Source of the DNA: Lachnospiraceae bacterium MD308
GTDB taxonomy: Bacteria; Bacillota; Clostridia; Lachnospirales; Lachnospiraceae
Reading direction: 5' to 3'
NCBI GenBank assembly: GCA_000403475.2
Contig: KE159795.1
Location: 930,983-994,982 of the forward strand
DNA: 64,000 nt
Positions 1 through 64,000 of this stretch are shown in pieces. Within the stretch, counting starts at the first letter, position 1; every line of letters begins with the position of its first letter. The notes under the pieces were generated by a model, which was not told the DNA's origin, made no database searches, and worked only from the letters and a program-made list of their open reading frames with translations. The position numbers and the translations under genes were made by a program.

Positions 1-163
1 CACAATCATAAGCACCACTTCCTTTTCTGTCTGATTTTAAATTTGTTGGATTCTTCGGCGAAATGCCGTTCATCTGAAACTTTTTAGAATTTTGACTTAC
101 ATGTCAATGATATCACTGCTTATATATCTTTACAACAGTAAATTTCAAAATCAATAAAATATT
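1..163. other. Non-coding stretch downstream of recO terminator
   Basis: AT-rich sequence with no open reading frame of coding character on either strand. It lies beyond the recO-era terminator and probably belongs to the spacer before the next gene outside the window. I see no riboswitch or repeat in it. Confidence 0.5.
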
Positions 164-206
164 AAATCAGCAGGACGGCCTGTCTGCCCTGATATCCTGC
201 TGATTT
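164..206 (-). terminator. Intrinsic terminator of the recO-era operon
   Basis: Twelve-base perfect arms AAATCAGCAGGA / TCCTGCTGATTT enclose a 19-nt loop and are followed on the minus strand by a U-rich stretch. It sits 36 nt past the recO stop and ends the minus-strand housekeeping transcript. Confidence 0.85.
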
Positions 207-241
207 TCGACACACACTCATTATTTCTTCTTTTTATAAGC

Positions 242-985
242 CTACTCCGCCACTGTCCCCAGTATCTTAAGCGACTTAAACTCCCTCCCCACATATTCAT
301 CCATATACGCTCCGACGACCTCCCCCAGCTCCTTTAGCACTTCTTCCTTTACCACAAAAGTATAAAGCTTCTCCACCGGTGTCGCCACGATGTACTGCAT
401 CGCGTACAGCGTAGATGAGAGTAGCTTGCGCCCGTCCCGTGCCCTCCCGGCACAATCCCTGCACATAAGCCCACCCCTTTTGACACTGAACACCTGCTCT
501 TTTTCCCTGTCCCCGCAGCAGACGCAGGAGAATACCTGGGGGCCTTCCCCATTGACACTCACAGCCTTAAGCTCATAGATATAGCGAATCAGCTTATTGG
601 GAATATTGGGATTGACAAGGGCTCTCAACGTCTGATAGAGAAGCTTAAGAAGCGCTGTCTCGTCATTGGCCTCGCGCGCGTAATAATTGGCGATATCCAG
701 AAAGTAAAATCCATAGTACGCCCCCTCCACGTCCATCCGAAGCTCCTCAAAATAATTGGAAACAGAGGCCGACATCATCGTATATGATGTCCGCCCCTCA
801 TAGACTTCAAATGTTCCGAATGTAAAGGGACTTGTCACGCCTACCAGCGCGCTGCTCGGTTTCCTCGCCCCTCTCGCAAATGCAGATATCTTCCCCCGCT
901 CTTTCGTAAGGAGCACGACCCGCCTGTCATACTCCCCTGCCGGCGCTGCCGACAGCACCATCCCAGTCAATGTAATCTGATTCAC
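242..985 (-). CDS. recO: DNA repair protein RecO
   Basis: RecO loads RecA at gaps by annealing SSB-coated single strands in the RecFOR pathway. The 247-aa product has the N-terminal OB-fold signature (GEYDRRVVLLTKERGKISAF, then ARGARKPSS) and a C-terminal zinc-binding part with paired cysteines CVCC and CRDC. I chose the GTG at 985 because AAGGAG lies 9 nt upstream; a TTG at 1003 would add six residues but has no ribosome binding site. The gene overlaps the end of the small YqzL-like gene and follows era, a standard Firmicute order. Confidence 0.95.
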   Translation of the reverse strand: MNQITLTGMVLSAAPAGEYDRRVVLLTKERGKISAFARGARKPSSALVGVTSPFTFGTFEVYEGRTSYTMMSASVSNYFEELRMDVEGAYYGFYFLDIANYYAREANDETALLKLLYQTLRALVNPNIPNKLIRYIYELKAVSVNGEGPQVFSCVCCGDREKEQVFSVKRGGLMCRDCAGRARDGRKLLSSTLYAMQYIVATPVEKLYTFVVKEEVLKELGEVVGAYMDEYVGREFKSLKILGTVAE

Positions 986-1103
986 CGCCTGTATCTCCTT
1001 CAAAGCGACTCATCACCTGCTTACAGAGCGTGATCCCTCTGTAAGTCAGGTAGTCCGTTATTTTTCCCGTCTCCGTAAAACGATTCCAGTATAGTTCTTC
1101 CAT
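927..1103 (-). CDS. Small YqzL-like protein between era and recO
   Basis: A 58-aa reading frame begins MEELYWNRFTETGKITDYL and overlaps the 5' end of recO in another frame. The W-x-x-F-x-x-T-G-x-I-x-x-Y-L pattern near the N-terminus matches the short YqzL-type proteins found between era and recO in many Firmicutes. The function is unknown. GAGGTGAG lies close upstream of the ATG. The C-terminal half after about residue 37 runs inside recO and may be under less constraint. Family assignment is from the N-terminal pattern and position only. Confidence 0.6.
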   Translation of the reverse strand: MEELYWNRFTETGKITDYLTYRGITLCKQVMSRFEGDTGGESDYIDWDGAVGSAGRGV

Positions 1104-1181
1104 GCGCTCACCTCATCTTCTGATACATGGGCAAAAGCTCTGCCCTCCTTTTCAATTAGATTCCCCCATGGAAGGTCTATT

Positions 1182-2078
1182 CTATTCGTCCTCGCGGTAT
1201 CCAAAATTTTTCATTAGATATTCGCTGTCCCGCCAGTCTTTTTTCACCTTCACCCAAAGCTTAAGATTTACCTGGGTTTCCAGCATTTTTTCAATCTCAA
1301 AACGGGCCGTACTGCCGATTTTTTTCAACATATTTCCTTGTTTTCCAATAATTATCCCCTTGTGGGAATCCCGCTCGCAGATAATGGTGGCGTCAATGTG
1401 CATCACCTTCCCCCGCTGCTTCATCTGGTCGATCGCCACCGCGATACCGTGAGGAATCTCTTCTTCCAGAGCGTGAAGCGCTTTCTCCCGGATAAGTTCC
1501 GCCACAATCTGACGCTCCGGCTGGTCTGTCACCGTATCCTCATCATAGAACTGCGGCCCGTAAGGAAGATACTTCATCACCACGTCAATCAATTCATCCG
1601 CGTTGCTCCCGCTCCTGGCTGACACAGGCACAATCTCCGAGAAATCATAGATGTCCTTATATGCGTCTATCGCCGCAAATACTTCTTCCCGCTTCACACT
1701 GTCAATCTTGTTGATAACAAGGATGACCGGCGTGTTCACCCGCTTAAGCTGCTTTGCGATATGCTGCTCTCCCGCCCCGATAAAAGTGGCAGGTTCTACA
1801 AGCCAGAGCACCACGTCCACCTCATTTAACGTGCGCTCCGCAACATTTACCATATATTCTCCCAGTTTGTTTTTCGCCTTGTGGATACCCGGCGTATCCA
1901 CGAACACAATCTGCCCCTTATCCGTAGTGAGCACCGTCTGGATGCGGTTTCTCGTAGTCTGCGGCTTGTTGGAAGTGATGGCAATCTTCTGTCCGATGAG
2001 ATAATTCATCAGTGTTGATTTTCCTACATTCGGACGCCCGATCAGCGTCACGAAGCCTGATTTATAATCCTTATTCAT
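1182..2078 (-). CDS. era: GTPase Era
   Basis: Era is an essential GTPase that binds the 3' end of 16S rRNA and takes part in 30S assembly. The 298-aa product shows G1 GRPNVGKST (residues 14-22), G3 DTPGIH (61-66), G4 NKID (123-126) and G5 SAR. The C-terminal KH domain carries GIIIGKQGNMLKKIG. Length and domain order are normal. It is the second gene of the minus-strand block M16 peptidase - era - yqzL-like - recO, with 2 nt to the peptidase stop, so it is probably co-transcribed with it. Confidence 0.97.
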   Translation of the reverse strand: MNKDYKSGFVTLIGRPNVGKSTLMNYLIGQKIAITSNKPQTTRNRIQTVLTTDKGQIVFVDTPGIHKAKNKLGEYMVNVAERTLNEVDVVLWLVEPATFIGAGEQHIAKQLKRVNTPVILVINKIDSVKREEVFAAIDAYKDIYDFSEIVPVSARSGSNADELIDVVMKYLPYGPQFYDEDTVTDQPERQIVAELIREKALHALEEEIPHGIAVAIDQMKQRGKVMHIDATIICERDSHKGIIIGKQGNMLKKIGSTARFEIEKMLETQVNLKLWVKVKKDWRDSEYLMKNFGYREDE

Positions 2079-2080
2079 AC

Positions 2081-5002
2081 TTAAAATCCTTTCACTGTAC
2101 CGAACAGCTCTTTATTCTCCTCAATCATTTCCTCCCCGCCGATAACACAGATCTGGTCTGCCTTAAGCACCGCCTCTGCCACACGGTAAAGCGCGCGGAT
2201 ATCATCCTGCGTCGCGTCAAGGATCTGATTCCTCTCCTCACGTATCATCTCGGCACTCACTTTATTCATATACAGGTTCATAGAGCGCTCACCCTTGGTC
2301 ACAGGCGTCATGGGCTGATCCACATTACTCATAGTTCCGATGATGTATTTCGTCATGTCCCGCTCGCTGACGGTAAAGTTCTTAAGATAATCCACAACAC
2401 CGTCATATACATTGAGCGTCCGCGCCAGATGCGGGTCGCGGTAAGACACAAAGTACCCTTCCCCAATCCGGTTAAAATTGCTCATACAGCCGTAAGCCCC
2501 GCCCTTCACGCGGATATTCTGCCACAGATAATCATAGCTTAAGATTACTTTCAATATCTGCAGGGCACCTGTGTAGGAAGCGCCGTGATCGATAAAGTTC
2601 CCCGTCTTTGCCACATACTGTACTTTGGACGCCGTCTTAAAGCCCTCATTTTTCTTCTCGCAGTGAAGAATGCATCTTGTATCCTCGCACTCCCCGGTAA
2701 AAAGACTGTTTTTCAGCTTTTCCACTAAAGGTTCGAGCCCTTCAAGCCCTTCCTTAGACGCCGTAAAACTTACCATCATCCGGTCTCCGCGGAAAATCTG
2801 TGAGGAAAGCTTCTTAAGTATCCCGCAAAGCCGCTCCTTCTCCTCCTCAAAATGCTCCTCGATATAAGACACCGTCTCGTAAAATGCAATCCCGTTGGTC
2901 ATATCCTTAAGCTTTGCCGAAGGGGACGCATAGGAAAGCGCCCGCAGCGCTGCCGTCTGGTGCCCCGCAGACTGGAACCGCATCAGAAGCCTTGACTTCA
3001 CCATAGAAAGAATCTCCTTGATGCGCTTCGTATCCTCAAGCTTCGATGCAGTTAATATCTCCTCCATCATGGAAAATACTACCGGAAGCTTGCCATACAG
3101 AGCTTTTCCTTTCATCTCAAAAGTAGAGCGAAACGCTTTCTCCCGGATATTGGTCACATCATTGTAAATCTCAAGGGATGTGCCGACACCGCCGGTATGC
3201 ACATTAATCTCATTGAATAAAGAACCGTAATCATAATGCTCCGTGTCGATGATTCCAAGAACCGACTGCAGTATTCCCACATAGGGCAGAAGCTCCTCAC
3301 TGACCGAGGACATATCAAAGAGCACATCCGCGTATCCAATGCCGTTCGTCTCAATCTCATGGAAGATGACCGGTATTCCCGCAAGCTTAAGCTCCTCATT
3401 GACAATCGGCTCAATCTCCCGGGAGATGTCCTTGCGCTCAAGTACCGGAATCCGCTCTAAGTCCTCCTCGCTTTCCGGCGCTGACTGGTACTCCTCTAAG
3501 CCTTTCGTGCGCTCCACGAGCCTCTCAATCTCCTGCAAAGGAAGCGCCGCCTTATACTCCTGAAGCTTTGCATCAAGAGCGGCGTCCATCCGCGCCGTCC
3601 GCCCCTTCTCCGGCTTCACGATTACGATGGCTCCGTGTGGATTATCGAGGAGATACTTTTGTATCAACTCCTCGTAATATCTGCTCCCTACCTTTTCCTT
3701 CAAAAATGCAAAGGTATCTAACGCCTCAATGTGCATAAACGGCTCATTCTCATCATAAAGCCAGCTATCCAGAATCTGCAGTCCATACATCAGCCCCTTC
3801 GGGTAATTGCCGAAATCCGCTTCCCGGTAACGGAACTCATGGTAATTAATCCCCGCCTCTAAAGCCTTTTTATCAATCCCATCCTTTACGATGCCGGACA
3901 GCACATCTTCAATCACCCGGATAAACGCTTCTTTCTGCGCTTCATTGGTATTCTTCGCTATCACGGAAAATACCGGCTGGTAGATGCCGTTATCATAGGA
4001 GCCCATGATATCCTTTCCAATCCCCGCATCCGTAAGCGCCTTCTTAAGCGGTGCGCCCGGCGCTGAAAGAAGTGCATAATCCAGAATCTCAAAAGCAAGA
4101 TAAAGCTCTCTGTCAAGGCTCGTTCCGATAACTTTATTGTAGGAAAGATAAGTATTGTCCTCCTCCGGTTCATCGCTTGCTATGGAATATTCTATGATTT
4201 TCTCCTGCATAGCGTCAAATGAATGCTGTCTCCTGATGGAAGAATCCACCTGCTGGAAATCAAAAGAAGACAGATATTTATCGTCAAGCCAGTTTAGCTT
4301 CTCCTCGATGTCCATATCACCGTACAGGTAGATATAGCTGTTAGAAGGGTGATAATATTTCCGGTGAAAATCAAGAAACTGCTCATACGTAAGATTAGGA
4401 ATCACCTCCGGATCACCTCCGGATTCATTGGCATAAGAAGTATCCGGGAACAGTGTATTCAAAACCACCCGGTCAAGCACACCTTCCGGTGACGAGAACG
4501 CTCCTTTCATCTCATTGTACACTACTCCGTTGTAGGTAAGCTTATCCTCGGCAGAGTCGAGCTTATAACTCCACCCCTCCTGCCGGAAGATTTCCTCATG
4601 TTCATAAATATTCGGGTAAAGCACTGCGTCCATATATACATGCATCAAATTCTGGAAATCCTTGTCATTGCAGCTCGCCACCGGATACACGGTCTTATCC
4701 GGATAGGTCATCGCATTTAAAAATGTATTAAGCGACCCCTTCACCAGCTCCACGAACGGATCTTTCGCCGGAAAATTCTTCGAGCCGCAGAGCACAGAAT
4801 GCTCTAAAATATGCGGTACTCCGGTACTGTCATTCGGCGGAGTGCGGAATCCGATGGAAAACACCTTGTTATTGTCGTCATTTTGTACGTAGATGACTCT
4901 CGCCCCGCTCTTTTTATGTCTGAGCAGATATCCCTCGGCCTTAATCCCCTCCAGTGTTTCTTTCTTAATCAGCTCATACCCCTTCACATCTTTGATACTC
5001 AT
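2081..5002 (-). CDS. M16C metallopeptidase (presequence protease-like insulinase family)
   Basis: Large zinc peptidase of the M16C family, 973 aa, which degrades unstructured peptides inside a closed two-half chamber. The inverted zinc motif HILEH is near residue 65, within GVPHILEHSVLCGS. The C-terminal half keeps the family pattern with VKGGAYGCMSNF. The ATG at 5002 gives MSIKDVKGYELI, which fits the family start; an upstream TTG at 5032 lies almost on top of AGGAGA and is unlikely. No signal peptide is visible, so it is cytosolic. The gene is divergent from the sigma-54 activator and probably heads the transcript into era. Confidence 0.92.
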   Translation of the reverse strand: MSIKDVKGYELIKKETLEGIKAEGYLLRHKKSGARVIYVQNDDNNKVFSIGFRTPPNDSTGVPHILEHSVLCGSKNFPAKDPFVELVKGSLNTFLNAMTYPDKTVYPVASCNDKDFQNLMHVYMDAVLYPNIYEHEEIFRQEGWSYKLDSAEDKLTYNGVVYNEMKGAFSSPEGVLDRVVLNTLFPDTSYANESGGDPEVIPNLTYEQFLDFHRKYYHPSNSYIYLYGDMDIEEKLNWLDDKYLSSFDFQQVDSSIRRQHSFDAMQEKIIEYSIASDEPEEDNTYLSYNKVIGTSLDRELYLAFEILDYALLSAPGAPLKKALTDAGIGKDIMGSYDNGIYQPVFSVIAKNTNEAQKEAFIRVIEDVLSGIVKDGIDKKALEAGINYHEFRYREADFGNYPKGLMYGLQILDSWLYDENEPFMHIEALDTFAFLKEKVGSRYYEELIQKYLLDNPHGAIVIVKPEKGRTARMDAALDAKLQEYKAALPLQEIERLVERTKGLEEYQSAPESEEDLERIPVLERKDISREIEPIVNEELKLAGIPVIFHEIETNGIGYADVLFDMSSVSEELLPYVGILQSVLGIIDTEHYDYGSLFNEINVHTGGVGTSLEIYNDVTNIREKAFRSTFEMKGKALYGKLPVVFSMMEEILTASKLEDTKRIKEILSMVKSRLLMRFQSAGHQTAALRALSYASPSAKLKDMTNGIAFYETVSYIEEHFEEEKERLCGILKKLSSQIFRGDRMMVSFTASKEGLEGLEPLVEKLKNSLFTGECEDTRCILHCEKKNEGFKTASKVQYVAKTGNFIDHGASYTGALQILKVILSYDYLWQNIRVKGGAYGCMSNFNRIGEGYFVSYRDPHLARTLNVYDGVVDYLKNFTVSERDMTKYIIGTMSNVDQPMTPVTKGERSMNLYMNKVSAEMIREERNQILDATQDDIRALYRVAEAVLKADQICVIGGEEMIEENKELFGTVKGF

Positions 5003-5133
5003 CTTTGCTATTAATCTCCCTTCTATATACAATCTCCTGTTTTAATCTCCATTCACTCTATATAAATACAAGTCCTGTACTTTCTTATTCTATACAATTT
5101 TTCCGATCTCTACAAGCGATATGGGAAACTTTC

Positions 5134-5162
5134 TTGTGCAGAGGATGCTTTTTCGTTATAAT
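5134..5162 (+). promoter_or_regulatory. Sigma-A-type promoter of the activator/LytTR/kinase operon
   Basis: TTGTGC, a 17-nt spacer, then TATAAT, located 31 nt before the activator ATG. This vegetative-type promoter would transcribe the three regulatory genes that follow. Confidence 0.7.
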
Positions 5163-5192
5163 GATGATAAATCTCATAAAAGGAGCCAATCC

Positions 5193-6176
5193 ATGCTGAA
5201 CGCAAAAAAAGAAACATTAAAAAAACAATTCCATCTTGAGACAAAAAGCCCTTTATTCCGTCAGGCGCTTGACTTCTGCGAGCGTGTCGCCGACTCTCAG
5301 GCCAACGTCCTCCTGACCGGGGAATCCGGCTGCGGCAAGGAGATTGCCTCCCGATACATCCACGCCTGCGGCAAAAGGAGCAGCCAGAACTTTGTGGCCG
5401 TCAACTGCAGCGCATTTACAGAAACTCTTTTAGAGTCCGAGCTATTCGGCCATGAGCAGGGTTCTTTTACCGGAGCATCCAAAACCCACACCGGGAAATT
5501 CGAGCTTTCCAACCACGGAACTCTCTTTCTAGACGAGATCGGCGACTTATCCCTCACCACCCAGATCAAGCTCCTGCGCGCTTTGGAGACAAAGCAGATT
5601 GAGCGCATCGGCAGCAACACAAAACGGGAGATTGACTTTCAGCTAATCACCGCCACCAACCAGGATCTTCCTGAAAAAATACGGAACCGGGAATTCCGGG
5701 AAGATTTTTTCTACCGTATAAGCACCATCGTCATCAAGATCCCTGCCCTTCGCCAGCGAAAGGAAGACCTGCCGGAACTTATCAGTTTCTTTTTCAAAAA
5801 GATTCAGAAGGAAAATAATATCACTATCCGCGGGCTGGAGAGCGCAGTAAAAGATTTTCTCTTTTCCTATGATTATCCGGGAAATATCCGAGAGCTGAGA
5901 AACATCATCGAGCGGATGGTCATCCTCTCCAAAGACGGCGTCGTGACCGAAGAGGCTCTCCCTACCCTTTACAATGTCGGCGCCGCACCGGAAGAACATG
6001 CCTCAGACGCTTTCTCCTCCATCATCCCATGGAAAGAATACAAGCGCAAAAGCGAGAGCGAGTATCTAAGCTATGTCCTAAAGCAGCTTAACGGAAACGT
6101 AGCCGAGGCATCCCGAAGGCTGGGAATAAGTTCCCGCCAGATTTTTAATAAGATACAGGAATATAATTTGAGGTGA
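5193..6176 (+). CDS. Sigma-54-interacting transcriptional activator (AAA+, Fis-type HTH)
   Basis: Bacterial enhancer-binding protein, 327 aa, that would hydrolyse ATP to open sigma-54 RNA polymerase complexes. Walker A GESGCGKE is at 43-50, the sigma-54 contact loop reads GSFTGA (90-95, a variant of GAFTGA), Walker B LFLDEIG is at 111-117, and a Fis-type helix-turn-helix ends the protein. There is essentially no N-terminal sensory domain, so activity must be set by expression or by partners. The start at 5193 has AAGGAG 8 nt upstream. The stop overlaps the leader of the LytTR regulator, implying co-translation. The grdX promoter about 7 kb away is a possible target. Confidence 0.88.
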   Translation: MLNAKKETLKKQFHLETKSPLFRQALDFCERVADSQANVLLTGESGCGKEIASRYIHACGKRSSQNFVAVNCSAFTETLLESELFGHEQGSFTGASKTHTGKFELSNHGTLFLDEIGDLSLTTQIKLLRALETKQIERIGSNTKREIDFQLITATNQDLPEKIRNREFREDFFYRISTIVIKIPALRQRKEDLPELISFFFKKIQKENNITIRGLESAVKDFLFSYDYPGNIRELRNIIERMVILSKDGVVTEEALPTLYNVGAAPEEHASDAFSSIIPWKEYKRKSESEYLSYVLKQLNGNVAEASRRLGISSRQIFNKIQEYNLR

Positions 6177-6181
6177 AGAAA

Positions 6182-6889
6182 ATGATAAATTTCGCAATCT
6201 GCGACGACGAGCCGCATATGGCAGAAGAAATCGCGGAAAAGCTTTGTCTGTATATGAAAGAAAATCAGCCTGTTTCCTTTCACATTGATACCTTTCCAGA
6301 CGGCTCCTCCCTTCTTAACAGCAACAGGGATTTTGATCTGATCTTTCTGGACATCCGGATGAATGAGCCAGACGGCATGGAAACTGCCAGAATACTGCGG
6401 GAGCGGAACTACCGCGGCCTGGTTGTCTTCGTGACCGTCTTAAAAGAATGTGTTTTTGATGCCTTTGAAATACAGCCTTTCGATTATCTGCTAAAGCCTT
6501 TGGACGACGGACATTTCCGGCGGGCGATGGACAGAGCCTTGCAGTCTCTAAAACAGCAGAAAAGCAACCGTATCGTCATAAAGAAAGGCGGTTCCTGCGA
6601 AGTCATACGCCTGTCTGACATCGAATACTGCGAAGTGCAGGGCCGGAAAGTCTACATCCACCAAAGGGGCGGCAGGGTCTCCGACTGCTATGAAAAGCTT
6701 GATACCTTCGCCGGCCGTCTGGGCAGCCGCTTTTTCAGATGTCACAGAAGTTTTATCGTCAATCTGGGACTCGTCAGCGGATGCGCCGACGGGCAGATCA
6801 CCTTGTCATCAGGCGGGAAAATCCCCGTCTCCAGGCTGCGGGAGCGGGAGCTGCGCCAGGCACTTCTGCAATACTTCTGCAATTCATGA
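6182..6889 (+). CDS. LytTR-family response regulator
   Basis: Response regulator of 235 aa: receiver domain with acidic pair DD (8-9), phospho-acceptor Asp57 (FLDIRM) and a conserved Lys in LLKPLDDG. A C-terminal LytTR DNA-binding domain follows (IEYCEVQGRKVYIH, then FFRCHRSFIVNL). I prefer ATG 6182 over GTG 6173 because GAGGTG sits 6 nt before it. It lies between the sigma-54 activator and a GHKL kinase, so kinase and regulator form an AgrC/AgrA-like pair. LytTR proteins bind paired direct repeats upstream of -35; the target here is unknown. Confidence 0.93.
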   Translation: MINFAICDDEPHMAEEIAEKLCLYMKENQPVSFHIDTFPDGSSLLNSNRDFDLIFLDIRMNEPDGMETARILRERNYRGLVVFVTVLKECVFDAFEIQPFDYLLKPLDDGHFRRAMDRALQSLKQQKSNRIVIKKGGSCEVIRLSDIEYCEVQGRKVYIHQRGGRVSDCYEKLDTFAGRLGSRFFRCHRSFIVNLGLVSGCADGQITLSSGGKIPVSRLRERELRQALLQYFCNS

Positions 6890-6906
6890 AAGAAAGAAGG
6901 TGCGAT

Positions 6907-8256
6907 ATGGATTATTTTACACTATTCCTCAATGGATTCTGCCTTGCAATGCAGAGTGGGATGCACTTTATGTTCGTCAGCCGTCTTACCGGAAAAACAG
7001 TGAAAATCCGGTACTTCGCCTTATACCTGTCTCTCCTTGCCGCCTTTGAATGGATTGCCGGAAAAGTTTCCCTCCCCTGGATTCCCGCTATCTTAGGAGA
7101 GCTTTTTATCCTGTACGCAGTCAGCCGTTTTTCCCTCAAGAATCAACCGATGCCATCTTTAACCGGAGCTGTTTTAGCCCTCTATATCTCGCAGCTTTCT
7201 TTTGGTATCGTCAATTCGGCAGAGTCAATCCTCTTTCCATATTTGGTTGGGAAACCTTTCCTGTACGCGATAATCTTTCTGGCGGCAGTCCTGTCACTTG
7301 CCATCTGTGCCTGCTGCTGCATCGCTGCGTTAAGATTGCTTTCCCTGGAAGATGCAAAGCTTACGCCGGATAATGAACCTTTTTTGTTTCCGGCATTTCT
7401 TCTCCCGGTGCTGTTCTTTTTTGCAGCGGAATTGTACATTATGCAGACCTCCTACACCAACACCGTATCCGTCGGTTCCTCCTTAGCGCTTTCATTGTCA
7501 GAGGCCGGAAAGCATATCTCGCTGCTGGTTTTACAGGCTCTCGGGCTGGGGGCGCTGTTTTGCACGCTCTATGCCTATCGCCGCATCTGTCATGGACTCC
7601 GGGCTCAGGCGGCATTTCGCTCCTTAGCCCAGGCAGCCAGGGCTCAGAAAACATATGTTGCCGAGGCCAAAGCCCGCTATCAGCAGACAAAATCATTCCG
7701 CCACGACATCAAAAACCACCTGTCCGTATTAAACGGCCTGTTAACCAGCGGAAAGTCAGAAGAGGCGGCATCCTACCTGCAATCCCTTAGCGTCGCCTCC
7801 GACTCCCTGTCCTTCCCCTGCCAGACCGGAAACTCCGCAGCGGATGTCCTGCTCGGTGAAAAGCTGGCCCTTGCGGAGGCGGACGGCATCGCGGCGGAAG
7901 TTTCCCTCGTGCTGCCGGACACCTGGGGAATCGACGACTTCGACCTGTGCGTAATCTTCGCAAACGCCCTGGACAACGCCGTAAACGCCTGCAAAGCCTT
8001 TAACGGAGAAAAGTCCATCCATATCTCCGGCGCTCGTCAGGGTGATTTCTATATGCTGGAATTCAAAAACACCTGCCCGGAAGATTCCTTCCCGGACGGA
8101 TTTCCCCCGGCAGGAACCGGCCTTTCCAATATCCGGACAGTCGCGGAAAAATATCACGGCGCCATGCTTGCCGAAAAATCCAAAGCTCAGTTCACCCTGA
8201 ATGTACTGCTTGACATTTCATTACATCCAGAAGACATTTCAGCGCAAAGAACTTGA
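6907..8256 (+). CDS. GHKL sensor histidine kinase (AgrC/ComD-like)
   Basis: Membrane kinase of 449 aa with about six hydrophobic helices in the first 210 residues and a short coiled linker. The phospho-acceptor box is SFRHDIKNHLSVLNGLL, and the ATP-binding domain has the N box FANALDNAVNAC and GTGLSNI. This is the HPK10/AgrC arrangement usually used for peptide or small-molecule sensing. No signal-peptide precursor gene is visible beside it. Start ATG 6907 follows AAGAAGG; the ATG at 6886 overlaps the previous stop but has no ribosome binding site. The last 80 or so bases of the gene recur at 9034-9112. Confidence 0.9.
   Translation: MDYFTLFLNGFCLAMQSGMHFMFVSRLTGKTVKIRYFALYLSLLAAFEWIAGKVSLPWIPAILGELFILYAVSRFSLKNQPMPSLTGAVLALYISQLSFGIVNSAESILFPYLVGKPFLYAIIFLAAVLSLAICACCCIAALRLLSLEDAKLTPDNEPFLFPAFLLPVLFFFAAELYIMQTSYTNTVSVGSSLALSLSEAGKHISLLVLQALGLGALFCTLYAYRRICHGLRAQAAFRSLAQAARAQKTYVAEAKARYQQTKSFRHDIKNHLSVLNGLLTSGKSEEAASYLQSLSVASDSLSFPCQTGNSAADVLLGEKLALAEADGIAAEVSLVLPDTWGIDDFDLCVIFANALDNAVNACKAFNGEKSIHISGARQGDFYMLEFKNTCPEDSFPDGFPPAGTGLSNIRTVAEKYHGAMLAEKSKAQFTLNVLLDISLHPEDISAQRT
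8176..8256. repeat. Direct repeat copy 1 (3' end of the kinase gene)
   Basis: The last about 80 bases of the kinase gene match 9034-9112 with only three substitutions, two of them silent in the kinase frame. Weaker similarity continues about 20 bases past the stop. The two copies bracket the toxin-antitoxin locus. Confidence 0.9.
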
Positions 8257-8302
8257 GCGCCTGCTCCGGGATGGATGATATCAACTGTAACATGACATTA
8301 AA

Positions 8303-8346
8303 GAAAAGACCTGCAAACACATTTTATAATGTCTGCAGGTCTTTTT
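8303..8346. terminator. Bidirectional terminator between kinase and antitoxin genes
   Basis: Stem AAAGACCTGCA / TGCAGGTCTTT with A-run on one side and T-run on the other, so it can stop transcription from both the plus-strand kinase operon and the minus-strand antitoxin gene. Confidence 0.85.
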
Positions 8347-8366
8347 ACACTGTATATTATTGCAAA

Positions 8367-8684
8367 TCATATCTGAACAAATGGAAAATTATTTATCAAA
8401 TCGGCATCCATCTCCATCATGCTTAAAATACGGCTTGCCGCTCCTGATGGATGGTTTGTGCCGGCCTCCCATGCCTCCACTGTCTTAAGCGAAACCCCCA
8501 TATAACTTGCAAACAATTTCTGAGATAAACCCGTCTTTTTTCTTATATCCTGAATTTCCTTCGCTTTATACATTTTTACCGGAACAACAGACACAACGCA
8601 TCTCTTTAATTTTTTATCTTTACTTTTAGCATCTTCCACTGCCTCTGTCAAACCAGCCATAATACTGTCGTATACGTTTCCCAT
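8367..8684 (-). CDS. XRE-family antitoxin (HigA/NadS-like)
   Basis: DNA-binding antitoxin of 105 aa. The helix-turn-helix is near residues 50-75 (IRKKTGLSQKLFASYMGVS, then KTVEAWEAG), followed by NHPSGAASRIL, typical of antitoxins paired with RelE/HigB toxins in Clostridia. I start it at ATG 8684 (MGNVYDSIMAGL), the usual family beginning; GTG 8699 and ATG 8693 are alternatives. The toxin gene upstream has lost its middle, so this antitoxin now probably acts only as an autoregulator or serves other copies in the genome. Confidence 0.85.
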   Translation of the reverse strand: MGNVYDSIMAGLTEAVEDAKSKDKKLKRCVVSVVPVKMYKAKEIQDIRKKTGLSQKLFASYMGVSLKTVEAWEAGTNHPSGAASRILSMMEMDADLINNFPFVQI

Positions 8685-8700
8685 ACTGCACATCCCCACT

Positions 8701-8950
8701 TTACAAACTTTTTTCTAAAATATTAATCATTTTTTTAATATTATTACATTCAAATTTAGTCAAATTATCTTTTCCCTTTGTCATCAAATGCAAAACGTAA
8801 TTTACGCAAACCCCCGGTTCCTTTGATTACATTTCCGGCCTGTGGATTTTTCAAAATTTCCAGTTCCAGCCTCCTCATGTCATCATCATTTAAACCTAAT
8901 CTTTTCCAATTTTTAACAAATTCATCTGTTTGTATAAATGTTCTTATCAT
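8701..8950 (-). pseudogene. RelE/HigB-type toxin, internally deleted
   Basis: The frame opens MIRTFIQTDEFVKNWKRLGL and runs to GGLRKLRFAFDDKGKR before a stop at residue 61, whereas family members are about 105-110 aa. Immediately after, in the +1 frame, the expected family C-terminus is readable as KDNLTKFECNNIKKMINILEK up to the TAA at 8701. About 25-30 central residues (normally the VCYVDF and TAYPK strands of the RelE fold) are missing. This looks like a small internal deletion that fused the ends out of frame, so the toxin should be inactive. Confidence 0.85.
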
Positions 8951-8978
8951 TATTTTTCCTCTTATTATTTAATAATAT

Positions 8979-8995
8979 ACCCTATTTAATAGGGT
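8979..8995. promoter_or_regulatory. Palindromic operator of the toxin-antitoxin locus
   Basis: ACCCTATT-T-AATAGGGT is a perfect 8-bp dyad 29 bp upstream of the toxin start, the usual place for autorepression by an XRE antitoxin. The role is inferred from position and symmetry. Confidence 0.65.
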
Positions 8996-9033
8996 GTGTC
9001 AATGCTTTTCAATATCAATTTTATTAAAATTAA

Positions 9034-9112
9034 AATCCAAAACTCAGTTCACCCTGAACGTGCTGCTTGACATTTCATTACATCCAGAAGACATTTCAGC
9101 GCAAAGAACTTG
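9034..9112. repeat. Direct repeat copy 2 (kinase 3' end duplicate)
   Basis: Repeats the final codons and stop of the kinase gene with three substitutions in about 79 bases, without any start or upstream kinase sequence. It lies directly before the FlxA-like gene, which suggests the kinase and FlxA-like genes were once adjacent and the toxin-antitoxin segment came in between them. Confidence 0.9.
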
Positions 9113-9188
9113 AAACTCTGCGCCGGGATGATAGAATGAAAGTGTAAACATGAAAATAACTATATTGAGCAGACAGGAGGAACAGACA

Positions 9189-9746
9189 ATGAGCATCATG
9201 ATTTCTAACACGATTTCTAATACAATCCGCAATTCGGCCCTTGACCCGGCGCAGACGCCCGCAGTAGCCGAAGACACAAAAAAAGTAACTGGAACACAGG
9301 CCCCGGATGAGGCAGGACGCCCGGAAGACCTGAAAGAAAGCCATCCCCTGGCACCGGTGACGGATGAATACATACCCGAAGAAAAGAAAGAACCGACCGG
9401 GCGCTACTGGATGGAAACAGATGAAAACGGCAAATCCAAAATCCATTTCGATGATCCAAACCCGGACAGGGCACAAAAAGAGGAGAAAGCAGACGCTCCG
9501 GCAAATGACAGGAAAACCGGCAGCAGCAAAAAGCCTGAGACCTGCACCGCCAATACCGACAAAGTAGACAGGGAGATTGAACGGTTAAAAAAGAAACTGG
9601 CAGAACTTGAGCAGCAGCTAAACACCGAGACCGACGAGCGCAAGATAAAACAGCTCGAATCAGAATTAGCACAGGTACAAAACGAACTGCGCCAAAAAGA
9701 CAACGACACTTACCGCCGCCAACATACACAGTTCACCTACTCATAA
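9189..9746 (+). CDS. FlxA-like coiled-coil protein of unknown function
   Basis: Soluble, highly charged protein of 185 aa with no signal peptide or membrane segment. Residues 1-110 are low-complexity and rich in P, E, K and D. Residues 120-175 form a clear coiled coil (VDREIERLKKKLAELEQQL) like FlxA-type proteins. Start at 9189 follows AGGAGG 8 nt upstream; the earlier ATG at 9150 lacks one. It is probably transcribed with the upstream regulatory genes or from a promoter inside the repeat copy. I assign no function. Confidence 0.7.
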   Translation: MSIMISNTISNTIRNSALDPAQTPAVAEDTKKVTGTQAPDEAGRPEDLKESHPLAPVTDEYIPEEKKEPTGRYWMETDENGKSKIHFDDPNPDRAQKEEKADAPANDRKTGSSKKPETCTANTDKVDREIERLKKKLAELEQQLNTETDERKIKQLESELAQVQNELRQKDNDTYRRQHTQFTYS

Positions 9747-9760
9747 TCTCAAAACACACA

Positions 9761-9806
9761 GCCGTCCGTCCGGTTTTGTCAGAGATATGGAAACCGGACG
9801 GACAGC
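9761..9806. terminator. Hairpin between convergent FlxA-like and grdB genes
   Basis: Arms GTCCGTCCGGTTT and AAACCGGACGGAC pair perfectly over 13 bp around a 14-nt loop, between the plus-strand stop at 9746 and the minus-strand grdB stop at 9823. The T-runs are short, but it likely serves as a shared terminator. Confidence 0.75.
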
Positions 9807-9822
9807 GTTCTCAATCAGAATC

Positions 9823-11130
9823 CTACTCAAACACCGTCTGCCCGCTCACCGGTGTCTCAAGCGCCCTAAGCCCTCTCTCCACCAGCTCACGCCGGATCTT
9901 TTTACTCTGCTCCGGCGATTTCGTCGGGTCACCCAGCGGATACGGAATCCCGATTGCCGGCACGATCCGGTTCGCCCCGATTGTCTTTGAGATCGGAACT
10001 ACCGTACAGATATGCACCACCGGAATGCCCACACGCTCAATCTCCTTCACCATCGTTGCACCGCAACGCGTACAGGTGCCTCATGTGGATGTAAGGATTA
10101 CCGCGCCGATATTGTCTTCCTTAAGCTTTCCGACAAAATCCTCGCCGAATGCTTTCGCGTTTCCTGTGGCTGTTCCGGTTCCGGTGGTAGTGATAAAGTA
10201 GTCGGCAAGCTCTCCGATCACCCCTTCTTTTTCCATCTCCCGGAGCACGTCAAGGGGAATGACAAGATTTGGGTCTTCCGTGACAAATGCCCGGTCATAA
10301 CCGCCATGAACCGTCATAAAGTCCTTCTTATCCATCCTCTCCATCCCTGCAATACTGTAGATGCCGTACTTCGTCGCGCTGGATGACTCGATATGGTCGG
10401 GATTTCCCTGGGGAACGATACCGCCGGATGTGACAATGGCAATCTTCGTATGCGCCATGTCCGTAACCGGAGCCGTCGGCTCTACCCGGTCAAACTTCGG
10501 CATCGGATATTCTGTCGGGCACTCTTCACCTTTGCATTTCTTTACAAGCAGCTCGATAGCACGCTCAGAACCGCGCTTTTCTGCAAAATAATTCACCCGG
10601 ATTCCTCTCTCCAGATATCCTTCGATGTCCGGCCCGAGGATTTCCTCGCCTTTCACCAGCTTTTCCCCGAGATTCTTAAAGACAGGAACCGCTTTTTTCA
10701 TGCCTGCCGCAGAATTTTTCGTCTTTATCACGATCAGGTCCTTGCGGAACATGTCGACACCCGGGTTCTCCTCGTACATGCCTGTAAGCACCGGAATCCC
10801 AAGCTCTTTTTCCACTGCCTTGCAGATGGTTCCGCAGGCAACGCCGTAACGCCCCGCGTTAAACGCAGGCCCAGCGATAAAAAGATCCGGCTCATACGGC
10901 TTTATCATACCGATCAGCTCTGCTGCAGCATCTGAAAGGTTCTCTCCGAAATAATTGTCACCGCACACAACGGTGGCTGCAATCTCATATTCCTCCCCGA
11001 AAGCATCTGAAAGGGCAAGCCCGGGCCCCATGGCTCCCTCGTGAACCTCCGGCCTCATGCCTGCCGCCTCCTCGCCGCCGGCTCCGGAGAAAAAGTTATT
11101 GATATAATGTACGATTTTATACTTTGCCAT
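9823..11130 (-). CDS. grdB: Glycine/sarcosine/betaine reductase component B, selenocysteine subunit
   Basis: Substrate-binding selenoprotein of the Stickland reductases (GrdB/GrdF/GrdH family). Reading through the UGA at 10081-10083 gives a 435-aa protein whose residue 350 is selenocysteine in TST-U-GTCTRCGATMVKE, the exact family active-site context (U-x-x-C-x-x-C). Without readthrough the protein would split into two unexplained pieces. Start ATG 11130 (MAKYKIVHYINNF) has GGAAGGGGGA about 8 nt upstream. It follows grdE by 16 nt. Component B forms a Se-carboxymethyl adduct passed to GrdA; grdA, grdC and grdD are not in this window, so glycine, sarcosine, betaine or another amine could be the substrate. 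Confidence 0.93.
10057..10083 (-). promoter_or_regulatory. UGA selenocysteine codon with putative bSECIS hairpin
   Basis: The UGA at 10081-10083 is followed at once by GGCACC...GGTGC, able to form a short hairpin (GCACC/GGTGC, 12-nt loop). Bacterial SECIS elements sit immediately 3' of the codon, and clostridial ones are divergent, so the fold is suggestive rather than decisive. Confidence 0.6.
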
Positions 11131-11146
11131 TTTCATTTCCCCCTTC

Positions 11147-12433
11147 CTAATAAGTGCGAGCGGCCAGTTTGTTAAAGCCGTTTGCAATCGTTGATGCGAT
11201 AATAATCTGCAGCTCCGCGTCAAAGCTGCCGTCCTCGTTCATGCAGCCTGCGTAGCCGCCAATCTGGCTCTCCACGTAATCCATAGTGCCAATCAGCCTA
11301 TCCATAGGAGGGAAATGGACAATTAAGTTGCCCTGCCCGCAGGAAACCATCGTGTCTGCCTCCGGCACCGCGTCTGCCAGGGAGTAGGACTTTCCGTCCC
11401 GCCCGGGGAATTCATCCGTGATAATGACTACCTTCACGCCTGCCTGGGTAACTTTCTTGCAGTTCATCATCAAGTCCGTGTCCGGGTTGCCGTATCCTTC
11501 CTCCGTGATCAGCAAGCCGTCCAGCCCCATATATTCCGCAAGCTTTGCCACCATATCCGAGTGGCGTTCCTTATCTGCCAGGAACACATTTTCATTGGTG
11601 AGTATCACGCCTACAAAGTTCAGATCTTTCCCGTGATGCCGATACAGATCCTCGATCACCGGATTGTTCAGGTGATGGTACGTCGTCACCTTATCGCAGG
11701 GCGCCACGCAGTTTCCGCTGACGATGGCTCCGTCCATAATCTCTGTTGGATACATGACAGTGGGGATAAATTTCTTCGCATCCACGCCGTAGTAATAAGT
11801 ATCGTGCAAAAGCCCCTGCGACTGCAGCATATGTACATACCCGATCTTCGGAAGGTCCGGATACTGTGCAATCTGCTGGAGGAGCGGTTTCGTCTCGTAG
11901 GTCACGATCTCATCCGGCGTAAGATTTCTGGCTGCCTCTGCAACGTAAACTGCCGTCTTAAGCCCCGCCATCCTGCCTGCCGCCTCGTAATCATGCGTCT
12001 CAAGCCCGTCTGCCGGCTCGATAACTACGCACACATTGTTTGTCTGGGAAAATGGCGTGTACTTCGCCGTAGGGCCGGACATATCGATGACGCCCTCCTG
12101 GAATCCCACGATTTTCCCGCAGGTAATGACCGTCGCTCCCACAAGCGCGTGAGTCCTTCCTTCGCCCACCTGTCCTACTTTGCCGATCACTCCCGGAAAA
12201 ACGGCTCCGTTTCCCTCCACTTTCACTCTCGGCTCAATCACATCCTTTACCGGGGATATCCGCACAGACTCGCCGGGCCTTGCAAGCTCCACCCTCGCGC
12301 CTGTAAGCCGCTCATCTTCGAGGACAAGCTTTTCAATCTCTTCTTTACATACATACAATGTTCCATTCTCTACATAGGTCTTCTCTGCAAACTGGACATC
12401 CCGGATGTAAATCTTACCTAATTCCAATTTCAT
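11147..12433 (-). CDS. grdE: Glycine/sarcosine/betaine reductase component B, pyruvoyl proprotein
   Basis: Proprotein of 428 aa cleaved into alpha and beta chains. The cleavage and pyruvoyl-forming Cys242 lies in SGNCVAPCDKVTTYHH, the same residue number as in characterised GrdE. The pyruvoyl group binds the amine substrate as a Schiff base before the selenoprotein attacks it. The start at ATG 12433 (MKLELGKIYIRDVQF) fits the family and follows AGGAGG 10 nt upstream; the open frame extends to 12568 but that part is unlike the family. Located between grdX and grdB in one operon. GrdG and GrdI are homologues, so substrate is not fixed. Confidence 0.92.
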   Translation of the reverse strand: MKLELGKIYIRDVQFAEKTYVENGTLYVCKEEIEKLVLEDERLTGARVELARPGESVRISPVKDVIEPRVKVEGNGAVFPGVIGKVGQVGEGRTHALVGATVITCGKIVGFQEGVIDMSGPTAKYTPFSQTNNVCVVIEPADGLETHDYEAAGRMAGLKTAVYVAEAARNLTPDEIVTYETKPLLQQIAQYPDLPKIGYVHMLQSQGLLHDTYYYGVDAKKFIPTVMYPTEIMDGAIVSGNCVAPCDKVTTYHHLNNPVIEDLYRHHGKDLNFVGVILTNENVFLADKERHSDMVAKLAEYMGLDGLLITEEGYGNPDTDLMMNCKKVTQAGVKVVIITDEFPGRDGKSYSLADAVPEADTMVSCGQGNLIVHFPPMDRLIGTMDYVESQIGGYAGCMNEDGSFDAELQIIIASTIANGFNKLAARTY

Positions 12434-12477
12434 TGCTGCTGCACCTCCTGCTCTCGCGGCAGCGCATATGCGCTGCG

Positions 12478-12939
12478 CTATCTTCTGTTCATTATCGGGT
12501 TTGACATTGCACCTTCCATCAAAGATAAGTCGATGGTCCGAAAGTCTTCCTCCGTCTTTTCCGGCCATCTGGGAAGAGACCGGTTCTTAACGCCCTGCCG
12601 GGCGCAGTCCGCCTGCTCCGCCGGAACCTGTACTGCGGCATGCCCTGCGGATGTAAATTTGCGGTACGCCTCAATGCTCTCCTCGATCAGCCTAAGATCC
12701 CGGAAGTCCTCCGCTCCTTCGAGAGATTCCTCCGACAAGACAATTGATCTGAAGGGCGTCTGGTTTGGCTTGACGCTGCCTGCAAGGGGATGGGTCAGCA
12801 GAAAATATCCTCTGTGGATATAATCCCTCGCTGCCAGAAGGACATCCAGATAGCTCCACTCCTCCTTGTAGTCAACCTTAAGTTTCCCCTCCCATTTTTC
12901 CAGACATCTTACATTGTTTGTTACCATAATGTTTTTCAA
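12478..12939 (-). CDS. grdX: GrdX family protein
   Basis: Protein of 153 aa with the GrdX pattern: N-terminal TNNVRCLEKW, central YIHRGYFLLTHPLAGSVKPN and the TPFRS motif. GrdX is the conserved first gene of clostridial glycine reductase operons and has no defined biochemical role. The TTG at 12939 is the start, with AAGGAGG about 8 nt upstream. It is the first gene after the sigma-54 promoter and lies 44 nt before grdE. Confidence 0.88.
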   Translation of the reverse strand: MKNIMVTNNVRCLEKWEGKLKVDYKEEWSYLDVLLAARDYIHRGYFLLTHPLAGSVKPNQTPFRSIVLSEESLEGAEDFRDLRLIEESIEAYRKFTSAGHAAVQVPAEQADCARQGVKNRSLPRWPEKTEEDFRTIDLSLMEGAMSNPIMNRR

Positions 12940-13244
12940 CTTAAGCCCTCCTTTTATGTCTCTTTGCCGCCATCTCTACGTCTGTCTTATCTCAGCCTCA
13001 GATGCTGCTCCCTTTACTCTATTAATACAGCAAAGTTCCTGCCAACTTTTCTTCTATTCCATACAGTTACACCATACTTATTGATTTTCTGCCATAAAAT
13101 ATTTTATTTATTTATTTTTTCGATTAATATTCTGTGATTCCGGAAATACTTCTAACAAAACACCTTTTTATTTTAGGAAATTTAATTCTCTAATGTGAAA
13201 TTTTTTTCTTCCCATGTCCTTCCATGCAAAATCATTTTCTATGT
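12940..13244 (-). other. AT-rich leader and upstream region of grdX
   Basis: About 300 bases without a gene, holding the grdX leader, the -24/-12 promoter, and an AT-rich stretch upstream where an enhancer-binding site would be expected. A TTCCGGAA palindrome near 13138 is the only short dyad I noticed; its role is unknown. Confidence 0.5.
13029..13045 (-). promoter_or_regulatory. Sigma-54 (-24/-12) promoter of grdX-grdE-grdB
   Basis: Minus-strand TTGGCAGGAACTTTGCT matches the consensus YTGGCACGRNNNTTGCW at all but one specified base, with the GG and GC pairs exactly 10 nt apart. It lies about 90 nt before the grdX start. This makes the operon dependent on SigL/RpoN and on an enhancer-binding activator; one is encoded at 5193-6176. 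Confidence 0.8.
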
Positions 13245-13271
13245 AAAAAACGGCGGGGAATTTCCCCGCCG
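13245..13271 (-). terminator. Intrinsic terminator of the lysine transporter gene
   Basis: Ten-base arms CGGCGGGGAA / TTCCCCGCCG followed on the minus strand by six T. It lies 44 nt past the transporter stop and separates it from the grd operon. Confidence 0.9.
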
Positions 13272-13314
13272 TCCGGTAAGCCAGTATCCGTCGCCCCGCT
13301 CATCAACAATCCTT

Positions 13315-14961
13315 CTAATTTGTTTTTTCTAAATGTCCATTCGCCGTCATGGACCGCATCACCAGCAGCGTGCCAATCATCAGCACGATTCCAACCACAA
13401 GCGAGATAACTGCCACCAGCGCCCCCGCGATAAAGTTCTGAAGAACCCCTGCGACCAGATAAGTAACGCAGGACACTACCGCCACCGTAACCGCGTACGG
13501 CAGCTGCGTCGTCACATGGTTGACATGGTTGCACTGCGCTCCCGCGGACGCCATGATCGTCGTATCCGAAATCGGCGAGCAGTGGTCTCCGCACACCGCT
13601 CCTGCCATACATGCGGAGATGGACATGATCATCATCGTCTCATTTTTCCCTACAAACACCGCAACTACGATCGGAATCAGGATGCCGAAAGTTCCCCACG
13701 ATGTTCCCGTTGCAAAAGCAAGGAAACAAGCCACAAGGAAGATGATTGCCGGGAGGAGGCTCAAAAGCCCCGTGGCATTCTCAACTACCGCCGCCACATA
13801 CTCTTTCGCTCCAAGGCTGTCTGTCATCGCTTTCAATGTCCACGCAAAGGTAAGAATCAGGATTGCCGGAACCATCGCCTTAAAGCCCTCCGGTATGCAT
13901 GCCATAGAATCGCTGAACTTGAGGACCTTCCGCACCGCGTAGAACACAATCGTAATTACAAATGCAAAGAAACTTCCAAGCATCAGCCCGACAGACGCAT
14001 CACTGCCGGAAAATGCCTCTACAAATCCCGTACCGCTAAAGAACCCGCCTGTATAGATCATGCCGATGACGCAGCAGATGATAAGCACGACTACCGGAAA
14101 GATCAGGTCGATAACCCCGCCCTTGCTGTCGTCTACTTTTTCCTCTGCATTTGCATAAGGACGGTCCGGGGTAGTGTAAAGGTCTCCCGCCGCCGCGTTT
14201 GCCTCATGCAGTTTCATCGGGCCGTAATCCATCTTCAGTATCACGATCGTCACCATCATGACAATCGTAAGGAGCGCGTAGTAGTTAAACGGAATCGCGC
14301 GGATAAAGATAGAAAATCCATCCTCGCCCTCTACAAATCCGGTCACTGCCGCCGCCCAGGAAGAAATCGGCGCGATAATGCAGACCGGAGCCGCCGTCGC
14401 GTCAATCAAGTAGGCCAGTTTTGCCCTTGACACATTGTGCTTATCCGTCACCGGACGCATCACGCTCCCCACCGTCAGGCAGTTAAAATAATCGTCAATG
14501 AAAATCAGCACTCCCAGGAGGATTGTCGCAAGCTGCGCGCCCACGCGGCTCTTGATATGCTCGCTTGCCCAGCGCCCGAACGCCGCCGAGCCTCCCGCCT
14601 TGTTCATCATGCAGACCATAACGCCAAGGATAACAAGGAATACCAGTATTCCCATATTATAAGCGTCCGTCAGGACACCTACGATGCCGTCCTGGAATAC
14701 GTGCACCACCGTCTTCTCAAAAGTAAATCCCGAGTAAAATACTCCGCCAATCAAAATCCCCACAAACAGGGAGCTGTACACTTCCTTGGTAATCAGCGCA
14801 AGCACGATCGCCACCACCGGGGGAACCAGCGACCAGAAGGACGCATACATGCCCGGCACATACTCTGCCGCCTCGTCAGCCGCAAATACTGTCATGCTGC
14901 TCGTAAGGAGAATCCCAAGGAGCATGGCCGCTCCCCACAACGCTTTTTTCTTTTCTCTCAT
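13315..14961 (-). CDS. lysW: NhaC-family lysine transporter (LysW type)
   Basis: Polytopic membrane protein of 548 aa of the NhaC sodium:proton antiporter superfamily, with typical segments WSLVPPVVAIVLALITKEVY, SSWAAAVTGF and SGTSWGTFGI-like GTSWGTFGILIPI. It begins with a cleavable-looking signal sequence (LLTSSMTVFAADEA) ahead of the first transporter helix. Start ATG 14961 follows AAAGGAA. A lysine riboswitch lies directly upstream, and riboswitch-controlled NhaC homologues are the predicted lysine transporter LysW. I therefore read it as lysine uptake and not as part of the neighbouring grd system. Confidence 0.85.
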   Translation of the reverse strand: MREKKKALWGAAMLLGILLTSSMTVFAADEAAEYVPGMYASFWSLVPPVVAIVLALITKEVYSSLFVGILIGGVFYSGFTFEKTVVHVFQDGIVGVLTDAYNMGILVFLVILGVMVCMMNKAGGSAAFGRWASEHIKSRVGAQLATILLGVLIFIDDYFNCLTVGSVMRPVTDKHNVSRAKLAYLIDATAAPVCIIAPISSWAAAVTGFVEGEDGFSIFIRAIPFNYYALLTIVMMVTIVILKMDYGPMKLHEANAAAGDLYTTPDRPYANAEEKVDDSKGGVIDLIFPVVVLIICCVIGMIYTGGFFSGTGFVEAFSGSDASVGLMLGSFFAFVITIVFYAVRKVLKFSDSMACIPEGFKAMVPAILILTFAWTLKAMTDSLGAKEYVAAVVENATGLLSLLPAIIFLVACFLAFATGTSWGTFGILIPIVVAVFVGKNETMMIMSISACMAGAVCGDHCSPISDTTIMASAGAQCNHVNHVTTQLPYAVTVAVVSCVTYLVAGVLQNFIAGALVAVISLVVGIVLMIGTLLVMRSMTANGHLEKTN

Positions 14962-14995
14962 TGTCTTATGTTCCTTTCTAAAGGTAAATAAATGT

Positions 14996-15040
14996 AAAAA
15001 TGCCATGAACAACGCTTTCCGGGCGCGCTCATGGCATAGC
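14996..15040 (-). terminator. Riboswitch expression-platform terminator
   Basis: Minus-strand ATGCCATGA...TCATGGCAT hairpin followed by TTTTT, about 40 nt downstream of the lysine aptamer and just before the transporter gene. Lysine binding is expected to favour it and cut off transcription. Confidence 0.8.
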
Positions 15041-15080
15041 ATACAAAAATCCATTTTAACAATATCTTATATATACTGAA

Positions 15081-15243
15081 CCGATAGCGCTCCACTGATG
15101 TGACAGTCCGCAGCATATTCTGCCTGCGTCCCAGAGATTGCCCTTGGGAAGAAACAATCTCTTCGGCGGCTCTCCCTTTCCCCGTGGGCAGTCCCCCGAC
15201 TGTCGCCCATCAAGTACTGATGAAATCCGCGCCTCTATCATGT
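15081..15243 (-). ncRNA. Lysine riboswitch (L box)
   Basis: The minus strand contains the conserved L-box elements in order: GATAGAGGCGCGGATTTCATC at the 5' end (P1 and the loop E-like core), AGTA, GGGAGAGCCGCCGAAG, CTGGGACG, GGACTGTCAC, and the closing GGAGCGCTATC that pairs with the 5' GATAG to make P1. These match the B. subtilis lysC leader at the corresponding places. It controls the NhaC-family gene downstream through the terminator at 14996-15040. Confidence 0.92.
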
Positions 15244-15265
15244 CTTCTGTTATCCATATAGTACA

Positions 15266-15294
15266 TTTTTATCACGTTTGAGGCAAGTTGTCAA
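15266..15294 (-). promoter_or_regulatory. Promoter of the lysine riboswitch transcript
   Basis: TTGACA, 17-nt spacer, TAAAAA on the minus strand, about 25 nt before the aptamer. Consensus -35 with a weaker -10. Confidence 0.65.
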
Positions 15295-15313
15295 TGTATG
15301 TCTGGATATTTCA

Positions 15314-16792
15314 TCAAAATATCCCCTTATTCGCTTTATATATCTCCCTGAAACGCAAAAATTCCTCGTCATAAATCTTAACATGCTCCGGGTCAGGTTC
15401 CGTAACCTCCTCATTCAGCCTCACCATGCCCGCGCAGGCCTCTTCATAGTCCGCAAAATACCCGCATCCCACCGCGGCCGATATGGCGGCCCCAAGCGAC
15501 GCCTGCTCCTTTTCCCTGTTGGTATACACCGGGCAGTTGTACATATCCGCCTGGATCTGGCGAAACAGAGGGCTTTTTGCGCCTCCTCCTGACGCGATCA
15601 CCCGGTCTGCCCGAATCCCCAGCGATTCTAAGATTGCCATTGACTCCTTCATGCTGTATACAATCCCCTCCATGGTACTGCGGATCATATGCGCCTTTGT
15701 GTGCTTTAATGTCATTCCAAGATACACTGCCTTTGCATCCGGGTCATTGTGAGGCGTCCTCTCCCCGTTCAGGTAAGGAAGGAACAAAAGCCCCTCGCTG
15801 CCCTCCGGCACCTTTGCGGCATACTCGTTCATCTCGTCAAATGTTCCCATCTCAAGGATGTTGTTCTTAAGCCACTTAAGCGCCACCCCGCCGCTTAAAT
15901 GCGCCCCCATGATGCTCCAGAGGCGTTCGCTTGCATGGCACCACGTATTTGTCCTGAGCCCGGGGTCATAAAGAGGCGCGTCAAGCGCACATGTAAGATG
16001 GCAGGCCGTCCCGATCGTAGACGCCATGAAACCATTCTTAATCATCCCGTTTCCAAGCTCCATCATCAGGGAATCCCCTCCACCGTAAGCAATCGCAGTG
16101 CCCTCTTTTAGCCCGGTAAGCCCTGCACACTCCGCAGTCACTTCCCCCGCCCTTTCATAAGCCTCACGGCTCTCCGGCAAAAATGAGAACGGTATGTCAA
16201 GTTTTTTAAGTATATCATAAGCCCACGTCCGTTTTTTCATATCCCACATGCCCGTAGAGCTTGCATCCGAGGCATCCGTTCCAAGCTCCCCGCACATCCG
16301 GTATCTGATATAGTCCTTCGGGCACATGATCTTATCAATCTTCTCATAATTTTCCGGCTCATGTTCCCTGACCCACATAAGAGAAGTCAGCGCAAAGCCT
16401 GTGCTCAGACGGTTGCAGTACACCGCGCCGAATTCTTCTTTCGAAACCGTCTCATAGATACGCGCGATCTCCTCTGCCGTGCGCTGGTCTGCCCATATAA
16501 TCGCATTGCGGATGGGTCTCCCGCTCTTATCCAGCATTACCAGCCCATGCATCTGGCCTGAATACCCGATTCCTTTAATGCTCTCCTTAAGCCCTCCATT
16601 TCCTTCAAGCATCTGGCGGACAGCCTGAACCGTCGCATCCCACATCATCTCCATATTCTGCTCTGCCTGGTTGAGCTTTGGCTTAATAATATCATACTCG
16701 CACTGTCCTGCCGCCAGCGTCCTGCCTGCCATATCAACTGCAACCGCCCGCACGCTGGACGTGCCAATGTCAATACCTACAAAACATTCCAT
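15314..16792 (-). CDS. FGGY carbohydrate kinase, xylulokinase-like
   Basis: Sugar kinase of 492 aa. The N-terminal phosphate loop is GIDIGTSSVRAVAVD, the substrate-side motif GQMHGLVML is the one seen in xylulokinases, and the C-terminal ATP site has ASGGGAKSPLFRQIQAD. It probably phosphorylates a ketose or polyol in the cytosol. Start ATG 16792 follows GGAG by 8 nt and is separated by 1 nt from the GntR stop, so the two are translationally coupled. It is the last gene of the glycyl radical operon, which ties its substrate or product to that enzyme. Confidence 0.9.
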   Translation of the reverse strand: MECFVGIDIGTSSVRAVAVDMAGRTLAAGQCEYDIIKPKLNQAEQNMEMMWDATVQAVRQMLEGNGGLKESIKGIGYSGQMHGLVMLDKSGRPIRNAIIWADQRTAEEIARIYETVSKEEFGAVYCNRLSTGFALTSLMWVREHEPENYEKIDKIMCPKDYIRYRMCGELGTDASDASSTGMWDMKKRTWAYDILKKLDIPFSFLPESREAYERAGEVTAECAGLTGLKEGTAIAYGGGDSLMMELGNGMIKNGFMASTIGTACHLTCALDAPLYDPGLRTNTWCHASERLWSIMGAHLSGGVALKWLKNNILEMGTFDEMNEYAAKVPEGSEGLLFLPYLNGERTPHNDPDAKAVYLGMTLKHTKAHMIRSTMEGIVYSMKESMAILESLGIRADRVIASGGGAKSPLFRQIQADMYNCPVYTNREKEQASLGAAISAAVGCGYFADYEEACAGMVRLNEEVTEPDPEHVKIYDEEFLRFREIYKANKGIF

Positions 16793-16793
16793 A

Positions 16794-17843
16794 TCATTCT
16801 TCTCCTTCTCCGTAATCAGCATAGATTCCTTTAATCGCTTTTCTTTTTGCTTTCCAGCTTCTGCCCTTTGCCGCCTGTTCCTCTAACTGCCTGTAAATGC
16901 ACTCTGCGTCTTTTGCCAAGTCCTGCCTGTATACCGAGACAGGATAGCCCTCCGCTCCTTCAAAATCATCCACAACCGCCAGAGCCGCCGTCTTTGACAT
17001 GCCCGTTTCCCGGAGGAGCTCTGCCGTCCGCTGGCCCAGCTCCCCGTTATTGCACACGATAAGCCCTTCCCCCATGCTCCGGATCTTTTCCTCTATCCTC
17101 TTTATATCGGTTTCTCCCACATTTCGGTCACGTCTCCACGGAACCCGGATCACTTCGCCCTCCGGGCAGAACTTTTGGAACGCCTCCTCTCTCTTTTTCA
17201 CATTGCTGATGGCAAGATTATCCCACCCGATAAAAAGATGCCTGCCGTACTTCTTCGGCTGCCTCCCCACAAGCGTCCTCACCGCGTCTTCATTGTCCAG
17301 GTACACGCAGTCCGCATAGGGAAACGCATCGTCCGTATCAAAAAATACAAGATTCATCCCAATACTTCGGAGCCTTAAAAGCTTTTTCGCATCCACCATC
17401 TTATCATCCGGCCAGACAACCGCATTTCTGATATTTTTGCTGTAAAGCTGGTACAGGCAGTCCTCCAGCCCCGTTTTTTCCGGAACCTCCACATACAGCA
17501 AAAGCGTATCATGCTCCCACGCCGTCTTTTGGAACTTCGTAATAAACTCTGCAAAGAAAGGGTTTTTCGAGGGCGCCACAAGCGCGGCCACATCAAGCGC
17601 CGTGTCATTCCCCCAGTTCCGGTATGTCACATGCGTACCGCTGCCAACCTCCCGCCTGATCAGATCCTCTTCCTCCAGAATCTCCAGCGCCTTCCGCACC
17701 GTAATCCGGCTCACGTCATAATCCGCCGCCAACTGTCTCTCCGAAGGAATCCTCTCCCCGTCCTCATACACCCCATTATAAATCTGATAGCAAATCTTAT
17801 TCTTTAATTCCAGATACCTAAGCTCCGATGTTCCCATATCCAT
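16794..17843 (-). CDS. GntR-family repressor with periplasmic-binding-protein-like sensor (AraR type)
   Basis: Regulator of 349 aa: winged helix at residues 8-75 (GERIPSERQLAADYDVSRIT, then VRKALEILEEEDLIRREVGSG) fused to a LacI-type sugar-sensing domain from about residue 85 (VAALVAPSKNPFFAEFI). This is the AraR arrangement and implies a carbohydrate or polyol effector. It lies between the glycyl radical enzyme (9 nt gap, AGGAGG in the gap) and the kinase. Two dyads overlapping the operon promoter at 21198-21257 are the likely operators. Confidence 0.9.
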   Translation of the reverse strand: MDMGTSELRYLELKNKICYQIYNGVYEDGERIPSERQLAADYDVSRITVRKALEILEEEDLIRREVGSGTHVTYRNWGNDTALDVAALVAPSKNPFFAEFITKFQKTAWEHDTLLLYVEVPEKTGLEDCLYQLYSKNIRNAVVWPDDKMVDAKKLLRLRSIGMNLVFFDTDDAFPYADCVYLDNEDAVRTLVGRQPKKYGRHLFIGWDNLAISNVKKREEAFQKFCPEGEVIRVPWRRDRNVGETDIKRIEEKIRSMGEGLIVCNNGELGQRTAELLRETGMSKTAALAVVDDFEGAEGYPVSVYRQDLAKDAECIYRQLEEQAAKGRSWKAKRKAIKGIYADYGEGEE

Positions 17844-17852
17844 AAACTCCTC

Positions 17853-20237
17853 CTAACACGCAATGCTGGTAGATTCCATATCGAGCCGCGTGATGATATC
17901 CTCCTGTATCGCCGGAGACAGGTCCAGGAAATTGACAAACGTTCCATGAATCCGCATGATGTACACCCCGCCCGGCGCATATTTTTTCGGGTTTGCAAGC
18001 ACTTTCCTCAGCATATCCGGCGTCGTCACATTCACATACAGGTAAAACGGCTGTATCCTGTCATTTGACGGATTAAAGAACAGCGGGTTGATAACCTTAT
18101 CCCGGAACTCCACGCCTTTCCCCTCAAAAGTATCTGCCTTAAAATACCCCGGATTGATGCCGAAATGAGACGCATAGCCGCCGTTCATCTTCTCATAAGG
18201 AAGGTGCATTCCGGAAAGCACCCTAAATCCCAGCCCTGAATGAGCCTCCCCATACAGCGGGTCCACGCCGTACCCAAGCATATCCCTGGACTTCCTTCCG
18301 TCCGGCGTCGCGCCGACCCAGTAGCCGTACAGAAGATGGGTGGACGGGGTGGCAAAGTCACTCCGGAACGGATTGCCCAGATAATTCTTCTTAGACGATA
18401 CGATATCACTCACCCTGTCCGCAATCTCTCTTGCCTCCAGGTCTGCAGTTTCAATGTTGTTTCCGAACTTTTTGCATCCAAGAAGGTACTGGCGCATCTT
18501 TGGGTCATGTTCAAAATTGGTCCGCAGCGCGTCCACCAAGCGGTCCGCATCTTCCGGCCTCTCCCTTAAAAGGGTATCAATGGCAACAAAGGAATCCGCA
18601 ACTACGGAAAGCCCGTGGATCAGGCAGCCACTCCCATTATATTTTGTTCCCTGGCGCTTTGTATCTCTCGTATCGATTCCTGATTCCGCGCCGCCCATCA
18701 TCACCGACAGGAAAGGAACTTTAAGGATGCCGACGGCCTCCGACGCGGCATTTGCCGCCGCAGCCATCTTATCTGTGTACTCCTCTACATTTTTATAGAA
18801 GATTTCCCGGATATTCCGAAGGACTTCCAGCTTGCTTTCGCATCCGTTCTCTTCGTCCGTCCTGCCCAGTTTCTTACCTGTAATCGTTGAGACTCCGCCG
18901 TTAATGCACAGCTCCAGAATCTTGCCCAGGTTGAGCCAGCTATTTGTGGTATTCCCGTTGTCCTTTCCCATAATGAGCGGTTCCTGGCAGCCCGCCACCG
19001 AATAATCCTGCAAATCCCCGGGCTCTGTTCCATGTGCCTCTAAAACCGGGAACAGGCTGTCGTCGTTAAACAGAGACGGAGTAAGGCAGCCCGGCGTAAA
19101 GAAGAACCTTCCAAGGCTCTCGTACAGCTCTTTCGGCGTGTTTTTATGTAATTTCACCGACAGGATCGGCTGAGGGAGATTCATGTCATAATACGCGTCC
19201 AAAAGCGCATAGGAGCTTAAGTTCGTAAGGTCTTCCCCGTCGTTGGATTTCCCCCCGACGATCAAGTTCTGGGAAATCGCCCAGCTTCTGTCCGCCACAT
19301 TGAAAAATACGAGCAGATGCTTGAAAAGCGCTGCCGCCTCCTCTCTGTCCATATCCGTCTTTGCCCGGTAAGGCTCAAAGATGCGGTCTGCATTCCCCAC
19401 CGAAAAAGCAAAGGGGTTGGGCGTCTGCTCCAGGCACATAGTCTGCCAGATGAGTATGAACGCCTGGAGCGCCTCGAAAAGATTCTCAGCGCCCTCTCCC
19501 GGAACTTTCCTAAGCGTATCTTTCATAAGCCGGTAGCGCTCCCTATCTTTCCCGTCCGATGCCTGCTCTTTTTCCTCCGCCAGCTCTGCATATCTGTCCG
19601 CCAATACCTCCAGCGCGCCGAGGGATATCTTCATGGCCTCAAAGTAATCCTTTCTGCCGTCAGTGCATTTCGCCTGATTCCTGTCTATCTCCTCTCTGAT
19701 CCCCTTTGTTCCGCAGGCTAAAAGTTTCCTCACATCCGGAATCAGATGCCCGGTTACCTGCTCAATGAAAAAAATCGCCTCGCTTGTGCTGTCTCCCGCA
19801 ATGTCATACGCTTTTCTGAGGGCATCCGCATAGGGTGTCCGGTTATTGTATTCTCTAAGCGCATCAATTCTTTCCTGTGTGATATCCCCAATCGGCTCAA
19901 TGTCTCCGAACACCGCTACCGGGTCGCAGTAGCCGCTGAAAGAATCTACGGTAAACGCAGGATTAATCAGCGCGTAGGAACGGGCAAAGGAATCATCCTG
20001 GGTTCCGGCAAATACATGGTAATCCCCGATACTTAAAGGAATCTTCTTCATGACCTCAACCTGGGTCTTCGCAATACGGATGCAGTCCTCTTCGTCCTTA
20101 AATTTTTCGTCACATTCCCTCTGAATCTCTTTTGCCAGAAACCACCCCTCCAGATGGTCAAGCTCCCTTTCCTCCTGAAAACGCTTTTTCGCAAGCTCCG
20201 TGATTTCCTGCGCGTTTAAAATGGCTTTCATTCCCAT
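17853..20237 (-). CDS. Glycyl radical enzyme of unassigned substrate (PFL-like fold)
   Basis: Oxygen-sensitive radical enzyme, 794 aa. The thiyl residue is Cys417 in AGCQEP, with Glu419 as base, the C-x-E arrangement of dehydratase/lyase members rather than the CC of pyruvate formate-lyase. The C-terminal glycyl loop reads RIHGTFVNFLDLSPAIQEDI, Gly765 being the radical site; the residue after Gly is Thr, where most families have Tyr. The V in the common GCVEP motif is Q here. It is preceded by its activase (58 nt) and followed by an AraR-type regulator and a xylulokinase-like kinase. A polyol or sugar-derived substrate is inferred from this context; no known family fits clearly. Confidence 0.9.
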   Translation of the reverse strand: MGMKAILNAQEITELAKKRFQEERELDHLEGWFLAKEIQRECDEKFKDEEDCIRIAKTQVEVMKKIPLSIGDYHVFAGTQDDSFARSYALINPAFTVDSFSGYCDPVAVFGDIEPIGDITQERIDALREYNNRTPYADALRKAYDIAGDSTSEAIFFIEQVTGHLIPDVRKLLACGTKGIREEIDRNQAKCTDGRKDYFEAMKISLGALEVLADRYAELAEEKEQASDGKDRERYRLMKDTLRKVPGEGAENLFEALQAFILIWQTMCLEQTPNPFAFSVGNADRIFEPYRAKTDMDREEAAALFKHLLVFFNVADRSWAISQNLIVGGKSNDGEDLTNLSSYALLDAYYDMNLPQPILSVKLHKNTPKELYESLGRFFFTPGCLTPSLFNDDSLFPVLEAHGTEPGDLQDYSVAGCQEPLIMGKDNGNTTNSWLNLGKILELCINGGVSTITGKKLGRTDEENGCESKLEVLRNIREIFYKNVEEYTDKMAAAANAASEAVGILKVPFLSVMMGGAESGIDTRDTKRQGTKYNGSGCLIHGLSVVADSFVAIDTLLRERPEDADRLVDALRTNFEHDPKMRQYLLGCKKFGNNIETADLEAREIADRVSDIVSSKKNYLGNPFRSDFATPSTHLLYGYWVGATPDGRKSRDMLGYGVDPLYGEAHSGLGFRVLSGMHLPYEKMNGGYASHFGINPGYFKADTFEGKGVEFRDKVINPLFFNPSNDRIQPFYLYVNVTTPDMLRKVLANPKKYAPGGVYIMRIHGTFVNFLDLSPAIQEDIITRLDMESTSIAC

Positions 20238-20295
20238 GGTTTTCTCTCCTTTCTTTACTTTCAGGCTTTTTCTATCTATCAGTTTCTCTTGCCTT

Positions 20296-21171
20296 TTAAC
20301 TTATTTTCACATTTAATCCCCGGCTTTTTATCAGCTCTCTGAAATGCCTGACCTGCTCTGCCGTCACATGGGCTCTTTCGTCCATCCCGTAAACCCATCC
20401 GCACTGCTCCCATTTATTTTTCCCAAACTCATGGTACTTAAGGATTTCAAATGTCACCTCATCGCCCCGCAATGTCTCAAAAAGGTCAGCAAACCTCTCC
20501 ATGTCTTCCTCGCTGTCATTTACCCCTCCCACCAGCGGCACCCGCACATCCAGCTGTCCATGCTCTTTTACCGCCGCCTTAAGATTTTTAAGCACCGTCT
20601 CTATGGAAACTCCTGTATATTCTTTATGCTTTTCTCTATCCCAGTGCTTGCAGTCCATAATAAGCTGGCCGATGTATGGGAAAAGTTCCGGCAGTCTCGG
20701 ATGGCTCCCGTTCGTCTCTATGGCGGTATGCAGCCCCGCCCCCTTAAGCCAGATAAAAAGCTCCCTAAGCGGCTCAAACTGCATCGTCGCCTCTCCGCCG
20801 GTGAATGTCACGCCCCCTCCGTCATAGAACATCGGGCTGCTCCTCACAATCTCCTCATACACTTCTTCCACTGACATTTCTTCACAAGAAAGGCGTATCC
20901 CCTTGCTCCTGTGCTTTGCGGACAGGCATTCTCTGGACGTACATCCATCGCATACCTTTCGGTCCAGCGTTCCATCCTTCACGGCTCCTTCGGGGCACAG
21001 CCCATCTGTAAGCCAGTCCTTATCCGTACAGATGACCCCCTCCATCTTCATCCCCTCCGGGTTGGCGCACCACTTACAGTTCATATTGCAGCCCTGCAGA
21101 TGGTATACAAGACGGTTCCCCTGGCCATCCTGAGCGTAATGAAAGCCTTTTTGGAAAATCTTCAGATTCAT
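20296..21171 (-). CDS. Glycyl radical enzyme activase (radical SAM, PflA-like)
   Basis: Radical SAM protein of 291 aa that installs the glycyl radical on the downstream enzyme. The cluster motif CNMNCKWC is near residue 30. Between it and the GGEATMQ SAM-binding motif is an insert with five cysteines (CTDKDW..C..CDGC..C), a reduced form of the ferredoxin-like domain usual in activases of dehydratase-type enzymes. Start ATG 21171 follows GGGAGGTGATC. It heads the operon, directly after the promoter with GntR-type dyads. Confidence 0.92.
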   Translation of the reverse strand: MNLKIFQKGFHYAQDGQGNRLVYHLQGCNMNCKWCANPEGMKMEGVICTDKDWLTDGLCPEGAVKDGTLDRKVCDGCTSRECLSAKHRSKGIRLSCEEMSVEEVYEEIVRSSPMFYDGGGVTFTGGEATMQFEPLRELFIWLKGAGLHTAIETNGSHPRLPELFPYIGQLIMDCKHWDREKHKEYTGVSIETVLKNLKAAVKEHGQLDVRVPLVGGVNDSEEDMERFADLFETLRGDEVTFEILKYHEFGKNKWEQCGWVYGMDERAHVTAEQVRHFRELIKSRGLNVKIS

Positions 21172-21197
21172 AATGATCACCTCCCTCTCCGCTGTAA

Positions 21198-21275
21198 ATT
21201 GGTATTAACCAACATAACCATTCAGCCAAAAATATACTCTTATTGGTATTGTACCACATGACCAATTTATGTCAA
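21198..21275 (-). promoter_or_regulatory. Promoter and two GntR-type operators of the glycyl radical operon
   Basis: Minus strand: TTGACA (21270-21275), 16-nt spacer, TACAAT (21248-21253). A dyad ATTGGTATTGTACCA (from 21242) covers the -10 region, and a second ATTGGTATTAACCAA (from 21198) lies 45 bp downstream in the leader. Two equal sites over and after the promoter fit repression by the operon's own GntR protein. Confidence 0.7.
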
Positions 21276-21315
21276 CTATAAATTATATTTATCAACATCA
21301 TAAGAACCGCCACCC

Positions 21316-21876
21316 TTAATAAGTGACGATTCTATCATCAAGATAAATTTCTGAAAAATCAATTTCCAAATCCCCTTCATAGATTCCCACAGGCACTTTA
21401 TCCGAAAATGAATGCTCCTCCATATTGCTATGCTCCAAATCATATATCTGTACCCGTTTCTTTTCCGCATCAACAATCCAATACTCCCTCACACCATAGG
21501 TTCGGTATTTGAACAGCTTTATTGCATAATCCATTCTCTTAGAACTCGGAGAAACTACTTCAACCACAAGATCCGGCCCTCCATGGCATCCTTTCTCATC
21601 TACCTTATCTTTATCGCAGACCACGAATAAATCCGGTATCACATAATTATCCGTTTCGTTTAAATATACTCCCAACGGAGACAAAATAACCTCACACTTA
21701 CCTTTTTTGCCATTGATATAGTTTGCAAATTTCAGATACAAAAACCCAATTATTCTCTGATGCGTTGCGGTAGGCGTTCCCATCATGTACATCTTTCCGT
21801 CTATAAGCTCCGCCAACTCCTCTTCCGGCAACGCCTCTACATCTGCTATCGTGTACAACTTCTCCTCATTACTCAT
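21316..21876 (-). CDS. Uma2-family protein (PD-(D/E)XK nuclease-like fold)
   Basis: Protein of 186 aa of the Uma2 family, whose fold is that of restriction endonucleases but whose role is unknown. Visible family motifs are TPTATHQRIIGFLYLKF, NYVIPDLFVVCDKDK with the conserved PD, and GGPDLVVEVVSPSS with catalytic-like D and E. Start at ATG 21876 follows GGAGGGAACG. It stands alone, upstream of and parallel to the activase operon, with no partner gene. Confidence 0.85.
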   Translation of the reverse strand: MSNEEKLYTIADVEALPEEELAELIDGKMYMMGTPTATHQRIIGFLYLKFANYINGKKGKCEVILSPLGVYLNETDNYVIPDLFVVCDKDKVDEKGCHGGPDLVVEVVSPSSKRMDYAIKLFKYRTYGVREYWIVDAEKKRVQIYDLEHSNMEEHSFSDKVPVGIYEGDLEIDFSEIYLDDRIVTY

Positions 21877-22283
21877 CACCACGTTCCCTCCTGGATACAA
21901 CTGTCTTTGTGCTAATCTCATTATAACACACTCTCCTTTCTTTGAGTATCCTGATTCTCTTTCTTACAGACTTTTCCCTAAAGGCTTTATTTTGCGATAT
22001 TAATACAATATCCTCTGTAAAAAATGACAAAACCGGAACCCTTCATTTCTACTTTTTTATTCTGCTAAATTGAATTTTCTGGTTGAAACACCATCGAAAA
22101 AGAACCATCTCCAGATTTTGAAATCAGAATAGACTACTGGCAAATTTAGTTGAGATCATAATAACATTCAATATCACAATATGCAAGATAATATTGTTTG
22201 AAATTTACAGATAAATTCTACACTTACTATTTACGGGTCAGGAACACTCTGGTTGCACGTTCTGCGAAAACCTAATATAAGAA
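21877..22283. other. AT-rich intergenic stretch
   Basis: About 400 bases with no open frame of coding quality. It holds the Uma2 gene promoter region on the minus strand and ends in the terminator of the GatD-like operon. I see no repeat or RNA structure besides that. Confidence 0.5.
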
Positions 22284-22326
22284 CGAGGGGCGGTTTTATG
22301 TATCAAAACACGAAATACCGCCCCGA
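22284..22326 (-). terminator. Terminator of the DeoR-aldolase-kinase-GatD operon
   Basis: CGGGGCGGTATTT ... AAAACCGCCCCTCG hairpin on the minus strand, 44 nt past the dehydrogenase stop. Confidence 0.75.
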
Positions 22327-22369
22327 ACCATTCCTGTGAGCAATCTCTGTCTCATGGATTACCATATTA

Positions 22370-23443
22370 TCATGCCGTTTCGTAAGATTGCTCGCTGTCA
22401 ATCAGGATCTTACCCTTCACCGTTCCGGGCGTCTTATACCACTCAAATGCATCCGCAATCTTCGCAAGCGGCACCTTTTTATAGATAAATGACTCGTCAA
22501 ATTTCAGGGCACCGGTCTTAAAGTAGTGGGCTACCGCCTTCCACTCCTGTCCCGGGAACGGCGCGCTGTAAGACATCCAGGAACCGGTGAGGGTAAACTC
22601 CTTGCGGTTCATATTCTCCCACTCTTTTACAGAAAAGCTCAAATCCTTCGTAGGCGTTCCCACAAAACAAACATTTGCTTTATTTGCCGCCAGCTCAAAT
22701 GCCATTTTCATAGTAATTGTATTCCCGGCTGTCTCGAACACATAGTCAAATCCTCTGCCTTCTGTCAGCTCCATCGCCTGAGCCATAAAGTCTTTTTCCA
22801 GCGTGTTGATCCCCGCCGTTGCTCCCAGACGCTGCCCAAGCTCCAGACGGGACGGCTCGATATCGAATACGACCGCCTCTGCCGCCCCAAAGATCTTTGC
22901 CCACTGCATCACAAACATGCCGATGGTTCCGCCGCCTAATATGGCTACCGTCTTTCCTCCCTCATAGGGAACTCTCTTAAGGCCGTGGAGCGCTACCGTC
23001 GCAGGCTCGAAAAATGCTCCCTGCTCAAAGGAAACCTCATCGTCAAACTTCACCGCATTTTTCTCCGGAACTACCACATACTCTGCAAAGCTTCCGAATT
23101 CCCTGGAGCCGATAAAGCTATAATGTTTGCAAAGAGAATAATTCCCCTTCTGGCAGTCCTCACATATCATGCATGGAATGAGTGGAACACCTGCCACACG
23201 GTCTCCTGCTTTTAAAGAAACAACGCCCTTTCCGGTCTCTTCTACTGTTCCGGAAAATTCATGCCCTAATACATTTGGGAAAAAGTGACATGCGTCCGCG
23301 TTTACCCTCGGCACGTCGGAGCCGCAGATCCCGGTATATTTCACTTTGATGAGTACCTGTCCTTCGCCTGGTACCGGCTTTTCAATATCCTCAAACCGGA
23401 TATCTTCCCTTGCGTGTACTACTCCTGCTTTCATATTGCCCAT
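22370..23443 (-). CDS. Zinc-dependent dehydrogenase, galactitol-1-phosphate 5-dehydrogenase-like (GatD type)
   Basis: Medium-chain dehydrogenase of 357 aa. Catalytic zinc ligands appear in GICGSD and GHEFSG, structural zinc cysteines in CMICEDCQKGNYSLC, and the nucleotide site is GGGTIGMF. The stretch GSWMSYSAPFPGQEWKAVAH closely parallels E. coli GatD, as does YSFIGSREFGSFAEYVVV. It would oxidise a polyol (or polyol phosphate) to the ketose. It is the last gene of an operon with a DeoR regulator, class II aldolase and FGGY kinase, so a ketose intermediate is expected; the sugar is not identified. Confidence 0.85.
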   Translation of the reverse strand: MGNMKAGVVHAREDIRFEDIEKPVPGEGQVLIKVKYTGICGSDVPRVNADACHFFPNVLGHEFSGTVEETGKGVVSLKAGDRVAGVPLIPCMICEDCQKGNYSLCKHYSFIGSREFGSFAEYVVVPEKNAVKFDDEVSFEQGAFFEPATVALHGLKRVPYEGGKTVAILGGGTIGMFVMQWAKIFGAAEAVVFDIEPSRLELGQRLGATAGINTLEKDFMAQAMELTEGRGFDYVFETAGNTITMKMAFELAANKANVCFVGTPTKDLSFSVKEWENMNRKEFTLTGSWMSYSAPFPGQEWKAVAHYFKTGALKFDESFIYKKVPLAKIADAFEWYKTPGTVKGKILIDSEQSYETA

Positions 23444-23449
23444 CTTTCC

Positions 23450-24964
23450 TTACCTCTTTCTTCCCATAACTGCTTTTAAATTCTCATACAACTGAAGATA
23501 AACCTGATAATTTTCATCATACACTTTTTTATTATCCTGATTTGGCTCGTGCTCACGTTTGATCACTACCGTCTTTTCCACTGCCTCCTCAAAGCTTTTG
23601 TACATCCCGACACCCACGCCTGCCAGCATCACAGCCCCCAGCGTCGTTGCGGTGTCTGACGACGGAACGATGATCTTCTTTCCGGTCACGTCCGCCTTAA
23701 TCTGCGTCCAGAGAAGGGAGTTTGCCGAGCCTCCCATCGCCCGGAGCTCTTTTGCCGTTGCTCCTGCCGCCTCCGCGACTTCGATATTATGCCTCAGAGA
23801 CAACGCCACGCCCTCCATGGCGGCGCGCACGAAATGCCCCTTTGTCTTGCTGAAGTCCAGCCCGTAATACACTCCCTTGGCATTCTCATCCCAGATCGGC
23901 GAGCGCTCCCCGGACATATAAGGCAAAAATACCATGCCGTCACTTCCCGGCGCTATCTTCTCTGCTATCTCGTTGAAAAGTTCAAGGGAACTTACACCAA
24001 GCTCTTTTCCTTTCATCCTCTCATAATCCGCAAATTCCTTTTCAAGCCAGCGCATCACCCCGCCGCCGCCGACGGTTCCGCCCTGAAGGATCCACTGCCC
24101 CGGCGCTGCATGGAAACTTAAGATCAGTCTCGGGTCAGCCTTGTATGTATCCAGGCAGATGCTCATCCCGCCTGCCTGCCCGCCCTGCTCCTGCGTCTCC
24201 CCCGGATGTATCACGCCTGCCCCAAGGGTTCCGCATGCCGCGTCCAAAGCTCCTGCAACGACCGGAGTTCCCTCCGTAAGACCGCATTCTGCCGCCGCTT
24301 TCTGGGTTACTTTTCCAACCACCTGATGGCATGGAACGATATCCGGGAGCATCCCCGGCTCAACGCCAAGCGCCTTACACATATCAAGATCCCAGACACC
24401 TTTCCTCATGTCAAAGCAGTGGAGTCCGTACCCTTGCGACAGCTCCTGGGTAAACTCGCCTGTCAGCCTGTACGCAATATAGCTGTTGGACTGGAGGATT
24501 TTATAAGTCTGTGCGTAGACTTCGGGCATGTTCTCTTTATACCACAGGATTTTCGGCGTCGTGTAGGAAGGCTTAAACGGATTCCCGCACACTTCAAAGA
24601 TGCTGTCTTCGCCTATCCTGCCTCCCACTTCCTTACAGATATCCGCCGCTCTCGTATCCATCCAGATGGGAGTATTCGCAAGGACATTTCCGTCCTTATC
24701 CATCGGTATCGCAGACCAGCTCTGTCCGTCGATCCCTACTCCTGCAATATCCTCCGGCTTTATGCTCCCCTTTTCCAAAGTTTCACGGACAGCCTTGCAG
24801 ACCGCCGCCCACCACTCATCCGGATTCTGCTCTGCCCATCCGGCTTTCGGATAATACACCTGATAATCGTGATTCCCGCTGGCAACCACCTGTCCGTTTT
24901 CCTCAAACACGGCAATCTTGCAGGCGCTCGTACCTATATCAATCCCCAACAAATACTGTTTCAT
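23450..24964 (-). CDS. FGGY-family carbohydrate kinase
   Basis: Kinase of 504 aa with N-terminal GIDIGTSACKIAVFE, substrate-side GIDGQSWSAIPMD (not the GQMHG of xylulokinases) and C-terminal ATP site RAMGGSANSLLWTQIKAD. Start ATG 24964 follows GGAGG by 6 nt. It sits between the aldolase (16 nt upstream) and the GatD-like dehydrogenase (6 nt downstream). The likely order is polyol oxidation, phosphorylation of the ketose, then aldol cleavage. The exact sugar is unknown. Confidence 0.88.
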   Translation of the reverse strand: MKQYLLGIDIGTSACKIAVFEENGQVVASGNHDYQVYYPKAGWAEQNPDEWWAAVCKAVRETLEKGSIKPEDIAGVGIDGQSWSAIPMDKDGNVLANTPIWMDTRAADICKEVGGRIGEDSIFEVCGNPFKPSYTTPKILWYKENMPEVYAQTYKILQSNSYIAYRLTGEFTQELSQGYGLHCFDMRKGVWDLDMCKALGVEPGMLPDIVPCHQVVGKVTQKAAAECGLTEGTPVVAGALDAACGTLGAGVIHPGETQEQGGQAGGMSICLDTYKADPRLILSFHAAPGQWILQGGTVGGGGVMRWLEKEFADYERMKGKELGVSSLELFNEIAEKIAPGSDGMVFLPYMSGERSPIWDENAKGVYYGLDFSKTKGHFVRAAMEGVALSLRHNIEVAEAAGATAKELRAMGGSANSLLWTQIKADVTGKKIIVPSSDTATTLGAVMLAGVGVGMYKSFEEAVEKTVVIKREHEPNQDNKKVYDENYQVYLQLYENLKAVMGRKR

Positions 24965-24980
24965 CAAAACCTCCAGCCAA

Positions 24981-25832
24981 TTACTCTGCCTTTCCGTCAC
25001 ATCCGCACATGACCATACGGCTCTTAACGATTTCCTTAACTGCCTCAATCCCCACAACGCCTAATTTTTTCGGGTCGAATGTTTCCGGTTTCTCGTCAAG
25101 CAGCTTTTTGCATGCATCTGTATATGCCGCACGAAGCTCCGTTGCAAAATTCACCTTGCACATTCCTCTTTCCACGCACTCTCTTACATCCTCCTCGCTA
25201 AGTCCGGATGCCCCGTGAAGAACTAACGGAACTGATACCAATTTCTTCACTTCAGATACCCGCTCTTTATCAAGAACCGGCGTGCCGTGATAAAAGCCGT
25301 GCGCCGTACCGATGGCAACCGCAAGAGAATTGACGCCCGTCCTCTCCACAAACTCCTTCGCCTCCTCCGGGTCCGTGTTCGTGTCAGCGTCAGCCTCCAG
25401 ATCATCCTCTTTGCCTCCCACCTTTCCAAGCTCTGCCTCTACCGGGATTCCCAGGGCATTGGCCACATCCGCCACCTTTTTGGTCACAGCTATATTCCCC
25501 TCAAAGTCCTCGTGAGATCCGTCAATCATAACAGACGTGTATCCGGCTTTCATTGCCTGAACCGCCAGCTCAAAGCTATTGCCATGGTCAAGGTGCAGGC
25601 ATACCGGAACCGCTGCCTTCTCTGCCTCTGCGGATACCATCGCAACATATGTCTCCAGCGTTCCGTACTTAATCGTAGACGGCGTTGTCTGAATCATAAC
25701 GGGAGCTTTTAATTCCTCCGCAGCCTGGATAATGGCTTTTACCATCTCCATATTCTCCGCATTGAATGCTCCGACTGCATAGTTTCCTTTCTGTGCGTCC
25801 TTTAACATTTTTGTTGATGTAACTAATGGCAT
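24981..25832 (-). CDS. Class II ketose-(bis)phosphate aldolase
   Basis: Zinc aldolase of 283 aa of the FbaA/GatY/KbaY family. Zinc ligands are in CLHLDHG (78-84) and in IGTAHGFYHG and LVLHGASGL; the phosphate-binding stretch is KVNFATELR. It cleaves a ketose phosphate to dihydroxyacetone phosphate plus an aldehyde. Its place in a carbohydrate operon with a GatD-like dehydrogenase, an FGGY kinase and a DeoR regulator suggests a catabolic role and not central glycolysis. Confidence 0.88.
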   Translation of the reverse strand: MPLVTSTKMLKDAQKGNYAVGAFNAENMEMVKAIIQAAEELKAPVMIQTTPSTIKYGTLETYVAMVSAEAEKAAVPVCLHLDHGNSFELAVQAMKAGYTSVMIDGSHEDFEGNIAVTKKVADVANALGIPVEAELGKVGGKEDDLEADADTNTDPEEAKEFVERTGVNSLAVAIGTAHGFYHGTPVLDKERVSEVKKLVSVPLVLHGASGLSEEDVRECVERGMCKVNFATELRAAYTDACKKLLDEKPETFDPKKLGVVGIEAVKEIVKSRMVMCGCDGKAE

Positions 25833-25855
25833 AATGATACCTCCTCTAATATATT

Positions 25856-26635
25856 TTAATTTTTATTCTTTCTGTCAGGATAGATACATTCGATCCCCAG
25901 CCTCTCAAATTCCCTCATCCACTGTGCGGGCGGCCGTTTATCCGTCACTACCTTATCAATGTCGTCAAGTCCTGTTGTTCTCGTGAAAGCCGACTTTCCA
26001 AACTTAGAACTGTCAACTACAAGAATCTTTTCGTTTGCGGCTCTGAGCATTGCCCTTTTACTGTCCGCGTCCTGCTCGTCCGAGTCTGTAAGCCCTGCCT
26101 CCATCGTAAGTCCTTTGCAGGAAATAAATGCTTTATCCACATGATAATAATTGATCATCTGATTTGTCCGGGGTCCGACCAGGCCAAATGACCTTTCCCT
26201 TGACACCCCTCCGGTGGAGATCACGTTCCACTCCGGCACGTCAAAAAGCTCGATTATAATTTCCACTGAATTCGTGATTACTGTGAGCTTTTTCTTTTTC
26301 CGCAGCCCCCGGGCGATATAAGCGGCTGTTGAGCTGGCATCAAGCATGATCGCCTCCCCATCCCTCACCAGTTCATCCACCACCTCTGCGATTCTTTGCT
26401 TTTCTGCAATCATCTGGTTTTTACGAATATTAAAAGGCAGGTCAAAAATGCTGTGTTCATTCAATACAGCGCCTCCATAAGTCTTGATTACAAGCCCGTC
26501 ATTCTCCAGTTTTTCTAAATCCCTCCGTATCGTCTCCTCAGATACGCCGTAATGCTGGCTGAGTTCGCTGACAACAACGCATTTTTCACTCTGCAGCTTT
26601 TCTAAGATCTCATTCCTCCTCTCTATCGCTAACAT
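25856..26635 (-). CDS. DeoR-family transcriptional regulator
   Basis: Repressor of 259 aa. The DeoR helix-turn-helix is at residues 5-58 (RNEILEKLQSEKCVVVSELS, then YGVSEETIRRDLEKLE), followed by a sugar-phosphate-binding domain with the effector motifs MLDASSTAAYIARGL and KKKKLTVITNS. Start ATG 26635 follows AGGAGGG. It is first in the operon ahead of the aldolase. A run of CTTTGTTT-type repeats between its start and the promoter is a plausible autoregulatory site. Confidence 0.9.
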   Translation of the reverse strand: MLAIERRNEILEKLQSEKCVVVSELSQHYGVSEETIRRDLEKLENDGLVIKTYGGAVLNEHSIFDLPFNIRKNQMIAEKQRIAEVVDELVRDGEAIMLDASSTAAYIARGLRKKKKLTVITNSVEIIIELFDVPEWNVISTGGVSRERSFGLVGPRTNQMINYYHVDKAFISCKGLTMEAGLTDSDEQDADSKRAMLRAANEKILVVDSSKFGKSAFTRTTGLDDIDKVVTDKRPPAQWMREFERLGIECIYPDRKNKN

Positions 26636-26648
26636 CATATCCCTCCTG

Positions 26649-26727
26649 TTTTCATTGTTTTTCTTTGTTTTTCTTTGTTTCACTTTGTTTTCAAGACTAT
26701 ATTACCATTATTTTCAGTATAATTCAA
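26649..26727 (-). promoter_or_regulatory. Promoter and tandem-repeat operator of the DeoR operon
   Basis: Minus strand TTGAAT (26722-26727), 17-nt spacer, TAATAT (26699-26704), then four to five head-to-tail copies of an AAACAAAG-type octamer (26649-26692) in the leader. DeoR-family proteins typically bind such short direct repeats. Binding is inferred. Confidence 0.65.
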
Positions 26728-26776
26728 CTTTTATTTCATTGTTTTTATGTTGTTTTTGTTTTTTCTGTAATAATAA

Positions 26777-26810
26777 CAGGGCGCAGCTTACCTGTGAAAG
26801 CTGCACCCTG
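26777..26810 (-). terminator. Terminator of the kinase / mannitol dehydrogenase-family operon
   Basis: CAGGGTGCAGCTT / AAGCTGCGCCCTG stem with one mismatch, then TTATTATT on the minus strand, right after the dehydrogenase stop. Confidence 0.8.
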
Positions 26811-26815
26811 CATTT

Positions 26816-28426
26816 TTATGAAAGATATTTTTGAACCGTCGCCCGAACAGCTCCCGGCCCTTTAATCTCTTCCCTGAATATTTCTTCGATCAATTCTCCG
26901 ATTCCTGCGTCATAAAGATTCACAAAAAATACGTTTTCATTGGAAAGGAACCATCTAAGCTGATCCTTAAGGCTTGAAGGGTCTCCGATCACAATATCCG
27001 CAAGTCTTTCCTGCATCTCTTTTGCCATCGGGTCCGGCGCAAGCTCATACGTCTCTCCTTTATCGTCAATCCCAAGGATATACCGGAGCCACCCGGCGAT
27101 TGCCAGCGGAATGCCTACCAGTTTCTTTGCGTCTCCGTACTTTTCCACATAAGCTTTCACCGTAACGCCGAAACGCACTCCCAGCCCCTGGGAAGAATCC
27201 GTACAAAGCCTCAGACACGTATCCCCAAGATACGGGTTCGGGAATCTCTCCTGCATAAGCTCGTCAAGGAATTTCTTCGGGGAAAGTATAACCGGGTCCG
27301 GAACTACTTCCATCCCCTCTCCGTAGCCCACAAGATTTCCCAGCTTTAACATATCCGGATCTTTCATCTCATCTGAAAAGAGGTCGTATCCCAGCACGCA
27401 TCCATAAGGGCCGAGCGCCGTATGGATCGGATTCAGGCACACGGTCACTTTCATCCTCTCCGACTTATTGACCGTATCCCGGTCCGTCATATATACTCCC
27501 GCTTTTTCCAGAGCCGGACGCCCGTTGGGGAAATCATCTTCGATGACCAGGTACTGCGGCCCTTCCGCATTGACAAACGGGGCGATGTATGTCCTCTTAG
27601 ACGTAACCACGGGCTGCATATTCTCCACGCCCGCCGCCTCGAGAGCGTCCGCCAGCTTTTCGCCTGGCCTTGGGGTGATCTTATCAATCATTGTCCACGG
27701 GTAAGAAATCTTTGCGCTGTCGCTTACATAAGAGACAAAGCCGTCCTCCGCAAAGCCTCTCTTATTCCACTCCCTGGCCATCGTCAGCACAGACTCGCCC
27801 AGCAGTTTCCCGTTCTGGGAGCAGTTGTCCATAGATACCAATGCAAGCGGCGCTTTGTTCTTGTGATAGCGCTCTAAAAGCATCGCCGTGACGATCGCCA
27901 TAGCTCCCGTCGCCTTCTCAGGCCCGTTTTCAATATCTTTTTCTACAAATTCAAAAAATGCCCCGTCCGCCTTCTTTAAAGCATATCCCTTTTCTGTAAT
28001 GGTAAACGACACCATCTGAAGGCTCTCCGCGGAAAATATCTCTTTCAGCCGCCGCCATGCCGCTGCGTCGCTGCTCTGCGCTTTCAGCGCCTCCGCAAGC
28101 GAACCGAGCACTTTTTTCTCCTGTGTTCCGTCTCCGTTCAAAATAACGCTCAGCGCCAGATTGTCATACGGGTCATAGATTTTATCCACCACATCATAGT
28201 CAAAAGTTTCCACGCAGGTAATCCCTGCATCCATCTCCCCTTTTTCCAGCAATGTGTCTGCAATCCCCCCAAGGAAGATACGAAAGATATTGCCGATTCC
28301 AAAATGAACCCATCTCGGATTCTTCTTTGCCGCCTCCGCCGCGGCCTCCACATCATAACCCGGGAGCTTGATACCTACGCTTTCCCAATCTCCGCGTTTC
28401 TTTAATCCGCTAATTGTCAACTCCAT
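26816..28426 (-). CDS. Mannitol dehydrogenase-family oxidoreductase (fructuronate reductase/polyol dehydrogenase)
   Basis: Long-chain, zinc-independent NAD(P) dehydrogenase of 536 aa. The Rossmann start HFGIGNIFRIFLGGIADTLL, the central SMDNCSQNG and the catalytic stretch KVTVCLNPIHTALG (Lys, Asn, His triad) are those of the UxuB/MtlK family. It interconverts a polyol or aldonate with a ketose or keto acid. It is the second gene after an FGGY kinase and is close to a transporter and a D-psicose 3-epimerase. UxuB-type fructuronate reductase is possible, but no uronate genes (uxaC, uxuA) are nearby. Confidence 0.87.
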   Translation of the reverse strand: MELTISGLKKRGDWESVGIKLPGYDVEAAAEAAKKNPRWVHFGIGNIFRIFLGGIADTLLEKGEMDAGITCVETFDYDVVDKIYDPYDNLALSVILNGDGTQEKKVLGSLAEALKAQSSDAAAWRRLKEIFSAESLQMVSFTITEKGYALKKADGAFFEFVEKDIENGPEKATGAMAIVTAMLLERYHKNKAPLALVSMDNCSQNGKLLGESVLTMAREWNKRGFAEDGFVSYVSDSAKISYPWTMIDKITPRPGEKLADALEAAGVENMQPVVTSKRTYIAPFVNAEGPQYLVIEDDFPNGRPALEKAGVYMTDRDTVNKSERMKVTVCLNPIHTALGPYGCVLGYDLFSDEMKDPDMLKLGNLVGYGEGMEVVPDPVILSPKKFLDELMQERFPNPYLGDTCLRLCTDSSQGLGVRFGVTVKAYVEKYGDAKKLVGIPLAIAGWLRYILGIDDKGETYELAPDPMAKEMQERLADIVIGDPSSLKDQLRWFLSNENVFFVNLYDAGIGELIEEIFREEIKGPGAVRATVQKYLS

Positions 28427-28472
28427 AATCTGTCTCCTTTATATCATCTATGGTTTCCAGGCTCCCGAATAA

Positions 28473-30005
28473 TTAACGGGCTTTTGTTAAATCCTTCATA
28501 TCGTCCTTCAGATGATTGTAAATGCTCTTATAAAGACGGAAGTATTCGTTATATTTCTTATGGTTCTCTTCATCCGGCATGATCTTATCGTCAAGCACCT
28601 GCCATTTTTTTACCTCTTCATAAGTCAGAATCCCCGTTCCGATGCCTGCCAGCATCACATCTCCCATGTTGGCCTCCACATCGTAGATAGGGCACACAAC
28701 CGGATAGCCTGTCACGTCCGCAAATATCTGCCTCCATACCTTTGACTTTGTGACGCCCCCGGCGATCAGTATATATTCTCCCAGGTCTTCTCCCGTGGCC
28801 TCCATCGCATCCCGCAGGCAGTAAGCAACCGCCTCAAGAAACGCCCGGTAAAGATGCCCTTTCGTGTGGGCCAGGGAAAGTCCTACAATCGTTCCTTTTG
28901 CGTCAGAATCCCATACCGGACTTCTCTCCCCCATGAAATACGGGAGCACCACAAGCCCCTCACTTCCCGCCGGGATCTGCTCTGCCTGTCCGTTAAGCAC
29001 GTCATACATGCTGGGCCCGCCATTTTTCTGCTGTTCGATCTCCCACTGGCACAAAGTATTCCTGAACCACTTTACAATCGCTCCCGCCGTATTGCCGCCC
29101 GCAAAATAATAAGAAAGATTTTTTGCATCATACAGATACGGCCATACGATCAAGCCCTTGCCGTTCACCGGCTTATCGGAAATCAGCGCTCCGCACATGG
29201 AAGTTCCAATCGCCGCAGCATACACTCCGGACTCAAAGACGCCAAGCCCGATATTCGCAGCCCCGCAGTCAATCCCGCTGGCAATGACCGGAAGTCCTTC
29301 CCAGAGCCCTAAATCCTTTGCGCTTTCTTCTGTCATCCCTCCGACGATGTCGGTAGACTCTACGATTCTCTGGGGCATCATAGACATGGGGATCCCCATC
29401 GCGTCAAGCAGTTCTTTTGACCATTCGCGCTTGTTCATATCGAAGATGCCGCCGATATTCCCCGCGGAAGAATAATCGATTGCAACCTCGCCTGTCAATC
29501 TGTATATCACATAATCATTCGGAGGAAGGAAAAGCTTTGTCTTTGCCCAGTTCTCAGGCTCATGATTCTTCATCCACAGAATCTTCGTATAACCATAATA
29601 CGGGTCCGCGCCATTGTGGGTAATCTCAAGAAGTTTCTCCTCCCCGATATTGTCAAGCACCCACTTTGTCTCCTCGTCCGCTCTCCTGTCCATCCAGATC
29701 ATGCACGGGCGGACCGGGTTCATCTCTCCATCCAGCGGAATGCCGGAGCCCCCGTACAGGCCGCTGATGGCGATACCTTTGATATCCTCTTTGGCAACTC
29801 CTTCCTCCGCCGCCTTGGCTACGCAGTTGCGGATAGAATCTTTCGTCGCCTCATACCACACGTCCGGCCACTGCTCTGCATAGAGCGGCTTTGGCGTCAG
29901 CACGTCATATTCCTGGAGATCCTGGGAAATCAGCTTTCCGTTCGTATCCATCATAATTGTCTTAGTTCCCGACGTTCCAATGTCTGTTCCTAAAAGATAA
30001 TTCAT
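28473..30005 (-). CDS. FGGY-family carbohydrate kinase
   Basis: Kinase of 510 aa with GTDIGTSGTKTIMMD at the N-terminus, AISGLYGGSGIPLD as the substrate-side motif and IAGGVTKSKVWRQIFADVTG at the ATP site. The substrate motif differs from the other two FGGY kinases in this window, so the three are unlikely to be redundant. Start ATG 30005 follows AGGAGG by 5-6 nt. It is first in a two-gene operon with the mannitol dehydrogenase-family gene, whose ketose product it may phosphorylate. Confidence 0.87.
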   Translation of the reverse strand: MNYLLGTDIGTSGTKTIMMDTNGKLISQDLQEYDVLTPKPLYAEQWPDVWYEATKDSIRNCVAKAAEEGVAKEDIKGIAISGLYGGSGIPLDGEMNPVRPCMIWMDRRADEETKWVLDNIGEEKLLEITHNGADPYYGYTKILWMKNHEPENWAKTKLFLPPNDYVIYRLTGEVAIDYSSAGNIGGIFDMNKREWSKELLDAMGIPMSMMPQRIVESTDIVGGMTEESAKDLGLWEGLPVIASGIDCGAANIGLGVFESGVYAAAIGTSMCGALISDKPVNGKGLIVWPYLYDAKNLSYYFAGGNTAGAIVKWFRNTLCQWEIEQQKNGGPSMYDVLNGQAEQIPAGSEGLVVLPYFMGERSPVWDSDAKGTIVGLSLAHTKGHLYRAFLEAVAYCLRDAMEATGEDLGEYILIAGGVTKSKVWRQIFADVTGYPVVCPIYDVEANMGDVMLAGIGTGILTYEEVKKWQVLDDKIMPDEENHKKYNEYFRLYKSIYNHLKDDMKDLTKAR

Positions 30006-30063
30006 CTTCATCCTCCTGACTTGATTTTTCATTCTTTAAACACATTTTATAAAAGCTATTTAT

Positions 30064-30105
30064 ATAATACAGCTAAAAAGGGATTCTGTCAATTTACAGA
30101 ATCCC
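30064..30105 (-). promoter_or_regulatory. ROK-gene terminator overlapping the kinase promoter
   Basis: Minus strand GGGATTCTGT/ACAGAATCCC hairpin followed by TTTTT ends the ROK transcript. The same DNA contains TTGACA (30087-30092) inside the hairpin, a 17-nt spacer and TATTAT (30064-30069), a good promoter for the kinase operon. The -35 box is therefore part of the terminator. Confidence 0.7.
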
Positions 30106-30119
30106 AAAATTATGTTTCC

Positions 30120-30145
30120 CGTTTTTAGCTATATTGCACAATAAC
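30120..30145 (-). promoter_or_regulatory. Conserved upstream element, copy 1
   Basis: CGTTTTTAGCTATATTGCAC followed by AATAAC is repeated almost exactly at 35988-36013. Each copy lies about 30 bp upstream of the -35 box of a carbohydrate operon reading on the minus strand (kinase operon here). Binder unknown. Confidence 0.55.
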
Positions 30146-30154
30146 TGACTTTAT

Positions 30155-31291
30155 CTAAATTCCGTCCATAAATTCTTCGACAAAAAATATCGCAGCTCCG
30201 GCGGAACATTCTTCTCCTTCATATTCAGACATATACAGATAATCTTCCGCTTTGTCTCCAAACGGATTCTTCGCGTCAACTCTTTTTCTCAGCTCATCCA
30301 TATATTCACCGATATATTTCCCTACATAGCCCCCCAAAATCACGTCTACGGCAAAAATCATCCTCATATTATGAATCGCCGTGGACAGATTCTCAAGATA
30401 CTCATCCCAGAGTTTCACGGCCGTATCGTCGCCGTCTTTTAGTTTCTGGAAGTATTCTTCCAGGTTGCCGTCCGTATACCAGTCAAGCTTTTCCGTCTTG
30501 CACACCGTATCGAGACAGCCGTACTTTCCGCAGTAGCACTTCTCCCCGCCCTCCGGAACAATCGTCATATGCCCAAGCTCGCCGCCTTTGTATTCAACGC
30601 CGCCGAACAATTTGTTGTTCATAATGATGGCCCCGCCGATACTGTTGCTTAAGCTGATGTAAAAAGCCACCTGGACTTTATCATCATGCCACGCCACGAT
30701 GCGACCCGCGGCATGGGAATCATGAAAAAGCCGGATCTTATACGGTATATACTTTGCGATTTCCTCCTTAGTCTTGCCGGTAAAATCAAGCGTCTTTCCA
30801 TACACTACGCGCGACCCGTCGCCTGACACCAATCCGGGAACCGAGATGCCCACGCCCAGGAGCCCTTCATCCGTTATCCCGGCCTCTTCTTTCACTTTCT
30901 CTACCGCCTCGCCCATCTCTTTCAGGTAAGCGTCGTCATCCAGGTTAAACTTCACCCTCCGCCTCATCTGCCCGAGAACGCCGCCGGCAAGGTCAAGGGC
31001 CACCACATTCATATGATGGGCCGATATATATACTCCCATCGCCTGCTTTGCATCTTTTATATAAGTATACGCCGTGGCATTGCGGCCGCCGGTATTTTTA
31101 ATCTGCTGCGAATCATCAATCAGGCCATGTTCTTTCAGATATTCCAGATTCTGTGTAACTGTCGGAAGGCTTAACTGTAATGCAACAACAATATCCTGCT
31201 TTGACACTGGCCCGTGAGCGCGGATATGCTGATAAATCATCTGTCTGTTTTTTATTTTAATCTCGTTTACGCTTAATTTTCCTGTCCGCAT
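30155..31291 (-). CDS. ROK-family transcriptional repressor (NagC/XylR type)
   Basis: Protein of 378 aa: N-terminal winged helix (residues 15-65, GPVSKQDIVVALQLSLPTVT, then QNLEYLKEHGLI) and a ROK sugar-binding domain with GVGISVPGLVSGDG, GGELGHMTI and the zinc motif CYCGKYGCLDTVC. It would repress nearby sugar genes until its sugar binds. It lies between the ABC transporter operon terminator and the kinase promoter. Its paralogue at 38644-39768 has the same layout. Direct TTTATAAAA-type repeats downstream of the neighbouring promoters are candidate operators. Confidence 0.9.
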   Translation of the reverse strand: MRTGKLSVNEIKIKNRQMIYQHIRAHGPVSKQDIVVALQLSLPTVTQNLEYLKEHGLIDDSQQIKNTGGRNATAYTYIKDAKQAMGVYISAHHMNVVALDLAGGVLGQMRRRVKFNLDDDAYLKEMGEAVEKVKEEAGITDEGLLGVGISVPGLVSGDGSRVVYGKTLDFTGKTKEEIAKYIPYKIRLFHDSHAAGRIVAWHDDKVQVAFYISLSNSIGGAIIMNNKLFGGVEYKGGELGHMTIVPEGGEKCYCGKYGCLDTVCKTEKLDWYTDGNLEEYFQKLKDGDDTAVKLWDEYLENLSTAIHNMRMIFAVDVILGGYVGKYIGEYMDELRKRVDAKNPFGDKAEDYLYMSEYEGEECSAGAAIFFVEEFMDGI

Positions 31292-31365
31292 CTTTCATTA
31301 CCCACTCATAAAATGTTTGTATTATTATTATAATCCCCAATCCCACACAAATCAACATCTTTACG

Positions 31366-31400
31366 AAAAAATCCCGGCAAACATGACATTTGCCGGGATT
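31366..31400 (-). terminator. Terminator of the SDR-rbsBAC-like operon
   Basis: AATCCCGGCAAA / TTTGCCGGGATT perfect 12-bp stem followed by TTTTTT on the minus strand, 21 nt past the permease stop. Confidence 0.92.
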
Positions 31401-31421
31401 ATAAATTCCTTACTTAAAATA

Positions 31422-32375
31422 CTAGTTCTGCTGCTTTTTATTCTGCAGACAGTCAAATCCAACTGCAAGGGCAAGTACGACACCCATGACAATCTTCTGC
31501 ACATAGGAGTTGACATTCATAAGCACCATGCCGTTTTTCAGCGCGCCGATGATAAAGGTACCGGCTACAACGCCCGACATCTTTCCAAGTCCGCCCGTGA
31601 TGGACACGCCGCCCAAAACTACGCAGGTGATAACCTCGAACTCGAATCCGTCTGCACCGTTTGATGCGTTACCGGATGCGGTACGGGACAGCATTACGAT
31701 ACCCGCAAGTCCTGCAAAAAATCCCGAGATTGCAAATACAAGGTATTTAATTCTCCCTACACGGATACCGGAAAGCTTGGCAGCCTCCACATTGCCGCCT
31801 ACCGCGTAGAAGTAACGGCCGAAATAGGTCTTGTTCAGGATAAAGGAACCGATTGCAAAACAGATGATCATAATAATTACCGGAATCGGGATAATCCATA
31901 TGTAACCCTGGCCAAGCATTTCAAATCCCTTCGGCAGCCCGCTGATCGGCATGCCGCCGCAGATGATAAGCGCCAGTCCATAGAACGCTGTCTGCGTTGC
32001 ATAAGTGGCGATGATTGCAGGGATGCCCACCGACGATACCATGAAACCGTTGAGCGTTCCGATCAACGTCGCCGCAGCAATGGATATCACCACTGCAACC
32101 ACCGGGTTGATTCCCATATTTACCATCATATGTGCACAGATAATATTCACAAAGGAAATGATCGTACCGATCGAAAGGTCGATGTCGCCAAGCAGGATGA
32201 CAAACGTCATACCGATGGATGCGATACCGTACATGGATACCTGCCGCAGCAGCGTAAGCAGGTTATTGGGGTTGATAAACCTGGGATTTGCAGCCGTGAA
32301 GACAATGACCAGCACCACAAGCACGACCCAGATCGCCTTATCTTTTATTTGATTTACAACTTTATTCTCTTTCAT
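31422..32375 (-). CDS. Sugar ABC transporter permease (RbsC type)
   Basis: Membrane subunit of 317 aa of a CUT2-class sugar importer, with about nine hydrophobic segments and the family stretches LLGDIDLSIGTIISFVNIIC, GTLNGFMVSSVGIPAIIATY and SGIRVGRIKYLVFAISGFFAGLAG. It follows the ATPase gene by 6 nt and is the last gene before the terminator. The sugar is not defined by the permease. The neighbouring D-psicose 3-epimerase and polyol dehydrogenases suggest a rare hexose or polyol. Confidence 0.93.
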   Translation of the reverse strand: MKENKVVNQIKDKAIWVVLVVLVIVFTAANPRFINPNNLLTLLRQVSMYGIASIGMTFVILLGDIDLSIGTIISFVNIICAHMMVNMGINPVVAVVISIAAATLIGTLNGFMVSSVGIPAIIATYATQTAFYGLALIICGGMPISGLPKGFEMLGQGYIWIIPIPVIIMIICFAIGSFILNKTYFGRYFYAVGGNVEAAKLSGIRVGRIKYLVFAISGFFAGLAGIVMLSRTASGNASNGADGFEFEVITCVVLGGVSITGGLGKMSGVVAGTFIIGALKNGMVLMNVNSYVQKIVMGVVLALAVGFDCLQNKKQQN

Positions 32376-32381
32376 ATCACC

Positions 32382-33890
32382 TTAGACCTCCTCAACATTG
32401 GCTGCTGATGCAAACGCCATAATCCTCTCCTGGCTGAACTCTTCTTTGCTGAGTTCCCCGGTCATGTCGCCCTCCGCCAGTACAATGATCCGGTCAGACA
32501 TGCCCATCAGTTCTTCCATCTCGGAAGAAATCATCAGGATTGCCTTTCCTTCTTTTTCTACTAAGTCATTCATTAATTTGTATATCTCATATTTTGCGCC
32601 TACATCGATACCGCGCGTAGGTTCGTCAAAAATAATCAGCTCCGAATCAGCCGCAAGCCATCTTCCAAGGATTACCTTCTGCTGATTGCCGCCGCTTAAG
32701 TTCTTGACAAGCTGGTTGAGAGACGGTGTCTTGATCGCCATATTCTTTTGGTACTTTTCGGCAATCTCTCTTTCCTTCTTAGAATTAATGACACTCAGCG
32801 TAGAATTCCTCTCATAGATGGGCATATTGATATTGTTCTTGATGGATACGCCAAGCATCGCGCCGTGGCGTTTCCGATCCTCCGGTACCAGCGCCAGCCC
32901 TAAGTCTATCGCCTCTCTCGGGCTCTTTGGATTGATTTCTTTTCCTTTGAATATGATCTGTCCGGAGTCTTTTTTCGCAGCCCCGAAGATGAGCTGTGCA
33001 AGCTCTGTACGTCCGGCTCCTACAAGCCCCCCCAGACCGAGGATCTCACCTCTGCGGACTTTCAGGGATATGTTCTTATCCCCGTTGCCGGTGACATCTT
33101 TAAGCTCCAGGACAACATCGTCTTCCTTGACGCAGTCTCCTCTCGGCGGGTATGTCTCCGTCAGCTCACGCCCTACCATAAGCTGGATAAGCTCCTGCGT
33201 ATGGCTTTCTTTTGTGATAAGCGTCTTCACATACTCTCCGTCGCGCATGACTAAGATCCGGTCAGACAGGCGGTAGAGTTCTTCCAGCCTGTGGGAGATA
33301 TAGATGATCGAGATCCCTTCGTCTCTGAGCTGCTCCACCACTTCGAACATGCTTTCTACTTCCGCGCTTGTAAGAGGAGCCGACGGCTCATCCATGATCA
33401 GTATCTGCGCGTTCTGCTGGATTGCCTTGGCAATCTCCACCATCTGCTGGTATCCCACCGTCAGGTTCTTCATCAGTGTCTTCGGATCGATCTTGATGTG
33501 CAGCCGGTCAAAGGCTTTCACCGCCTCTTTTTCCATGGCAGCCTTATCTACGACTATGCCCTTTCGGATCGGACGTCCTAAAAATAAGTTCTCTGCTGCC
33601 GATAATTCCTTTACGTTATTAAATTCCTGATAGATAATCGCAATTCCATTCTCTGCCGCGAGCTGAGGTGTCATGCTTGTAAATTCTTTTCCGTTCACAA
33701 CAATTTTTCCTGAAGTCGGGATAACTGCTCCGGAACAGCATTTGATCAGGGTAGATTTGCCTGCGCCATTCTCTCCGATCAATGCCAGGATCTCACCCTT
33801 TTTTAATTCAAGCGTAACATCTTTCAACGCAACAACACCCGGGTATTCTTTTCTTATATGCTGTAATTGCAATACATACTCTTCGCTCAT
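32382..33890 (-). CDS. Sugar ABC transporter ATP-binding protein (RbsA type, two ABC domains)
   Basis: ATPase subunit of 502 aa with two nucleotide-binding domains. Domain 1 has Walker A GENGAGKST and Walker B LIMDEPSAPL. Domain 2 has a degenerate Walker A (GLVGAGRTE), signature LSGGNQQKV and Walker B IIFDEPTRG, as is normal for RbsA/MglA. It powers the CUT2 importer made with the flanking permease and binding protein. A GGAGGC hairpin lies between it and the binding-protein gene. Confidence 0.94.
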   Translation of the reverse strand: MSEEYVLQLQHIRKEYPGVVALKDVTLELKKGEILALIGENGAGKSTLIKCCSGAVIPTSGKIVVNGKEFTSMTPQLAAENGIAIIYQEFNNVKELSAAENLFLGRPIRKGIVVDKAAMEKEAVKAFDRLHIKIDPKTLMKNLTVGYQQMVEIAKAIQQNAQILIMDEPSAPLTSAEVESMFEVVEQLRDEGISIIYISHRLEELYRLSDRILVMRDGEYVKTLITKESHTQELIQLMVGRELTETYPPRGDCVKEDDVVLELKDVTGNGDKNISLKVRRGEILGLGGLVGAGRTELAQLIFGAAKKDSGQIIFKGKEINPKSPREAIDLGLALVPEDRKRHGAMLGVSIKNNINMPIYERNSTLSVINSKKEREIAEKYQKNMAIKTPSLNQLVKNLSGGNQQKVILGRWLAADSELIIFDEPTRGIDVGAKYEIYKLMNDLVEKEGKAILMISSEMEELMGMSDRIIVLAEGDMTGELSKEEFSQERIMAFASAANVEEV

Positions 33891-33916
33891 AGTCTTCCCC
33901 CGTGATTATATTATTT

Positions 33917-33939
33917 GGAGGCAGCTTTCAGCCGCCTCC
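33917..33939 (-). other. Intercistronic hairpin between binding-protein and ATPase genes
   Basis: GGAGGCGGCTGAAAGCTGCC then TCC forms a compact hairpin without a T-run. Such structures after a binding-protein gene usually stabilise its mRNA or reduce readthrough, giving more binding protein than ATPase. Confidence 0.6.
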
Positions 33940-33974
33940 GTCTCATCATTTATTAGCTGTGCCACAGACAAGCT

Positions 33975-34997
33975 TTACATTCCGGACTGAATCTCTTCAA
34001 TATTGTCCATGTTGATCTCAGATAACGGTCTGTATACGTTCTTAGCATCTCCCTCGAACTTCTCGCCGTCAAGGATTCTCTTGAACATCTCAAAACATGC
34101 CTGAGCTGTGTCAGTGTTAGATCCCTCGAAACCTACGATAGCCCTAACTGCTGTTTTTCCTGACTGAAGAGCGTCTAACTGCTCGGATGTAACGTCTGTT
34201 GTGATAACTCCGCAATCCTCCGGAATCTTTCCTTCTCCGCCGTATTTTGCAAGAAGAGCTGTGTTGGAGCCGATCATCGCGCCTGCGCCAACGCCTACCC
34301 ATACTTTACAGTCCGGGTGAGCCTGAAGAACTGTCTCAGCCTTGGACTGAACTTCGTTGTTAACAACACCGTCGATTGTTGCCACGATCTCATAGTTGTC
34401 TTTGCAGTTCTCTTTAAGGCCTGCCTCGATACCGTTCTGTCTCTCTAACAGAACCTGTGTATCCGGCTTACCGATTACGCAGACCTCAGCCTTGTTGTCT
34501 GCTGTGTATTTCTCATTGATGAAAGCAGCCGCTGTCTTGCCGATCTCTTTTCCAAGCTCTGTGTTGTCAAGAACCCAGTTCGCTGTTGTGTTTTCCATCG
34601 GGTTATCCCAGCACATAACTTTGATGCCTTCCTTCATAGCACGTCCGCATACTTCCTCTACTGCGTCTGCATCGTTAGGATGAACCATGATCAGATCACA
34701 TCCTGATGTGATGAAGTTCTCGATCTGCTCGATCTGCTTGCCGGAGTTCTCCTCGCATCCAACGATCGTCGCCTCATATCCTTCGTCTTTCAGAATCTTG
34801 TCGAGCTTGCTCATAACGCCTGCCCAATATGCATTCTCATAGTTCTGGATCGTGATGCCGATCTTCTTGCCGCCGGACTTTCCTTCTCCGCCTTCATCGC
34901 CGGAATCGCTTGACGCCGGGCTCTCTGTTGTACATCCCATGAGCATTGCTGCTACCATAGCGATGCTAAGAATTGTGCTTAACACTTTTTTCTTCAT
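33975..34997 (-). CDS. Sugar-binding lipoprotein of the ABC transporter (RbsB type)
   Basis: Extracytoplasmic receptor of 340 aa. The lipoprotein signal is MKKKVLSTILSIAMVAAMLM followed by GC, with Cys22 as the lipidation site, then an acidic Gly/Ser linker and a type I periplasmic-binding fold (KIGITIQNYENAYWAGVMSK, CDLIMVHPNDADAVEEVCGR). It captures the sugar for the RbsC/RbsA-like pair. It lies 64 nt after the short-chain dehydrogenase, with an ATAAATA..C..TTATAAAAT element in the gap that resembles the one upstream of the kinase. Confidence 0.93.
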   Translation of the reverse strand: MKKKVLSTILSIAMVAAMLMGCTTESPASSDSGDEGGEGKSGGKKIGITIQNYENAYWAGVMSKLDKILKDEGYEATIVGCEENSGKQIEQIENFITSGCDLIMVHPNDADAVEEVCGRAMKEGIKVMCWDNPMENTTANWVLDNTELGKEIGKTAAAFINEKYTADNKAEVCVIGKPDTQVLLERQNGIEAGLKENCKDNYEIVATIDGVVNNEVQSKAETVLQAHPDCKVWVGVGAGAMIGSNTALLAKYGGEGKIPEDCGVITTDVTSEQLDALQSGKTAVRAIVGFEGSNTDTAQACFEMFKRILDGEKFEGDAKNVYRPLSEINMDNIEEIQSGM

Positions 34998-35061
34998 ACT
35001 ACTTTTCCTCCTTTATTTTATAAGTGTTATTTATATGTATAGCTTTTCGCTATAACAAGCT

Positions 35062-35838
35062 TTAGAAACAGGTAAACGCTCCGTCAACAACAATATCGGA
35101 ACCCGTTGTAAATGAGCTTGTGTCGCCTGCCAGGTATACAAGAACTGACTGCAGCTCTTCCGGTTTTCCGAGCCTTCCCATCGGAGCCATTGCATTCCAC
35201 TGCTCAATCAGCGGTTTCAGATGCGGTGCATTCATGATAAGATCTGTCCCGATATATCCCGGGCTTATGCTGTTCACACGGACGCCGGTCTTTGCCCACT
35301 CAACCGCAAGGGATTTTGTCAGCATGATAACGCCGGCCTTGGAGGCGTTGTATGCACACTGCGGCTGCGGTACATTTACGATATGGCCTGACATAGACGC
35401 GGTGTTAATGATCGAGCCGTATCCCTGCTTTAACATTACGCGCCCTGCTGCTGTCGCACATAAGAACACGCCGTTCAGGTTAATGTTGATTACTTTGAGC
35501 CACTGCTCATATGACATCTCTTCTGCCGGTACGTTCAGCGCGATTCCTGCGTTGTTGTAGCATGCGTCAAGCTTTCCGTATGTATCAACTACCTTCGCAA
35601 CCATGGCCTCAACCTGCTCCTGGTCTGTAACGTCGCACTGGATTGCGATTGTCTTAGAGCCTGTAGCCTCTGCAATCTCCTTTGCGACTGCCTGCGCCCC
35701 TTCAATATTGATATCTACAACCGCAACGTCTGCTCCCGCCTCCGCGAATGCCATCGCCGCGCATTTGCCGATGCCGCTTGCTGCTCCTGTAACATAAATA
35801 GCTTTTCCGTCCAGTCTCATCTTTTCAATAATTCCCAT
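35062..35838 (-). CDS. Short-chain dehydrogenase/reductase (polyol/ketose oxidoreductase-like)
   Basis: Classical SDR of 258 aa: cofactor site TGAASGIGK, acidic residue in VVDINIEG that favours NAD(H), structural NNAG, catalytic Ser in INTASMSG and YNASK. Closest in pattern to sorbose reductase and arabinitol/xylitol dehydrogenase types. It is the first gene of the operon that also encodes the ABC transporter, so it probably acts on the imported compound. Start at 35838 follows GGGAGG; ATG 35823 (MRLDGKAIYVTG) is an alternative. Confidence 0.88.
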   Translation of the reverse strand: MGIIEKMRLDGKAIYVTGAASGIGKCAAMAFAEAGADVAVVDINIEGAQAVAKEIAEATGSKTIAIQCDVTDQEQVEAMVAKVVDTYGKLDACYNNAGIALNVPAEEMSYEQWLKVININLNGVFLCATAAGRVMLKQGYGSIINTASMSGHIVNVPQPQCAYNASKAGVIMLTKSLAVEWAKTGVRVNSISPGYIGTDLIMNAPHLKPLIEQWNAMAPMGRLGKPEELQSVLVYLAGDTSSFTTGSDIVVDGAFTCF

Positions 35839-35898
35839 CTTTTTAATTCCTCCCTTTTCTAATTCTGAATTAATTTTGTGAAACGTTTGATATAAGAC

Positions 35899-35922
35899 TT
35901 TTATAAATGCGTTTTATAAATG
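35899..35922 (-). promoter_or_regulatory. Candidate ROK operator, direct repeat TTTTATAAATG x2
   Basis: Two identical 11-mers TTTTATAAATG (plus strand, 35899-35909 and 35912-35922), offset by 13 bp, lie just after the -10 box of the SDR operon. Related TTATAAAA elements follow the -10 boxes of the kinase and epimerase genes. Confidence 0.5.
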
Positions 35923-35930
35923 TTATTGAG

Positions 35931-35959
35931 ATTATAACCCTGAAAACTATTTTGTGCAA
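35931..35959 (-). promoter_or_regulatory. Promoter of the SDR-ABC transporter operon
   Basis: Minus strand TTGCAC (35954-35959), 17-nt spacer, TATAAT (35931-35936). Confidence 0.75.
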
Positions 35960-35987
35960 GCCGTAATTTCTGACAAATTATTGATAT

Positions 35988-36013
35988 CGTTTTTAGCTAT
36001 TTTGCATAATGTT
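35988..36013 (-). promoter_or_regulatory. Conserved upstream element, copy 2
   Basis: CGTTTTTAGCTATTTTGCAT followed by AATGTT matches copy 1 at 30120-30145 at nearly every base, and lies 28 bp upstream of the SDR -35 box. Confidence 0.55.
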
Positions 36014-36310
36014 ATTTTTTTATCATTTCCGAACTTTATTTCTTTATTTTATTCTTTATTATAGTGTTTAATTAAGTATTTAACTTATTTGCATTGTAAC
36101 ATATCATGTACGATTTTTCAATATCTTTTTTTTATTTTCCCCATCCCGGGCAGCGCCGCATACTCGCGGCACCCTCTGGCGGAAGAATATTTCCTGAAAG
36201 CGTCAACCAAACTTAGCTTGGCAATGCCGCCGCTGCGCGCAAATGCTTTCATCAGCTCCTGTCCATCGCGCAGTCCGGCATATAATCCTGTTAAAATCAA
36301 TGTAAAACGC

Positions 36311-36339
36311 TTGTCAACCACAAACCGCAATGTTATAAT
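36311..36339 (+). promoter_or_regulatory. Promoter of the epimerase gene
   Basis: TTGTCA, 17-nt spacer, TATAAT, followed by ATATATAAAATACTTTTATA before the ribosome binding site, which resembles the candidate ROK sites. Confidence 0.75.
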
Positions 36340-36379
36340 AAACACATATATAAAATACTTTTATAAAGGAGGTTCGACT

Positions 36380-37249
36380 ATGAAACATGGCATCTACTAT
36401 GCATACTGGGAAAAAGAATGGGCGGCAGACTACGAATATTATGTAGAAAAAGCTGCGCGTCTAGGTTTCGATATCCTTGAAGTAGGCGCGGCGCCGCTTC
36501 CGGATTACACCCCCGCACAGATCCAGTCGTTAAAATCCTGTGCCGCGAAAAACGGAATTCAGCTTACAGCAGGCTACGGCCCCACATCTGAACACAACAT
36601 GGGAGCTTCCGACCCGGCTGTTGTAAAAAATGCCACAGAGTGGTACAAACAGCTCTTTGACGTGATGGCACAGCTTGACATCCATCTGATCGGCGGCGCC
36701 CTCTATTCCTATTGGCCAGTCAGCTTCGACGGTGTTGACAAAGCTGAAGACTGGAAACGGAGCGTAGAGGGCATGCAGACCCTTGCCCCCATCGCAAAGC
36801 AGTATGGCATTGACTTAGGAATGGAAGTGCTGAACCGGTTTGAAAACCATATCCTGAACACCGCAGAAGAGGGCGTCTCATTCGTAACAGAAGTCGGCCA
36901 GGACAACGTGAAGGTAATGTTAGATACATTTCATATGAATATCGAGGAGACGAGCATTGCCGATGCCATCCGCACTGCCGGCAGCCTTCTGGGCCATCTC
37001 CACACAGGAGAATGCAACCGCATGGTTCCGGGCAAAGGGCGCACTCCATGGCGCGAGATCGGCGAGGCCCTCCGCGATATCCAATATGACGGAGCCGTTG
37101 TCATGGAGCCTTTCGTGGCCATGGGCGGACAGGTAGGAAGAGACATCCACATCTGGCACGACTTAAGCCGCGGCGCAACGGAATCCCAGCTTGATAAAGA
37201 CGCGCAGGATGCTGTTACTTTCCAGCGCTATATGCTGGAGTGGAAGTAA
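36380..37249 (+). CDS. D-psicose (D-allulose) 3-epimerase
   Basis: Manganese-dependent ketose 3-epimerase of 289 aa that interconverts D-allulose and D-fructose and can also act on other ketoses. The sequence follows the clostridial enzymes closely: MKHGIYYAYWEKEW start, HLIGGALYSYWPV, EVLNRFENHILNTAEEGV, LDTFHMNIEE and GHLHTGECNR. Metal and catalytic residues are Glu149, Asp182, His208 and Glu243, one lower than in the C. cellulolyticum enzyme. The start at 36380 has AAAGGAGG; the frame upstream to 36089 is not family-like. It is the only plus-strand gene among the sugar genes here and has its own promoter. Confidence 0.93.
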   Translation: MKHGIYYAYWEKEWAADYEYYVEKAARLGFDILEVGAAPLPDYTPAQIQSLKSCAAKNGIQLTAGYGPTSEHNMGASDPAVVKNATEWYKQLFDVMAQLDIHLIGGALYSYWPVSFDGVDKAEDWKRSVEGMQTLAPIAKQYGIDLGMEVLNRFENHILNTAEEGVSFVTEVGQDNVKVMLDTFHMNIEETSIADAIRTAGSLLGHLHTGECNRMVPGKGRTPWREIGEALRDIQYDGAVVMEPFVAMGGQVGRDIHIWHDLSRGATESQLDKDAQDAVTFQRYMLEWK

Positions 37250-37267
37250 CCGCCCCTCGTCTGTAAA

Positions 37268-37306
37268 GAAAGACCGGAGATGCATTTCATACATACTCCG
37301 GTCTTT
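37268..37306. terminator. Bidirectional terminator between epimerase and dehydrogenase genes
   Basis: AAAGACCGGAG / CTCCGGTCTTT stem with A-run and T-run flanks between two convergent genes. Confidence 0.88.
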
Positions 37307-37355
37307 TCTTCTCTCTTTCCTTCAGCCAGCTCTTTTACTCTATAAAACGCAAGTC

Positions 37356-38408
37356 TTACTCTTCCGTGATACGGATGACCGCCTTTACGATATCCGCCTT
37401 GTTGCTCACGCTGTAATCCATCGCCTTCTGCACCTCGTCCAGCGAGAATATATTGGTCGCGATCCCTTTTAAGTTCACCTTTCCTGCCGCCACTGCCTCT
37501 ATGGCCATCGGGTAGATATGACGGTAACGGAATACCGTCTTAAAGGTCAGCTCCTTATCAAGCACCAGGCTCATCGGAAGAGTCATCTCACCGCTCTTGC
37601 TGTATCCTACCAGTACGATGTTGGAACCCTTTTTCGTCATATGGATGGTCTGCACTGTCGTAAACTCTGTTCCTGCCGTCTCCACCGCAAGGTCGCATCC
37701 TTTTCCGTCCGTAAGGCGCAACACTTCCTCTACCGCATCCTTTTCTTTCCCGTTGATCACTCCGTCAGCGCCTAACTCCATCGCTTTTTCCAGACGTTTC
37801 TCCATGATATCAACTACATATACCTTTGATACGCCCATAGCCTTTAACGCCATCATCGTCACCAGCCCGATACATCCCGCGCCCATGACAACCGCTGTCT
37901 GTCCGGCTCTTGCGCCCCCCTGCATAGCAGCGTGGAATCCTACCGCCAGAGGCTCTATGAGAGCGCCCTCCAATGTGCTTACATTTTCCGGCAGCTTAAA
38001 GCACAGGTCCGCCTCATGAGCTACATACTCCTGGAACACCCCGTCCACCGGAGGCGTTGCAAAGAACACGACGTCCGGACAGAGATTATAACGTCCTGTC
38101 TTGCAGAATTCGCAGTGTCCGCATGTCTTTCCCGGCTCTAACGCCACCCTGTCTCCGACCTTTAAGTGCTTAACGTCTTTTCCTACCTCAACTACCGTTC
38201 CGCCCGGCTCATGTCCAAGGACAAAAGGAGGCTCCACCACATAATCTCCGATGGCGCCCGTCTCATAATAGTGAAGGTCGCTTCCGCAGATTCCCACATA
38301 TTCAAGCTTAACAAGCACTTCATTGTCCTGAACTTTCGGAATCTCCCTCTCCTCAAATCCCATCTTGCCGATTCCAAGCATTACTGCTGTTTTCATCATT
38401 CCATCCAT
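37356..38408 (-). CDS. Zinc-dependent polyol dehydrogenase (sorbitol/L-iditol/xylitol type)
   Basis: Medium-chain dehydrogenase of 350 aa. Catalytic zinc ligands are in GICGSDLHYYETG and LGHEPGG, structural zinc cysteines in GKTCGHCEFCKTGRYNLC, and the nucleotide motif GAGCIGLV is followed by an acidic residue (VVDIMEK), indicating NAD. The HYYETG...DYVVEPPFVLGHE pattern is that of sorbitol and xylitol dehydrogenases. With the neighbouring epimerase it could link sorbitol, fructose and allulose. Start 38408 follows AGGAGG. The gene is monocistronic, with a promoter at 38462-38490. Confidence 0.9.
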   Translation of the reverse strand: MDGMMKTAVMLGIGKMGFEEREIPKVQDNEVLVKLEYVGICGSDLHYYETGAIGDYVVEPPFVLGHEPGGTVVEVGKDVKHLKVGDRVALEPGKTCGHCEFCKTGRYNLCPDVVFFATPPVDGVFQEYVAHEADLCFKLPENVSTLEGALIEPLAVGFHAAMQGGARAGQTAVVMGAGCIGLVTMMALKAMGVSKVYVVDIMEKRLEKAMELGADGVINGKEKDAVEEVLRLTDGKGCDLAVETAGTEFTTVQTIHMTKKGSNIVLVGYSKSGEMTLPMSLVLDKELTFKTVFRYRHIYPMAIEAVAAGKVNLKGIATNIFSLDEVQKAMDYSVSNKADIVKAVIRITEE

Positions 38409-38461
38409 AATTTATTTCCTCCTTTTTAATATACTTTATTAATATATTTTATTATGTATTC

Positions 38462-38490
38462 ATCTTAGTACCTTGATATAATTTTGTCAA
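38462..38490 (-). promoter_or_regulatory. Promoter of the sorbitol-type dehydrogenase gene
   Basis: Minus strand TTGACA (38485-38490), 17-nt spacer, TAAGAT (38462-38467); the leader continues with AT-rich ATAATAAAATATATTAATA, possibly a ROK site. Confidence 0.7.
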
Positions 38491-38583
38491 CAAGAACTGC
38501 TGATTATAAATCCATTTCGTCATTGTCTCCAATTCCGCCGCTCATTTTTTAGTAAAATATACAATATCGCCTTTTTCCGCATC

Positions 38584-38612
38584 AAAAAGGACTCCTTCCC
38601 CGGAGCCCTTCC
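38584..38612 (-). terminator. Terminator of the second ROK gene
   Basis: AAGGGCTCC / GGAGTCCTT stem with one bulge, followed by TTTTT on the minus strand, just past the ROK stop. Confidence 0.75.
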
Positions 38613-38643
38613 GCCAAATCCTAATATGGTATTTTAATACTGC

Positions 38644-39768
38644 CTATATCTCTTCGATAAAAAGCTCGATTACTCTCAGGGCTGCCCCCAAAGCCGCCGC
38701 ACCGGTCTTATAATTGCAGCTCTTTACGAAGGTTCTGCCCTCCGTAAAGATGCTCCTTGCCGATACCTTTTCCCAGATTTCCTGCATGTGCTCCTCCACA
38801 TAGCTGCCTACATATCCGCCCAGGACAATATCGCAGTCCAGGATCATGTGGATATTATTGATCGCGATTGCAAGGTAATCCGTATACCCTTCCCAGAGTT
38901 TCCCAAATTCCTCGTCTCCCTGCCGGAGCCTGACAAAAAACTGCTCAAGCTTTCCACTGGCGGCATCTGACAGATAGGACGCCGCGCAGTAAGCATCCAG
39001 GCATCCAAGTTTGCCGCAGTAGCAAGGCTCTCCGTCGGGTATGACGGTCATATGGCCCACCTCCCCGCAGCGGAATCCCGTCCCCTGCACCAGTCCACTG
39101 TCGTTAAATATCGCTCCTCCAACAGTGTTGCTCAGGGAGATATAGAAAAACCGCTCCATGCTCTCCGAGCGAATCCCTTCCGCATATGCCCCCGCATTGG
39201 CATCATTGAGAAAATAGCAAGGGTACGCGAAAAAACGGCTGATTGATGCAAACGGCACCGAATCCACTCCAAGTATATGGGAATGAACCACCATCTCTCT
39301 GTCAAGGTCAACGATCCCCGGAAAAGAAATGCCGATTCCCAAAAGTTTTTCCCTGTCCGCACATGCCTCCTCAAGGAACTCTTCTAGTTTTCCATTCACT
39401 GTGACATAATAGTCATCCTCATCCGCAAAGGGCAGGAAAATACGGTTATACTTTAAAATCTCTCCCGTAATATTCGTCAGCAGCAGCCCGATATGGTTCT
39501 TTGTGATATCAAGGCCGGCCGCCAGCCTCACATTCGCCGCCACAGACAGCGCTTTCGCCCGCCGACCGCCTGTAGACTCAAGCTCGCCTGTCTCCTCGAT
39601 AAGCCCGCGCTCAATAAGCTCCTTCGTGTTCTGCGTCACCGTAGGCAGGCTCATCTTTACGGCGTAAGATATGTCCGGGTTGGACACGACACCGTGCTGG
39701 CAGATGTAGCGAAAGATAATATTCCGGTTATTCTTCTTGACTTCTATATTCGTTGATTGTCTCTTCAT
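38644..39768 (-). CDS. ROK-family transcriptional repressor, second copy
   Basis: Protein of 374 aa: winged helix (residues 15-65, with ISYAVKMSLPTVTQNTKELI), then a ROK domain with GIGISFPGIVD, CGEVGHMTVIP and the zinc motif CYCGKLGCLDAYC. It has the same organisation as the ROK protein at 30155-31291 but is clearly a different sequence, so the two may sense different sugars. It is monocistronic and lies beside the sorbitol-type dehydrogenase gene, its most likely target. Confidence 0.9.
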   Translation of the reverse strand: MKRQSTNIEVKKNNRNIIFRYICQHGVVSNPDISYAVKMSLPTVTQNTKELIERGLIEETGELESTGGRRAKALSVAANVRLAAGLDITKNHIGLLLTNITGEILKYNRIFLPFADEDDYYVTVNGKLEEFLEEACADREKLLGIGISFPGIVDLDREMVVHSHILGVDSVPFASISRFFAYPCYFLNDANAGAYAEGIRSESMERFFYISLSNTVGGAIFNDSGLVQGTGFRCGEVGHMTVIPDGEPCYCGKLGCLDAYCAASYLSDAASGKLEQFFVRLRQGDEEFGKLWEGYTDYLAIAINNIHMILDCDIVLGGYVGSYVEEHMQEIWEKVSARSIFTEGRTFVKSCNYKTGAAALGAALRVIELFIEEI

Positions 39769-39857
39769 CCTGTATCCCTGCGCTCAATAAAGGTCTTTTA
39801 TCCAGTATAGCATCATGGGCGGCAAAAGACAAGCAGCTCTCGTTTTATCCTGTCGTT

Positions 39858-41915
39858 TTATTCCTCTTCTTTTTCCATGCCCTCTGCAGCCTCCTGCCTG
39901 CAGAGCTCTTCAAAATCATGTATAGCATCTTCCGAGCCCATCATCCAGAGAATATCTCCCGCCTCGATGATCGTACTCGCAGTAGGGAGTTCCAGTATCT
40001 TGCTGTAAGGCGTCTTAAGGCCTACGATCAGGCAATGATAGCGGTCCTGAATCCTGGACTCCCGGATCAGCTTGTCACAGAACGAATCCGTAGGCAATAC
40101 CTGGTATTCAATACAGCTAAGCGGAGATTGTTTTTCCGTATCCCCGTAGCCCAGGAAATCCTTAAGAGAGCCTACCGAATACTTCGCCCCCACATCCTGG
40201 TAATCCCGGAACCGGTCAAGCGCTTTCGCAACGCCTACCGCGAATACACGGTCGCCGGCAAATACATGGGTACTTCCTCCCGGCACAAGGATAATCTCCG
40301 TCTTCCTCTCAATCTTAATGATAAATACATTCTGCCGGCGCCCCCAGTAGAGCTCCAATAGCGTCTTGCCCGCATAATCGGCATCTTTCGGCACCACGAA
40401 AGACATAACTTTATAGTCGTCCTCAAAGCTGTCTACAAACCCCGGCATGTTGATGGTCGCATTGGACTCAGACATGCTCGCAAAAAGAAACGTCGCTCTG
40501 GTAAGGGAAGAGTATTGCTTTCTGGCGCGGTAATCCATCAGGTAGAGAACGCCTCCCGCAATCATCCATGCCGCAAAGATCAGAACCGCCGCGCCGCCCA
40601 TGAAGACCGGCTGCCCCGGAACAAACAAAAGGACGAACAGCCCTGTCATACAGACTGCCGCAAACCATGCCATGGGCAGACCGCCGGGAATCTTATAGGG
40701 CCGTTTTAACGCCGGTTCCTTTTTCCGCAGGATAATCAGGCAGAATGCCGTGATCATCCAGCTCGCAACATAACCGGCCGCCGAGAAACTCGTCAGTGCG
40801 CCGATAAGCCCGCTCCCTAAAAACGGTCCGATCAGCGACGCAACCAGACTGACTTTCAGCGCATTTACCGGCGTCTTATAGACAGGATGCTGTTTTGAAA
40901 GGCTGAAAGGCACGATACTTACCCGCGCCATTGCCATAAGGATCTGAGAAGATGCCATCATAAATCCATTCCACGTCGTCAGAAGGCCGCAGACCGCCCC
41001 CAGTAAGATCAGCACATACAAAACATTTCCAAGACCGCCCGGATAAAGCTCCCTGAACATAAGCGCAGCCGAAGGATTGGAAAACTTTATAAAATTTTTC
41101 CATGGAAGGGCGCCGCCCAAAGTAAACAGCAAAAGCGCATAAAACAGACAGGATAAGACCACCGTCACGACTACTGTCTTTCCCACTCCCTTTGTATCGC
41201 CGCCGGCGCTCTCGATTCCCTGAGGAATTGTCTCGAACCCGGCTAAAAAGAACGGTACAGACGCGAGGATTGACGCCATGCCCCCCAGAAAAGAGCTGTG
41301 CGTGCCCACCCCCGTATTTTCATAAAACGGCATAAGATTGCTGACATCAAACTTGAGCACAGCACAGATCATCGCCAGAATGCCCGCGCCCACAAGAGCC
41401 ATGCAAAGGATTTTCTGCAGGGATGCCGACGATGCGACACCCTTTCTGTTGATAAAGTAAAGCAGGACAGAAATCACGGTTCCAAGTATGATATGGCCCA
41501 CATAGATATCCGCCCCGGCCAGGGAATAAAGCGGCGCCCCGGCCTTTAATACCGGGAAAACGATGCTTAAGATATCTACAACATAAATGGCCTCCCAGGG
41601 AATGATCGTGATAAACGCTCCGAATGCCGCCCAGCCGGAGAGAAAGGCAATACGGTCCCCAAACGCCCGGAAAGCGTAGGCCATGCCTCCGCCGGACACC
41701 GGCAGCATCGTACATAGCTCGCAGTAGCAGAGCGCGATCGGCACCATAAGGACCATCGCCACCATATACCCTGACGCCGCCGGCAGCGGCCCTCCGCTGC
41801 TGTTCATCCAGCTGTTAATTGAAACCGCCCAGCCTACACCTACAATTGCGCCAAAACCAATGCAGAAAAAGTCAAGTGCAGACACTCCTTTTTTTTGTTC
41901 TGTCTTTTGTCCCAT
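39858..41915 (-). CDS. APC-superfamily permease with C-terminal RCK_C (TrkA-C) domains
   Basis: Membrane transporter of 685 aa. Residues 1-460 carry about 12 hydrophobic helices with APC features (GFGAIVGVGWAVSIN, MLPVSGGGMAYAFRAFGDRI, FFLAGFETIPQGIES). Residues 470-685 are soluble and contain two regions resembling RCK_C domains (YAGKTLLELYWGRRQNVFII and SFCDKLIRESRIQDRYHCLI). Such domains gate potassium and some amino-acid carriers through ligands such as cyclic dinucleotides. Substrate is probably an amino acid or amine. Single gene between the second ROK gene and the pyruvate oxidoreductase. Confidence 0.85.
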   Translation of the reverse strand: MGQKTEQKKGVSALDFFCIGFGAIVGVGWAVSINSWMNSSGGPLPAASGYMVAMVLMVPIALCYCELCTMLPVSGGGMAYAFRAFGDRIAFLSGWAAFGAFITIIPWEAIYVVDILSIVFPVLKAGAPLYSLAGADIYVGHIILGTVISVLLYFINRKGVASSASLQKILCMALVGAGILAMICAVLKFDVSNLMPFYENTGVGTHSSFLGGMASILASVPFFLAGFETIPQGIESAGGDTKGVGKTVVVTVVLSCLFYALLLFTLGGALPWKNFIKFSNPSAALMFRELYPGGLGNVLYVLILLGAVCGLLTTWNGFMMASSQILMAMARVSIVPFSLSKQHPVYKTPVNALKVSLVASLIGPFLGSGLIGALTSFSAAGYVASWMITAFCLIILRKKEPALKRPYKIPGGLPMAWFAAVCMTGLFVLLFVPGQPVFMGGAAVLIFAAWMIAGGVLYLMDYRARKQYSSLTRATFLFASMSESNATINMPGFVDSFEDDYKVMSFVVPKDADYAGKTLLELYWGRRQNVFIIKIERKTEIILVPGGSTHVFAGDRVFAVGVAKALDRFRDYQDVGAKYSVGSLKDFLGYGDTEKQSPLSCIEYQVLPTDSFCDKLIRESRIQDRYHCLIVGLKTPYSKILELPTASTIIEAGDILWMMGSEDAIHDFEELCRQEAAEGMEKEEE

Positions 41916-42054
41916 AATTTTCTTCCTCTCCTGTTATAATCTAATAACCAGTATACTTCCTGGAATCTTATGATGCAATGATTTATCGCAATCTCTTTTA
42001 TCTTTATTTTAGAAATTCTCCAATCCTTTGTCGTCAGGCTTTTGTTGCCAATCG

Positions 42055-42088
42055 AAAACAGGCGGCTGCTTTACGCAACCGCCTGTTT
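42055..42088 (-). terminator. Terminator of the pyruvate:ferredoxin oxidoreductase gene
   Basis: AAACAGGCGGTTGC / GCAGCCGCCTGTTT stem with one mismatch and a short loop, 40 nt past the stop, then TT-rich sequence. Confidence 0.85.
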
Positions 42089-42128
42089 CCTCTTATTTGA
42101 TACCTCTTAAGGACTTTGGAATCTTTCC

Positions 42129-45100
42129 TTATTCTTCTCCGTACAGAGTTACCAGTTTCTTCAGATAAGCATATCTCTCCATAGCCTCTGCCTCGTTCTT
42201 TGTGAACAGTCTCTCAGCTTTCTCCGGATTTGCTCTCTTCAGTGCATTGTAACGAACTTCTCCGTCAAGGAATGCCTGATACTCTTCCTTCTTAGGCTCT
42301 TTGCTGTCAAGGGTGAACTTCGCGCCCTCTGCCGCCGGATTGAACCGGAAGTTGTTCCAGTATCCGCACTCTACAGCTAACTGCTCCTCGGTCTGAGCCT
42401 TGCTCATGCCCTTCTTGATACCATGGTTGATACATGGAGCGTAAGCGATGATAAGTGACGGTCCCGGATAGCTTTCTGCCTCGGCAATCGCCTTAACAGT
42501 CTGGTTGAAGTCAGCGCCCATAGCGATCTGAGCAACATATACATAACCGTAGCTCATTGCAATGCCGGCAAGGTCTTTCTTCTTCGTCTCTTTTCCGCCT
42601 GCTGCGAACTGTGCGGTAGCACCTGTCTTCGTAGCCTTAGAGGACTGTCCGCCTGTGTTGGAGTAAACTTCTGTATCGAATACCATAACGTTGATGTCCT
42701 CGCCGCTTGCAAGTACATGGTCAACGCCGCCGAATCCGATATCGTAAGCCCATCCGTCACCGCCGAATACCCACTGGGATTTCTTAGCGAGGAAGTCTTT
42801 ATTCTTAACGATGTCTCTGCATACATCACAGTCACATCCGTCTAATGCTGCAACTAACTTGTCTGTAGCGTCTCCGTTGCTTGCGCCGCAGTTAAAGGTA
42901 TCGAGATACTCGTTGCATGCTGCCTTGATCTCCTCGGAAACATCTGCCGCTGCAACCTCTTCTACCTCTGCTTTCAGCCTGTTTCTGATTGCCTTCTGAG
43001 CAAGCAGCATACCGTAACCGAACTCTGCGTTGTCCTCGAACAGGGAGTTAGACCATGCAGGTCCCTGACCTCGTCCGTTTACCGTGTATGGTGTGGACGG
43101 TGAGGAGTTACCCCAGATTGAGGAGCATCCTGTCGCGTTTGCAATATACATCCTGTCACCGAATAACTGTGTGATAAGTTTTGCGTAAGGTGTCTCGCCG
43201 CAGCCTGCACATGCGCCTGAGAACTCAAGGAGCGGCTGTTTGAACTGGCTGCCCTTAACGGTCTCTGGTTTGAACTTAGCAACAACCTCCGGTTTTACCT
43301 CGATTGCCCTTCCGAAGTCAAATACTTCCTGAGAAGAGACATTAGCCTCCATATTCTCCATAACAAGAGCCTTCTCGCCCTTCTTTCCAGGACATACATT
43401 CGCACAGGAACCGCATCCTGTACAGTCAAGCGCGGATACCGTCATGGTGAACTTCATACCCGGCATACCGATCATATCGATTGCCTTTGTTCCTTCCGGA
43501 GCTTTCGCAAGCTCGTCCTCTGTCAGGGCTACCGGGCGGATAACAGCGTGCGGGCAGACATATGCACAGCGGTTACACTGGATACAGTTCTCCTCTTTCC
43601 ATACCGGGATATCAACTGCAATACCACGTTTCTCATATGCAGAAGAACCGGACGGAGTAGAGCCGTCTACATAGTCGTTGAATGCAGATACCGGAAGTGT
43701 ATTTCCTTCCTGTGCATTAACCTTTGTCTGGATGTTCTTAACGAAGTCAACAACGTCTTCTCTTCCGCCCTTAACCTCTGGTGAGAACAGTCCTTCGTCC
43801 GGACAGGATTTCCATGAATCCGGAACGCTTACTTCTACAATCTGCTTAGCGCCTGCGTCGATAGCGTCATAGTTCATCTGAACGATCTTGTCGCCCTTTC
43901 TTCCGTAGGTAGCCTTTGCAGCAGCCTTCATCAAGTCGATAGCCTCTTCCTCCGGAATGATTGCTGCCAGCTTGAAGAATGCAGACTGAAGTACTGTATT
44001 GATACGTCCGCCAAGACCGATCTCTTTACCGATCTTGATACCGTCGATCGTGTAGAACTTGATATTGTGGTCAGCGATATAAGCCTTAACCTGTCCCGGA
44101 AGATGTTTCTCAAGACCTTCCATATCCCATGGGCAGTTCAGAAGGAATGTGCCGCCGTCTACTAATTCCTGAACCATGTTGTACTTGTCAACATAGGAAG
44201 GATTGTGGCATGCTACAAAGTTTGCCTGGCGGATCAGGTATGTGGACTTGATCGCCTTCTTGCCGAAACGAAGGTGAGACATTGTAACACCGCCGGATTT
44301 CTTTGAGTCATAGTCAAAGTAAGCCTGTGCGTACATGTCTGTGTTATCGCCGATGATCTTGATGGAGTTCTTGTTCGCGCCTACAGTTCCGTCTGCGCCA
44401 AGACCCCAGAACTTACAGTTGATAGTTCCTTCCGGAGTTGTAACAAGCGCCAGGCCTGTTGCAAGGGAAAGGTTAGTCACATCATCCTCGATGCCGATAG
44501 TGAATCTTGCTTTCTCTGCATTATTAAATACTGCAACGATCTGTGCAGGTGTAGTATCTTTAGAGCCTAAGCCGTAACGTCCGCTGTTAACCGGAACTGC
44601 GTCAAACTTGCTGCCCTTTAATGCGGATACAACGTCAAGGTATAACGGCTCTCCCTGTGCTCCCGGCTCTTTTGTACGGTCAAGGACATTGATGTACTTA
44701 ACAGTATCCGGAATTGCGTCGATAAGCGCCTGTGCACAGAACGGACGGTAAAGTCGAACCTTAACAACACCAACCTTCTCGCCTGCTGCCATCAGGTAGT
44801 CGATCGTCTCCTCGATCGTATCGCATACAGAACCCATAGCAACGATAACCTTCTCGGCATCTGCTGCTCCGTAGTAGTTGAATAACTTATAGTCTGTACC
44901 GATCTTTTCATTAACCTTGTCCATATACTCCTGAACAATCGCCGGCATAGCATCGTAGTACGGGTTGCATGCCTCTCTTGCCTGGAAGAAGATGTCCGGA
45001 TTCTGAGCGGAACCTCTCTGGCATGGATGATTCGGATTCAGCGCATGGTTTCTGAATGCATCGATGGCATCCATATCTACAAGCTCTTTGAGATCCTCAT

Positions 45101-45662
45101 AATCCCATGTCTCGATCTTCTGGATCTCGTGGGATGTACGGAAACCGTCAAAGAAATTGATGAACGGGAGCTTGCCTTTCAGCGCTGCACAGTGTGCAAC
45201 CGGCGTAAGGTCCATAACCTCCTGCACGCTGGACTCGCAGAGCATAGCTGCTCCTGTCTGGCGGCATGCGTAAACATCAGAGTGATCGCCAAAGATTGAT
45301 AATGCGTGGCTTGCAAGGGCACGTGCTGACACGTGGAATACACCTGGAAGCTGCTCGCCTGCTACTTTATATAAGTTAGGAATCATCAACAGTAATCCCT
45401 GTGATGCAGTAAATGTCGTCGTAAGGGCACCTGCTGCCAGTGAGCCGTGTACAGCTCCCGCCGCTCCTGCCTCAGACTGCATCTCTGTTACCTGGACTGT
45501 CTGTCCGAAAATGTTCTTCCTTCCCTCAGTAGCCCACTCATCTACATGCTCCGGCATAACAGATGACGGTGTGATAGGGTAAATGGCTGCAACTTCGGTA
45601 TAAGCATATGAAGCGTGAGCCGCTGCCTGATTACCATCCATGGTCTTCATTTTTCTTGCCAT
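42129..45662 (-). CDS. nifJ: Pyruvate:ferredoxin (flavodoxin) oxidoreductase
   Basis: Single-chain enzyme of 1177 aa that oxidises pyruvate to acetyl-CoA and CO2 and reduces ferredoxin. Order of domains: pyrimidine-binding N-terminus (MDGNQAAAHASYAYTEVAAI), transketolase-like and CoA-binding parts, a two-cluster ferredoxin domain (CIQCNRCAYVCPH and CTGCGSCANVCPG), a further cluster cysteine set CAGCGETPY, and the TPP site with ATGCSSIWGNSSP and GGDGWAYDIGFGG. Length and motifs are complete. Start 45662 follows AAGGAGG. It is monocistronic, with a strong promoter and terminator, consistent with a major anaerobic energy enzyme. Confidence 0.98.
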   Translation of the reverse strand: MARKMKTMDGNQAAAHASYAYTEVAAIYPITPSSVMPEHVDEWATEGRKNIFGQTVQVTEMQSEAGAAGAVHGSLAAGALTTTFTASQGLLLMIPNLYKVAGEQLPGVFHVSARALASHALSIFGDHSDVYACRQTGAAMLCESSVQEVMDLTPVAHCAALKGKLPFINFFDGFRTSHEIQKIETWDYEDLKELVDMDAIDAFRNHALNPNHPCQRGSAQNPDIFFQAREACNPYYDAMPAIVQEYMDKVNEKIGTDYKLFNYYGAADAEKVIVAMGSVCDTIEETIDYLMAAGEKVGVVKVRLYRPFCAQALIDAIPDTVKYINVLDRTKEPGAQGEPLYLDVVSALKGSKFDAVPVNSGRYGLGSKDTTPAQIVAVFNNAEKARFTIGIEDDVTNLSLATGLALVTTPEGTINCKFWGLGADGTVGANKNSIKIIGDNTDMYAQAYFDYDSKKSGGVTMSHLRFGKKAIKSTYLIRQANFVACHNPSYVDKYNMVQELVDGGTFLLNCPWDMEGLEKHLPGQVKAYIADHNIKFYTIDGIKIGKEIGLGGRINTVLQSAFFKLAAIIPEEEAIDLMKAAAKATYGRKGDKIVQMNYDAIDAGAKQIVEVSVPDSWKSCPDEGLFSPEVKGGREDVVDFVKNIQTKVNAQEGNTLPVSAFNDYVDGSTPSGSSAYEKRGIAVDIPVWKEENCIQCNRCAYVCPHAVIRPVALTEDELAKAPEGTKAIDMIGMPGMKFTMTVSALDCTGCGSCANVCPGKKGEKALVMENMEANVSSQEVFDFGRAIEVKPEVVAKFKPETVKGSQFKQPLLEFSGACAGCGETPYAKLITQLFGDRMYIANATGCSSIWGNSSPSTPYTVNGRGQGPAWSNSLFEDNAEFGYGMLLAQKAIRNRLKAEVEEVAAADVSEEIKAACNEYLDTFNCGASNGDATDKLVAALDGCDCDVCRDIVKNKDFLAKKSQWVFGGDGWAYDIGFGGVDHVLASGEDINVMVFDTEVYSNTGGQSSKATKTGATAQFAAGGKETKKKDLAGIAMSYGYVYVAQIAMGADFNQTVKAIAEAESYPGPSLIIAYAPCINHGIKKGMSKAQTEEQLAVECGYWNNFRFNPAAEGAKFTLDSKEPKKEEYQAFLDGEVRYNALKRANPEKAERLFTKNEAEAMERYAYLKKLVTLYGEE

Positions 45663-45719
45663 TTTTTGTTGTTCCTCCTTAAATTTAATACAATTTACAA
45701 TAAATTGACGTATATAGTT

Positions 45720-45748
45720 ATTATAGTCCGAAGGAGGATAAAAGTCTA
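45720..45748 (-). promoter_or_regulatory. Promoter of nifJ
   Basis: Minus strand TAGACT (45743-45748), 17-nt spacer, TATAAT (45720-45725), 58 nt before the start codon. Confidence 0.7.
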
Positions 45749-45838
45749 GTGGTTGTTGGGCCTAATTTTGTTCCTTTTTCTGTACAAATTGCTGGTTCCT
45801 GAGTTATCTTTTACCGCCGCCCTTTAAAAACATTTGTT

Positions 45839-46216
45839 TTAAATGTAAATTGTCTTGATTATCCCGGCGATCCCCAGCCTTTCCGCAATCTCGGACAGCC
45901 GCTCTTTAATCATATCGTGGCTGTAATCATGACTCTGTAAGAACTCCTCGTTTTCCTCGCAAAGACGCAGATAAAACAGCACTGCCCGCTCTAACGCCCT
46001 GCTTTTATTTTGTTTCAGATCACGTAGAAGCTCTTCCTCCATCTTCAATATATCATCCATGCCATCCTGAATGTATGTTGTTTTATGAATATTATCTTCT
46101 GCCGTCTCATCGTCCACAATGTCTTTCAATGAATTTACATCCTTATTAAAAATAAGCTTTGCAATTACTCTCACTGCATCCTTGTTCATACGCATAATAT
46201 AATCCTGTTCATACAT
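45839..46216 (-). CDS. DUF6483-like small protein
   Basis: Soluble, mostly helical protein of 125 aa. The opening MYEQDYIMRMNKDAVRVIAK and K-L-I-F pattern fit the short DUF6483-type proteins of Lachnospiraceae, whose role is unknown. Start ATG 46216 follows GGAAGGAG; the frame to 46243 lacks a ribosome binding site. Its promoter carries a GCAACGAATTGTTTC dyad directly against the -35 box, the same arrangement as two secreted-protein genes 10-12 kb away, so it probably shares their regulator. Confidence 0.7.
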   Translation of the reverse strand: MYEQDYIMRMNKDAVRVIAKLIFNKDVNSLKDIVDDETAEDNIHKTTYIQDGMDDILKMEEELLRDLKQNKSRALERAVLFYLRLCEENEEFLQSHDYSHDMIKERLSEIAERLGIAGIIKTIYI

Positions 46217-46260
46217 AGCGGTCTCCTTCCCGTTTAAATACATTTTTGTCTTATATTACC

Positions 46261-46304
46261 ATTGTACATACTCAGTCACTAATATACAAGAAACAATTCG
46301 TTGC
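46261..46304 (-). promoter_or_regulatory. Promoter with GCAACGA-dyad operator, site A
   Basis: Minus strand GCAACGAATTGTTTC (46290-46304) abuts TTGTAT (46284-46289), then a 17-nt spacer and TACAAT (46261-46266). It drives the DUF6483-like gene. Same register as sites B and C. Confidence 0.7.
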
Positions 46305-46316
46305 TTTTTAACAATG

Positions 46317-47243
46317 TCATCTACAATTATTTTTTGAGAAGAGCGCCATCATAAATCTCACGTACACATACACTACAAACAGCACTGCAATAAACGTCTC
46401 GGCAAGCACTGCTACCTTAAGAACCGGCAAAGGGCATCCCATACCCGCAAGACACTCCACCGTCTGTTTTGCTGCAGTCGCACTAATTACAAACGGGAAT
46501 GTAAAAGCCGCCATACTGGGATAGAACGGGAGCTTTAAAAAGGTAACTGCTTTAACCAGCGCGAAAACATACAAAGTTGTCGACACCGTCAGCATTCCAA
46601 GCAAAAAAACCTTTGACTTCGGTGTCACTGACTGAATATATCCGACAATACAAAGACTCACAGGTGCAGCATAGATGCAGACCAATGATTTTGCTGACTC
46701 AGGTATTTCTTTTATGTTCAGATAGCGGTACGTAACCAGAACAAAAAGCGCACTCAGACAGACAAATCCGAACCAGAATGTCATATTTCCAATCCCCGGC
46801 CTTCCGTATACCGGCGCCGTGACCGCCGCCACCACAATTCCCACATACACGATATAATAGCTGGCAAATACCTTCTGCAGCTGGAGCTTAACAATAAAGT
46901 GCGCCGTAAAATAAATAATCAACGCAATGTGAAGTACAATGGCAAACATCCAAATATAAAAAGCCGCCCGCCCGACAAAGGGCTTTATATAAGTGCTCAA
47001 AAGCATCAAAGACATGGGAAATGTCCCTGCCACACTCGCCAAAATCGGATTACCCAGCTCCTCCTTTACTTTTCCATAGAAAAGCATCAGCTTGAGGAGC
47101 ACCAGCATAAGCAAAAAACCTGCAAATACCCCGCAGATGTAACGGATTATCTCCGAGTAACTCTGCAGGAGATTGCCAAGCGCCGCCGTCCCAAGCATCA
47201 CACCGCACACCGGAATAGATACTTTCTGAATCACATTTTTCAT
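46317..47243 (-). CDS. TDT-family transporter (TehA/SLAC1-like)
   Basis: Integral membrane protein of 308 aa with about ten hydrophobic helices, of the tellurite-resistance/dicarboxylate transporter family (pattern PFYPSMAAFTFPFVISATAA near the end and GNPILASVAGTFPMSLMLLS in the first third). Members move anions or weak acids. Start ATG 47243 follows GAGGTGG. It lies 54 nt after the sensor kinase of the Bce-like module and reads in the same direction, so it may be the last gene of that transcript or independent. Confidence 0.8.
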   Translation of the reverse strand: MKNVIQKVSIPVCGVMLGTAALGNLLQSYSEIIRYICGVFAGFLLMLVLLKLMLFYGKVKEELGNPILASVAGTFPMSLMLLSTYIKPFVGRAAFYIWMFAIVLHIALIIYFTAHFIVKLQLQKVFASYYIVYVGIVVAAVTAPVYGRPGIGNMTFWFGFVCLSALFVLVTYRYLNIKEIPESAKSLVCIYAAPVSLCIVGYIQSVTPKSKVFLLGMLTVSTTLYVFALVKAVTFLKLPFYPSMAAFTFPFVISATAAKQTVECLAGMGCPLPVLKVAVLAETFIAVLFVVYVYVRFMMALFSKNNCR

Positions 47244-47297
47244 CGCCGCCACCTCATCTCTTTTATCTCCTGCTTATTGTCTGCCAAATCCGCAAAA

Positions 47298-48332
47298 TTA
47301 TGATACCATCGGAAACAACAGCTCAATCCCGAATCCTCCATCTAAAATCCGCTCTTCCTCCACACGCACATCCACCGCCAGAACTTCGGCATACTTTTTC
47401 ACAAAATACAGCCCCATCCCTGTCGCATCCTGCCGTCCCGGATGATTGCCGGTAAAGCCTTTGTCGAACAAGAACGGAATATCCTCCTGCGGCACACCTC
47501 CGCCATTATCCCTGACGGCAAGATGAATCTTTCTCTTCTCTTTTTCTCCCTCTTCGTCCTCCCACCCGGCAATCTCCACGATTCCACCGGTTTTTCTCGT
47601 ATACTTAAACGCATTTCCAAGAATCTGAGACAACATAAAGGCAAGCACCCTGCGGTCGCTGACAATCCAGGACTGAGCCGCTTCCACACGGACGTCCACC
47701 CCTTTTTCCTCTTCCATTCCTGAAAACTCCTCCAGCACCTCCTCCACACATTCCGGTAAAAATATCTTCTCGAACCTGTAATCCACATGTTCAGCATGGA
47801 GCCTGGCATAATATAAAATCCGCTCCACATCCATCTCTGCCATGCGCTGCACATGCCGCATCCGGCGGTATACGTGGTCAGACATCTCCTCCCTGCGATT
47901 TTCCAAAACAAGCTCAGACAGGGACAGCGGCGTCTTGATCTCGTGTGTCCACGCCTCGATAAACTCCTGATAGTTCATAAGCTCCTGCTGCTTTTCACTG
48001 TTCTGTATCCGTTCCTTTGCAAGCACCCTGAACGCCTCCTTCAAAGTCTTATGCCACGCCTTATCCGCCACAGCCAAAAGCTCCTGCTCTTCGTATTCTC
48101 CCTGTCTTTCCAGGAAATCCTCCGCCGCACTGAGCCGCACATTTATCCTTACCTGGTCAATGGCGTAACCTAAAACCACGGACAGTAACGTATAAAGCAG
48201 AATGATAAAACCAAGGCTTTCCAACGCATCAGGATTTGCAAGCCACACAAGGAATACAAAAAAAACATCTGATAAAAGCAACAGGATGAGCCAATGCAGG
48301 CGCATCCTCAGACAGATACTCTTTCTCTTCAA
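47298..48332 (-). CDS. Sensor histidine kinase, BceS-like
   Basis: Intramembrane-sensing kinase of 344 aa with two N-terminal helices and almost no extracellular loop, then the H box EAWTHEIKTPLSLSELVLEN, N box QILGNAFKYT, and G boxes DNGGGVP and TGMGLYFV. Kinases of this kind sense antimicrobial peptides through the partner ABC transporter. The TTG at 48332 is the start: GGAGGTGA lies 7 nt upstream and the start overlaps the regulator's stop (TTGA), so translation is coupled. Confidence 0.9.
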   Translation of the reverse strand: MKRKSICLRMRLHWLILLLLSDVFFVFLVWLANPDALESLGFIILLYTLLSVVLGYAIDQVRINVRLSAAEDFLERQGEYEEQELLAVADKAWHKTLKEAFRVLAKERIQNSEKQQELMNYQEFIEAWTHEIKTPLSLSELVLENRREEMSDHVYRRMRHVQRMAEMDVERILYYARLHAEHVDYRFEKIFLPECVEEVLEEFSGMEEEKGVDVRVEAAQSWIVSDRRVLAFMLSQILGNAFKYTRKTGGIVEIAGWEDEEGEKEKRKIHLAVRDNGGGVPQEDIPFLFDKGFTGNHPGRQDATGMGLYFVKKYAEVLAVDVRVEEERILDGGFGIELLFPMVS

Positions 48333-49003
48333 ATCCCCGTCACCTCCAGACAATAACCGCTCCCTCTCACCGTTTTCACCATATGCTTAAGCCCTATGCT
48401 GTCCAGGTTCTTTCTGAGCCTTGTCATATTCACCTGAAGAATATTCTCATCTACATATCCGCCCCCATCCCACAGCTCGTCCATCATCTCCTGCCTGCTC
48501 ACCACAGACGGGTAACGCTCCATAAGCATCCCCAAAATCTTCCCTTCCGTCTCAGGCAGTGAAACATGCTTTTCCTCGAAAATAACTCTGTATGTATCGA
48601 TATCCAGCACCACATCCCCTGCCCGTACCAGGTTGCGCACCTCCCTGTACGTCTCAAGGAGGCGCTTAATGCGCGCCCCAAGACGCTTCGGGTGGCATGG
48701 CTTAGTAAGGAAATCATCTGCCCCAAGCCCCAGGGCGCAAAGCTCATCCGCCAACGCATCCCGGGCCGTGAGGATAAGAATTGGTACGGACAATCGGGCT
48801 TTCAGCGCTTTACACAGCTCAAACCCCGATTTCCCGGGAAGGTTCACATCCAGAAGGATTAAGTCGGATTCATTTTCCAGTATCTCCCGCTCCGGCTCTT
48901 CAAAAGAAGAGATACTCACCACCCGATACCCTTCCCTCTCAAGCGCACGTTCTAGCTCTTCCCTCAGATAAATGTCATCTTCAACAACTACAATCGTACT
49001 CAA
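48329..49003 (-). CDS. OmpR-family response regulator, BceR-like
   Basis: Regulator of 224 aa: receiver with acidic pair at 9-10, phospho-acceptor Asp52 (LLDVNLPG) and Lys in FLTKPCHPKRLGARI, then a winged-helix domain ending HMVKTVRGSGYCLEV. It pairs with the kinase that overlaps its 3' end. The CTTACA-N5-TGTAAG dyad upstream of the ABC ATPase gene is a likely binding site. Confidence 0.92.
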   Translation of the reverse strand: MSTIVVVEDDIYLREELERALEREGYRVVSISSFEEPEREILENESDLILLDVNLPGKSGFELCKALKARLSVPILILTARDALADELCALGLGADDFLTKPCHPKRLGARIKRLLETYREVRNLVRAGDVVLDIDTYRVIFEEKHVSLPETEGKILGMLMERYPSVVSRQEMMDELWDGGGYVDENILQVNMTRLRKNLDSIGLKHMVKTVRGSGYCLEVTGI

Positions 49004-49013
49004 ACTCCGCCTC

Positions 49014-51056
49014 CTATCTTACATTCAGGCTCCGTATATCCTTGCGGCCTGCTTTTTCTATTATCATAACATATATCATCTGCATTGCAATAAATACGGC
49101 AAAAACCGCTCCTGTAAGAATCAGGACATTTTTCACCGACGCCCCTTCCGGCAGTCGCAAAAAACCATTGAACATAGACCATATGGCAAATACAGCGCTC
49201 ACCGACGATACCACAAGCACCATGCCGGAAAAAAGATAAATCTGCTTTGCTAAGGAGCGGCAAAGCTCTCCTGTATCTGCCCCAAGCATCAGGAGAGTGC
49301 GGTACCGTTTCCGGTTCGCCTGCTGCTGCATCATGTATTTCAGAGCAAGAGATGTATTGGCAATAATCATGAACAACACGCCAAGGTAGATTGTAATATA
49401 GCTCCCCGCAACAGTATAAAACAACCGCCTTCCGATTCCGGAAAGATAACTCTCACAGACAAGTCCCTTTTCCTGAAAAAGAGCCGATGCCTCCTTAAGC
49501 GTCTGCATAAACCCGTCCTTATCCGTCAGTTTCTTATTTAACAGAGCATTGTAACAGAACAGTCTGTCCTCCTCCGACACAATCTCCTGGTACATTTCGT
49601 CAGGAACGATAAATGCCTTTTCCAAGGTTATCTGACGGTCAGCAACGACATTGTCATAATAAACATCCTCAAGGAACTGATACCTTTCCCCGTCTACCTC
49701 GATATACGCCCCGTTTTTCAGCGCGCCGCGATATACATCTCCACGATCCGGATATTCCCGCATGGAGGTGTAAAATGCGATTTCGCCGGCTCTGAGCCTT
49801 ATCTTTTTCTTTCCCACCGCCTCAAGGACATGGTTGTAACTAGACTGGGCGATGAAATACTCATACCCCTCCCGATCCTCCATATATTCAATAACATTTT
49901 CCTGGATTTCCTTATTTTTTACATCTTTTAACGTCTCGGCAGCCCGCCTAAGCCCCTCTAGCGATACCTTGTGCGCCTCTGCATCCACAACGCCCAGATA
50001 CACCGGATAGTATTCAGAAATATACGTCTTGCACTCCGGGCTTTCAAGCACCTCAATAGCGTCTCCCTCACTGTCCTGAATGGAAAAATCCGTTGTCTTC
50101 ACTGTCGCCGCCTGTGAGCTTACCACCGTTCCAATCCCGTAAGAGACACAGGACAGCGCGATAAGAAAAAGCAGGCTTGACACCGCCAGCGTCTTATACT
50201 GGCAGAGAACATTCTCCTGTATCTGCCTTCCCGTAAATGTATAAAGTCCCGACTTTCCCGGACCCTTCTTTCGGATTCTCCTCCCGATAGCTGCACCGGC
50301 ACCCCGGTATAAAAGAAAAGTTCCGCCGGCACCCAGAATCAGGACGAGCAGGACAACCATCACATCAAAACTTCCAAGCGCCGCAACCCCCAGTGCATAA
50401 GCTGCCCCCAGCATGATACACCCTGCTGCAAAGAAAGTGAGGTTTCCTTTTCCTGCTGCCATCTCCTGCGTATCCGCCGCATCGGGCTTTAAAAGCTGCG
50501 CCGGCTCTGTGCGGGCGAACCTGACGCTCAAAATCAGCATGGAGATAAGCTGTATCGCCGCAAAGCCGGCAGCTGTCCATACCACTGCCGGAAATGACCA
50601 CGTCACTTCATGTCCGATGATTCCAAGCCCAACCACCTTTACCGTAGTCAGGCTGATGCCCTCCGTGAGAAGGAGCGCAGCCGGAATGCCGATTGCCAGA
50701 GAGATCAGACTGTTAAGCAGCGTCTCCCCTATCAGCATCGCAAACATCCTGCTCCTTTTCATGCCAAGCATCAGATACAGCCCCAGCTCCTTTTTCCGCT
50801 CATTTAACTGGTAATGATAAGAAAAATACACGAGGAAAAATACAAAAAACAACGACACCGCATAGACCAGCGGAATCAACAACATCAGTTTTCTCACCGC
50901 CTCGCTCTCAATCGTCTTTAAAAACCGCATAACATCTTGCTCACCCAACGACAAAAGAGTGTAAAACGCAATCACTGCAATCACCAGGGATGCAAAAAAC
51001 AATCCGTTGCTCTTTCGGTTTCTCGCGGCGTTGCGCCTAATCTGACTAAAGAACAT
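49014..51056 (-). CDS. FtsX-type ABC transporter permease, BceB-like
   Basis: Membrane protein of 680 aa with the 10-helix BceB plan: one N-terminal helix, a group of helices, a large extracellular domain of about 200 residues (roughly 310-540), then the last helices. FtsX-like segments LNERKKELGLYLMLGMKRSR and QQQANRKRYRTLLMLGADTG are present at both halves. It senses and detoxifies peptide antibiotics with the ATPase. Start ATG 51056 follows GGAGGAGG and overlaps the ATPase gene's end by 11 bp. Confidence 0.9.
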   Translation of the reverse strand: MFFSQIRRNAARNRKSNGLFFASLVIAVIAFYTLLSLGEQDVMRFLKTIESEAVRKLMLLIPLVYAVSLFFVFFLVYFSYHYQLNERKKELGLYLMLGMKRSRMFAMLIGETLLNSLISLAIGIPAALLLTEGISLTTVKVVGLGIIGHEVTWSFPAVVWTAAGFAAIQLISMLILSVRFARTEPAQLLKPDAADTQEMAAGKGNLTFFAAGCIMLGAAYALGVAALGSFDVMVVLLVLILGAGGTFLLYRGAGAAIGRRIRKKGPGKSGLYTFTGRQIQENVLCQYKTLAVSSLLFLIALSCVSYGIGTVVSSQAATVKTTDFSIQDSEGDAIEVLESPECKTYISEYYPVYLGVVDAEAHKVSLEGLRRAAETLKDVKNKEIQENVIEYMEDREGYEYFIAQSSYNHVLEAVGKKKIRLRAGEIAFYTSMREYPDRGDVYRGALKNGAYIEVDGERYQFLEDVYYDNVVADRQITLEKAFIVPDEMYQEIVSEEDRLFCYNALLNKKLTDKDGFMQTLKEASALFQEKGLVCESYLSGIGRRLFYTVAGSYITIYLGVLFMIIANTSLALKYMMQQQANRKRYRTLLMLGADTGELCRSLAKQIYLFSGMVLVVSSVSAVFAIWSMFNGFLRLPEGASVKNVLILTGAVFAVFIAMQMIYVMIIEKAGRKDIRSLNVR

Positions 51057-51825
51057 TTGCACTTCCTCCTCCCAACTGTGATAAAACGGTTACAATGCGC
51101 TCATAAAATCGTTCCGTCGTCTCCGTCTCAACATTTCTTCTAAGCTCATGGAACAACCGCCCGTCCTGTATGAACAATATCCTTGAGCAGTAGCTTGCGG
51201 CATTGGCATCATGGGTGACCATCACAATAGTCCTCTCCTCCTCCTCGTTGATCGCCGACAGCCGGTCCATCAGCAATTTGGAATTCCTGCTGTCAAGGGA
51301 GCCAGTCGGCTCATCCGCCAGAACGATACTCGGATTCCCGATTAGCGCTCTCGCAGCCGCGACCCGCTGTTTCTGCCCTCCGGACATCTGGGACGGAAAC
51401 TTATCAAGCTCCTCCTCGATGCCAAAATGCCACGCAAGCTTTTTAAGCATCCCCTCTGCCTCCCTTCCTGTCATCCCGTGGAGCGACAGAGGAAAGATTA
51501 TATTCTCTCTGGCTGTCAGGTTGTCAAGAAGTTCAAACTCCTGAAATAAATACCCGATGGCCTTTCCCCGGTATCCTGAAAGCTCCCTTCCTTTAAATGA
51601 AGAGATATCCTCTCCCTTAAGCCGAATCTTTCCCGACGTCACCCGAATCATAGTGGCTATGCTGTTCAAAAGCGTCGTCTTCCCCGACCCGCTCGGCCCC
51701 ATAATCCCTAAGAATTCTCCCTCTAATACGTCAAAGCTGATTCCTTTAAGAGCCTTCGTGCAGTTTTCGCCTTTACCATATATTTTGATTATATTTTCAA
51801 CCTCTAACACCTTGTTGTAGTTCAA
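51046..51825 (-). CDS. ABC transporter ATP-binding protein, BceA-like
   Basis: ATPase of 259 aa with Walker A GPSGSGKTT, Q-loop YLFQEFELLDNLT, signature MSGGQKQRVAAARAL and Walker B IVLADEPTGSLDS. It belongs to the LolD/MacB-like group that partners FtsX-type permeases. It is the first gene of the bceA-bceB-regulator-kinase operon. The start is a TTG at 51825, 8 nt after AGGAGG; GTG 51810 is an alternative. Confidence 0.93.
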   Translation of the reverse strand: MNYNKVLEVENIIKIYGKGENCTKALKGISFDVLEGEFLGIMGPSGSGKTTLLNSIATMIRVTSGKIRLKGEDISSFKGRELSGYRGKAIGYLFQEFELLDNLTARENIIFPLSLHGMTGREAEGMLKKLAWHFGIEEELDKFPSQMSGGQKQRVAAARALIGNPSIVLADEPTGSLDSRNSKLLMDRLSAINEEEERTIVMVTHDANAASYCSRILFIQDGRLFHELRRNVETETTERFYERIVTVLSQLGGGSANVL

Positions 51826-51924
51826 CTCTCCTACCTCCTGTACGATATTTTTATTTCAGGTTGAGCACTCATTATTTCCTTTTTCCTGTAACATTATTGT
51901 AGCAAATGAACTATATATAGACCA

Positions 51925-51941
51925 CTTACAATCGCTGTAAG
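51925..51941. promoter_or_regulatory. Dyad operator upstream of the Bce-like operon
   Basis: CTTACA-ATCGC-TGTAAG, a perfect 6-bp dyad about 100 bp before the ATPase start and upstream of a TACAAT -10 box, the usual place for BceR-type activation. Binding is inferred. Confidence 0.6.
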
Positions 51942-51972
51942 GTTTTATCCCGGTCTTTTTTCCCACAACAAA

Positions 51973-52000
51973 TGATGCCGGGAAATCATCTCCCAGCATC
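51973..52000 (-). terminator. Hairpin downstream of the Rpn remnant
   Basis: GATGCTGGGA / TCCCGGCATC stem with one mismatch, 15 nt after the remnant's stop on the minus strand; probably its old terminator. Confidence 0.6.
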
Positions 52001-52014
52001 ACTCGGTCTTACTA

Positions 52015-52176
52015 TTATCCAAATAAAATTTCCTTTACTTCCTCTTCCCCCATGCTGCATATCCGGGCAATCTCTTCCGGCAGCTTGCCCTGCGCATGCA
52101 GGCGAAAAACTTTTCGACTTATTTCAATTCCCTGCTTTATTCCTTGCTTTTCTCCCATCTGAAATGAGCTGCTCAT
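52015..52176 (-). pseudogene. Remnant of an Rpn-type PD-(D/E)XK nuclease/transposase-like gene
   Basis: Fifty-three codons: MSSSFQMGEKQGIKQGIEIS, then RKVFRLHAQGKLPEEIARIC and EEEVKEILFG. The G-E-K-Q-G-I-K-Q-G-I repeat followed by a helix-turn-helix-like tail is how Rpn-type proteins end. No upstream nuclease domain is readable in any frame, so only the 3' end survives. The rest of 51826-52445 has the Bce promoter, two hairpins and no other gene. Confidence 0.6.
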
Positions 52177-52372
52177 CTATTTCTCTTAAAGAAAAATCAA
52201 ATGAGAAAGACTTTCTGATACTCTTATTTTATCATAAGTATGCCGCCAGAAAAAGCACAGATTTTCTTCAGGAAATATTCCGTAACATTTTGGAATCTTT
52301 GGCATGAAACTGCCAGATACATCCAGATGACCTCAGCAGCAAAGAATACTGCTGAAATGTATTTTAATTATA

Positions 52373-52403
52373 AAAGGGCCCACCACAAAAAGCAAGCCCT
52401 TCT
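52373..52403 (-). terminator. Terminator after the duplicated accessory genes
   Basis: AAGGGC ... GCCCTTTT hairpin on the minus strand, about 45 nt past the stop at 52446. The stem is short. Confidence 0.5.
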
Positions 52404-52445
52404 CTAAAAGTATCATCCGTAATAATAGTTTTTCCAGTAATTCCC

Positions 52446-52808
52446 TTAACAACTAGCAGGAATCCTTCTCACCCGGCACCATATAACAGTGCCATAAAGA
52501 GTAAACAACCATATCACACCAAGCAGCCAGTACTTAATCACTTTTTTATCACTTCCGAAATCCACAGCAACAATTTTTACGCCCTCCGTTCCATGTTCTT
52601 CGATTATATCATCAACTTGCGACTCTGTAATCTTTCCTCTGGCATTCGGCATAATTTCAACATTACGATATTCCCCGGATGTAATAATTTGTTCTTTATT
52701 TGTATCGTTAATATTCCGCTCTGAATTAATTTCTTTGACTAGCAGAATACTTAACGTGCATATCGTCACCGCAAAAATTATCATAATTATTTTTTCTAAT
52801 TTTTTCAT
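52446..52808 (-). CDS. Small two-helix membrane protein, copy 1
   Basis: Protein of 120 aa with an N-terminal helix (IIMIIFAVTICTLSILLV), an extracytoplasmic loop of about 60 residues and a second helix (YWLLGVIWLFTLYGTVIW). I do not recognise a family. The copy at 55206-55574 is almost identical, including most of the DNA. It ends the minus-strand series of lipoprotein and membrane genes. Start ATG 52808 has AAGGAG about 12 nt upstream. Confidence 0.7.
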   Translation of the reverse strand: MKKLEKIIMIIFAVTICTLSILLVKEINSERNINDTNKEQIITSGEYRNVEIMPNARGKITESQVDDIIEEHGTEGVKIVAVDFGSDKKVIKYWLLGVIWLFTLYGTVIWCRVRRIPASC

Positions 52809-52991
52809 TTACATCTCTCTCCTTTTTTATTCATAGTCGTAAATTCCTTCATTTACTTTTGTGCTCCTGTTCCTGAAAGCAAACGCTAATTCCGAAAGTC
52901 CCTGCTAACAGCATTCTTCACCAGTTAAACAATATCTCTTTTTCATAGATATGTACTGTGTTTCTCCGCATTAGCAATAACAAAATAAAAA

Positions 52992-53621
52992 TTATTTTTC
53001 ATAATCACATTTATAATGTTCCGTAGGTATCGCTTCAACTTCTCTAGCAGGAAGAAGATTCTTAGAAGCATCAACATATGTTCTGTATTCTTCATCCTTT
53101 TCTAATACTTCTTCTATATATTTTTCATCGGATTCAATTGAAGATATAAAATCTTCCGGTACCTCAAGCAGCAATGTCGAATTTGCTCCTATTACTGCTA
53201 ATTCCCCTTCTTCCGTTCCATATGCAGTAAAAATACAAACATCCCCTTCTTTTGGCAGAAAATCATCTTCATATACTTCGTAACAACTTCCGTCAACAGA
53301 TATTCCTCCCCTTTTAGTGATAGGAATATCTATATCCGTTCTCAATTCGCCCTTAAGATTTTTAATAACACGAATATCATAATTCGTGTATGGTCTTTCA
53401 CCGTCCTCATATTCACATCCATTATTCTTAACCACATTACCGACAAACGCATAATCTGCACTGCTGGTCAGCGCCACCGGATCATAAATATCCACATAAT
53501 ACGAGCCTGCTATTCTTTCTATAGGTAAATCCTTTTTCTCAGAAGTTTTCTTTTGCCCGCATGCTGTAAAAGTACAAATCATGGTACATAATAATATTGT
53601 ATAAAACAGTTTTCTCTTCAT
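52992..53621 (-). CDS. Lipoprotein of unknown function, copy 1
   Basis: Predicted lipoprotein of 209 aa; signal sequence MKRKLFYTILLCTMICTFTA, then lipidated Cys21. The mature part has DYAFVGNVVKNNG, followed by DIRVIKNLKGELRTDIDIPI and GDVCIFTAYGTEEGELAV, a beta-rich pattern that may be an OB- or NTF2-like fold; I cannot name it. The copy at 54209-54922 is about 75-80 percent identical by eye and has an extra acidic insert. Start ATG 53621 has only a weak AAGG upstream. Confidence 0.7.
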   Translation of the reverse strand: MKRKLFYTILLCTMICTFTACGQKKTSEKKDLPIERIAGSYYVDIYDPVALTSSADYAFVGNVVKNNGCEYEDGERPYTNYDIRVIKNLKGELRTDIDIPITKRGGISVDGSCYEVYEDDFLPKEGDVCIFTAYGTEEGELAVIGANSTLLLEVPEDFISSIESDEKYIEEVLEKDEEYRTYVDASKNLLPAREVEAIPTEHYKCDYEK

Positions 53622-53696
53622 ATTATATACTGCCTTTCTACTAATCTTTCTTTCAGCAAACAAATACTCCTACTCCTCAACCCACATATCACCGCC

Positions 53697-53736
53697 GTTT
53701 CTTAACTCTTATTCTATAATGTAACAGTTAAGAAAC
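53697..53736. repeat. Inverted repeat GTTTCTTAAC, copy 1
   Basis: GTTTCTTAAC and GTTAAGAAAC, perfect 10-bp arms around a 20-nt loop, between the membrane-protein and lipoprotein genes. The same structure occurs at 54992-55032 in the duplicate. It could be an attenuator hairpin or an operator. Confidence 0.7.
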
Positions 53737-53761
53737 AGCAGCGAATTGTATTAATATTTTC

Positions 53762-54199
53762 TTAAATTCTTCTTGAAGTTACTCTTTTGCTTTCATTTAT
53801 CCATCTTCGGATATCCCAGATAATAGCACTCCCAAGTATTATGACGTAAACGATAAAACAACGCTCAATAATTTGTACCATTGAATCTGAAAAGAATCCT
53901 GAAATGAGCAAACATAAAAGTGCTAATATCATACTTGAAAGCGTACCTCTGTAAATTCTGTTATCAATCGGATCTTTATACGCAATATACTGATTCTTGG
54001 GCACTGCTTTTTTGTATACGTACAAAACAATATCCAAAATAAGCATAATATTGATGACCACCGATGACATATCCATGATATCTGATGCAGGTTTAATCTC
54101 TGTAATATTTATCAGCAAAACTGCTATTAGAAAACAAATGATAATGCCTAACGTTGCTACCAACTGTATTCTTTTTCAGTTAGTCAATATCTTTTTCAT
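53762..54199 (-). pseudogene. Three-to-four-helix membrane protein with an early nonsense codon
   Basis: From ATG 54199, which has AAGGTG 5 nt upstream, the frame reads MKKILTN then UGA (54176-54178), then continues KRIQLVATLGIIICFLIAVL to a 133-codon open frame. The UGA at codon 8 probably replaced a sense codon such as TGG. Translation could restart at the TTG at 54163, so partial function is possible. The protein has helices near its start, middle and end and no recognised family. A shorter broken copy lies at 55024-55200. Confidence 0.6.
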
Positions 54200-54208
54200 A
54201 GTATCACC

Positions 54209-54922
54209 TTATTTTTCATAATCAGATTTATAATGTTCCATTGGTATCCCTTCAACATCTATAGCTGGAAGTACATTCTCAGAAGCATCAACATATGTTC
54301 TGTATTCTTCATTATTTTCTAATACTTCTTCTATATATTCTTCAATATTCTCATTATTTTCAGGAACCGTGTCCGAAAGCTCGTTCGAAGTCTCCCCATC
54401 ATCTGATGCCAAACTCAAACTATTTTCATTGGCTTCAATTGCAGATACAAAATCTTCCGGCACCTCAAGCAGCAGTGTTGAATTCGGTCCTCCCACTGAT
54501 AATTCACCTTCTTCCGTTCCATATGCAATAAAAATACAAACATCCCCTTCTTTTGGCAGGAAATCATCCTCATATACTTCATAACAACTTCCATCAACAG
54601 AAATTCCTCCCCACTTAATGATTGGGATATCTATATCTGTTCTTAATTCATTCTTAAGGTTTTTAATAACACGTATATCACAATTGGTATATGGTCTTTC
54701 ACCATCCTCATATTCATATCCTTTTTTCTTGACCACATTACCGATAAATGCATAATCTGCACTGCTAATCCGTACCACCGGGTCATAGAAGTCCACAAGA
54801 TATGAACATGCTATTCTTTCTATAGGCAGATCCTTTTCTTCAAAATTTTTCTTTTGTCCGCATGCTGTAAAAGCACAAATCATGGAACATAATAATATTG
54901 TATAAAACAGTTTTCTTTTCAT
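54209..54922 (-). CDS. Lipoprotein of unknown function, copy 2 (with acidic insert)
   Basis: Predicted lipoprotein of 237 aa; signal MKRKLFYTILLCSMICAFTA, lipidated Cys21. It matches copy 1 along its length except for an insert of about 30 residues rich in Ser, Asn, Asp and Glu near residue 170 (LSLASDDGETSNELSDTVPE). The stop is 9 nt before the ATG of the membrane-protein pseudogene, so the two were once coupled. Function unknown. Confidence 0.7.
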   Translation of the reverse strand: MKRKLFYTILLCSMICAFTACGQKKNFEEKDLPIERIACSYLVDFYDPVVRISSADYAFIGNVVKKKGYEYEDGERPYTNCDIRVIKNLKNELRTDIDIPIIKWGGISVDGSCYEVYEDDFLPKEGDVCIFIAYGTEEGELSVGGPNSTLLLEVPEDFVSAIEANENSLSLASDDGETSNELSDTVPENNENIEEYIEEVLENNEEYRTYVDASENVLPAIDVEGIPMEHYKSDYEK

Positions 54923-54991
54923 ACTGTATACTGCCTTTCTACTAATCTTTCTTTCAGAAAACAAATACTCCTCAACCCACACATCACCGCC

Positions 54992-55032
54992 GTTTCTTAA
55001 CTCTTATTCTATAAATAGAATCGTTAAGAAAC
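54992..55032. repeat. Inverted repeat GTTTCTTAAC, copy 2
   Basis: Same 10-bp arms as at 53697-53736 with a slightly different loop, placed in the same position relative to the lipoprotein gene. Part of the duplicated block. Confidence 0.7.
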
Positions 55033-55200
55033 AGCAGCGGATTGTATTAATATTTTCTTAAATTCTTCTATTTGTAGCATTAAATCTGAAAAGAATCCTG
55101 AAATGAGCAAACATAAAAGTGCTAATATCATACTTGAAAGTGTACCTCTGTAAATTCTGTTATCAATCGGGTCTTTATACACAATATCCTGATTCTTGAA
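55024..55200 (-). pseudogene. Fragment of the membrane-protein gene, copy 2
   Basis: Codes for YKDPIDNRIYRGTLSSMILA, then LLCLLISGFFSDLM, matching the middle of the gene at 53762-54199, but lacks both the N-terminal helix and the C-terminal region. It is joined directly to the end of the small membrane-protein gene at 55206, marking a deletion or recombination junction. Confidence 0.75.
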
Positions 55201-55205
55201 CACTA

Positions 55206-55574
55206 CTAACGACTGGCAGGAATCCTTCTCACCCGATACCATATAACAGTGCCATACAGAGTAAGCAACAATATCACACCAAGCAACCAGTACTTAATTA
55301 CTTTTTTATCACTTCCAGAATCCACAGCAACAATTTTTACACCCTCCGTTCCATGTTCTTCGATTATATCATCAACTTGCGACTTCGTAATCTTTCCTCT
55401 GGCATTTGGCATAATTTCAACATTACGATATTCCCCGGATGTAATAATTTGTTCTTTATTTGTATCGTTAATATTCCTATCTGAATTAATTTCTTTGACT
55501 AGCAAAATACTTAATGTGCATATCGTCACTGCAAAAACTATCATAATTTTTTTTTCTAATTTTTTATGCTCCAT
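55206..55574 (-). CDS. Small two-helix membrane protein, copy 2
   Basis: Protein of 122 aa, nearly identical to copy 1 at 52446-52808 (MEHKKLEKKIMIVFAVTICT at the start, VIWYRVRRIPAS at the end). Helices at residues 8-27 and 90-110. The start lies 19 nt after the stop of the upstream secreted-protein gene and has GGGAGAG before it, so they are co-transcribed. Function unknown. Confidence 0.7.
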   Translation of the reverse strand: MEHKKLEKKIMIVFAVTICTLSILLVKEINSDRNINDTNKEQIITSGEYRNVEIMPNARGKITKSQVDDIIEEHGTEGVKIVAVDSGSDKKVIKYWLLGVILLLTLYGTVIWYRVRRIPASR

Positions 55575-55593
55575 TTACATCTCTCCCTATTAA

Positions 55594-56490
55594 TTATGAT
55601 ATTTTAACATCTACTGAATATTCTATAGAATGTGCTGGCTTCTTTATAATTGCAGTTTTTGTACCTATTACAGCATTTGTCTTTGCATTTATTTTACTTT
55701 GAGTTCTTTTACATTTTTGTTTGTATGACCTTATATAAAATTTTCTACAATTTTTCCCAGCTTCCATATTCCTTGAAGCATATTTCACTTGACTTTTAAA
55801 CGTTACAGACGCTGAAATTCCGCTTGCCACAGATGTTGTATAATACTCTCCTCCTAATTCTCGTTTGCAAGTCAGAGTAACTTTACTCGAAAGCACCTTT
55901 TCCTGCCCTTTTGCAACGGATGTAATAAGTTTATCTTTATCTTTATACGGTTTACCGATATTTATGATTTTGCCATTCCGATACGTATATCCATAACCCT
56001 TTGGAGATATCGTTTCTGTTTTCAAATCATCTTCGTCATACCCTTCTTCATCTAATTCTCCCGCTTCTTTGTAATCAGATATAGTTACATAATCTCCATC
56101 GCCTACTGTTTCCGAATCCACAATATCTTGTACTATTTCTGAATCAATCTTTTCAAGAATCTCCGGATTAACTTCAACCCCTGCTACTTTCCCGTTATCA
56201 TAAACAAATAATGCTTTTTCTACCGATTCGAATAAATCTTTTTCCGCTAACGTGTCATTAGAAACAATACAGATTTCATTTTTCTTTTTTGACTCTGCAA
56301 TTTCTAATGCCGTCTCAATATCTTCAGTGGTAATATCTCTTTGAACATTCTTTTCCATTCTAATTACTGGCTCACTTTTCGAGAACACATATTCTGAACC
56401 TTCCGCCGCTTGGGACGAACCTGTATAGAATAAACACCCCGCCAATGCCAAACATATTGTATTTACAATCTTTTTTCTTCTTATCTTCAT
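55594..56490 (-). CDS. Secreted protein of unknown function
   Basis: Exported protein of 298 aa with signal peptide MKIRRKKIVNTICLALAGCL followed by FYTGSSQAAEG. The first mature half is acidic and helical; the second half is basic and beta-rich, with CKRELGGEYYTTSVASGISA and paired Cys residues. No family recognised. Start ATG 56490 follows AGGAG; the frame to 56571 lacks this. It is the first gene of the minus-strand accessory series and is driven by a promoter with a GCAACGA dyad at the -35 (site B). Confidence 0.7.
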   Translation of the reverse strand: MKIRRKKIVNTICLALAGCLFYTGSSQAAEGSEYVFSKSEPVIRMEKNVQRDITTEDIETALEIAESKKKNEICIVSNDTLAEKDLFESVEKALFVYDNGKVAGVEVNPEILEKIDSEIVQDIVDSETVGDGDYVTISDYKEAGELDEEGYDEDDLKTETISPKGYGYTYRNGKIINIGKPYKDKDKLITSVAKGQEKVLSSKVTLTCKRELGGEYYTTSVASGISASVTFKSQVKYASRNMEAGKNCRKFYIRSYKQKCKRTQSKINAKTNAVIGTKTAIIKKPAHSIEYSVDVKIS

Positions 56491-56635
56491 ATTTTTTCCA
56501 CTCCTATCTTCATATTTTTGTTTTTTTATTTTCTTAGCACTTTTATTGACCTTTGCTCCTTCCTCGTACATATATTTGCTTTGTGAACTCGTAATTGTTC
56601 ATACGATGTACTTCTGTATGTGCCTTACACTTCAC

Positions 56636-56679
56636 ATTATGCACAAAGACACCCCATCGCACAAGAAACGTATCGTTGC
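56636..56679 (-). promoter_or_regulatory. Promoter with GCAACGA-dyad operator, site B
   Basis: Minus strand GCAACGATACGTTTC (56665-56679) abuts TTGTGC (56659-56664), then a 17-nt spacer and CATAAT (56636-56641). It drives the secreted-protein gene at 55594-56490. Confidence 0.75.
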
Positions 56680-56685
56680 TCTCTG

Positions 56686-56767
56686 TCAATGATTCGTTGC
56701 TCTGCACCCCGGCAACCAATTGTTGCCTATATTTGCTGTAAATATCAAATATGCAACGATTCGTTGC
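56686..56767. promoter_or_regulatory. Three further GCAACGA dyads in the divergent intergenic region
   Basis: Minus-strand copies GCAACGAATCATTGA (56686-56700, exactly 21 bp from site B), GCAACAATTGGTTGC (56712-56726) and the perfect dyad GCAACGAATCGTTGC (56753-56767). With site B they make a cluster of four in the 384-bp gap before the XRE gene. Confidence 0.75.
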
Positions 56768-56811
56768 CCCCTTGATTTATACAGCACTCCGCCCTCTACA
56801 GCGCTGCACTC

Positions 56812-56841
56812 TTGACCCGCACCACAGACATATGATATATT
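56812..56841 (+). promoter_or_regulatory. Promoter of the XRE regulator gene
   Basis: TTGACC (56812-56817), 18-nt spacer, TATATT (56836-56841), 33 nt before the start. The perfect dyad at 56753-56767 lies 45 bp upstream. Confidence 0.55.
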
Positions 56842-56874
56842 ATTCACAGAGGAAAATTCAGGAAGGATAAAGGC

Positions 56875-57453
56875 ATGGACAACACCACAGATTTCTATGT
56901 AAGATTAAAAGAAGCCCGCCAAAAAAAGGGGCTTTCACAGGCTGATGCTGCTGATAAGCTGAATGTATCCAGACAGGCGATTTCCCGTTGGGAAACGGGA
57001 AAAGGTTTTCCAGACATTAACTTTTTGACCCCTATCAGTGAATTATATGATATATCTATAGATGAATTACTCGGACACAACATCTCTGTGTCCGAGTATG
57101 AATTGCCGGATATAGAAGAGAGGATGTTCAAATCAGATGAAACATCCCCAGATCCGTCTTTACCAGATGATAATGACAAAACACCTGCTTCTACATCTTC
57201 ACATATTAAGAACATTTTCAATCGAGAATATATTTTTTTAATATTACTGTTAGTTATATCCAATTTTAATACTTTTATAGGCTTAATCGTATCTATATAT
57301 GTTTTTGTTTGGACTTGGCGAAACAGAAGACATTATAAGCTGATCCTCGTATTATCTGTAATTTGCATTTTACTTGAACTAAATAATTTATACCAAGTTA
57401 TTGATGTATTTCTTCCATATAACTATTCTATAACAGTAGAAGAAATTTCATAA
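56875..57453 (+). CDS. Membrane-anchored XRE-family transcriptional regulator
   Basis: Protein of 192 aa. Residues 8-65 are an XRE helix-turn-helix (RLKEARQKKGLSQADAADKL, then NVSRQAISRWETGKGFPDI), residues 75-115 an acidic linker, and residues 118-190 contain three hydrophobic segments (FLILLLVISNFNTFIGLIVS), so DNA binding would take place at the membrane. RBS GAAGGATAAAGGC precedes the ATG. It lies between the two secreted-protein genes whose promoters carry the GCAACGA dyad and is the best candidate to bind it. Confidence 0.85.
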   Translation: MDNTTDFYVRLKEARQKKGLSQADAADKLNVSRQAISRWETGKGFPDINFLTPISELYDISIDELLGHNISVSEYELPDIEERMFKSDETSPDPSLPDDNDKTPASTSSHIKNIFNREYIFLILLLVISNFNTFIGLIVSIYVFVWTWRNRRHYKLILVLSVICILLELNNLYQVIDVFLPYNYSITVEEIS

Positions 57454-57478
57454 TAACCTGCTCATTAGTGGCAAATTA

Positions 57479-57988
57479 TTATGAACTTTTAACTATTAAT
57501 CTCTTATTTAGAATCTTAGCTACCACTTTTGAATTCTTTTTGACTGTTGCAAAGCTATATTTAAAAGAAAGTGTTGCCTGTGCATCGCTTTCTTTTAATA
57601 ACCTCATATTGCTAATACTTCCCTTTGTCACTTTATAAAATTTGTCATGTGCCCTCGTAATTCTATTGTTATTAACGTCTATATAAAATCCTGCTGTCCA
57701 CTTTTCCCTATACCTTCCAGTTATTTTATATGTTTTACTCGCTACCCTAACCTTCCCAGGCACTTCCTCTACTATAATCTCTGTCTCTTCTCCGTCTTCA
57801 TCCACGATTTCAAAGCTCTGTGTACCGCCCTTTTCCAAATCATACTCTACCGATTCCTGTATATCGATTTCGGCTCCATCCTCATTAACATCCTGCGCGT
57901 TTACTGCTCCTGCCGGAACAACTGCCATCACTGCGCACAATCCCAGACTCACAACAATTCGTTTCATTTCTTTCATTCTTATTCCCAT
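57479..57988 (-). CDS. Secreted DUF5626-like protein
   Basis: Exported protein of 169 aa: signal peptide in MKRIVVSLGLCAVMAVVPAG ending near AVNAQD, then a mature domain with SVEYDLEKGGTQSFEIVDED, EVPGKVRVASKTYKITG and AGFYIDVNNNRITRAHDKFY, which resembles the DUF5626 proteins of Lachnospiraceae. Function unknown. Start ATG 57988 follows GGGAGG. It is convergent with the XRE gene and carries the GCAACGA dyad at its -35 (site C). Confidence 0.7.
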   Translation of the reverse strand: MGIRMKEMKRIVVSLGLCAVMAVVPAGAVNAQDVNEDGAEIDIQESVEYDLEKGGTQSFEIVDEDGEETEIIVEEVPGKVRVASKTYKITGRYREKWTAGFYIDVNNNRITRAHDKFYKVTKGSISNMRLLKESDAQATLSFKYSFATVKKNSKVVAKILNKRLIVKSS

Positions 57989-58046
57989 ACTCTTATCCTC
58001 CCTTGCTCTCTTTATCGCCATAAAGATTTTTCCTTTATTCTCAATC

Positions 58047-58090
58047 AGTATACGCCCTGGCATAAAAAAGCACAAGCAATCATTCATTGC
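58047..58090 (-). promoter_or_regulatory. Promoter with GCAACGA-dyad operator, site C
   Basis: Minus strand GCAATGAATGATTGC (58076-58090) abuts TTGTGC (58070-58075), then a 17-nt spacer and TATACT (58047-58052). It drives the DUF5626-like gene. Confidence 0.75.
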
Positions 58091-58128
58091 CCCCTGCCAC
58101 GCCCGTATTTCCGCCATTCTCCTGCATA

Positions 58129-58149
58129 GGGGCAACGAATCGTTGCCCC
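58129..58149. promoter_or_regulatory. Extended perfect GCAACGA dyad
   Basis: Ten-base arms GGGGCAACGA and TCGTTGCCCC around one base, 21 bp in all, 56 bp from site C and about 30 bp upstream of the MarR -35 box. It could serve both divergent promoters. Confidence 0.75.
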
Positions 58150-58179
58150 TTTTTAACCTCATTTTTAGCAATTATTCCA

Positions 58180-58240
58180 TTGACAAATCCTTTTCCTGCT
58201 GATATATTCTATATGTTAAAAATGTTGATTAATCAACATT
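58180..58240 (+). promoter_or_regulatory. MarR gene promoter and palindromic operator
   Basis: TTGACA (58180-58185), 17-nt spacer, TATATT (58203-58208), then AATGTTGATTAATCAACATT (58221-58240), a perfect 20-bp palindrome over the expected start of transcription. This is the typical self-repression site of a MarR protein. Confidence 0.8.
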
Positions 58241-58267
58241 CAGTTGTTTTTAAGGAGCATTACTAAT

Positions 58268-58744
58268 ATGGTAGACAGATTCGAAAACCTGACAAGCGGT
58301 ATAACCCAAATCTATAAAAGCATCCAGAAGATCAAGCGCTGTCGGATGGATTCCCTTGGATTAAAGGGAACTCATGTCATGTGCCTCCATTATCTGTCCG
58401 AGTATCCAAAAGGACTGACTGCCGCTGACCTGTGCGGCAAATGTAAGGAAGACAAGGCGGGCATCTCAAGAATCTTGTCCGATCTTGAAAAAAACGGATT
58501 GATTGCCTATGAACAGCAGGGAACTGCGAAAGACGTCAAAAAATACCGCGCAAAAGCATCTCTCACTGCAAAAGGCAGGCAATACGCCAAAAAGATGACG
58601 AATCTTATCGTACATGCTACCATAGCCGGCGGTCAGGGAATCACCCCCGCAGAACGGGATACCTTCTACCGTATACTCTTTCAGATTGCCGATAATCTGA
58701 ACCATGTCTGTCAGAATCTCGAAAAACAGACAAAAAAAACTTAA
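58268..58744 (+). CDS. MarR-family transcriptional regulator
   Basis: Winged-helix regulator of 158 aa with the MarR core GLTAADLCGKCKEDKAGISR and ILSDLEKNGLIAYEQ, flanked by dimerisation helices. Start ATG 58268 follows AAGGAG; the frame to 58244 lacks one. A perfect palindrome lies just upstream and probably mediates autorepression. The downstream alcohol and aldehyde dehydrogenase genes read in the same direction, but an IS110 element now separates them, so any former co-transcription may be broken. Confidence 0.9.
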   Translation: MVDRFENLTSGITQIYKSIQKIKRCRMDSLGLKGTHVMCLHYLSEYPKGLTAADLCGKCKEDKAGISRILSDLEKNGLIAYEQQGTAKDVKKYRAKASLTAKGRQYAKKMTNLIVHATIAGGQGITPAERDTFYRILFQIADNLNHVCQNLEKQTKKT

Positions 58745-58846
58745 AGAAAGGATACTACTGTGAAAGAAAGTAGAGGACAGCCGATAAATGGCGCACTTTA
58801 ACAATCTGCCTCATGGCAGCCTTTGAAAAAGTATTGTTTTAGAAAG

Positions 58847-60109
58847 CTAAGAAACCAGTTGGGATTCAGAAATAATCCCTTCGCAGATTAGTAGTTTCTT
58901 AGCCTGCTTGATAGCTTTTTCCTTCTGCTTTTCTTTCAGAGGTTCAGGCATATCAATCTTGTATAAATCGGTCGGATTCCATACTTCACCAGCAGACAGC
59001 ATCTGGTAAATGGCAGTAAGGATCATCCGAGCGATTGCAATAATGGCTCGTTTTTTGCCACGGCGCTTCCTTATGCGTTCATATTTCTGTTTGTAGTAAG
59101 GCGATTTATCAGATTTCACGGCTGCATGAGCAACTTGTACTAATGCAGGTTTGAGGTAGACACCGGCACGTGTTATTCTGACGGATTTCTTCTTACCAGC
59201 AGATTCGTTGTTGCCGGGCGTTAATCCTGCCCAGCAGCATAAACGTTTGGAATCAGAAAACTGAGTCATATCGGTACCAATTTCAGAGATAATAGTAATG
59301 GCACTATTACGGTCAACACCTGGAATGGTACATAGTAACATGACAGCATTTTCATAGGGGGTAATCAAAGAATCAAGCATAGTGTCTATATCATTTATTA
59401 TAGATGTGATATAATCCATATGTGCGCGGATGAGGCGCATACGGTATTTTTGGGAATCAGTCATCTGGTACCCTTCGATGGATTCAATGACACTGTCAGA
59501 CTTCTTCTTTAGGGAACGAAGCAGTCTGGAAGCGATTTCTTCGTGGTTGATGGAATTGTCGGATTGCTCGATTAGATAGTCAATAACAGAGGTGGCTGAT
59601 TTTCCAAAGATATCGGAAACAACCGAATCTAATGCGACATTACAAACAGTAAGAGCATTCTGATATCTGTTCTTTTCGCTGGAACGGCAGGAGGTCAACT
59701 TGTAACGGTATCTTGTGAACTCACGCAGGATACGGATTGGTTTACAAGGAATATAACTTCCAGGAACCAGACCTAATCGAAATAACTCCCCAATCCACTT
59801 GGAATCCTTGGCATCGTCCTTGTTGCCTTTGACAGCTTTCACCCATTTGGGATTAGCGATGGTAACGTTAATATCGTTTTCCAAAAGGTTAAACACAGGA
59901 ACCCAGTATTTTCCGGTAGATTCCATGCAGACATCACGACATTTGTTTGCAATCAGCCATTCTTTGAATTGCAGGATAGAATTGTTGAAGGTGGAGAAAC
60001 GCTTCTTGTGGTAAGAGGGTTCGACTCCGGAAGTGGTTTTGATGATTGTTGCAACAAGAAAAGATTTGTGTACATCGATACCACAACAGGTTTGGTAAAC
60101 AACTTTCAA
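58847..60109 (-). mobile_element. IS110-family transposase gene
   Basis: DEDD transposase of 420 aa. The N-terminal RuvC-like domain has GIDVHKSFLVATI, CMESTGKYWVPVF and GNKDDAKDSKWIGELF (the D, E, D, D residues). The C-terminal Tnp20 domain has LLCTIPGVDRNSAITIISEI, FSDSKRLCCWAGLTPGNNES and the serine region SAGKKKSVRITRAG. The gene looks intact. I start it at the TTG at 60109 (LKVVYQTCCGIDVHK), 9 nt after AAGGAG. The element's ends are not marked by inverted repeats, as is normal for this family, so its borders are not defined here. Confidence 0.92.
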
Positions 60110-60409
60110 GGTCAAAAACTCCTTTCGGATTAAAATGGGAAAGAAGCCATTGACTGTCCCATCACACATTTAACAGAGAAGTTAAAACAATTTTTACTGT
60201 ACGGTCTTATAGAGCCACTCATTTGTGCTTGAAAGATGGGACTTACACTGATTATCATGCTGTCTAAAACGAAGAAAGCCTTTACGACTCGCCTCCTCGT
60301 GCTTTGTAGTGTAGCTTCTTTAAGAATTATTTTATCAGAAACGTGGAGAATTTGAAGACTTTCATTACTATTTGTGCCGCCGACTGAAGGCGGCGGAATG
60401 GAGATTATC
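60110..60409 (-). other. IS110 upstream non-coding region (candidate bridge RNA)
   Basis: About 300 bases between the transposase start and the alcohol dehydrogenase start, with no gene. In IS110 relatives the non-coding stretch before the transposase encodes the bridge RNA that selects donor and target DNA. A GCCGCC-GACTGAA-GGCGGC hairpin (60376-60396) lies at the dehydrogenase side. I could not fold the RNA or fix the element's end. Confidence 0.5.
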
Positions 60410-61609
60410 ATGCAAAAAATCAGGAAAATATACTGCCGCACCTTCCAGACTGCATTTAAAATCGCGCTCCCCTTTCTTCCCTACCGTACCCCGGAAATTA
60501 TCGGAAGCGTCAAGGGAATCCCTGATATTTTAAAGAAGAAAAAGTGCAGCACTGTACTGATCATCACCGATGCCGGAATCCGGAAGTTGGGACTTATCAG
60601 GCGGCTTGAGAAAGCATTGACCGACCATGACATTTCTTATTTTATCTACGACAGCACCGTCGCCAATCCCACCACTGCAAATGTAGCGGAGGCTCTTTGT
60701 ATTTACCATGAAAACGGATGCGATGCCATCATCGGCTTCGGCGGAGGCTCCAGTATGGACTGTGCAAAAGCGGTCGGCGCAAGAGCTGCAAAACCAAAGC
60801 AGTCCCTCGCTAAGATGAAGGGTATCTTAAAAGTCCGCAAAAAGCTTCCTCTGCTCATGGCTATTCCTACCACTGCCGGAACCGGAAGTGAGACAACCCT
60901 TGCCGCAGTCATCACCGATGCCGAGACAAGGTATAAATACGCTATCAATGATTTCCCGCTAATCCCAAGATACGCTGTACTGGACCCGAAAGTGACTATT
61001 AGCCTTCCGCCGTCCATCACCGCCACCACTGGGATGGACGCACTGACCCATGCAGTGGAGGCGTTTATCGGCAACTCCACCACCTACGGCACAAGACAGA
61101 ATGCGCTTTTGGCAGTACGGCTTATTTTTCAAAATATTGATACCGCATACCGCGATGGAAAGAATATCGACGCCAGGAAGAATATGCTCCATGCCTCCTT
61201 CTATGCAGGCTGCGCATTTACCAAATCTTACGTGGGATATGTCCACGCCATCGCACACTCCCTGGGCGGAGAATACAATGTCCCCCATGGTCTCGCCAAC
61301 GCGGTAATCCTCCCGCTGGTTCTTGAATCCTATGGGGAATCTGTGCATAAAAAGCTGCATAAATTAGCCGTCGCTGCCGGTATCTCTCACCATTCCACTC
61401 CAGTCAGCGAATCAGCAGAAAAATTTATCCAGGCAATTAAAGACATGAAAAAACGCTTCGGCATCGGCGATTATATTCCGGAAATCAGGGACGTGGATAT
61501 TCCGAAGCTTGCCCATTACGCCGACAAGGAAGCGAATCCGCTCTACCCCGTTCCGGTGCTGATGGATAAGCAGGAGCTTGAAACATTCTACTATCAGTTG
61601 AAACAATAA
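60410..61609 (+). CDS. Iron-containing alcohol dehydrogenase
   Basis: Group III dehydrogenase of 399 aa. The nucleotide site GFGGGSSMDCAKAV and metal-binding region with Asp/His ligands (GMDALTHAVEAF, then YVHAIAHSLGGEYNVPHGLAN) are complete. It interconverts an alcohol and an aldehyde with NAD(P)H. Start ATG 60410 (MQKIRKIYCR) follows GGAG by 6 nt; the frame upstream to 60374 runs into the IS-flanking hairpin. It is 13 nt from the aldehyde dehydrogenase gene, and the pair would take an alcohol to an acid or the reverse. Confidence 0.92.
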   Translation: MQKIRKIYCRTFQTAFKIALPFLPYRTPEIIGSVKGIPDILKKKKCSTVLIITDAGIRKLGLIRRLEKALTDHDISYFIYDSTVANPTTANVAEALCIYHENGCDAIIGFGGGSSMDCAKAVGARAAKPKQSLAKMKGILKVRKKLPLLMAIPTTAGTGSETTLAAVITDAETRYKYAINDFPLIPRYAVLDPKVTISLPPSITATTGMDALTHAVEAFIGNSTTYGTRQNALLAVRLIFQNIDTAYRDGKNIDARKNMLHASFYAGCAFTKSYVGYVHAIAHSLGGEYNVPHGLANAVILPLVLESYGESVHKKLHKLAVAAGISHHSTPVSESAEKFIQAIKDMKKRFGIGDYIPEIRDVDIPKLAHYADKEANPLYPVPVLMDKQELETFYYQLKQ

Positions 61610-61622
61610 GGAGGTCATACCG

Positions 61623-63002
61623 ATGAATGCCAATGAAATCAAAGAGCTTGTTCTTCTGCAGCGCAAACACTTCCGTACAGGAGCCACTCTACCTGTAGAA
61701 TCACGGCTTAAAGTGCTTCTAAAGCTTAAAGCATGCATATTAAAATATGAAGAAGAGATACATGCTGCGTTAAAAAAAGATCTGGGAAAGAGCGATGCAG
61801 AAAGTTATATGTGCGAGACCGGGATGACCCTGAGCGAGCTTTCCTATATGACCAAACACATTTTCTCTTTTGCGAAGGAAAAGCGCGTGCACACTCCGTT
61901 AGCACAGTTTCACGCAAGAAGCTATAAAAAACCTTCGCCCTACGGTGTCGTGCTGATCATGAGCCCCTGGAACTATCCCTTTATGCTGACCATGGAGCCT
62001 CTGGTTGACGCCATTGCCGCAGGTAATACAGCAATTGTAAAACCAAGCGCCTACTCGCCGCATACAAGCGAGATAATCAACAAAATCATCGAAGAATGCT
62101 TTGATCGGAAATATGTGTCTGTAGTCACTGGCGGACGTGCTGAAAATACCTGCCTGTTAAACGAACACTTTGACTATATCTTCTTTACCGGAAGCCAGTC
62201 CGTAGGCCAGGAAGTGATGAGGAAGGCGGCGGAATCCCTGACTCCGGTTACCCTTGAGCTTGGCGGAAAGAGCCCGTGTATCGTAGATAAGAGTGCCAAT
62301 ATCAAGCTCGCCGCAAAGCGAATTGTCTTTGGAAAATATCTGAACTGCGGGCAGACCTGTGTTGCGCCGGATTACATCTACTGCAACCGTTCTGTAAAAG
62401 ACAAGCTTGTGGCTGCCATAAAGCAGCAGATTAAAAAGCAGTTCGGCGCACATCCGCTGTCTAATAAAAACTATGGAAAAATTATCAATGAAAAACATTT
62501 TAACCGGGTTCTGGGACTGCTGGATGAATCCAAGATTGTCTGCGGAGGCAGCTTTGACCGTCAGGCGCTTCGCATTGAGCCTACGGTTATGGATCGGGTA
62601 ACTATGAGCGATGCCGTTATGCATGAGGAGATATTTGGACCTGTTCTGCCGGTGCTGGTGTACGATTCACTAGACGAGGTGATTGCCAACATCAATTCTA
62701 TGCCGCACCCACTGGCACTTTACCTGTTCACTTCCGACAAAGATACTGTAAAGAAAGTAACCTCCCTGTGCGGGTTCGGCGGCGGATGCATCAATGACAC
62801 CATCATCCATCTTGCCACAAGCGAGATGGGATTTGGCGGGTTCGGAGAGAGCGGTATGGGCGCATATCATGGAAAGACCGGGTTTGATACATTTTCCCAC
62901 TATAAAAGTATTGTTGACAAGAAGACCTGGCTGGATCTTCCCATGCGCTACCAACCCTACCGAAAATTCTATGACCGGCTCATTCATATTTTCTTAAAGT
63001 AA
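61623..63002 (+). CDS. Aldehyde dehydrogenase (class 3-like)
   Basis: NAD(P)-dependent aldehyde dehydrogenase of 459 aa. The general base Glu212 is in TLELGGKSP, the nucleophile Cys246 in NCGQTCVAPDYI, and MSPWNYPF and FFTGSQSVGQ form the cofactor site. The short N-terminus and hydrophobic C-terminal tail (YDRLIHIFLK) fit class 3 / fatty-aldehyde types. RBS AAGGAGG lies before the ATG. It follows the alcohol dehydrogenase in one transcript ending at the terminator at 63064. Confidence 0.93.
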   Translation: MNANEIKELVLLQRKHFRTGATLPVESRLKVLLKLKACILKYEEEIHAALKKDLGKSDAESYMCETGMTLSELSYMTKHIFSFAKEKRVHTPLAQFHARSYKKPSPYGVVLIMSPWNYPFMLTMEPLVDAIAAGNTAIVKPSAYSPHTSEIINKIIEECFDRKYVSVVTGGRAENTCLLNEHFDYIFFTGSQSVGQEVMRKAAESLTPVTLELGGKSPCIVDKSANIKLAAKRIVFGKYLNCGQTCVAPDYIYCNRSVKDKLVAAIKQQIKKQFGAHPLSNKNYGKIINEKHFNRVLGLLDESKIVCGGSFDRQALRIEPTVMDRVTMSDAVMHEEIFGPVLPVLVYDSLDEVIANINSMPHPLALYLFTSDKDTVKKVTSLCGFGGGCINDTIIHLATSEMGFGGFGESGMGAYHGKTGFDTFSHYKSIVDKKTWLDLPMRYQPYRKFYDRLIHIFLK

Positions 63003-63063
63003 ATGTAAGAAAACCGTAACGCTTTCAGCCTTGAGCCCTCCCGCAGATATGCTATAATATTGA

Positions 63064-63103
63064 TTAAGGTCATGCCTTGAGCGGGCGTGGCCTTAATTTT
63101 TTT
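63064..63103 (+). terminator. Terminator of the alcohol/aldehyde dehydrogenase operon
   Basis: TTAAGG-TCATGCC / GGGCGTGG-CCTTAA stem followed by seven T. Confidence 0.88.
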
Positions 63104-63119
63104 GAAAGAGGATGATGCG

Positions 63120-64000
63120 ATGAGCCGTAAAAGAAAACATATAAGTCCGAAAAAACGTAAGTACAGACGCATCTGCCGTGTGATGCTCTTTATCCTCATT
63201 CTTCTTATCGCTGCCTTAGGAGTAATCCTCGTCCGGCAAAAGAAAGAGTCCGATGACAAAAAGGCGCAAAAGAAGGAGGCGGCGGTGCACGCCGATGACA
63301 AAAAGGATAATCAAAAGACCAGCCAGAAGGATGCAAAAGACAGCTCTGACGATGCCAGGGAGGAAAATTCGGCGAAGGAGCCGCAGGAGGCCGGCGAACC
63401 TGCCGGGACGGCGGACGGAGATCAAGACAGTGAGGATTCTAAAAGCAATATTAACAAGGACGTCCAGCTTGCCGAGAATACCGCGACAGAAGAAAAACAC
63501 AAGACTAACGGACTTGCCATCTGCATGTACCATTATGTATATGACAAAGATAATCCGCCCAAGGAAAAGCTAAACAGCAACTTCATCGAAGTCAGTGACT
63601 TAGAAAAGGAGCTTAAGTATTTGACCGAGAACAATTATTACTACCCTACCTGGGAGGAAGTAAAGCAATATGTGGAAGGTGATCTGCTCCTGCCAGAAAA
63701 AAGTGTGGTACTCTCCTTTGACGACGGAGCCTACAGCTTCCTCAACTTAGGCGTACCGCTCTTTGAAAAATATAAAGTACCCGTCACTTCATTCCTTATC
63801 GGCAATATCGACGGAAAGAAGAAAGTGAAGAAATACGCCAGTGAATATATGACCTTCCAGTCCCACTCCTACAACATGCACCGGGGCGGCGGGAATATCG
63901 GCCACGGCGGCATCTTTCCGGTCATGGCACACGACGACGCAGTTGCAGATCTAAAAAAATCCATTAAGATTGGCGGCAACAAAGATGCATTTGCCTATCC
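63120..64000 (+). CDS. Polysaccharide deacetylase, 3' end beyond the window
   Basis: Membrane-anchored NodB-domain enzyme, 293 codons visible. A basic start (MSRKRKHISPKKRKYRR) precedes one transmembrane helix (VMLFILILLIAALGVILV), then a long charged linker to about residue 130. The catalytic domain has LSFDDGAYSF (motif 1, the metal-binding Asp pair) and FQSHSYNMH (motif 2 with both His) and is cut near the motif-3 region AFAYP. It would remove acetyl groups from peptidoglycan or another surface glycan outside the cell. Start ATG 63120 follows GAGG. Confidence 0.9.
   Translation, partial: MSRKRKHISPKKRKYRRICRVMLFILILLIAALGVILVRQKKESDDKKAQKKEAAVHADDKKDNQKTSQKDAKDSSDDAREENSAKEPQEAGEPAGTADGDQDSEDSKSNINKDVQLAENTATEEKHKTNGLAICMYHYVYDKDNPPKEKLNSNFIEVSDLEKELKYLTENNYYYPTWEEVKQYVEGDLLLPEKSVVLSFDDGAYSFLNLGVPLFEKYKVPVTSFLIGNIDGKKKVKKYASEYMTFQSHSYNMHRGGGNIGHGGIFPVMAHDDAVADLKKSIKIGGNKDAFAY

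Follow-up and report, generated by a model that had tools for sequence, protein, structure and literature searches.

The locus studied here raises two questions: which protein reads a 15-bp dyad (consensus GCAACGAATCGTTGC) that sits immediately 5' of the −35 box at three minus-strand promoters, each with a weak −35 and a 17-nt spacer, and what binding at that position would do to transcription. The window, a stretch of 64,000 nucleotides from Lachnospiraceae bacterium MD308, carries these promoters upstream of a DUF6483 gene, a gene for a secreted protein and a gene for a secreted DUF5626 protein (Table 1). The first-pass annotation had placed the dyad directly before TTGTRY, with a 17-nt spacer, at all three, and each was re-read as claimed; the four further copies that it listed in the two intergenic regions were likewise found. 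Its description of the three promoters as unlinked was only partly right. Two belong to a single gene cluster, 1.4 kb from each other, and the third is 10 kb off, and truly unlinked copies lie at C2:621730 and C1:1850542, outside the window. With up to three mismatches allowed, eight dyad matches were present in the window against 2.37 expected, and 1 of 100 shuffles reached eight. One of the eight (57951) falls within the DUF5626 coding sequence. Rfam returned nothing at gathering score within 40000–64000. We consider it likely that the dyad is the operator of an Xre protein encoded in the same cluster, probably anchored in the membrane, which would activate five targets in the manner of lambda cI.

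Table 1. Genes, promoters and dyads of the candidate regulon.
Feature	Position	Strand	Details
DUF6483 protein (PF20092), candidate target 1	45839..46216	-	profile E 3.2e-19
DUF6483 promoter	46261..46289	-	−35 TTGTAT 46284-46289, N17, −10 TACAAT 46261-46266
DUF6483 gene proximal dyad	46290-46304	-	GCAACGAATTGTTTC; touches −35; single site without distal dyad
Secreted protein, candidate target 2	55594..56490	-	without Pfam family
Secreted-protein promoter	56636..56664	-	−35 TTGTGC, N17, −10 CATAAT
Secreted-protein gene proximal dyad	56665-56679	-	GCAACGATACGTTTC; touches −35
Second dyad of the 56.6-kb promoter	56686..56700	-	6 bp upstream of proximal dyad, 21 bp centre-to-centre
Third dyad	56712..56726	.	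GCAACCAATTGTTGC
Perfect distal dyad	56753..56767	.	between secreted-protein and Xre promoters; 88 bp from proximal dyad
Xre promoter	56812..56841	+	TTGACC, N18, TATATT; read directly
Xre, proposed regulator	56875..57453	+	HTH residues 3-65, disordered linker, three hydrophobic helices, short tail
Secreted DUF5626 protein (PF18540), candidate target 3	57479..57988	-	convergent with Xre
DUF5626 promoter	58047..58075	-	−35 TTGTGC, N17, −10 TATACT
DUF5626 gene proximal dyad	58076-58090	-	GCAATGAATGATTGC; touches −35
Perfect distal dyad	58132..58146	.	56 bp from DUF5626 proximal dyad; arms perfect over ≥10 bp
Out-of-window site	C2:621730		TTGTGT-N17-TAAGAT; precedes S8 subtilase gene
Out-of-window site	C1:1850542		TTACAT-N17-TATGTT; precedes S8 subtilase gene

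The genome-wide motif search that the first-pass annotation had proposed, with random scatter of the motif as the outcome that would speak against a regulon, gave different answers for perfect and for loose matches. Base composition predicts 0.015 copies of the perfect 15-mer in the 4.46-Mb genome, and three are present. Loose matches (up to three mismatches) showed no excess, with 76 places against 83 for a reversed control pattern, so a three-mismatch search is useless on its own. Sought by the dyad alone with up to two mismatches, nine places were found outside the window, and two of these had the same register. The S8 subtilases downstream of these two share 43% identity over 208 aa. This brings the candidate promoters to five, and the small regulon first proposed thus extends past the window. 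A rule combining the dyad with the start of the −35, derived from the five sites themselves, matched exactly those five places in its own genome (reversed control, 0) and 16 places in the rest of the family sample (396 genomes), no genome having more than one. One mismatch added ten places, six of them a single repeated 20-mer; six loci were checked (two with the repeated 20-mer, four others), and none had a −10 above 2/6 at N17. With two mismatches the count rose to 72 places, and the reversed control reached 25. The earlier suggestion that one protein stands behind the sites is supported.

To identify that protein, we scanned blindly for dyads upstream of 73 distant Xre genes, testing 3584 dyad types; three of 76 upstream regions had been dropped as redundant, and the close loci L052–L055 were excluded. 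The top dyad was GCAA-N7-TTGC, found in 19 of the 73 against 0.25 expected. It preceded 3 of 581 control genes from the same loci, 2 of 289 when the upstream DNA was mostly intergenic, and 4 of 1152 open frames called mechanically, a looser set with which the stricter 581 agree. Among the 19 promoters, two pairs derive from related proteins. The −35 begins 21 bp past the dyad in nine of the 19, with every other offset occurring at most once, and these nine share one layout (dyad, 6 bp, 15-bp site, −35, 17 nt, −10), which is also the tandem layout of the 56.6-kb promoter in the window. In 10 of 73 distant Xre promoters a GCAA half-site lay exactly 15 bp upstream of the −35, vs. 1 of 581 control genes. 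The recovery of the same dyad in a blind scan, together with the identical layout, suggests a broader operator class that takes in this dyad and serves other Xre proteins as well. No description of such a class was found in the literature searched, at the level of search results.

The exact dyad is absent from the other 54 of the 73 promoters. It was also absent upstream of either gene in the nine distant Xre–DUF5626 pairs, and in the two loci without Xre; the nearest approach in the pairs was GCAACAAATTGTAAC (L064), with four mismatches, and no palindrome with exact 7-bp arms was common to both genes of any distant pair. The missing exact dyad in the distant pairs slightly lowered our confidence in the main reading, which was and remains fairly high. 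In a second set, which included close orthologues and DUF5626 loci, the dyad was present for 3 of 16 proteins with K as the last residue of the recognition helix, 3 of 8 with N and 0 of 6 with R, so no simple residue-to-base rule emerged.

The Xre protein at 56875 matched HTH_3 (PF01381) at 58.7 bits vs. a curated cut-off of 23, and its structural model (mean pLDDT 71) placed three helices after the HTH. These helices (109–129, 133–149 and 155–179) have mean hydropathies of 1.07, 1.49 and 1.73, from which we infer that the protein is probably anchored in the membrane. A fold search with the model matched the HTH alone among the best 50 matches listed. A hydrophobic segment follows the HTH in 71 of the 76 distant Xre proteins, and a match to one of these proteins was present in 293 of 299 family genomes; 1066 plasmid records matched the window protein, none covering more than 80% of the query. 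The Xre and DUF5626 genes lie tail-to-tail, and of the 12 DUF5626 loci that scored above cut-off, nine had the gene convergent with an Xre gene of this kind. Dyads were present in the cluster of all three genus genomes with an Xre orthologue. One copy, in G003, has an 18-nt spacer. No upstream dyad was seen for the DUF6483 fragment of G004, a 77% complete genome without an Xre orthologue. The candidacy of this Xre protein, raised in the first-pass annotation, is strengthened by the co-occurrence, the conserved DUF5626 linkage and the blind recovery of the dyad, and on these sequence-level grounds it is very probably the regulator. Its own promoter reads TTGACC-N18-TAYATT in two relatives. The paralogous Xre gene on contig C2 has no dyad upstream at up to three mismatches, and the distance from the dyad to the Xre promoter varies between relatives, so the case for autoregulation in this genome appears weak.

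The mechanism that we propose starts from elements that were computed, namely the site, its register and conservation, the five promoters, the Xre–DUF5626 linkage and the operator of the Xre class. The Xre protein, perhaps together with the C2 paralogue, would own the operator and bind GCAAC-N5-GTTGC as a dimer. Three of the five promoters have a perfect distal dyad, which would assist occupancy of the weaker proximal one; at the remaining two the proximal dyad would act alone. By geometry from the −10, the dyad centre lies at about −43 in all five, with the proximal dyad ending exactly at a −35 that shares just 2 or 3 of its 6 bases with TTGACA. A dimer bound there could touch RNA polymerase and turn on transcription, much as lambda cI works at PRM, and a signal at the membrane, or one passing across it, would act through the hydrophobic helices. 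The position near −43 and the weak −35 boxes make activation of the lambda cI kind the favoured reading. Repression by the same protein, in which a dimer at the −35 and a tandem dimer 21 bp upstream would block RNA polymerase until released by a signal, is a serious possibility, if the less probable one. This is the mode of action proposed for CylR2 at the cytolysin promoter; CylR2 is presented as a repressor that binds differently upon induction (in the part of PMC3709268 available to us). A good, near-consensus −35 (TTTACA) is frequent among the self-promoters of distant Xre genes, as expected of an autorepressor. However, the dyad leaves both the −35 and the −10 uncovered, and the −35 boxes of the five promoters here are all poor. 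The distal dyad distances (88, 56 and 46 bp) are suggestive, and only that, of helical phasing.

Both activation and repression by Xre assign the dyad to that protein; ownership by the MarR-family protein encoded at 58268 is very improbable. MarR dimers often bind dyads of comparable size, and the gene adjoins the perfect dyad at 58132, but marR carries a conserved palindrome of its own, ATGTTGATTAATCAACAT, directly downstream of the marR −10, and was rejected as the regulator on that ground. By reading, no marR was seen in the C2 cluster or in the ORF lists of L053 and L054, all of which have dyads, and the same dyad recurs upstream of distant Xre genes. Comparison of the DUF5626 promoter with G002 found 14 of 15 bases identical in both dyads, 6 of 6 in the −10 and unchanged lengths, whereas only 21 of 41 positions between the dyads and 9 of 17 in the spacer were identical. 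In the aligned bases, this footprint shows selection on the dyads and −10. For the 56.6-kb promoter the distal-to-proximal distance is 87–88 bp in two relatives, and the DUF6483 promoter gave partial matches only across the genus, in G004 and G001. The alternative that a dispersed palindromic repeat, and not an operator, gave rise to the sites is hardly credible and was rejected, for although G001 has 16 one-mismatch matches, of which the six read sit in a dispersed repeat, the flanks in the genome studied here differ, sharing only dyad, −35 register and spacing, and the G002 footprint contradicts it.

The targets of Xre would be the genes for two secreted proteins, of which one belongs to the Zea/DUF5626 family, the DUF6483 gene, and a pair of related subtilase genes, one encoding a truncated protein. 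The secreted protein at 55594 is weakly similar to a secreted protein in the same place in L053 (direct comparison, E 0.005). A claim that it represents a conserved family was dropped, because the profile was circular, built from the same two proteins that it recovered. A defence reading was also discarded, as the PADLOC matches were to HTH or subtilase only. The DUF5626 profile scored 145.3 bits on the window protein vs. a cut-off of 26.7. Against the PDB, its only match was 4K15 (Listeria Zea/Lmo2686; E 2.6e-8), and the structural model aligned with 4K15 at Z 12.6 and rmsd 2.3 over 102 residues (20% identity). The protein is a distant homologue of Zea. A bile-sensor reading (VtrC, ToxS) was rejected at Z about 5, below the level that the tool treats as meaningful. 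No DUF5626 match was present in phage records at E 0.01, and the family name was not found in the literature searched. Zea is secreted, binds RNA and has a signal peptide (PDB 4K15; PMC6907008, as far as the accessible text goes); the window protein shares the fold and begins, by reading, with a signal-peptide-like stretch. RNA binding and the hexamer are features of Zea, with which the window protein was compared by profile and fold only; its computed pI is 9.6 for the DUF5626 domain and 6.8 for the mature protein. In Listeria, lmo2686 sits in the lmo2689–lmo2686 operon of the CesRK regulon (PMC6686043, in the portion seen), whereas the gene here is convergent with Xre.

Such Xre proteins are widespread, yet their operator and targets were not found in the literature searched. 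If the shared operator and fixed layout are true, the regulons of such proteins would be readable from sequence. The DUF5626 protein gains a regulatory setting, which offers a route to testing Zea-like secreted proteins in a commensal. We also raise, as a rather unlikely speculation, an undescribed large class of membrane-anchored Xre proteins in Clostridia and Bacilli with one operator (GCAA-N7-TTGC) and one layout. Its members would be one-component transmembrane switches, and the one here might sense its own secreted Zea-like protein, or the ligand of that protein, at the cell surface and drive secreted proteins and subtilases.

Among known systems, PDB matches of the Xre HTH were to ImmR of ICEBs1, SinR and the 434 repressor, each through the HTH part only. 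ImmR (7t8i) shares the HTH fold (sequence E 3.1e-10; 45% identical across the region matched by Foldseek), but its recognition helix is unlike that of the window Xre in the alignment. Lambda cI at OR1/OR2–PRM acts from tandem dyads about two turns apart, with the proximal one centred near −42 by a weak −35, the distal site stronger and the proximal weaker. The candidate system resembles it in the cI-type HTH, the tandem dyads, the proximal dyad by a weak −35 and the stronger distal dyad. It differs in its 15-bp GCAAC-N5-GTTGC site, the hydrophobic helices after the HTH and the chromosomal secreted-protein targets; activation is known for cI, whereas for Xre the geometry suggests it. CylA of Enterococcus faecalis is a subtilase. 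In the same species, CylR1/CylR2 pairs an Xre-type DNA-binding protein with a membrane protein of three predicted helices, and the regulator genes are divergent from the target operon, as Xre is from the secreted-protein gene (PMC3709268, in the part available). As far as that account goes, both systems would bring together an Xre-type protein, three predicted helices, and secreted products and a protease under one regulation; the comparison is one of architecture, and the HTH and helices are here joined in one chain.

The three minus-strand promoters proposed by the first-pass annotation, upstream of the DUF6483, secreted-protein and DUF5626 genes, were confirmed base for base. In each, a 15-bp dyad (GCAAC-N5-GTTGC) ends at the −35 box, followed by a 17-nt spacer. 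The four extra dyads were also present. The description of these promoters as unlinked held for the 46.3-kb promoter only, since the other two are 1.4 kb apart. Allowing up to three mismatches, the window contained eight dyad matches against 2.37 expected, a count as high in 1 of 100 shuffles; one of the eight lies within the DUF5626 gene.

Features of the window and of related loci in the same genome (contigs C1 and C2; L016 and L017, subtilase loci)
Feature	Location	Strand	Remark
DUF6483 gene	45839-46216	-	
Look-alike genes	47298-51825		histidine kinase, response regulator, ABC transporter (by reading); between DUF6483 gene and cluster
Repeated gene sets	52446-55574		small lipoprotein-like and membrane-protein genes, behind secreted-protein gene
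Secreted-protein gene	55594-56490	-	no Pfam family
Extra dyads	56686, 56712, 56753, 58132		56753 and 58132 perfect
Xre gene	56875-57453	+	proposed regulator
DUF5626 gene	57479-57988	-	
Dyad match	57951		within DUF5626 gene
Palindrome ATGTTGATTAATCAACAT	58222-58239		perfect
Transposase gene	58847-60169		
Perfect dyad	C2:621684		
Dyad in register	C2:621730		TTGTGT-N17-TAAGAT
S8 subtilase gene	L016:6804-7982		behind C2:621730
Transposase gene	L016:8066-9334		like that of the window
Dyad in register	C1:1850542		TTACAT-N17-TATGTT
Subtilase gene	L017:4672-5406		behind C1:1850542; truncated, seemingly decaying

A genome-wide search for the dyad brought the number of promoters to five, two of them new. 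The MD308 genome (4,455,623 bases in 4 contigs) contained three copies of the perfect 15-mer, compared to 0.015 expected from base composition, with two further matches at one mismatch and ten at two, four of these ten in the window. Nine places outside the window matched at up to two mismatches: two had the −35/−10 register, five were inside open frames, one was a perfect dyad 46 bp upstream of a site in register, and the ninth was on contig C3. At up to three mismatches there was no genome-wide excess (76 versus 83 for the reversed pattern), so loose matches carry no meaning. Both new promoters precede S8 subtilase genes, whose products share 43% identity over 208 aa; the C1 product covers S8 profile positions 4-136 of 288 only. 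Since the dyad alone picked out these promoters, their register tests the pattern independently. When a rule was fitted to all five sites, it recovered precisely these five (reversed control, 0), a count that is partly circular because of the fitting; its rarity elsewhere is not circular, with one match each in 16 of the 396 other genomes sampled from the family (reversed control, 4 as counted by eye).

Between the DUF5626 promoter and its counterpart in genome G002, both dyads matched at 14/15 positions, the −35 at 5/6 and the −10 at 6/6, compared to 21/41 identical positions between the dyads and 9/17 in the spacer, with lengths unchanged. The outer dyads of the 56.7-kb region are 88 bp apart, as in G003, and 87 bp apart in G002, where the proximal site sits at the extreme contig end. 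Spacers varied slightly: one copy on G003 contig C148 read TTGTAG-N17-CATAAT and another had 18 nt, and those of close loci L053 and L054 were 16 or 17 nt by eye. Within the genus, Xre orthologues and cluster dyads were both present in G000, G002 and G003, and both absent, with up to one mismatch allowed in the dyad, from G004 (77% complete) and G005. G001 lacked an orthologue and gave 16 one-mismatch matches; the six read were part of a dispersed repeat. This repeat (L039, L042, L044-L047) carries GCCACGAATCGTTGC, a mimic of the dyad.

Distant Xre loci were gathered with two HTH peptide patterns, keeping the best 80 matches (76 loci after leaving out the close ones), so the class is defined by that HTH and does not comprise every Xre. 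As a blind test of Xre as the probable binder, stronger than its co-occurrence with dyads in the genus, we scanned 220 bp upstream of 73 non-redundant Xre genes from these loci, every four-base arm (256) being scored at 14 gap lengths. GCAA-N7-TTGC ranked first, in 19/73 regions versus 0.25 expected; two pairs among the 19 came from proteins more than 60% identical. The runner-up, TTGC-N6-GCAA (10/73 versus 0.30 expected), represents two such dyads 21 bp apart. Control genes of the same loci had the dyad in 3/581 cases (2/289 where upstream DNA was mostly intergenic) and control open frames in 4/1152. Nine of the 19 loci had 21 bp between the dyad and the start of the −35, every other offset occurring at most once, and a GCAA half-site stood exactly 15 bp before the −35 in 10/73 Xre genes versus 1/581 genes and 2/1152 open frames. 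The 56.6-kb promoter shares this arrangement: one dyad, then after 6 bp a second that adjoins the −35, and the −10 a further 17 nt on. Perfect GCAACG-N3-CGTTGC arms were seen near four Xre genes of Flavonifractor and a Clostridiales MAG (L056, L058, L059, L062), encoding proteins in which a hydrophobic segment follows the HTH and, in three of four, a large domain lies beyond it; this looks like a parallel regulon.

The exact dyad was upstream of neither gene in any of nine distant Xre-DUF5626 pairs. Among 32 Xre genes of another set, its frequency by helix type was 3/16, 3/8 and 0/6, two genes being of other types. Together with the scan, these results show that the operator class is real, with its tie to DUF5626 clusters seen in the close relatives only.

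The Xre protein was modeled (mean pLDDT 71) as an HTH (PF01381), a disordered linker and three helices of mean hydropathy 1.07, 1.49 and 1.73, which would likely anchor it in the membrane. A simple count of hydropathy gave one or more hydrophobic segments C-terminal to the HTH in 71 of the 76 distant proteins. Xre and DUF5626 genes are tail-to-tail in the window, and a second pair lies on C2; similar transposase genes, which we take to be IS110-like, are near both clusters. Overlapping samples of 299 family and 392 order genomes contained 12 DUF5626 loci above the cut-off in 10 genomes, with an Xre of this kind convergent at 9, on the same strand at 1 and not found at 2; of 398 genomes sampled across the phylum, MD308 alone had DUF5626 above the cut-off. 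At L053, subtilase, secreted-protein, Xre and DUF5626 genes adjoin one another, the subtilase being 37% identical to that of C2 over 304 aligned columns and the secreted protein weakly similar to that of the window (E 0.005). Other lipoprotein-like and membrane genes are near the L053 and L054 clusters, repeated in L054; the four proteins searched from the window's repeated sets had no Pfam family.

A profile built from 12 DUF5626 proteins had a sole PDB match, Listeria Lmo2686 (4K15, E 2.6e-8), which the DUF5626 model (pLDDT 77) also matched (Z 12.6). PMC6907008 describes Lmo2686, also called Zea, as an oligomeric secreted protein that binds RNA; for the cluster's DUF5626 proteins, RNA binding is a lead.

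Text search, largely of open literature, found no paper on DUF5626, the helix string or membrane-bound Xre, and related papers, judged by titles and abstract openings, described no operator of this kind. The palindrome ATGTTGATTAATCAACAT, kept in two relatives and located immediately beyond the −10 of a MarR-family gene, is probably that gene's own operator.

Three promoters (56.6 kb, 58.1 kb, C2) combine a perfect distal with a degenerate proximal dyad, and the other two (46.3 kb, C1) have a single dyad. By geometry the proximal dyad is centered near −43, and the adjoining −35 boxes keep two or three of six consensus positions. This geometry is like that of lambda cI at OR1/OR2-PRM, with its distal/proximal pair beside a poor −35, and favors activation. 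Xre may instead repress, in the fashion of CylR2, regulator of the Enterococcus faecalis cytolysin, as presented in PMC3709268. In its parts, the cytolysin system comes nearest to this arrangement.
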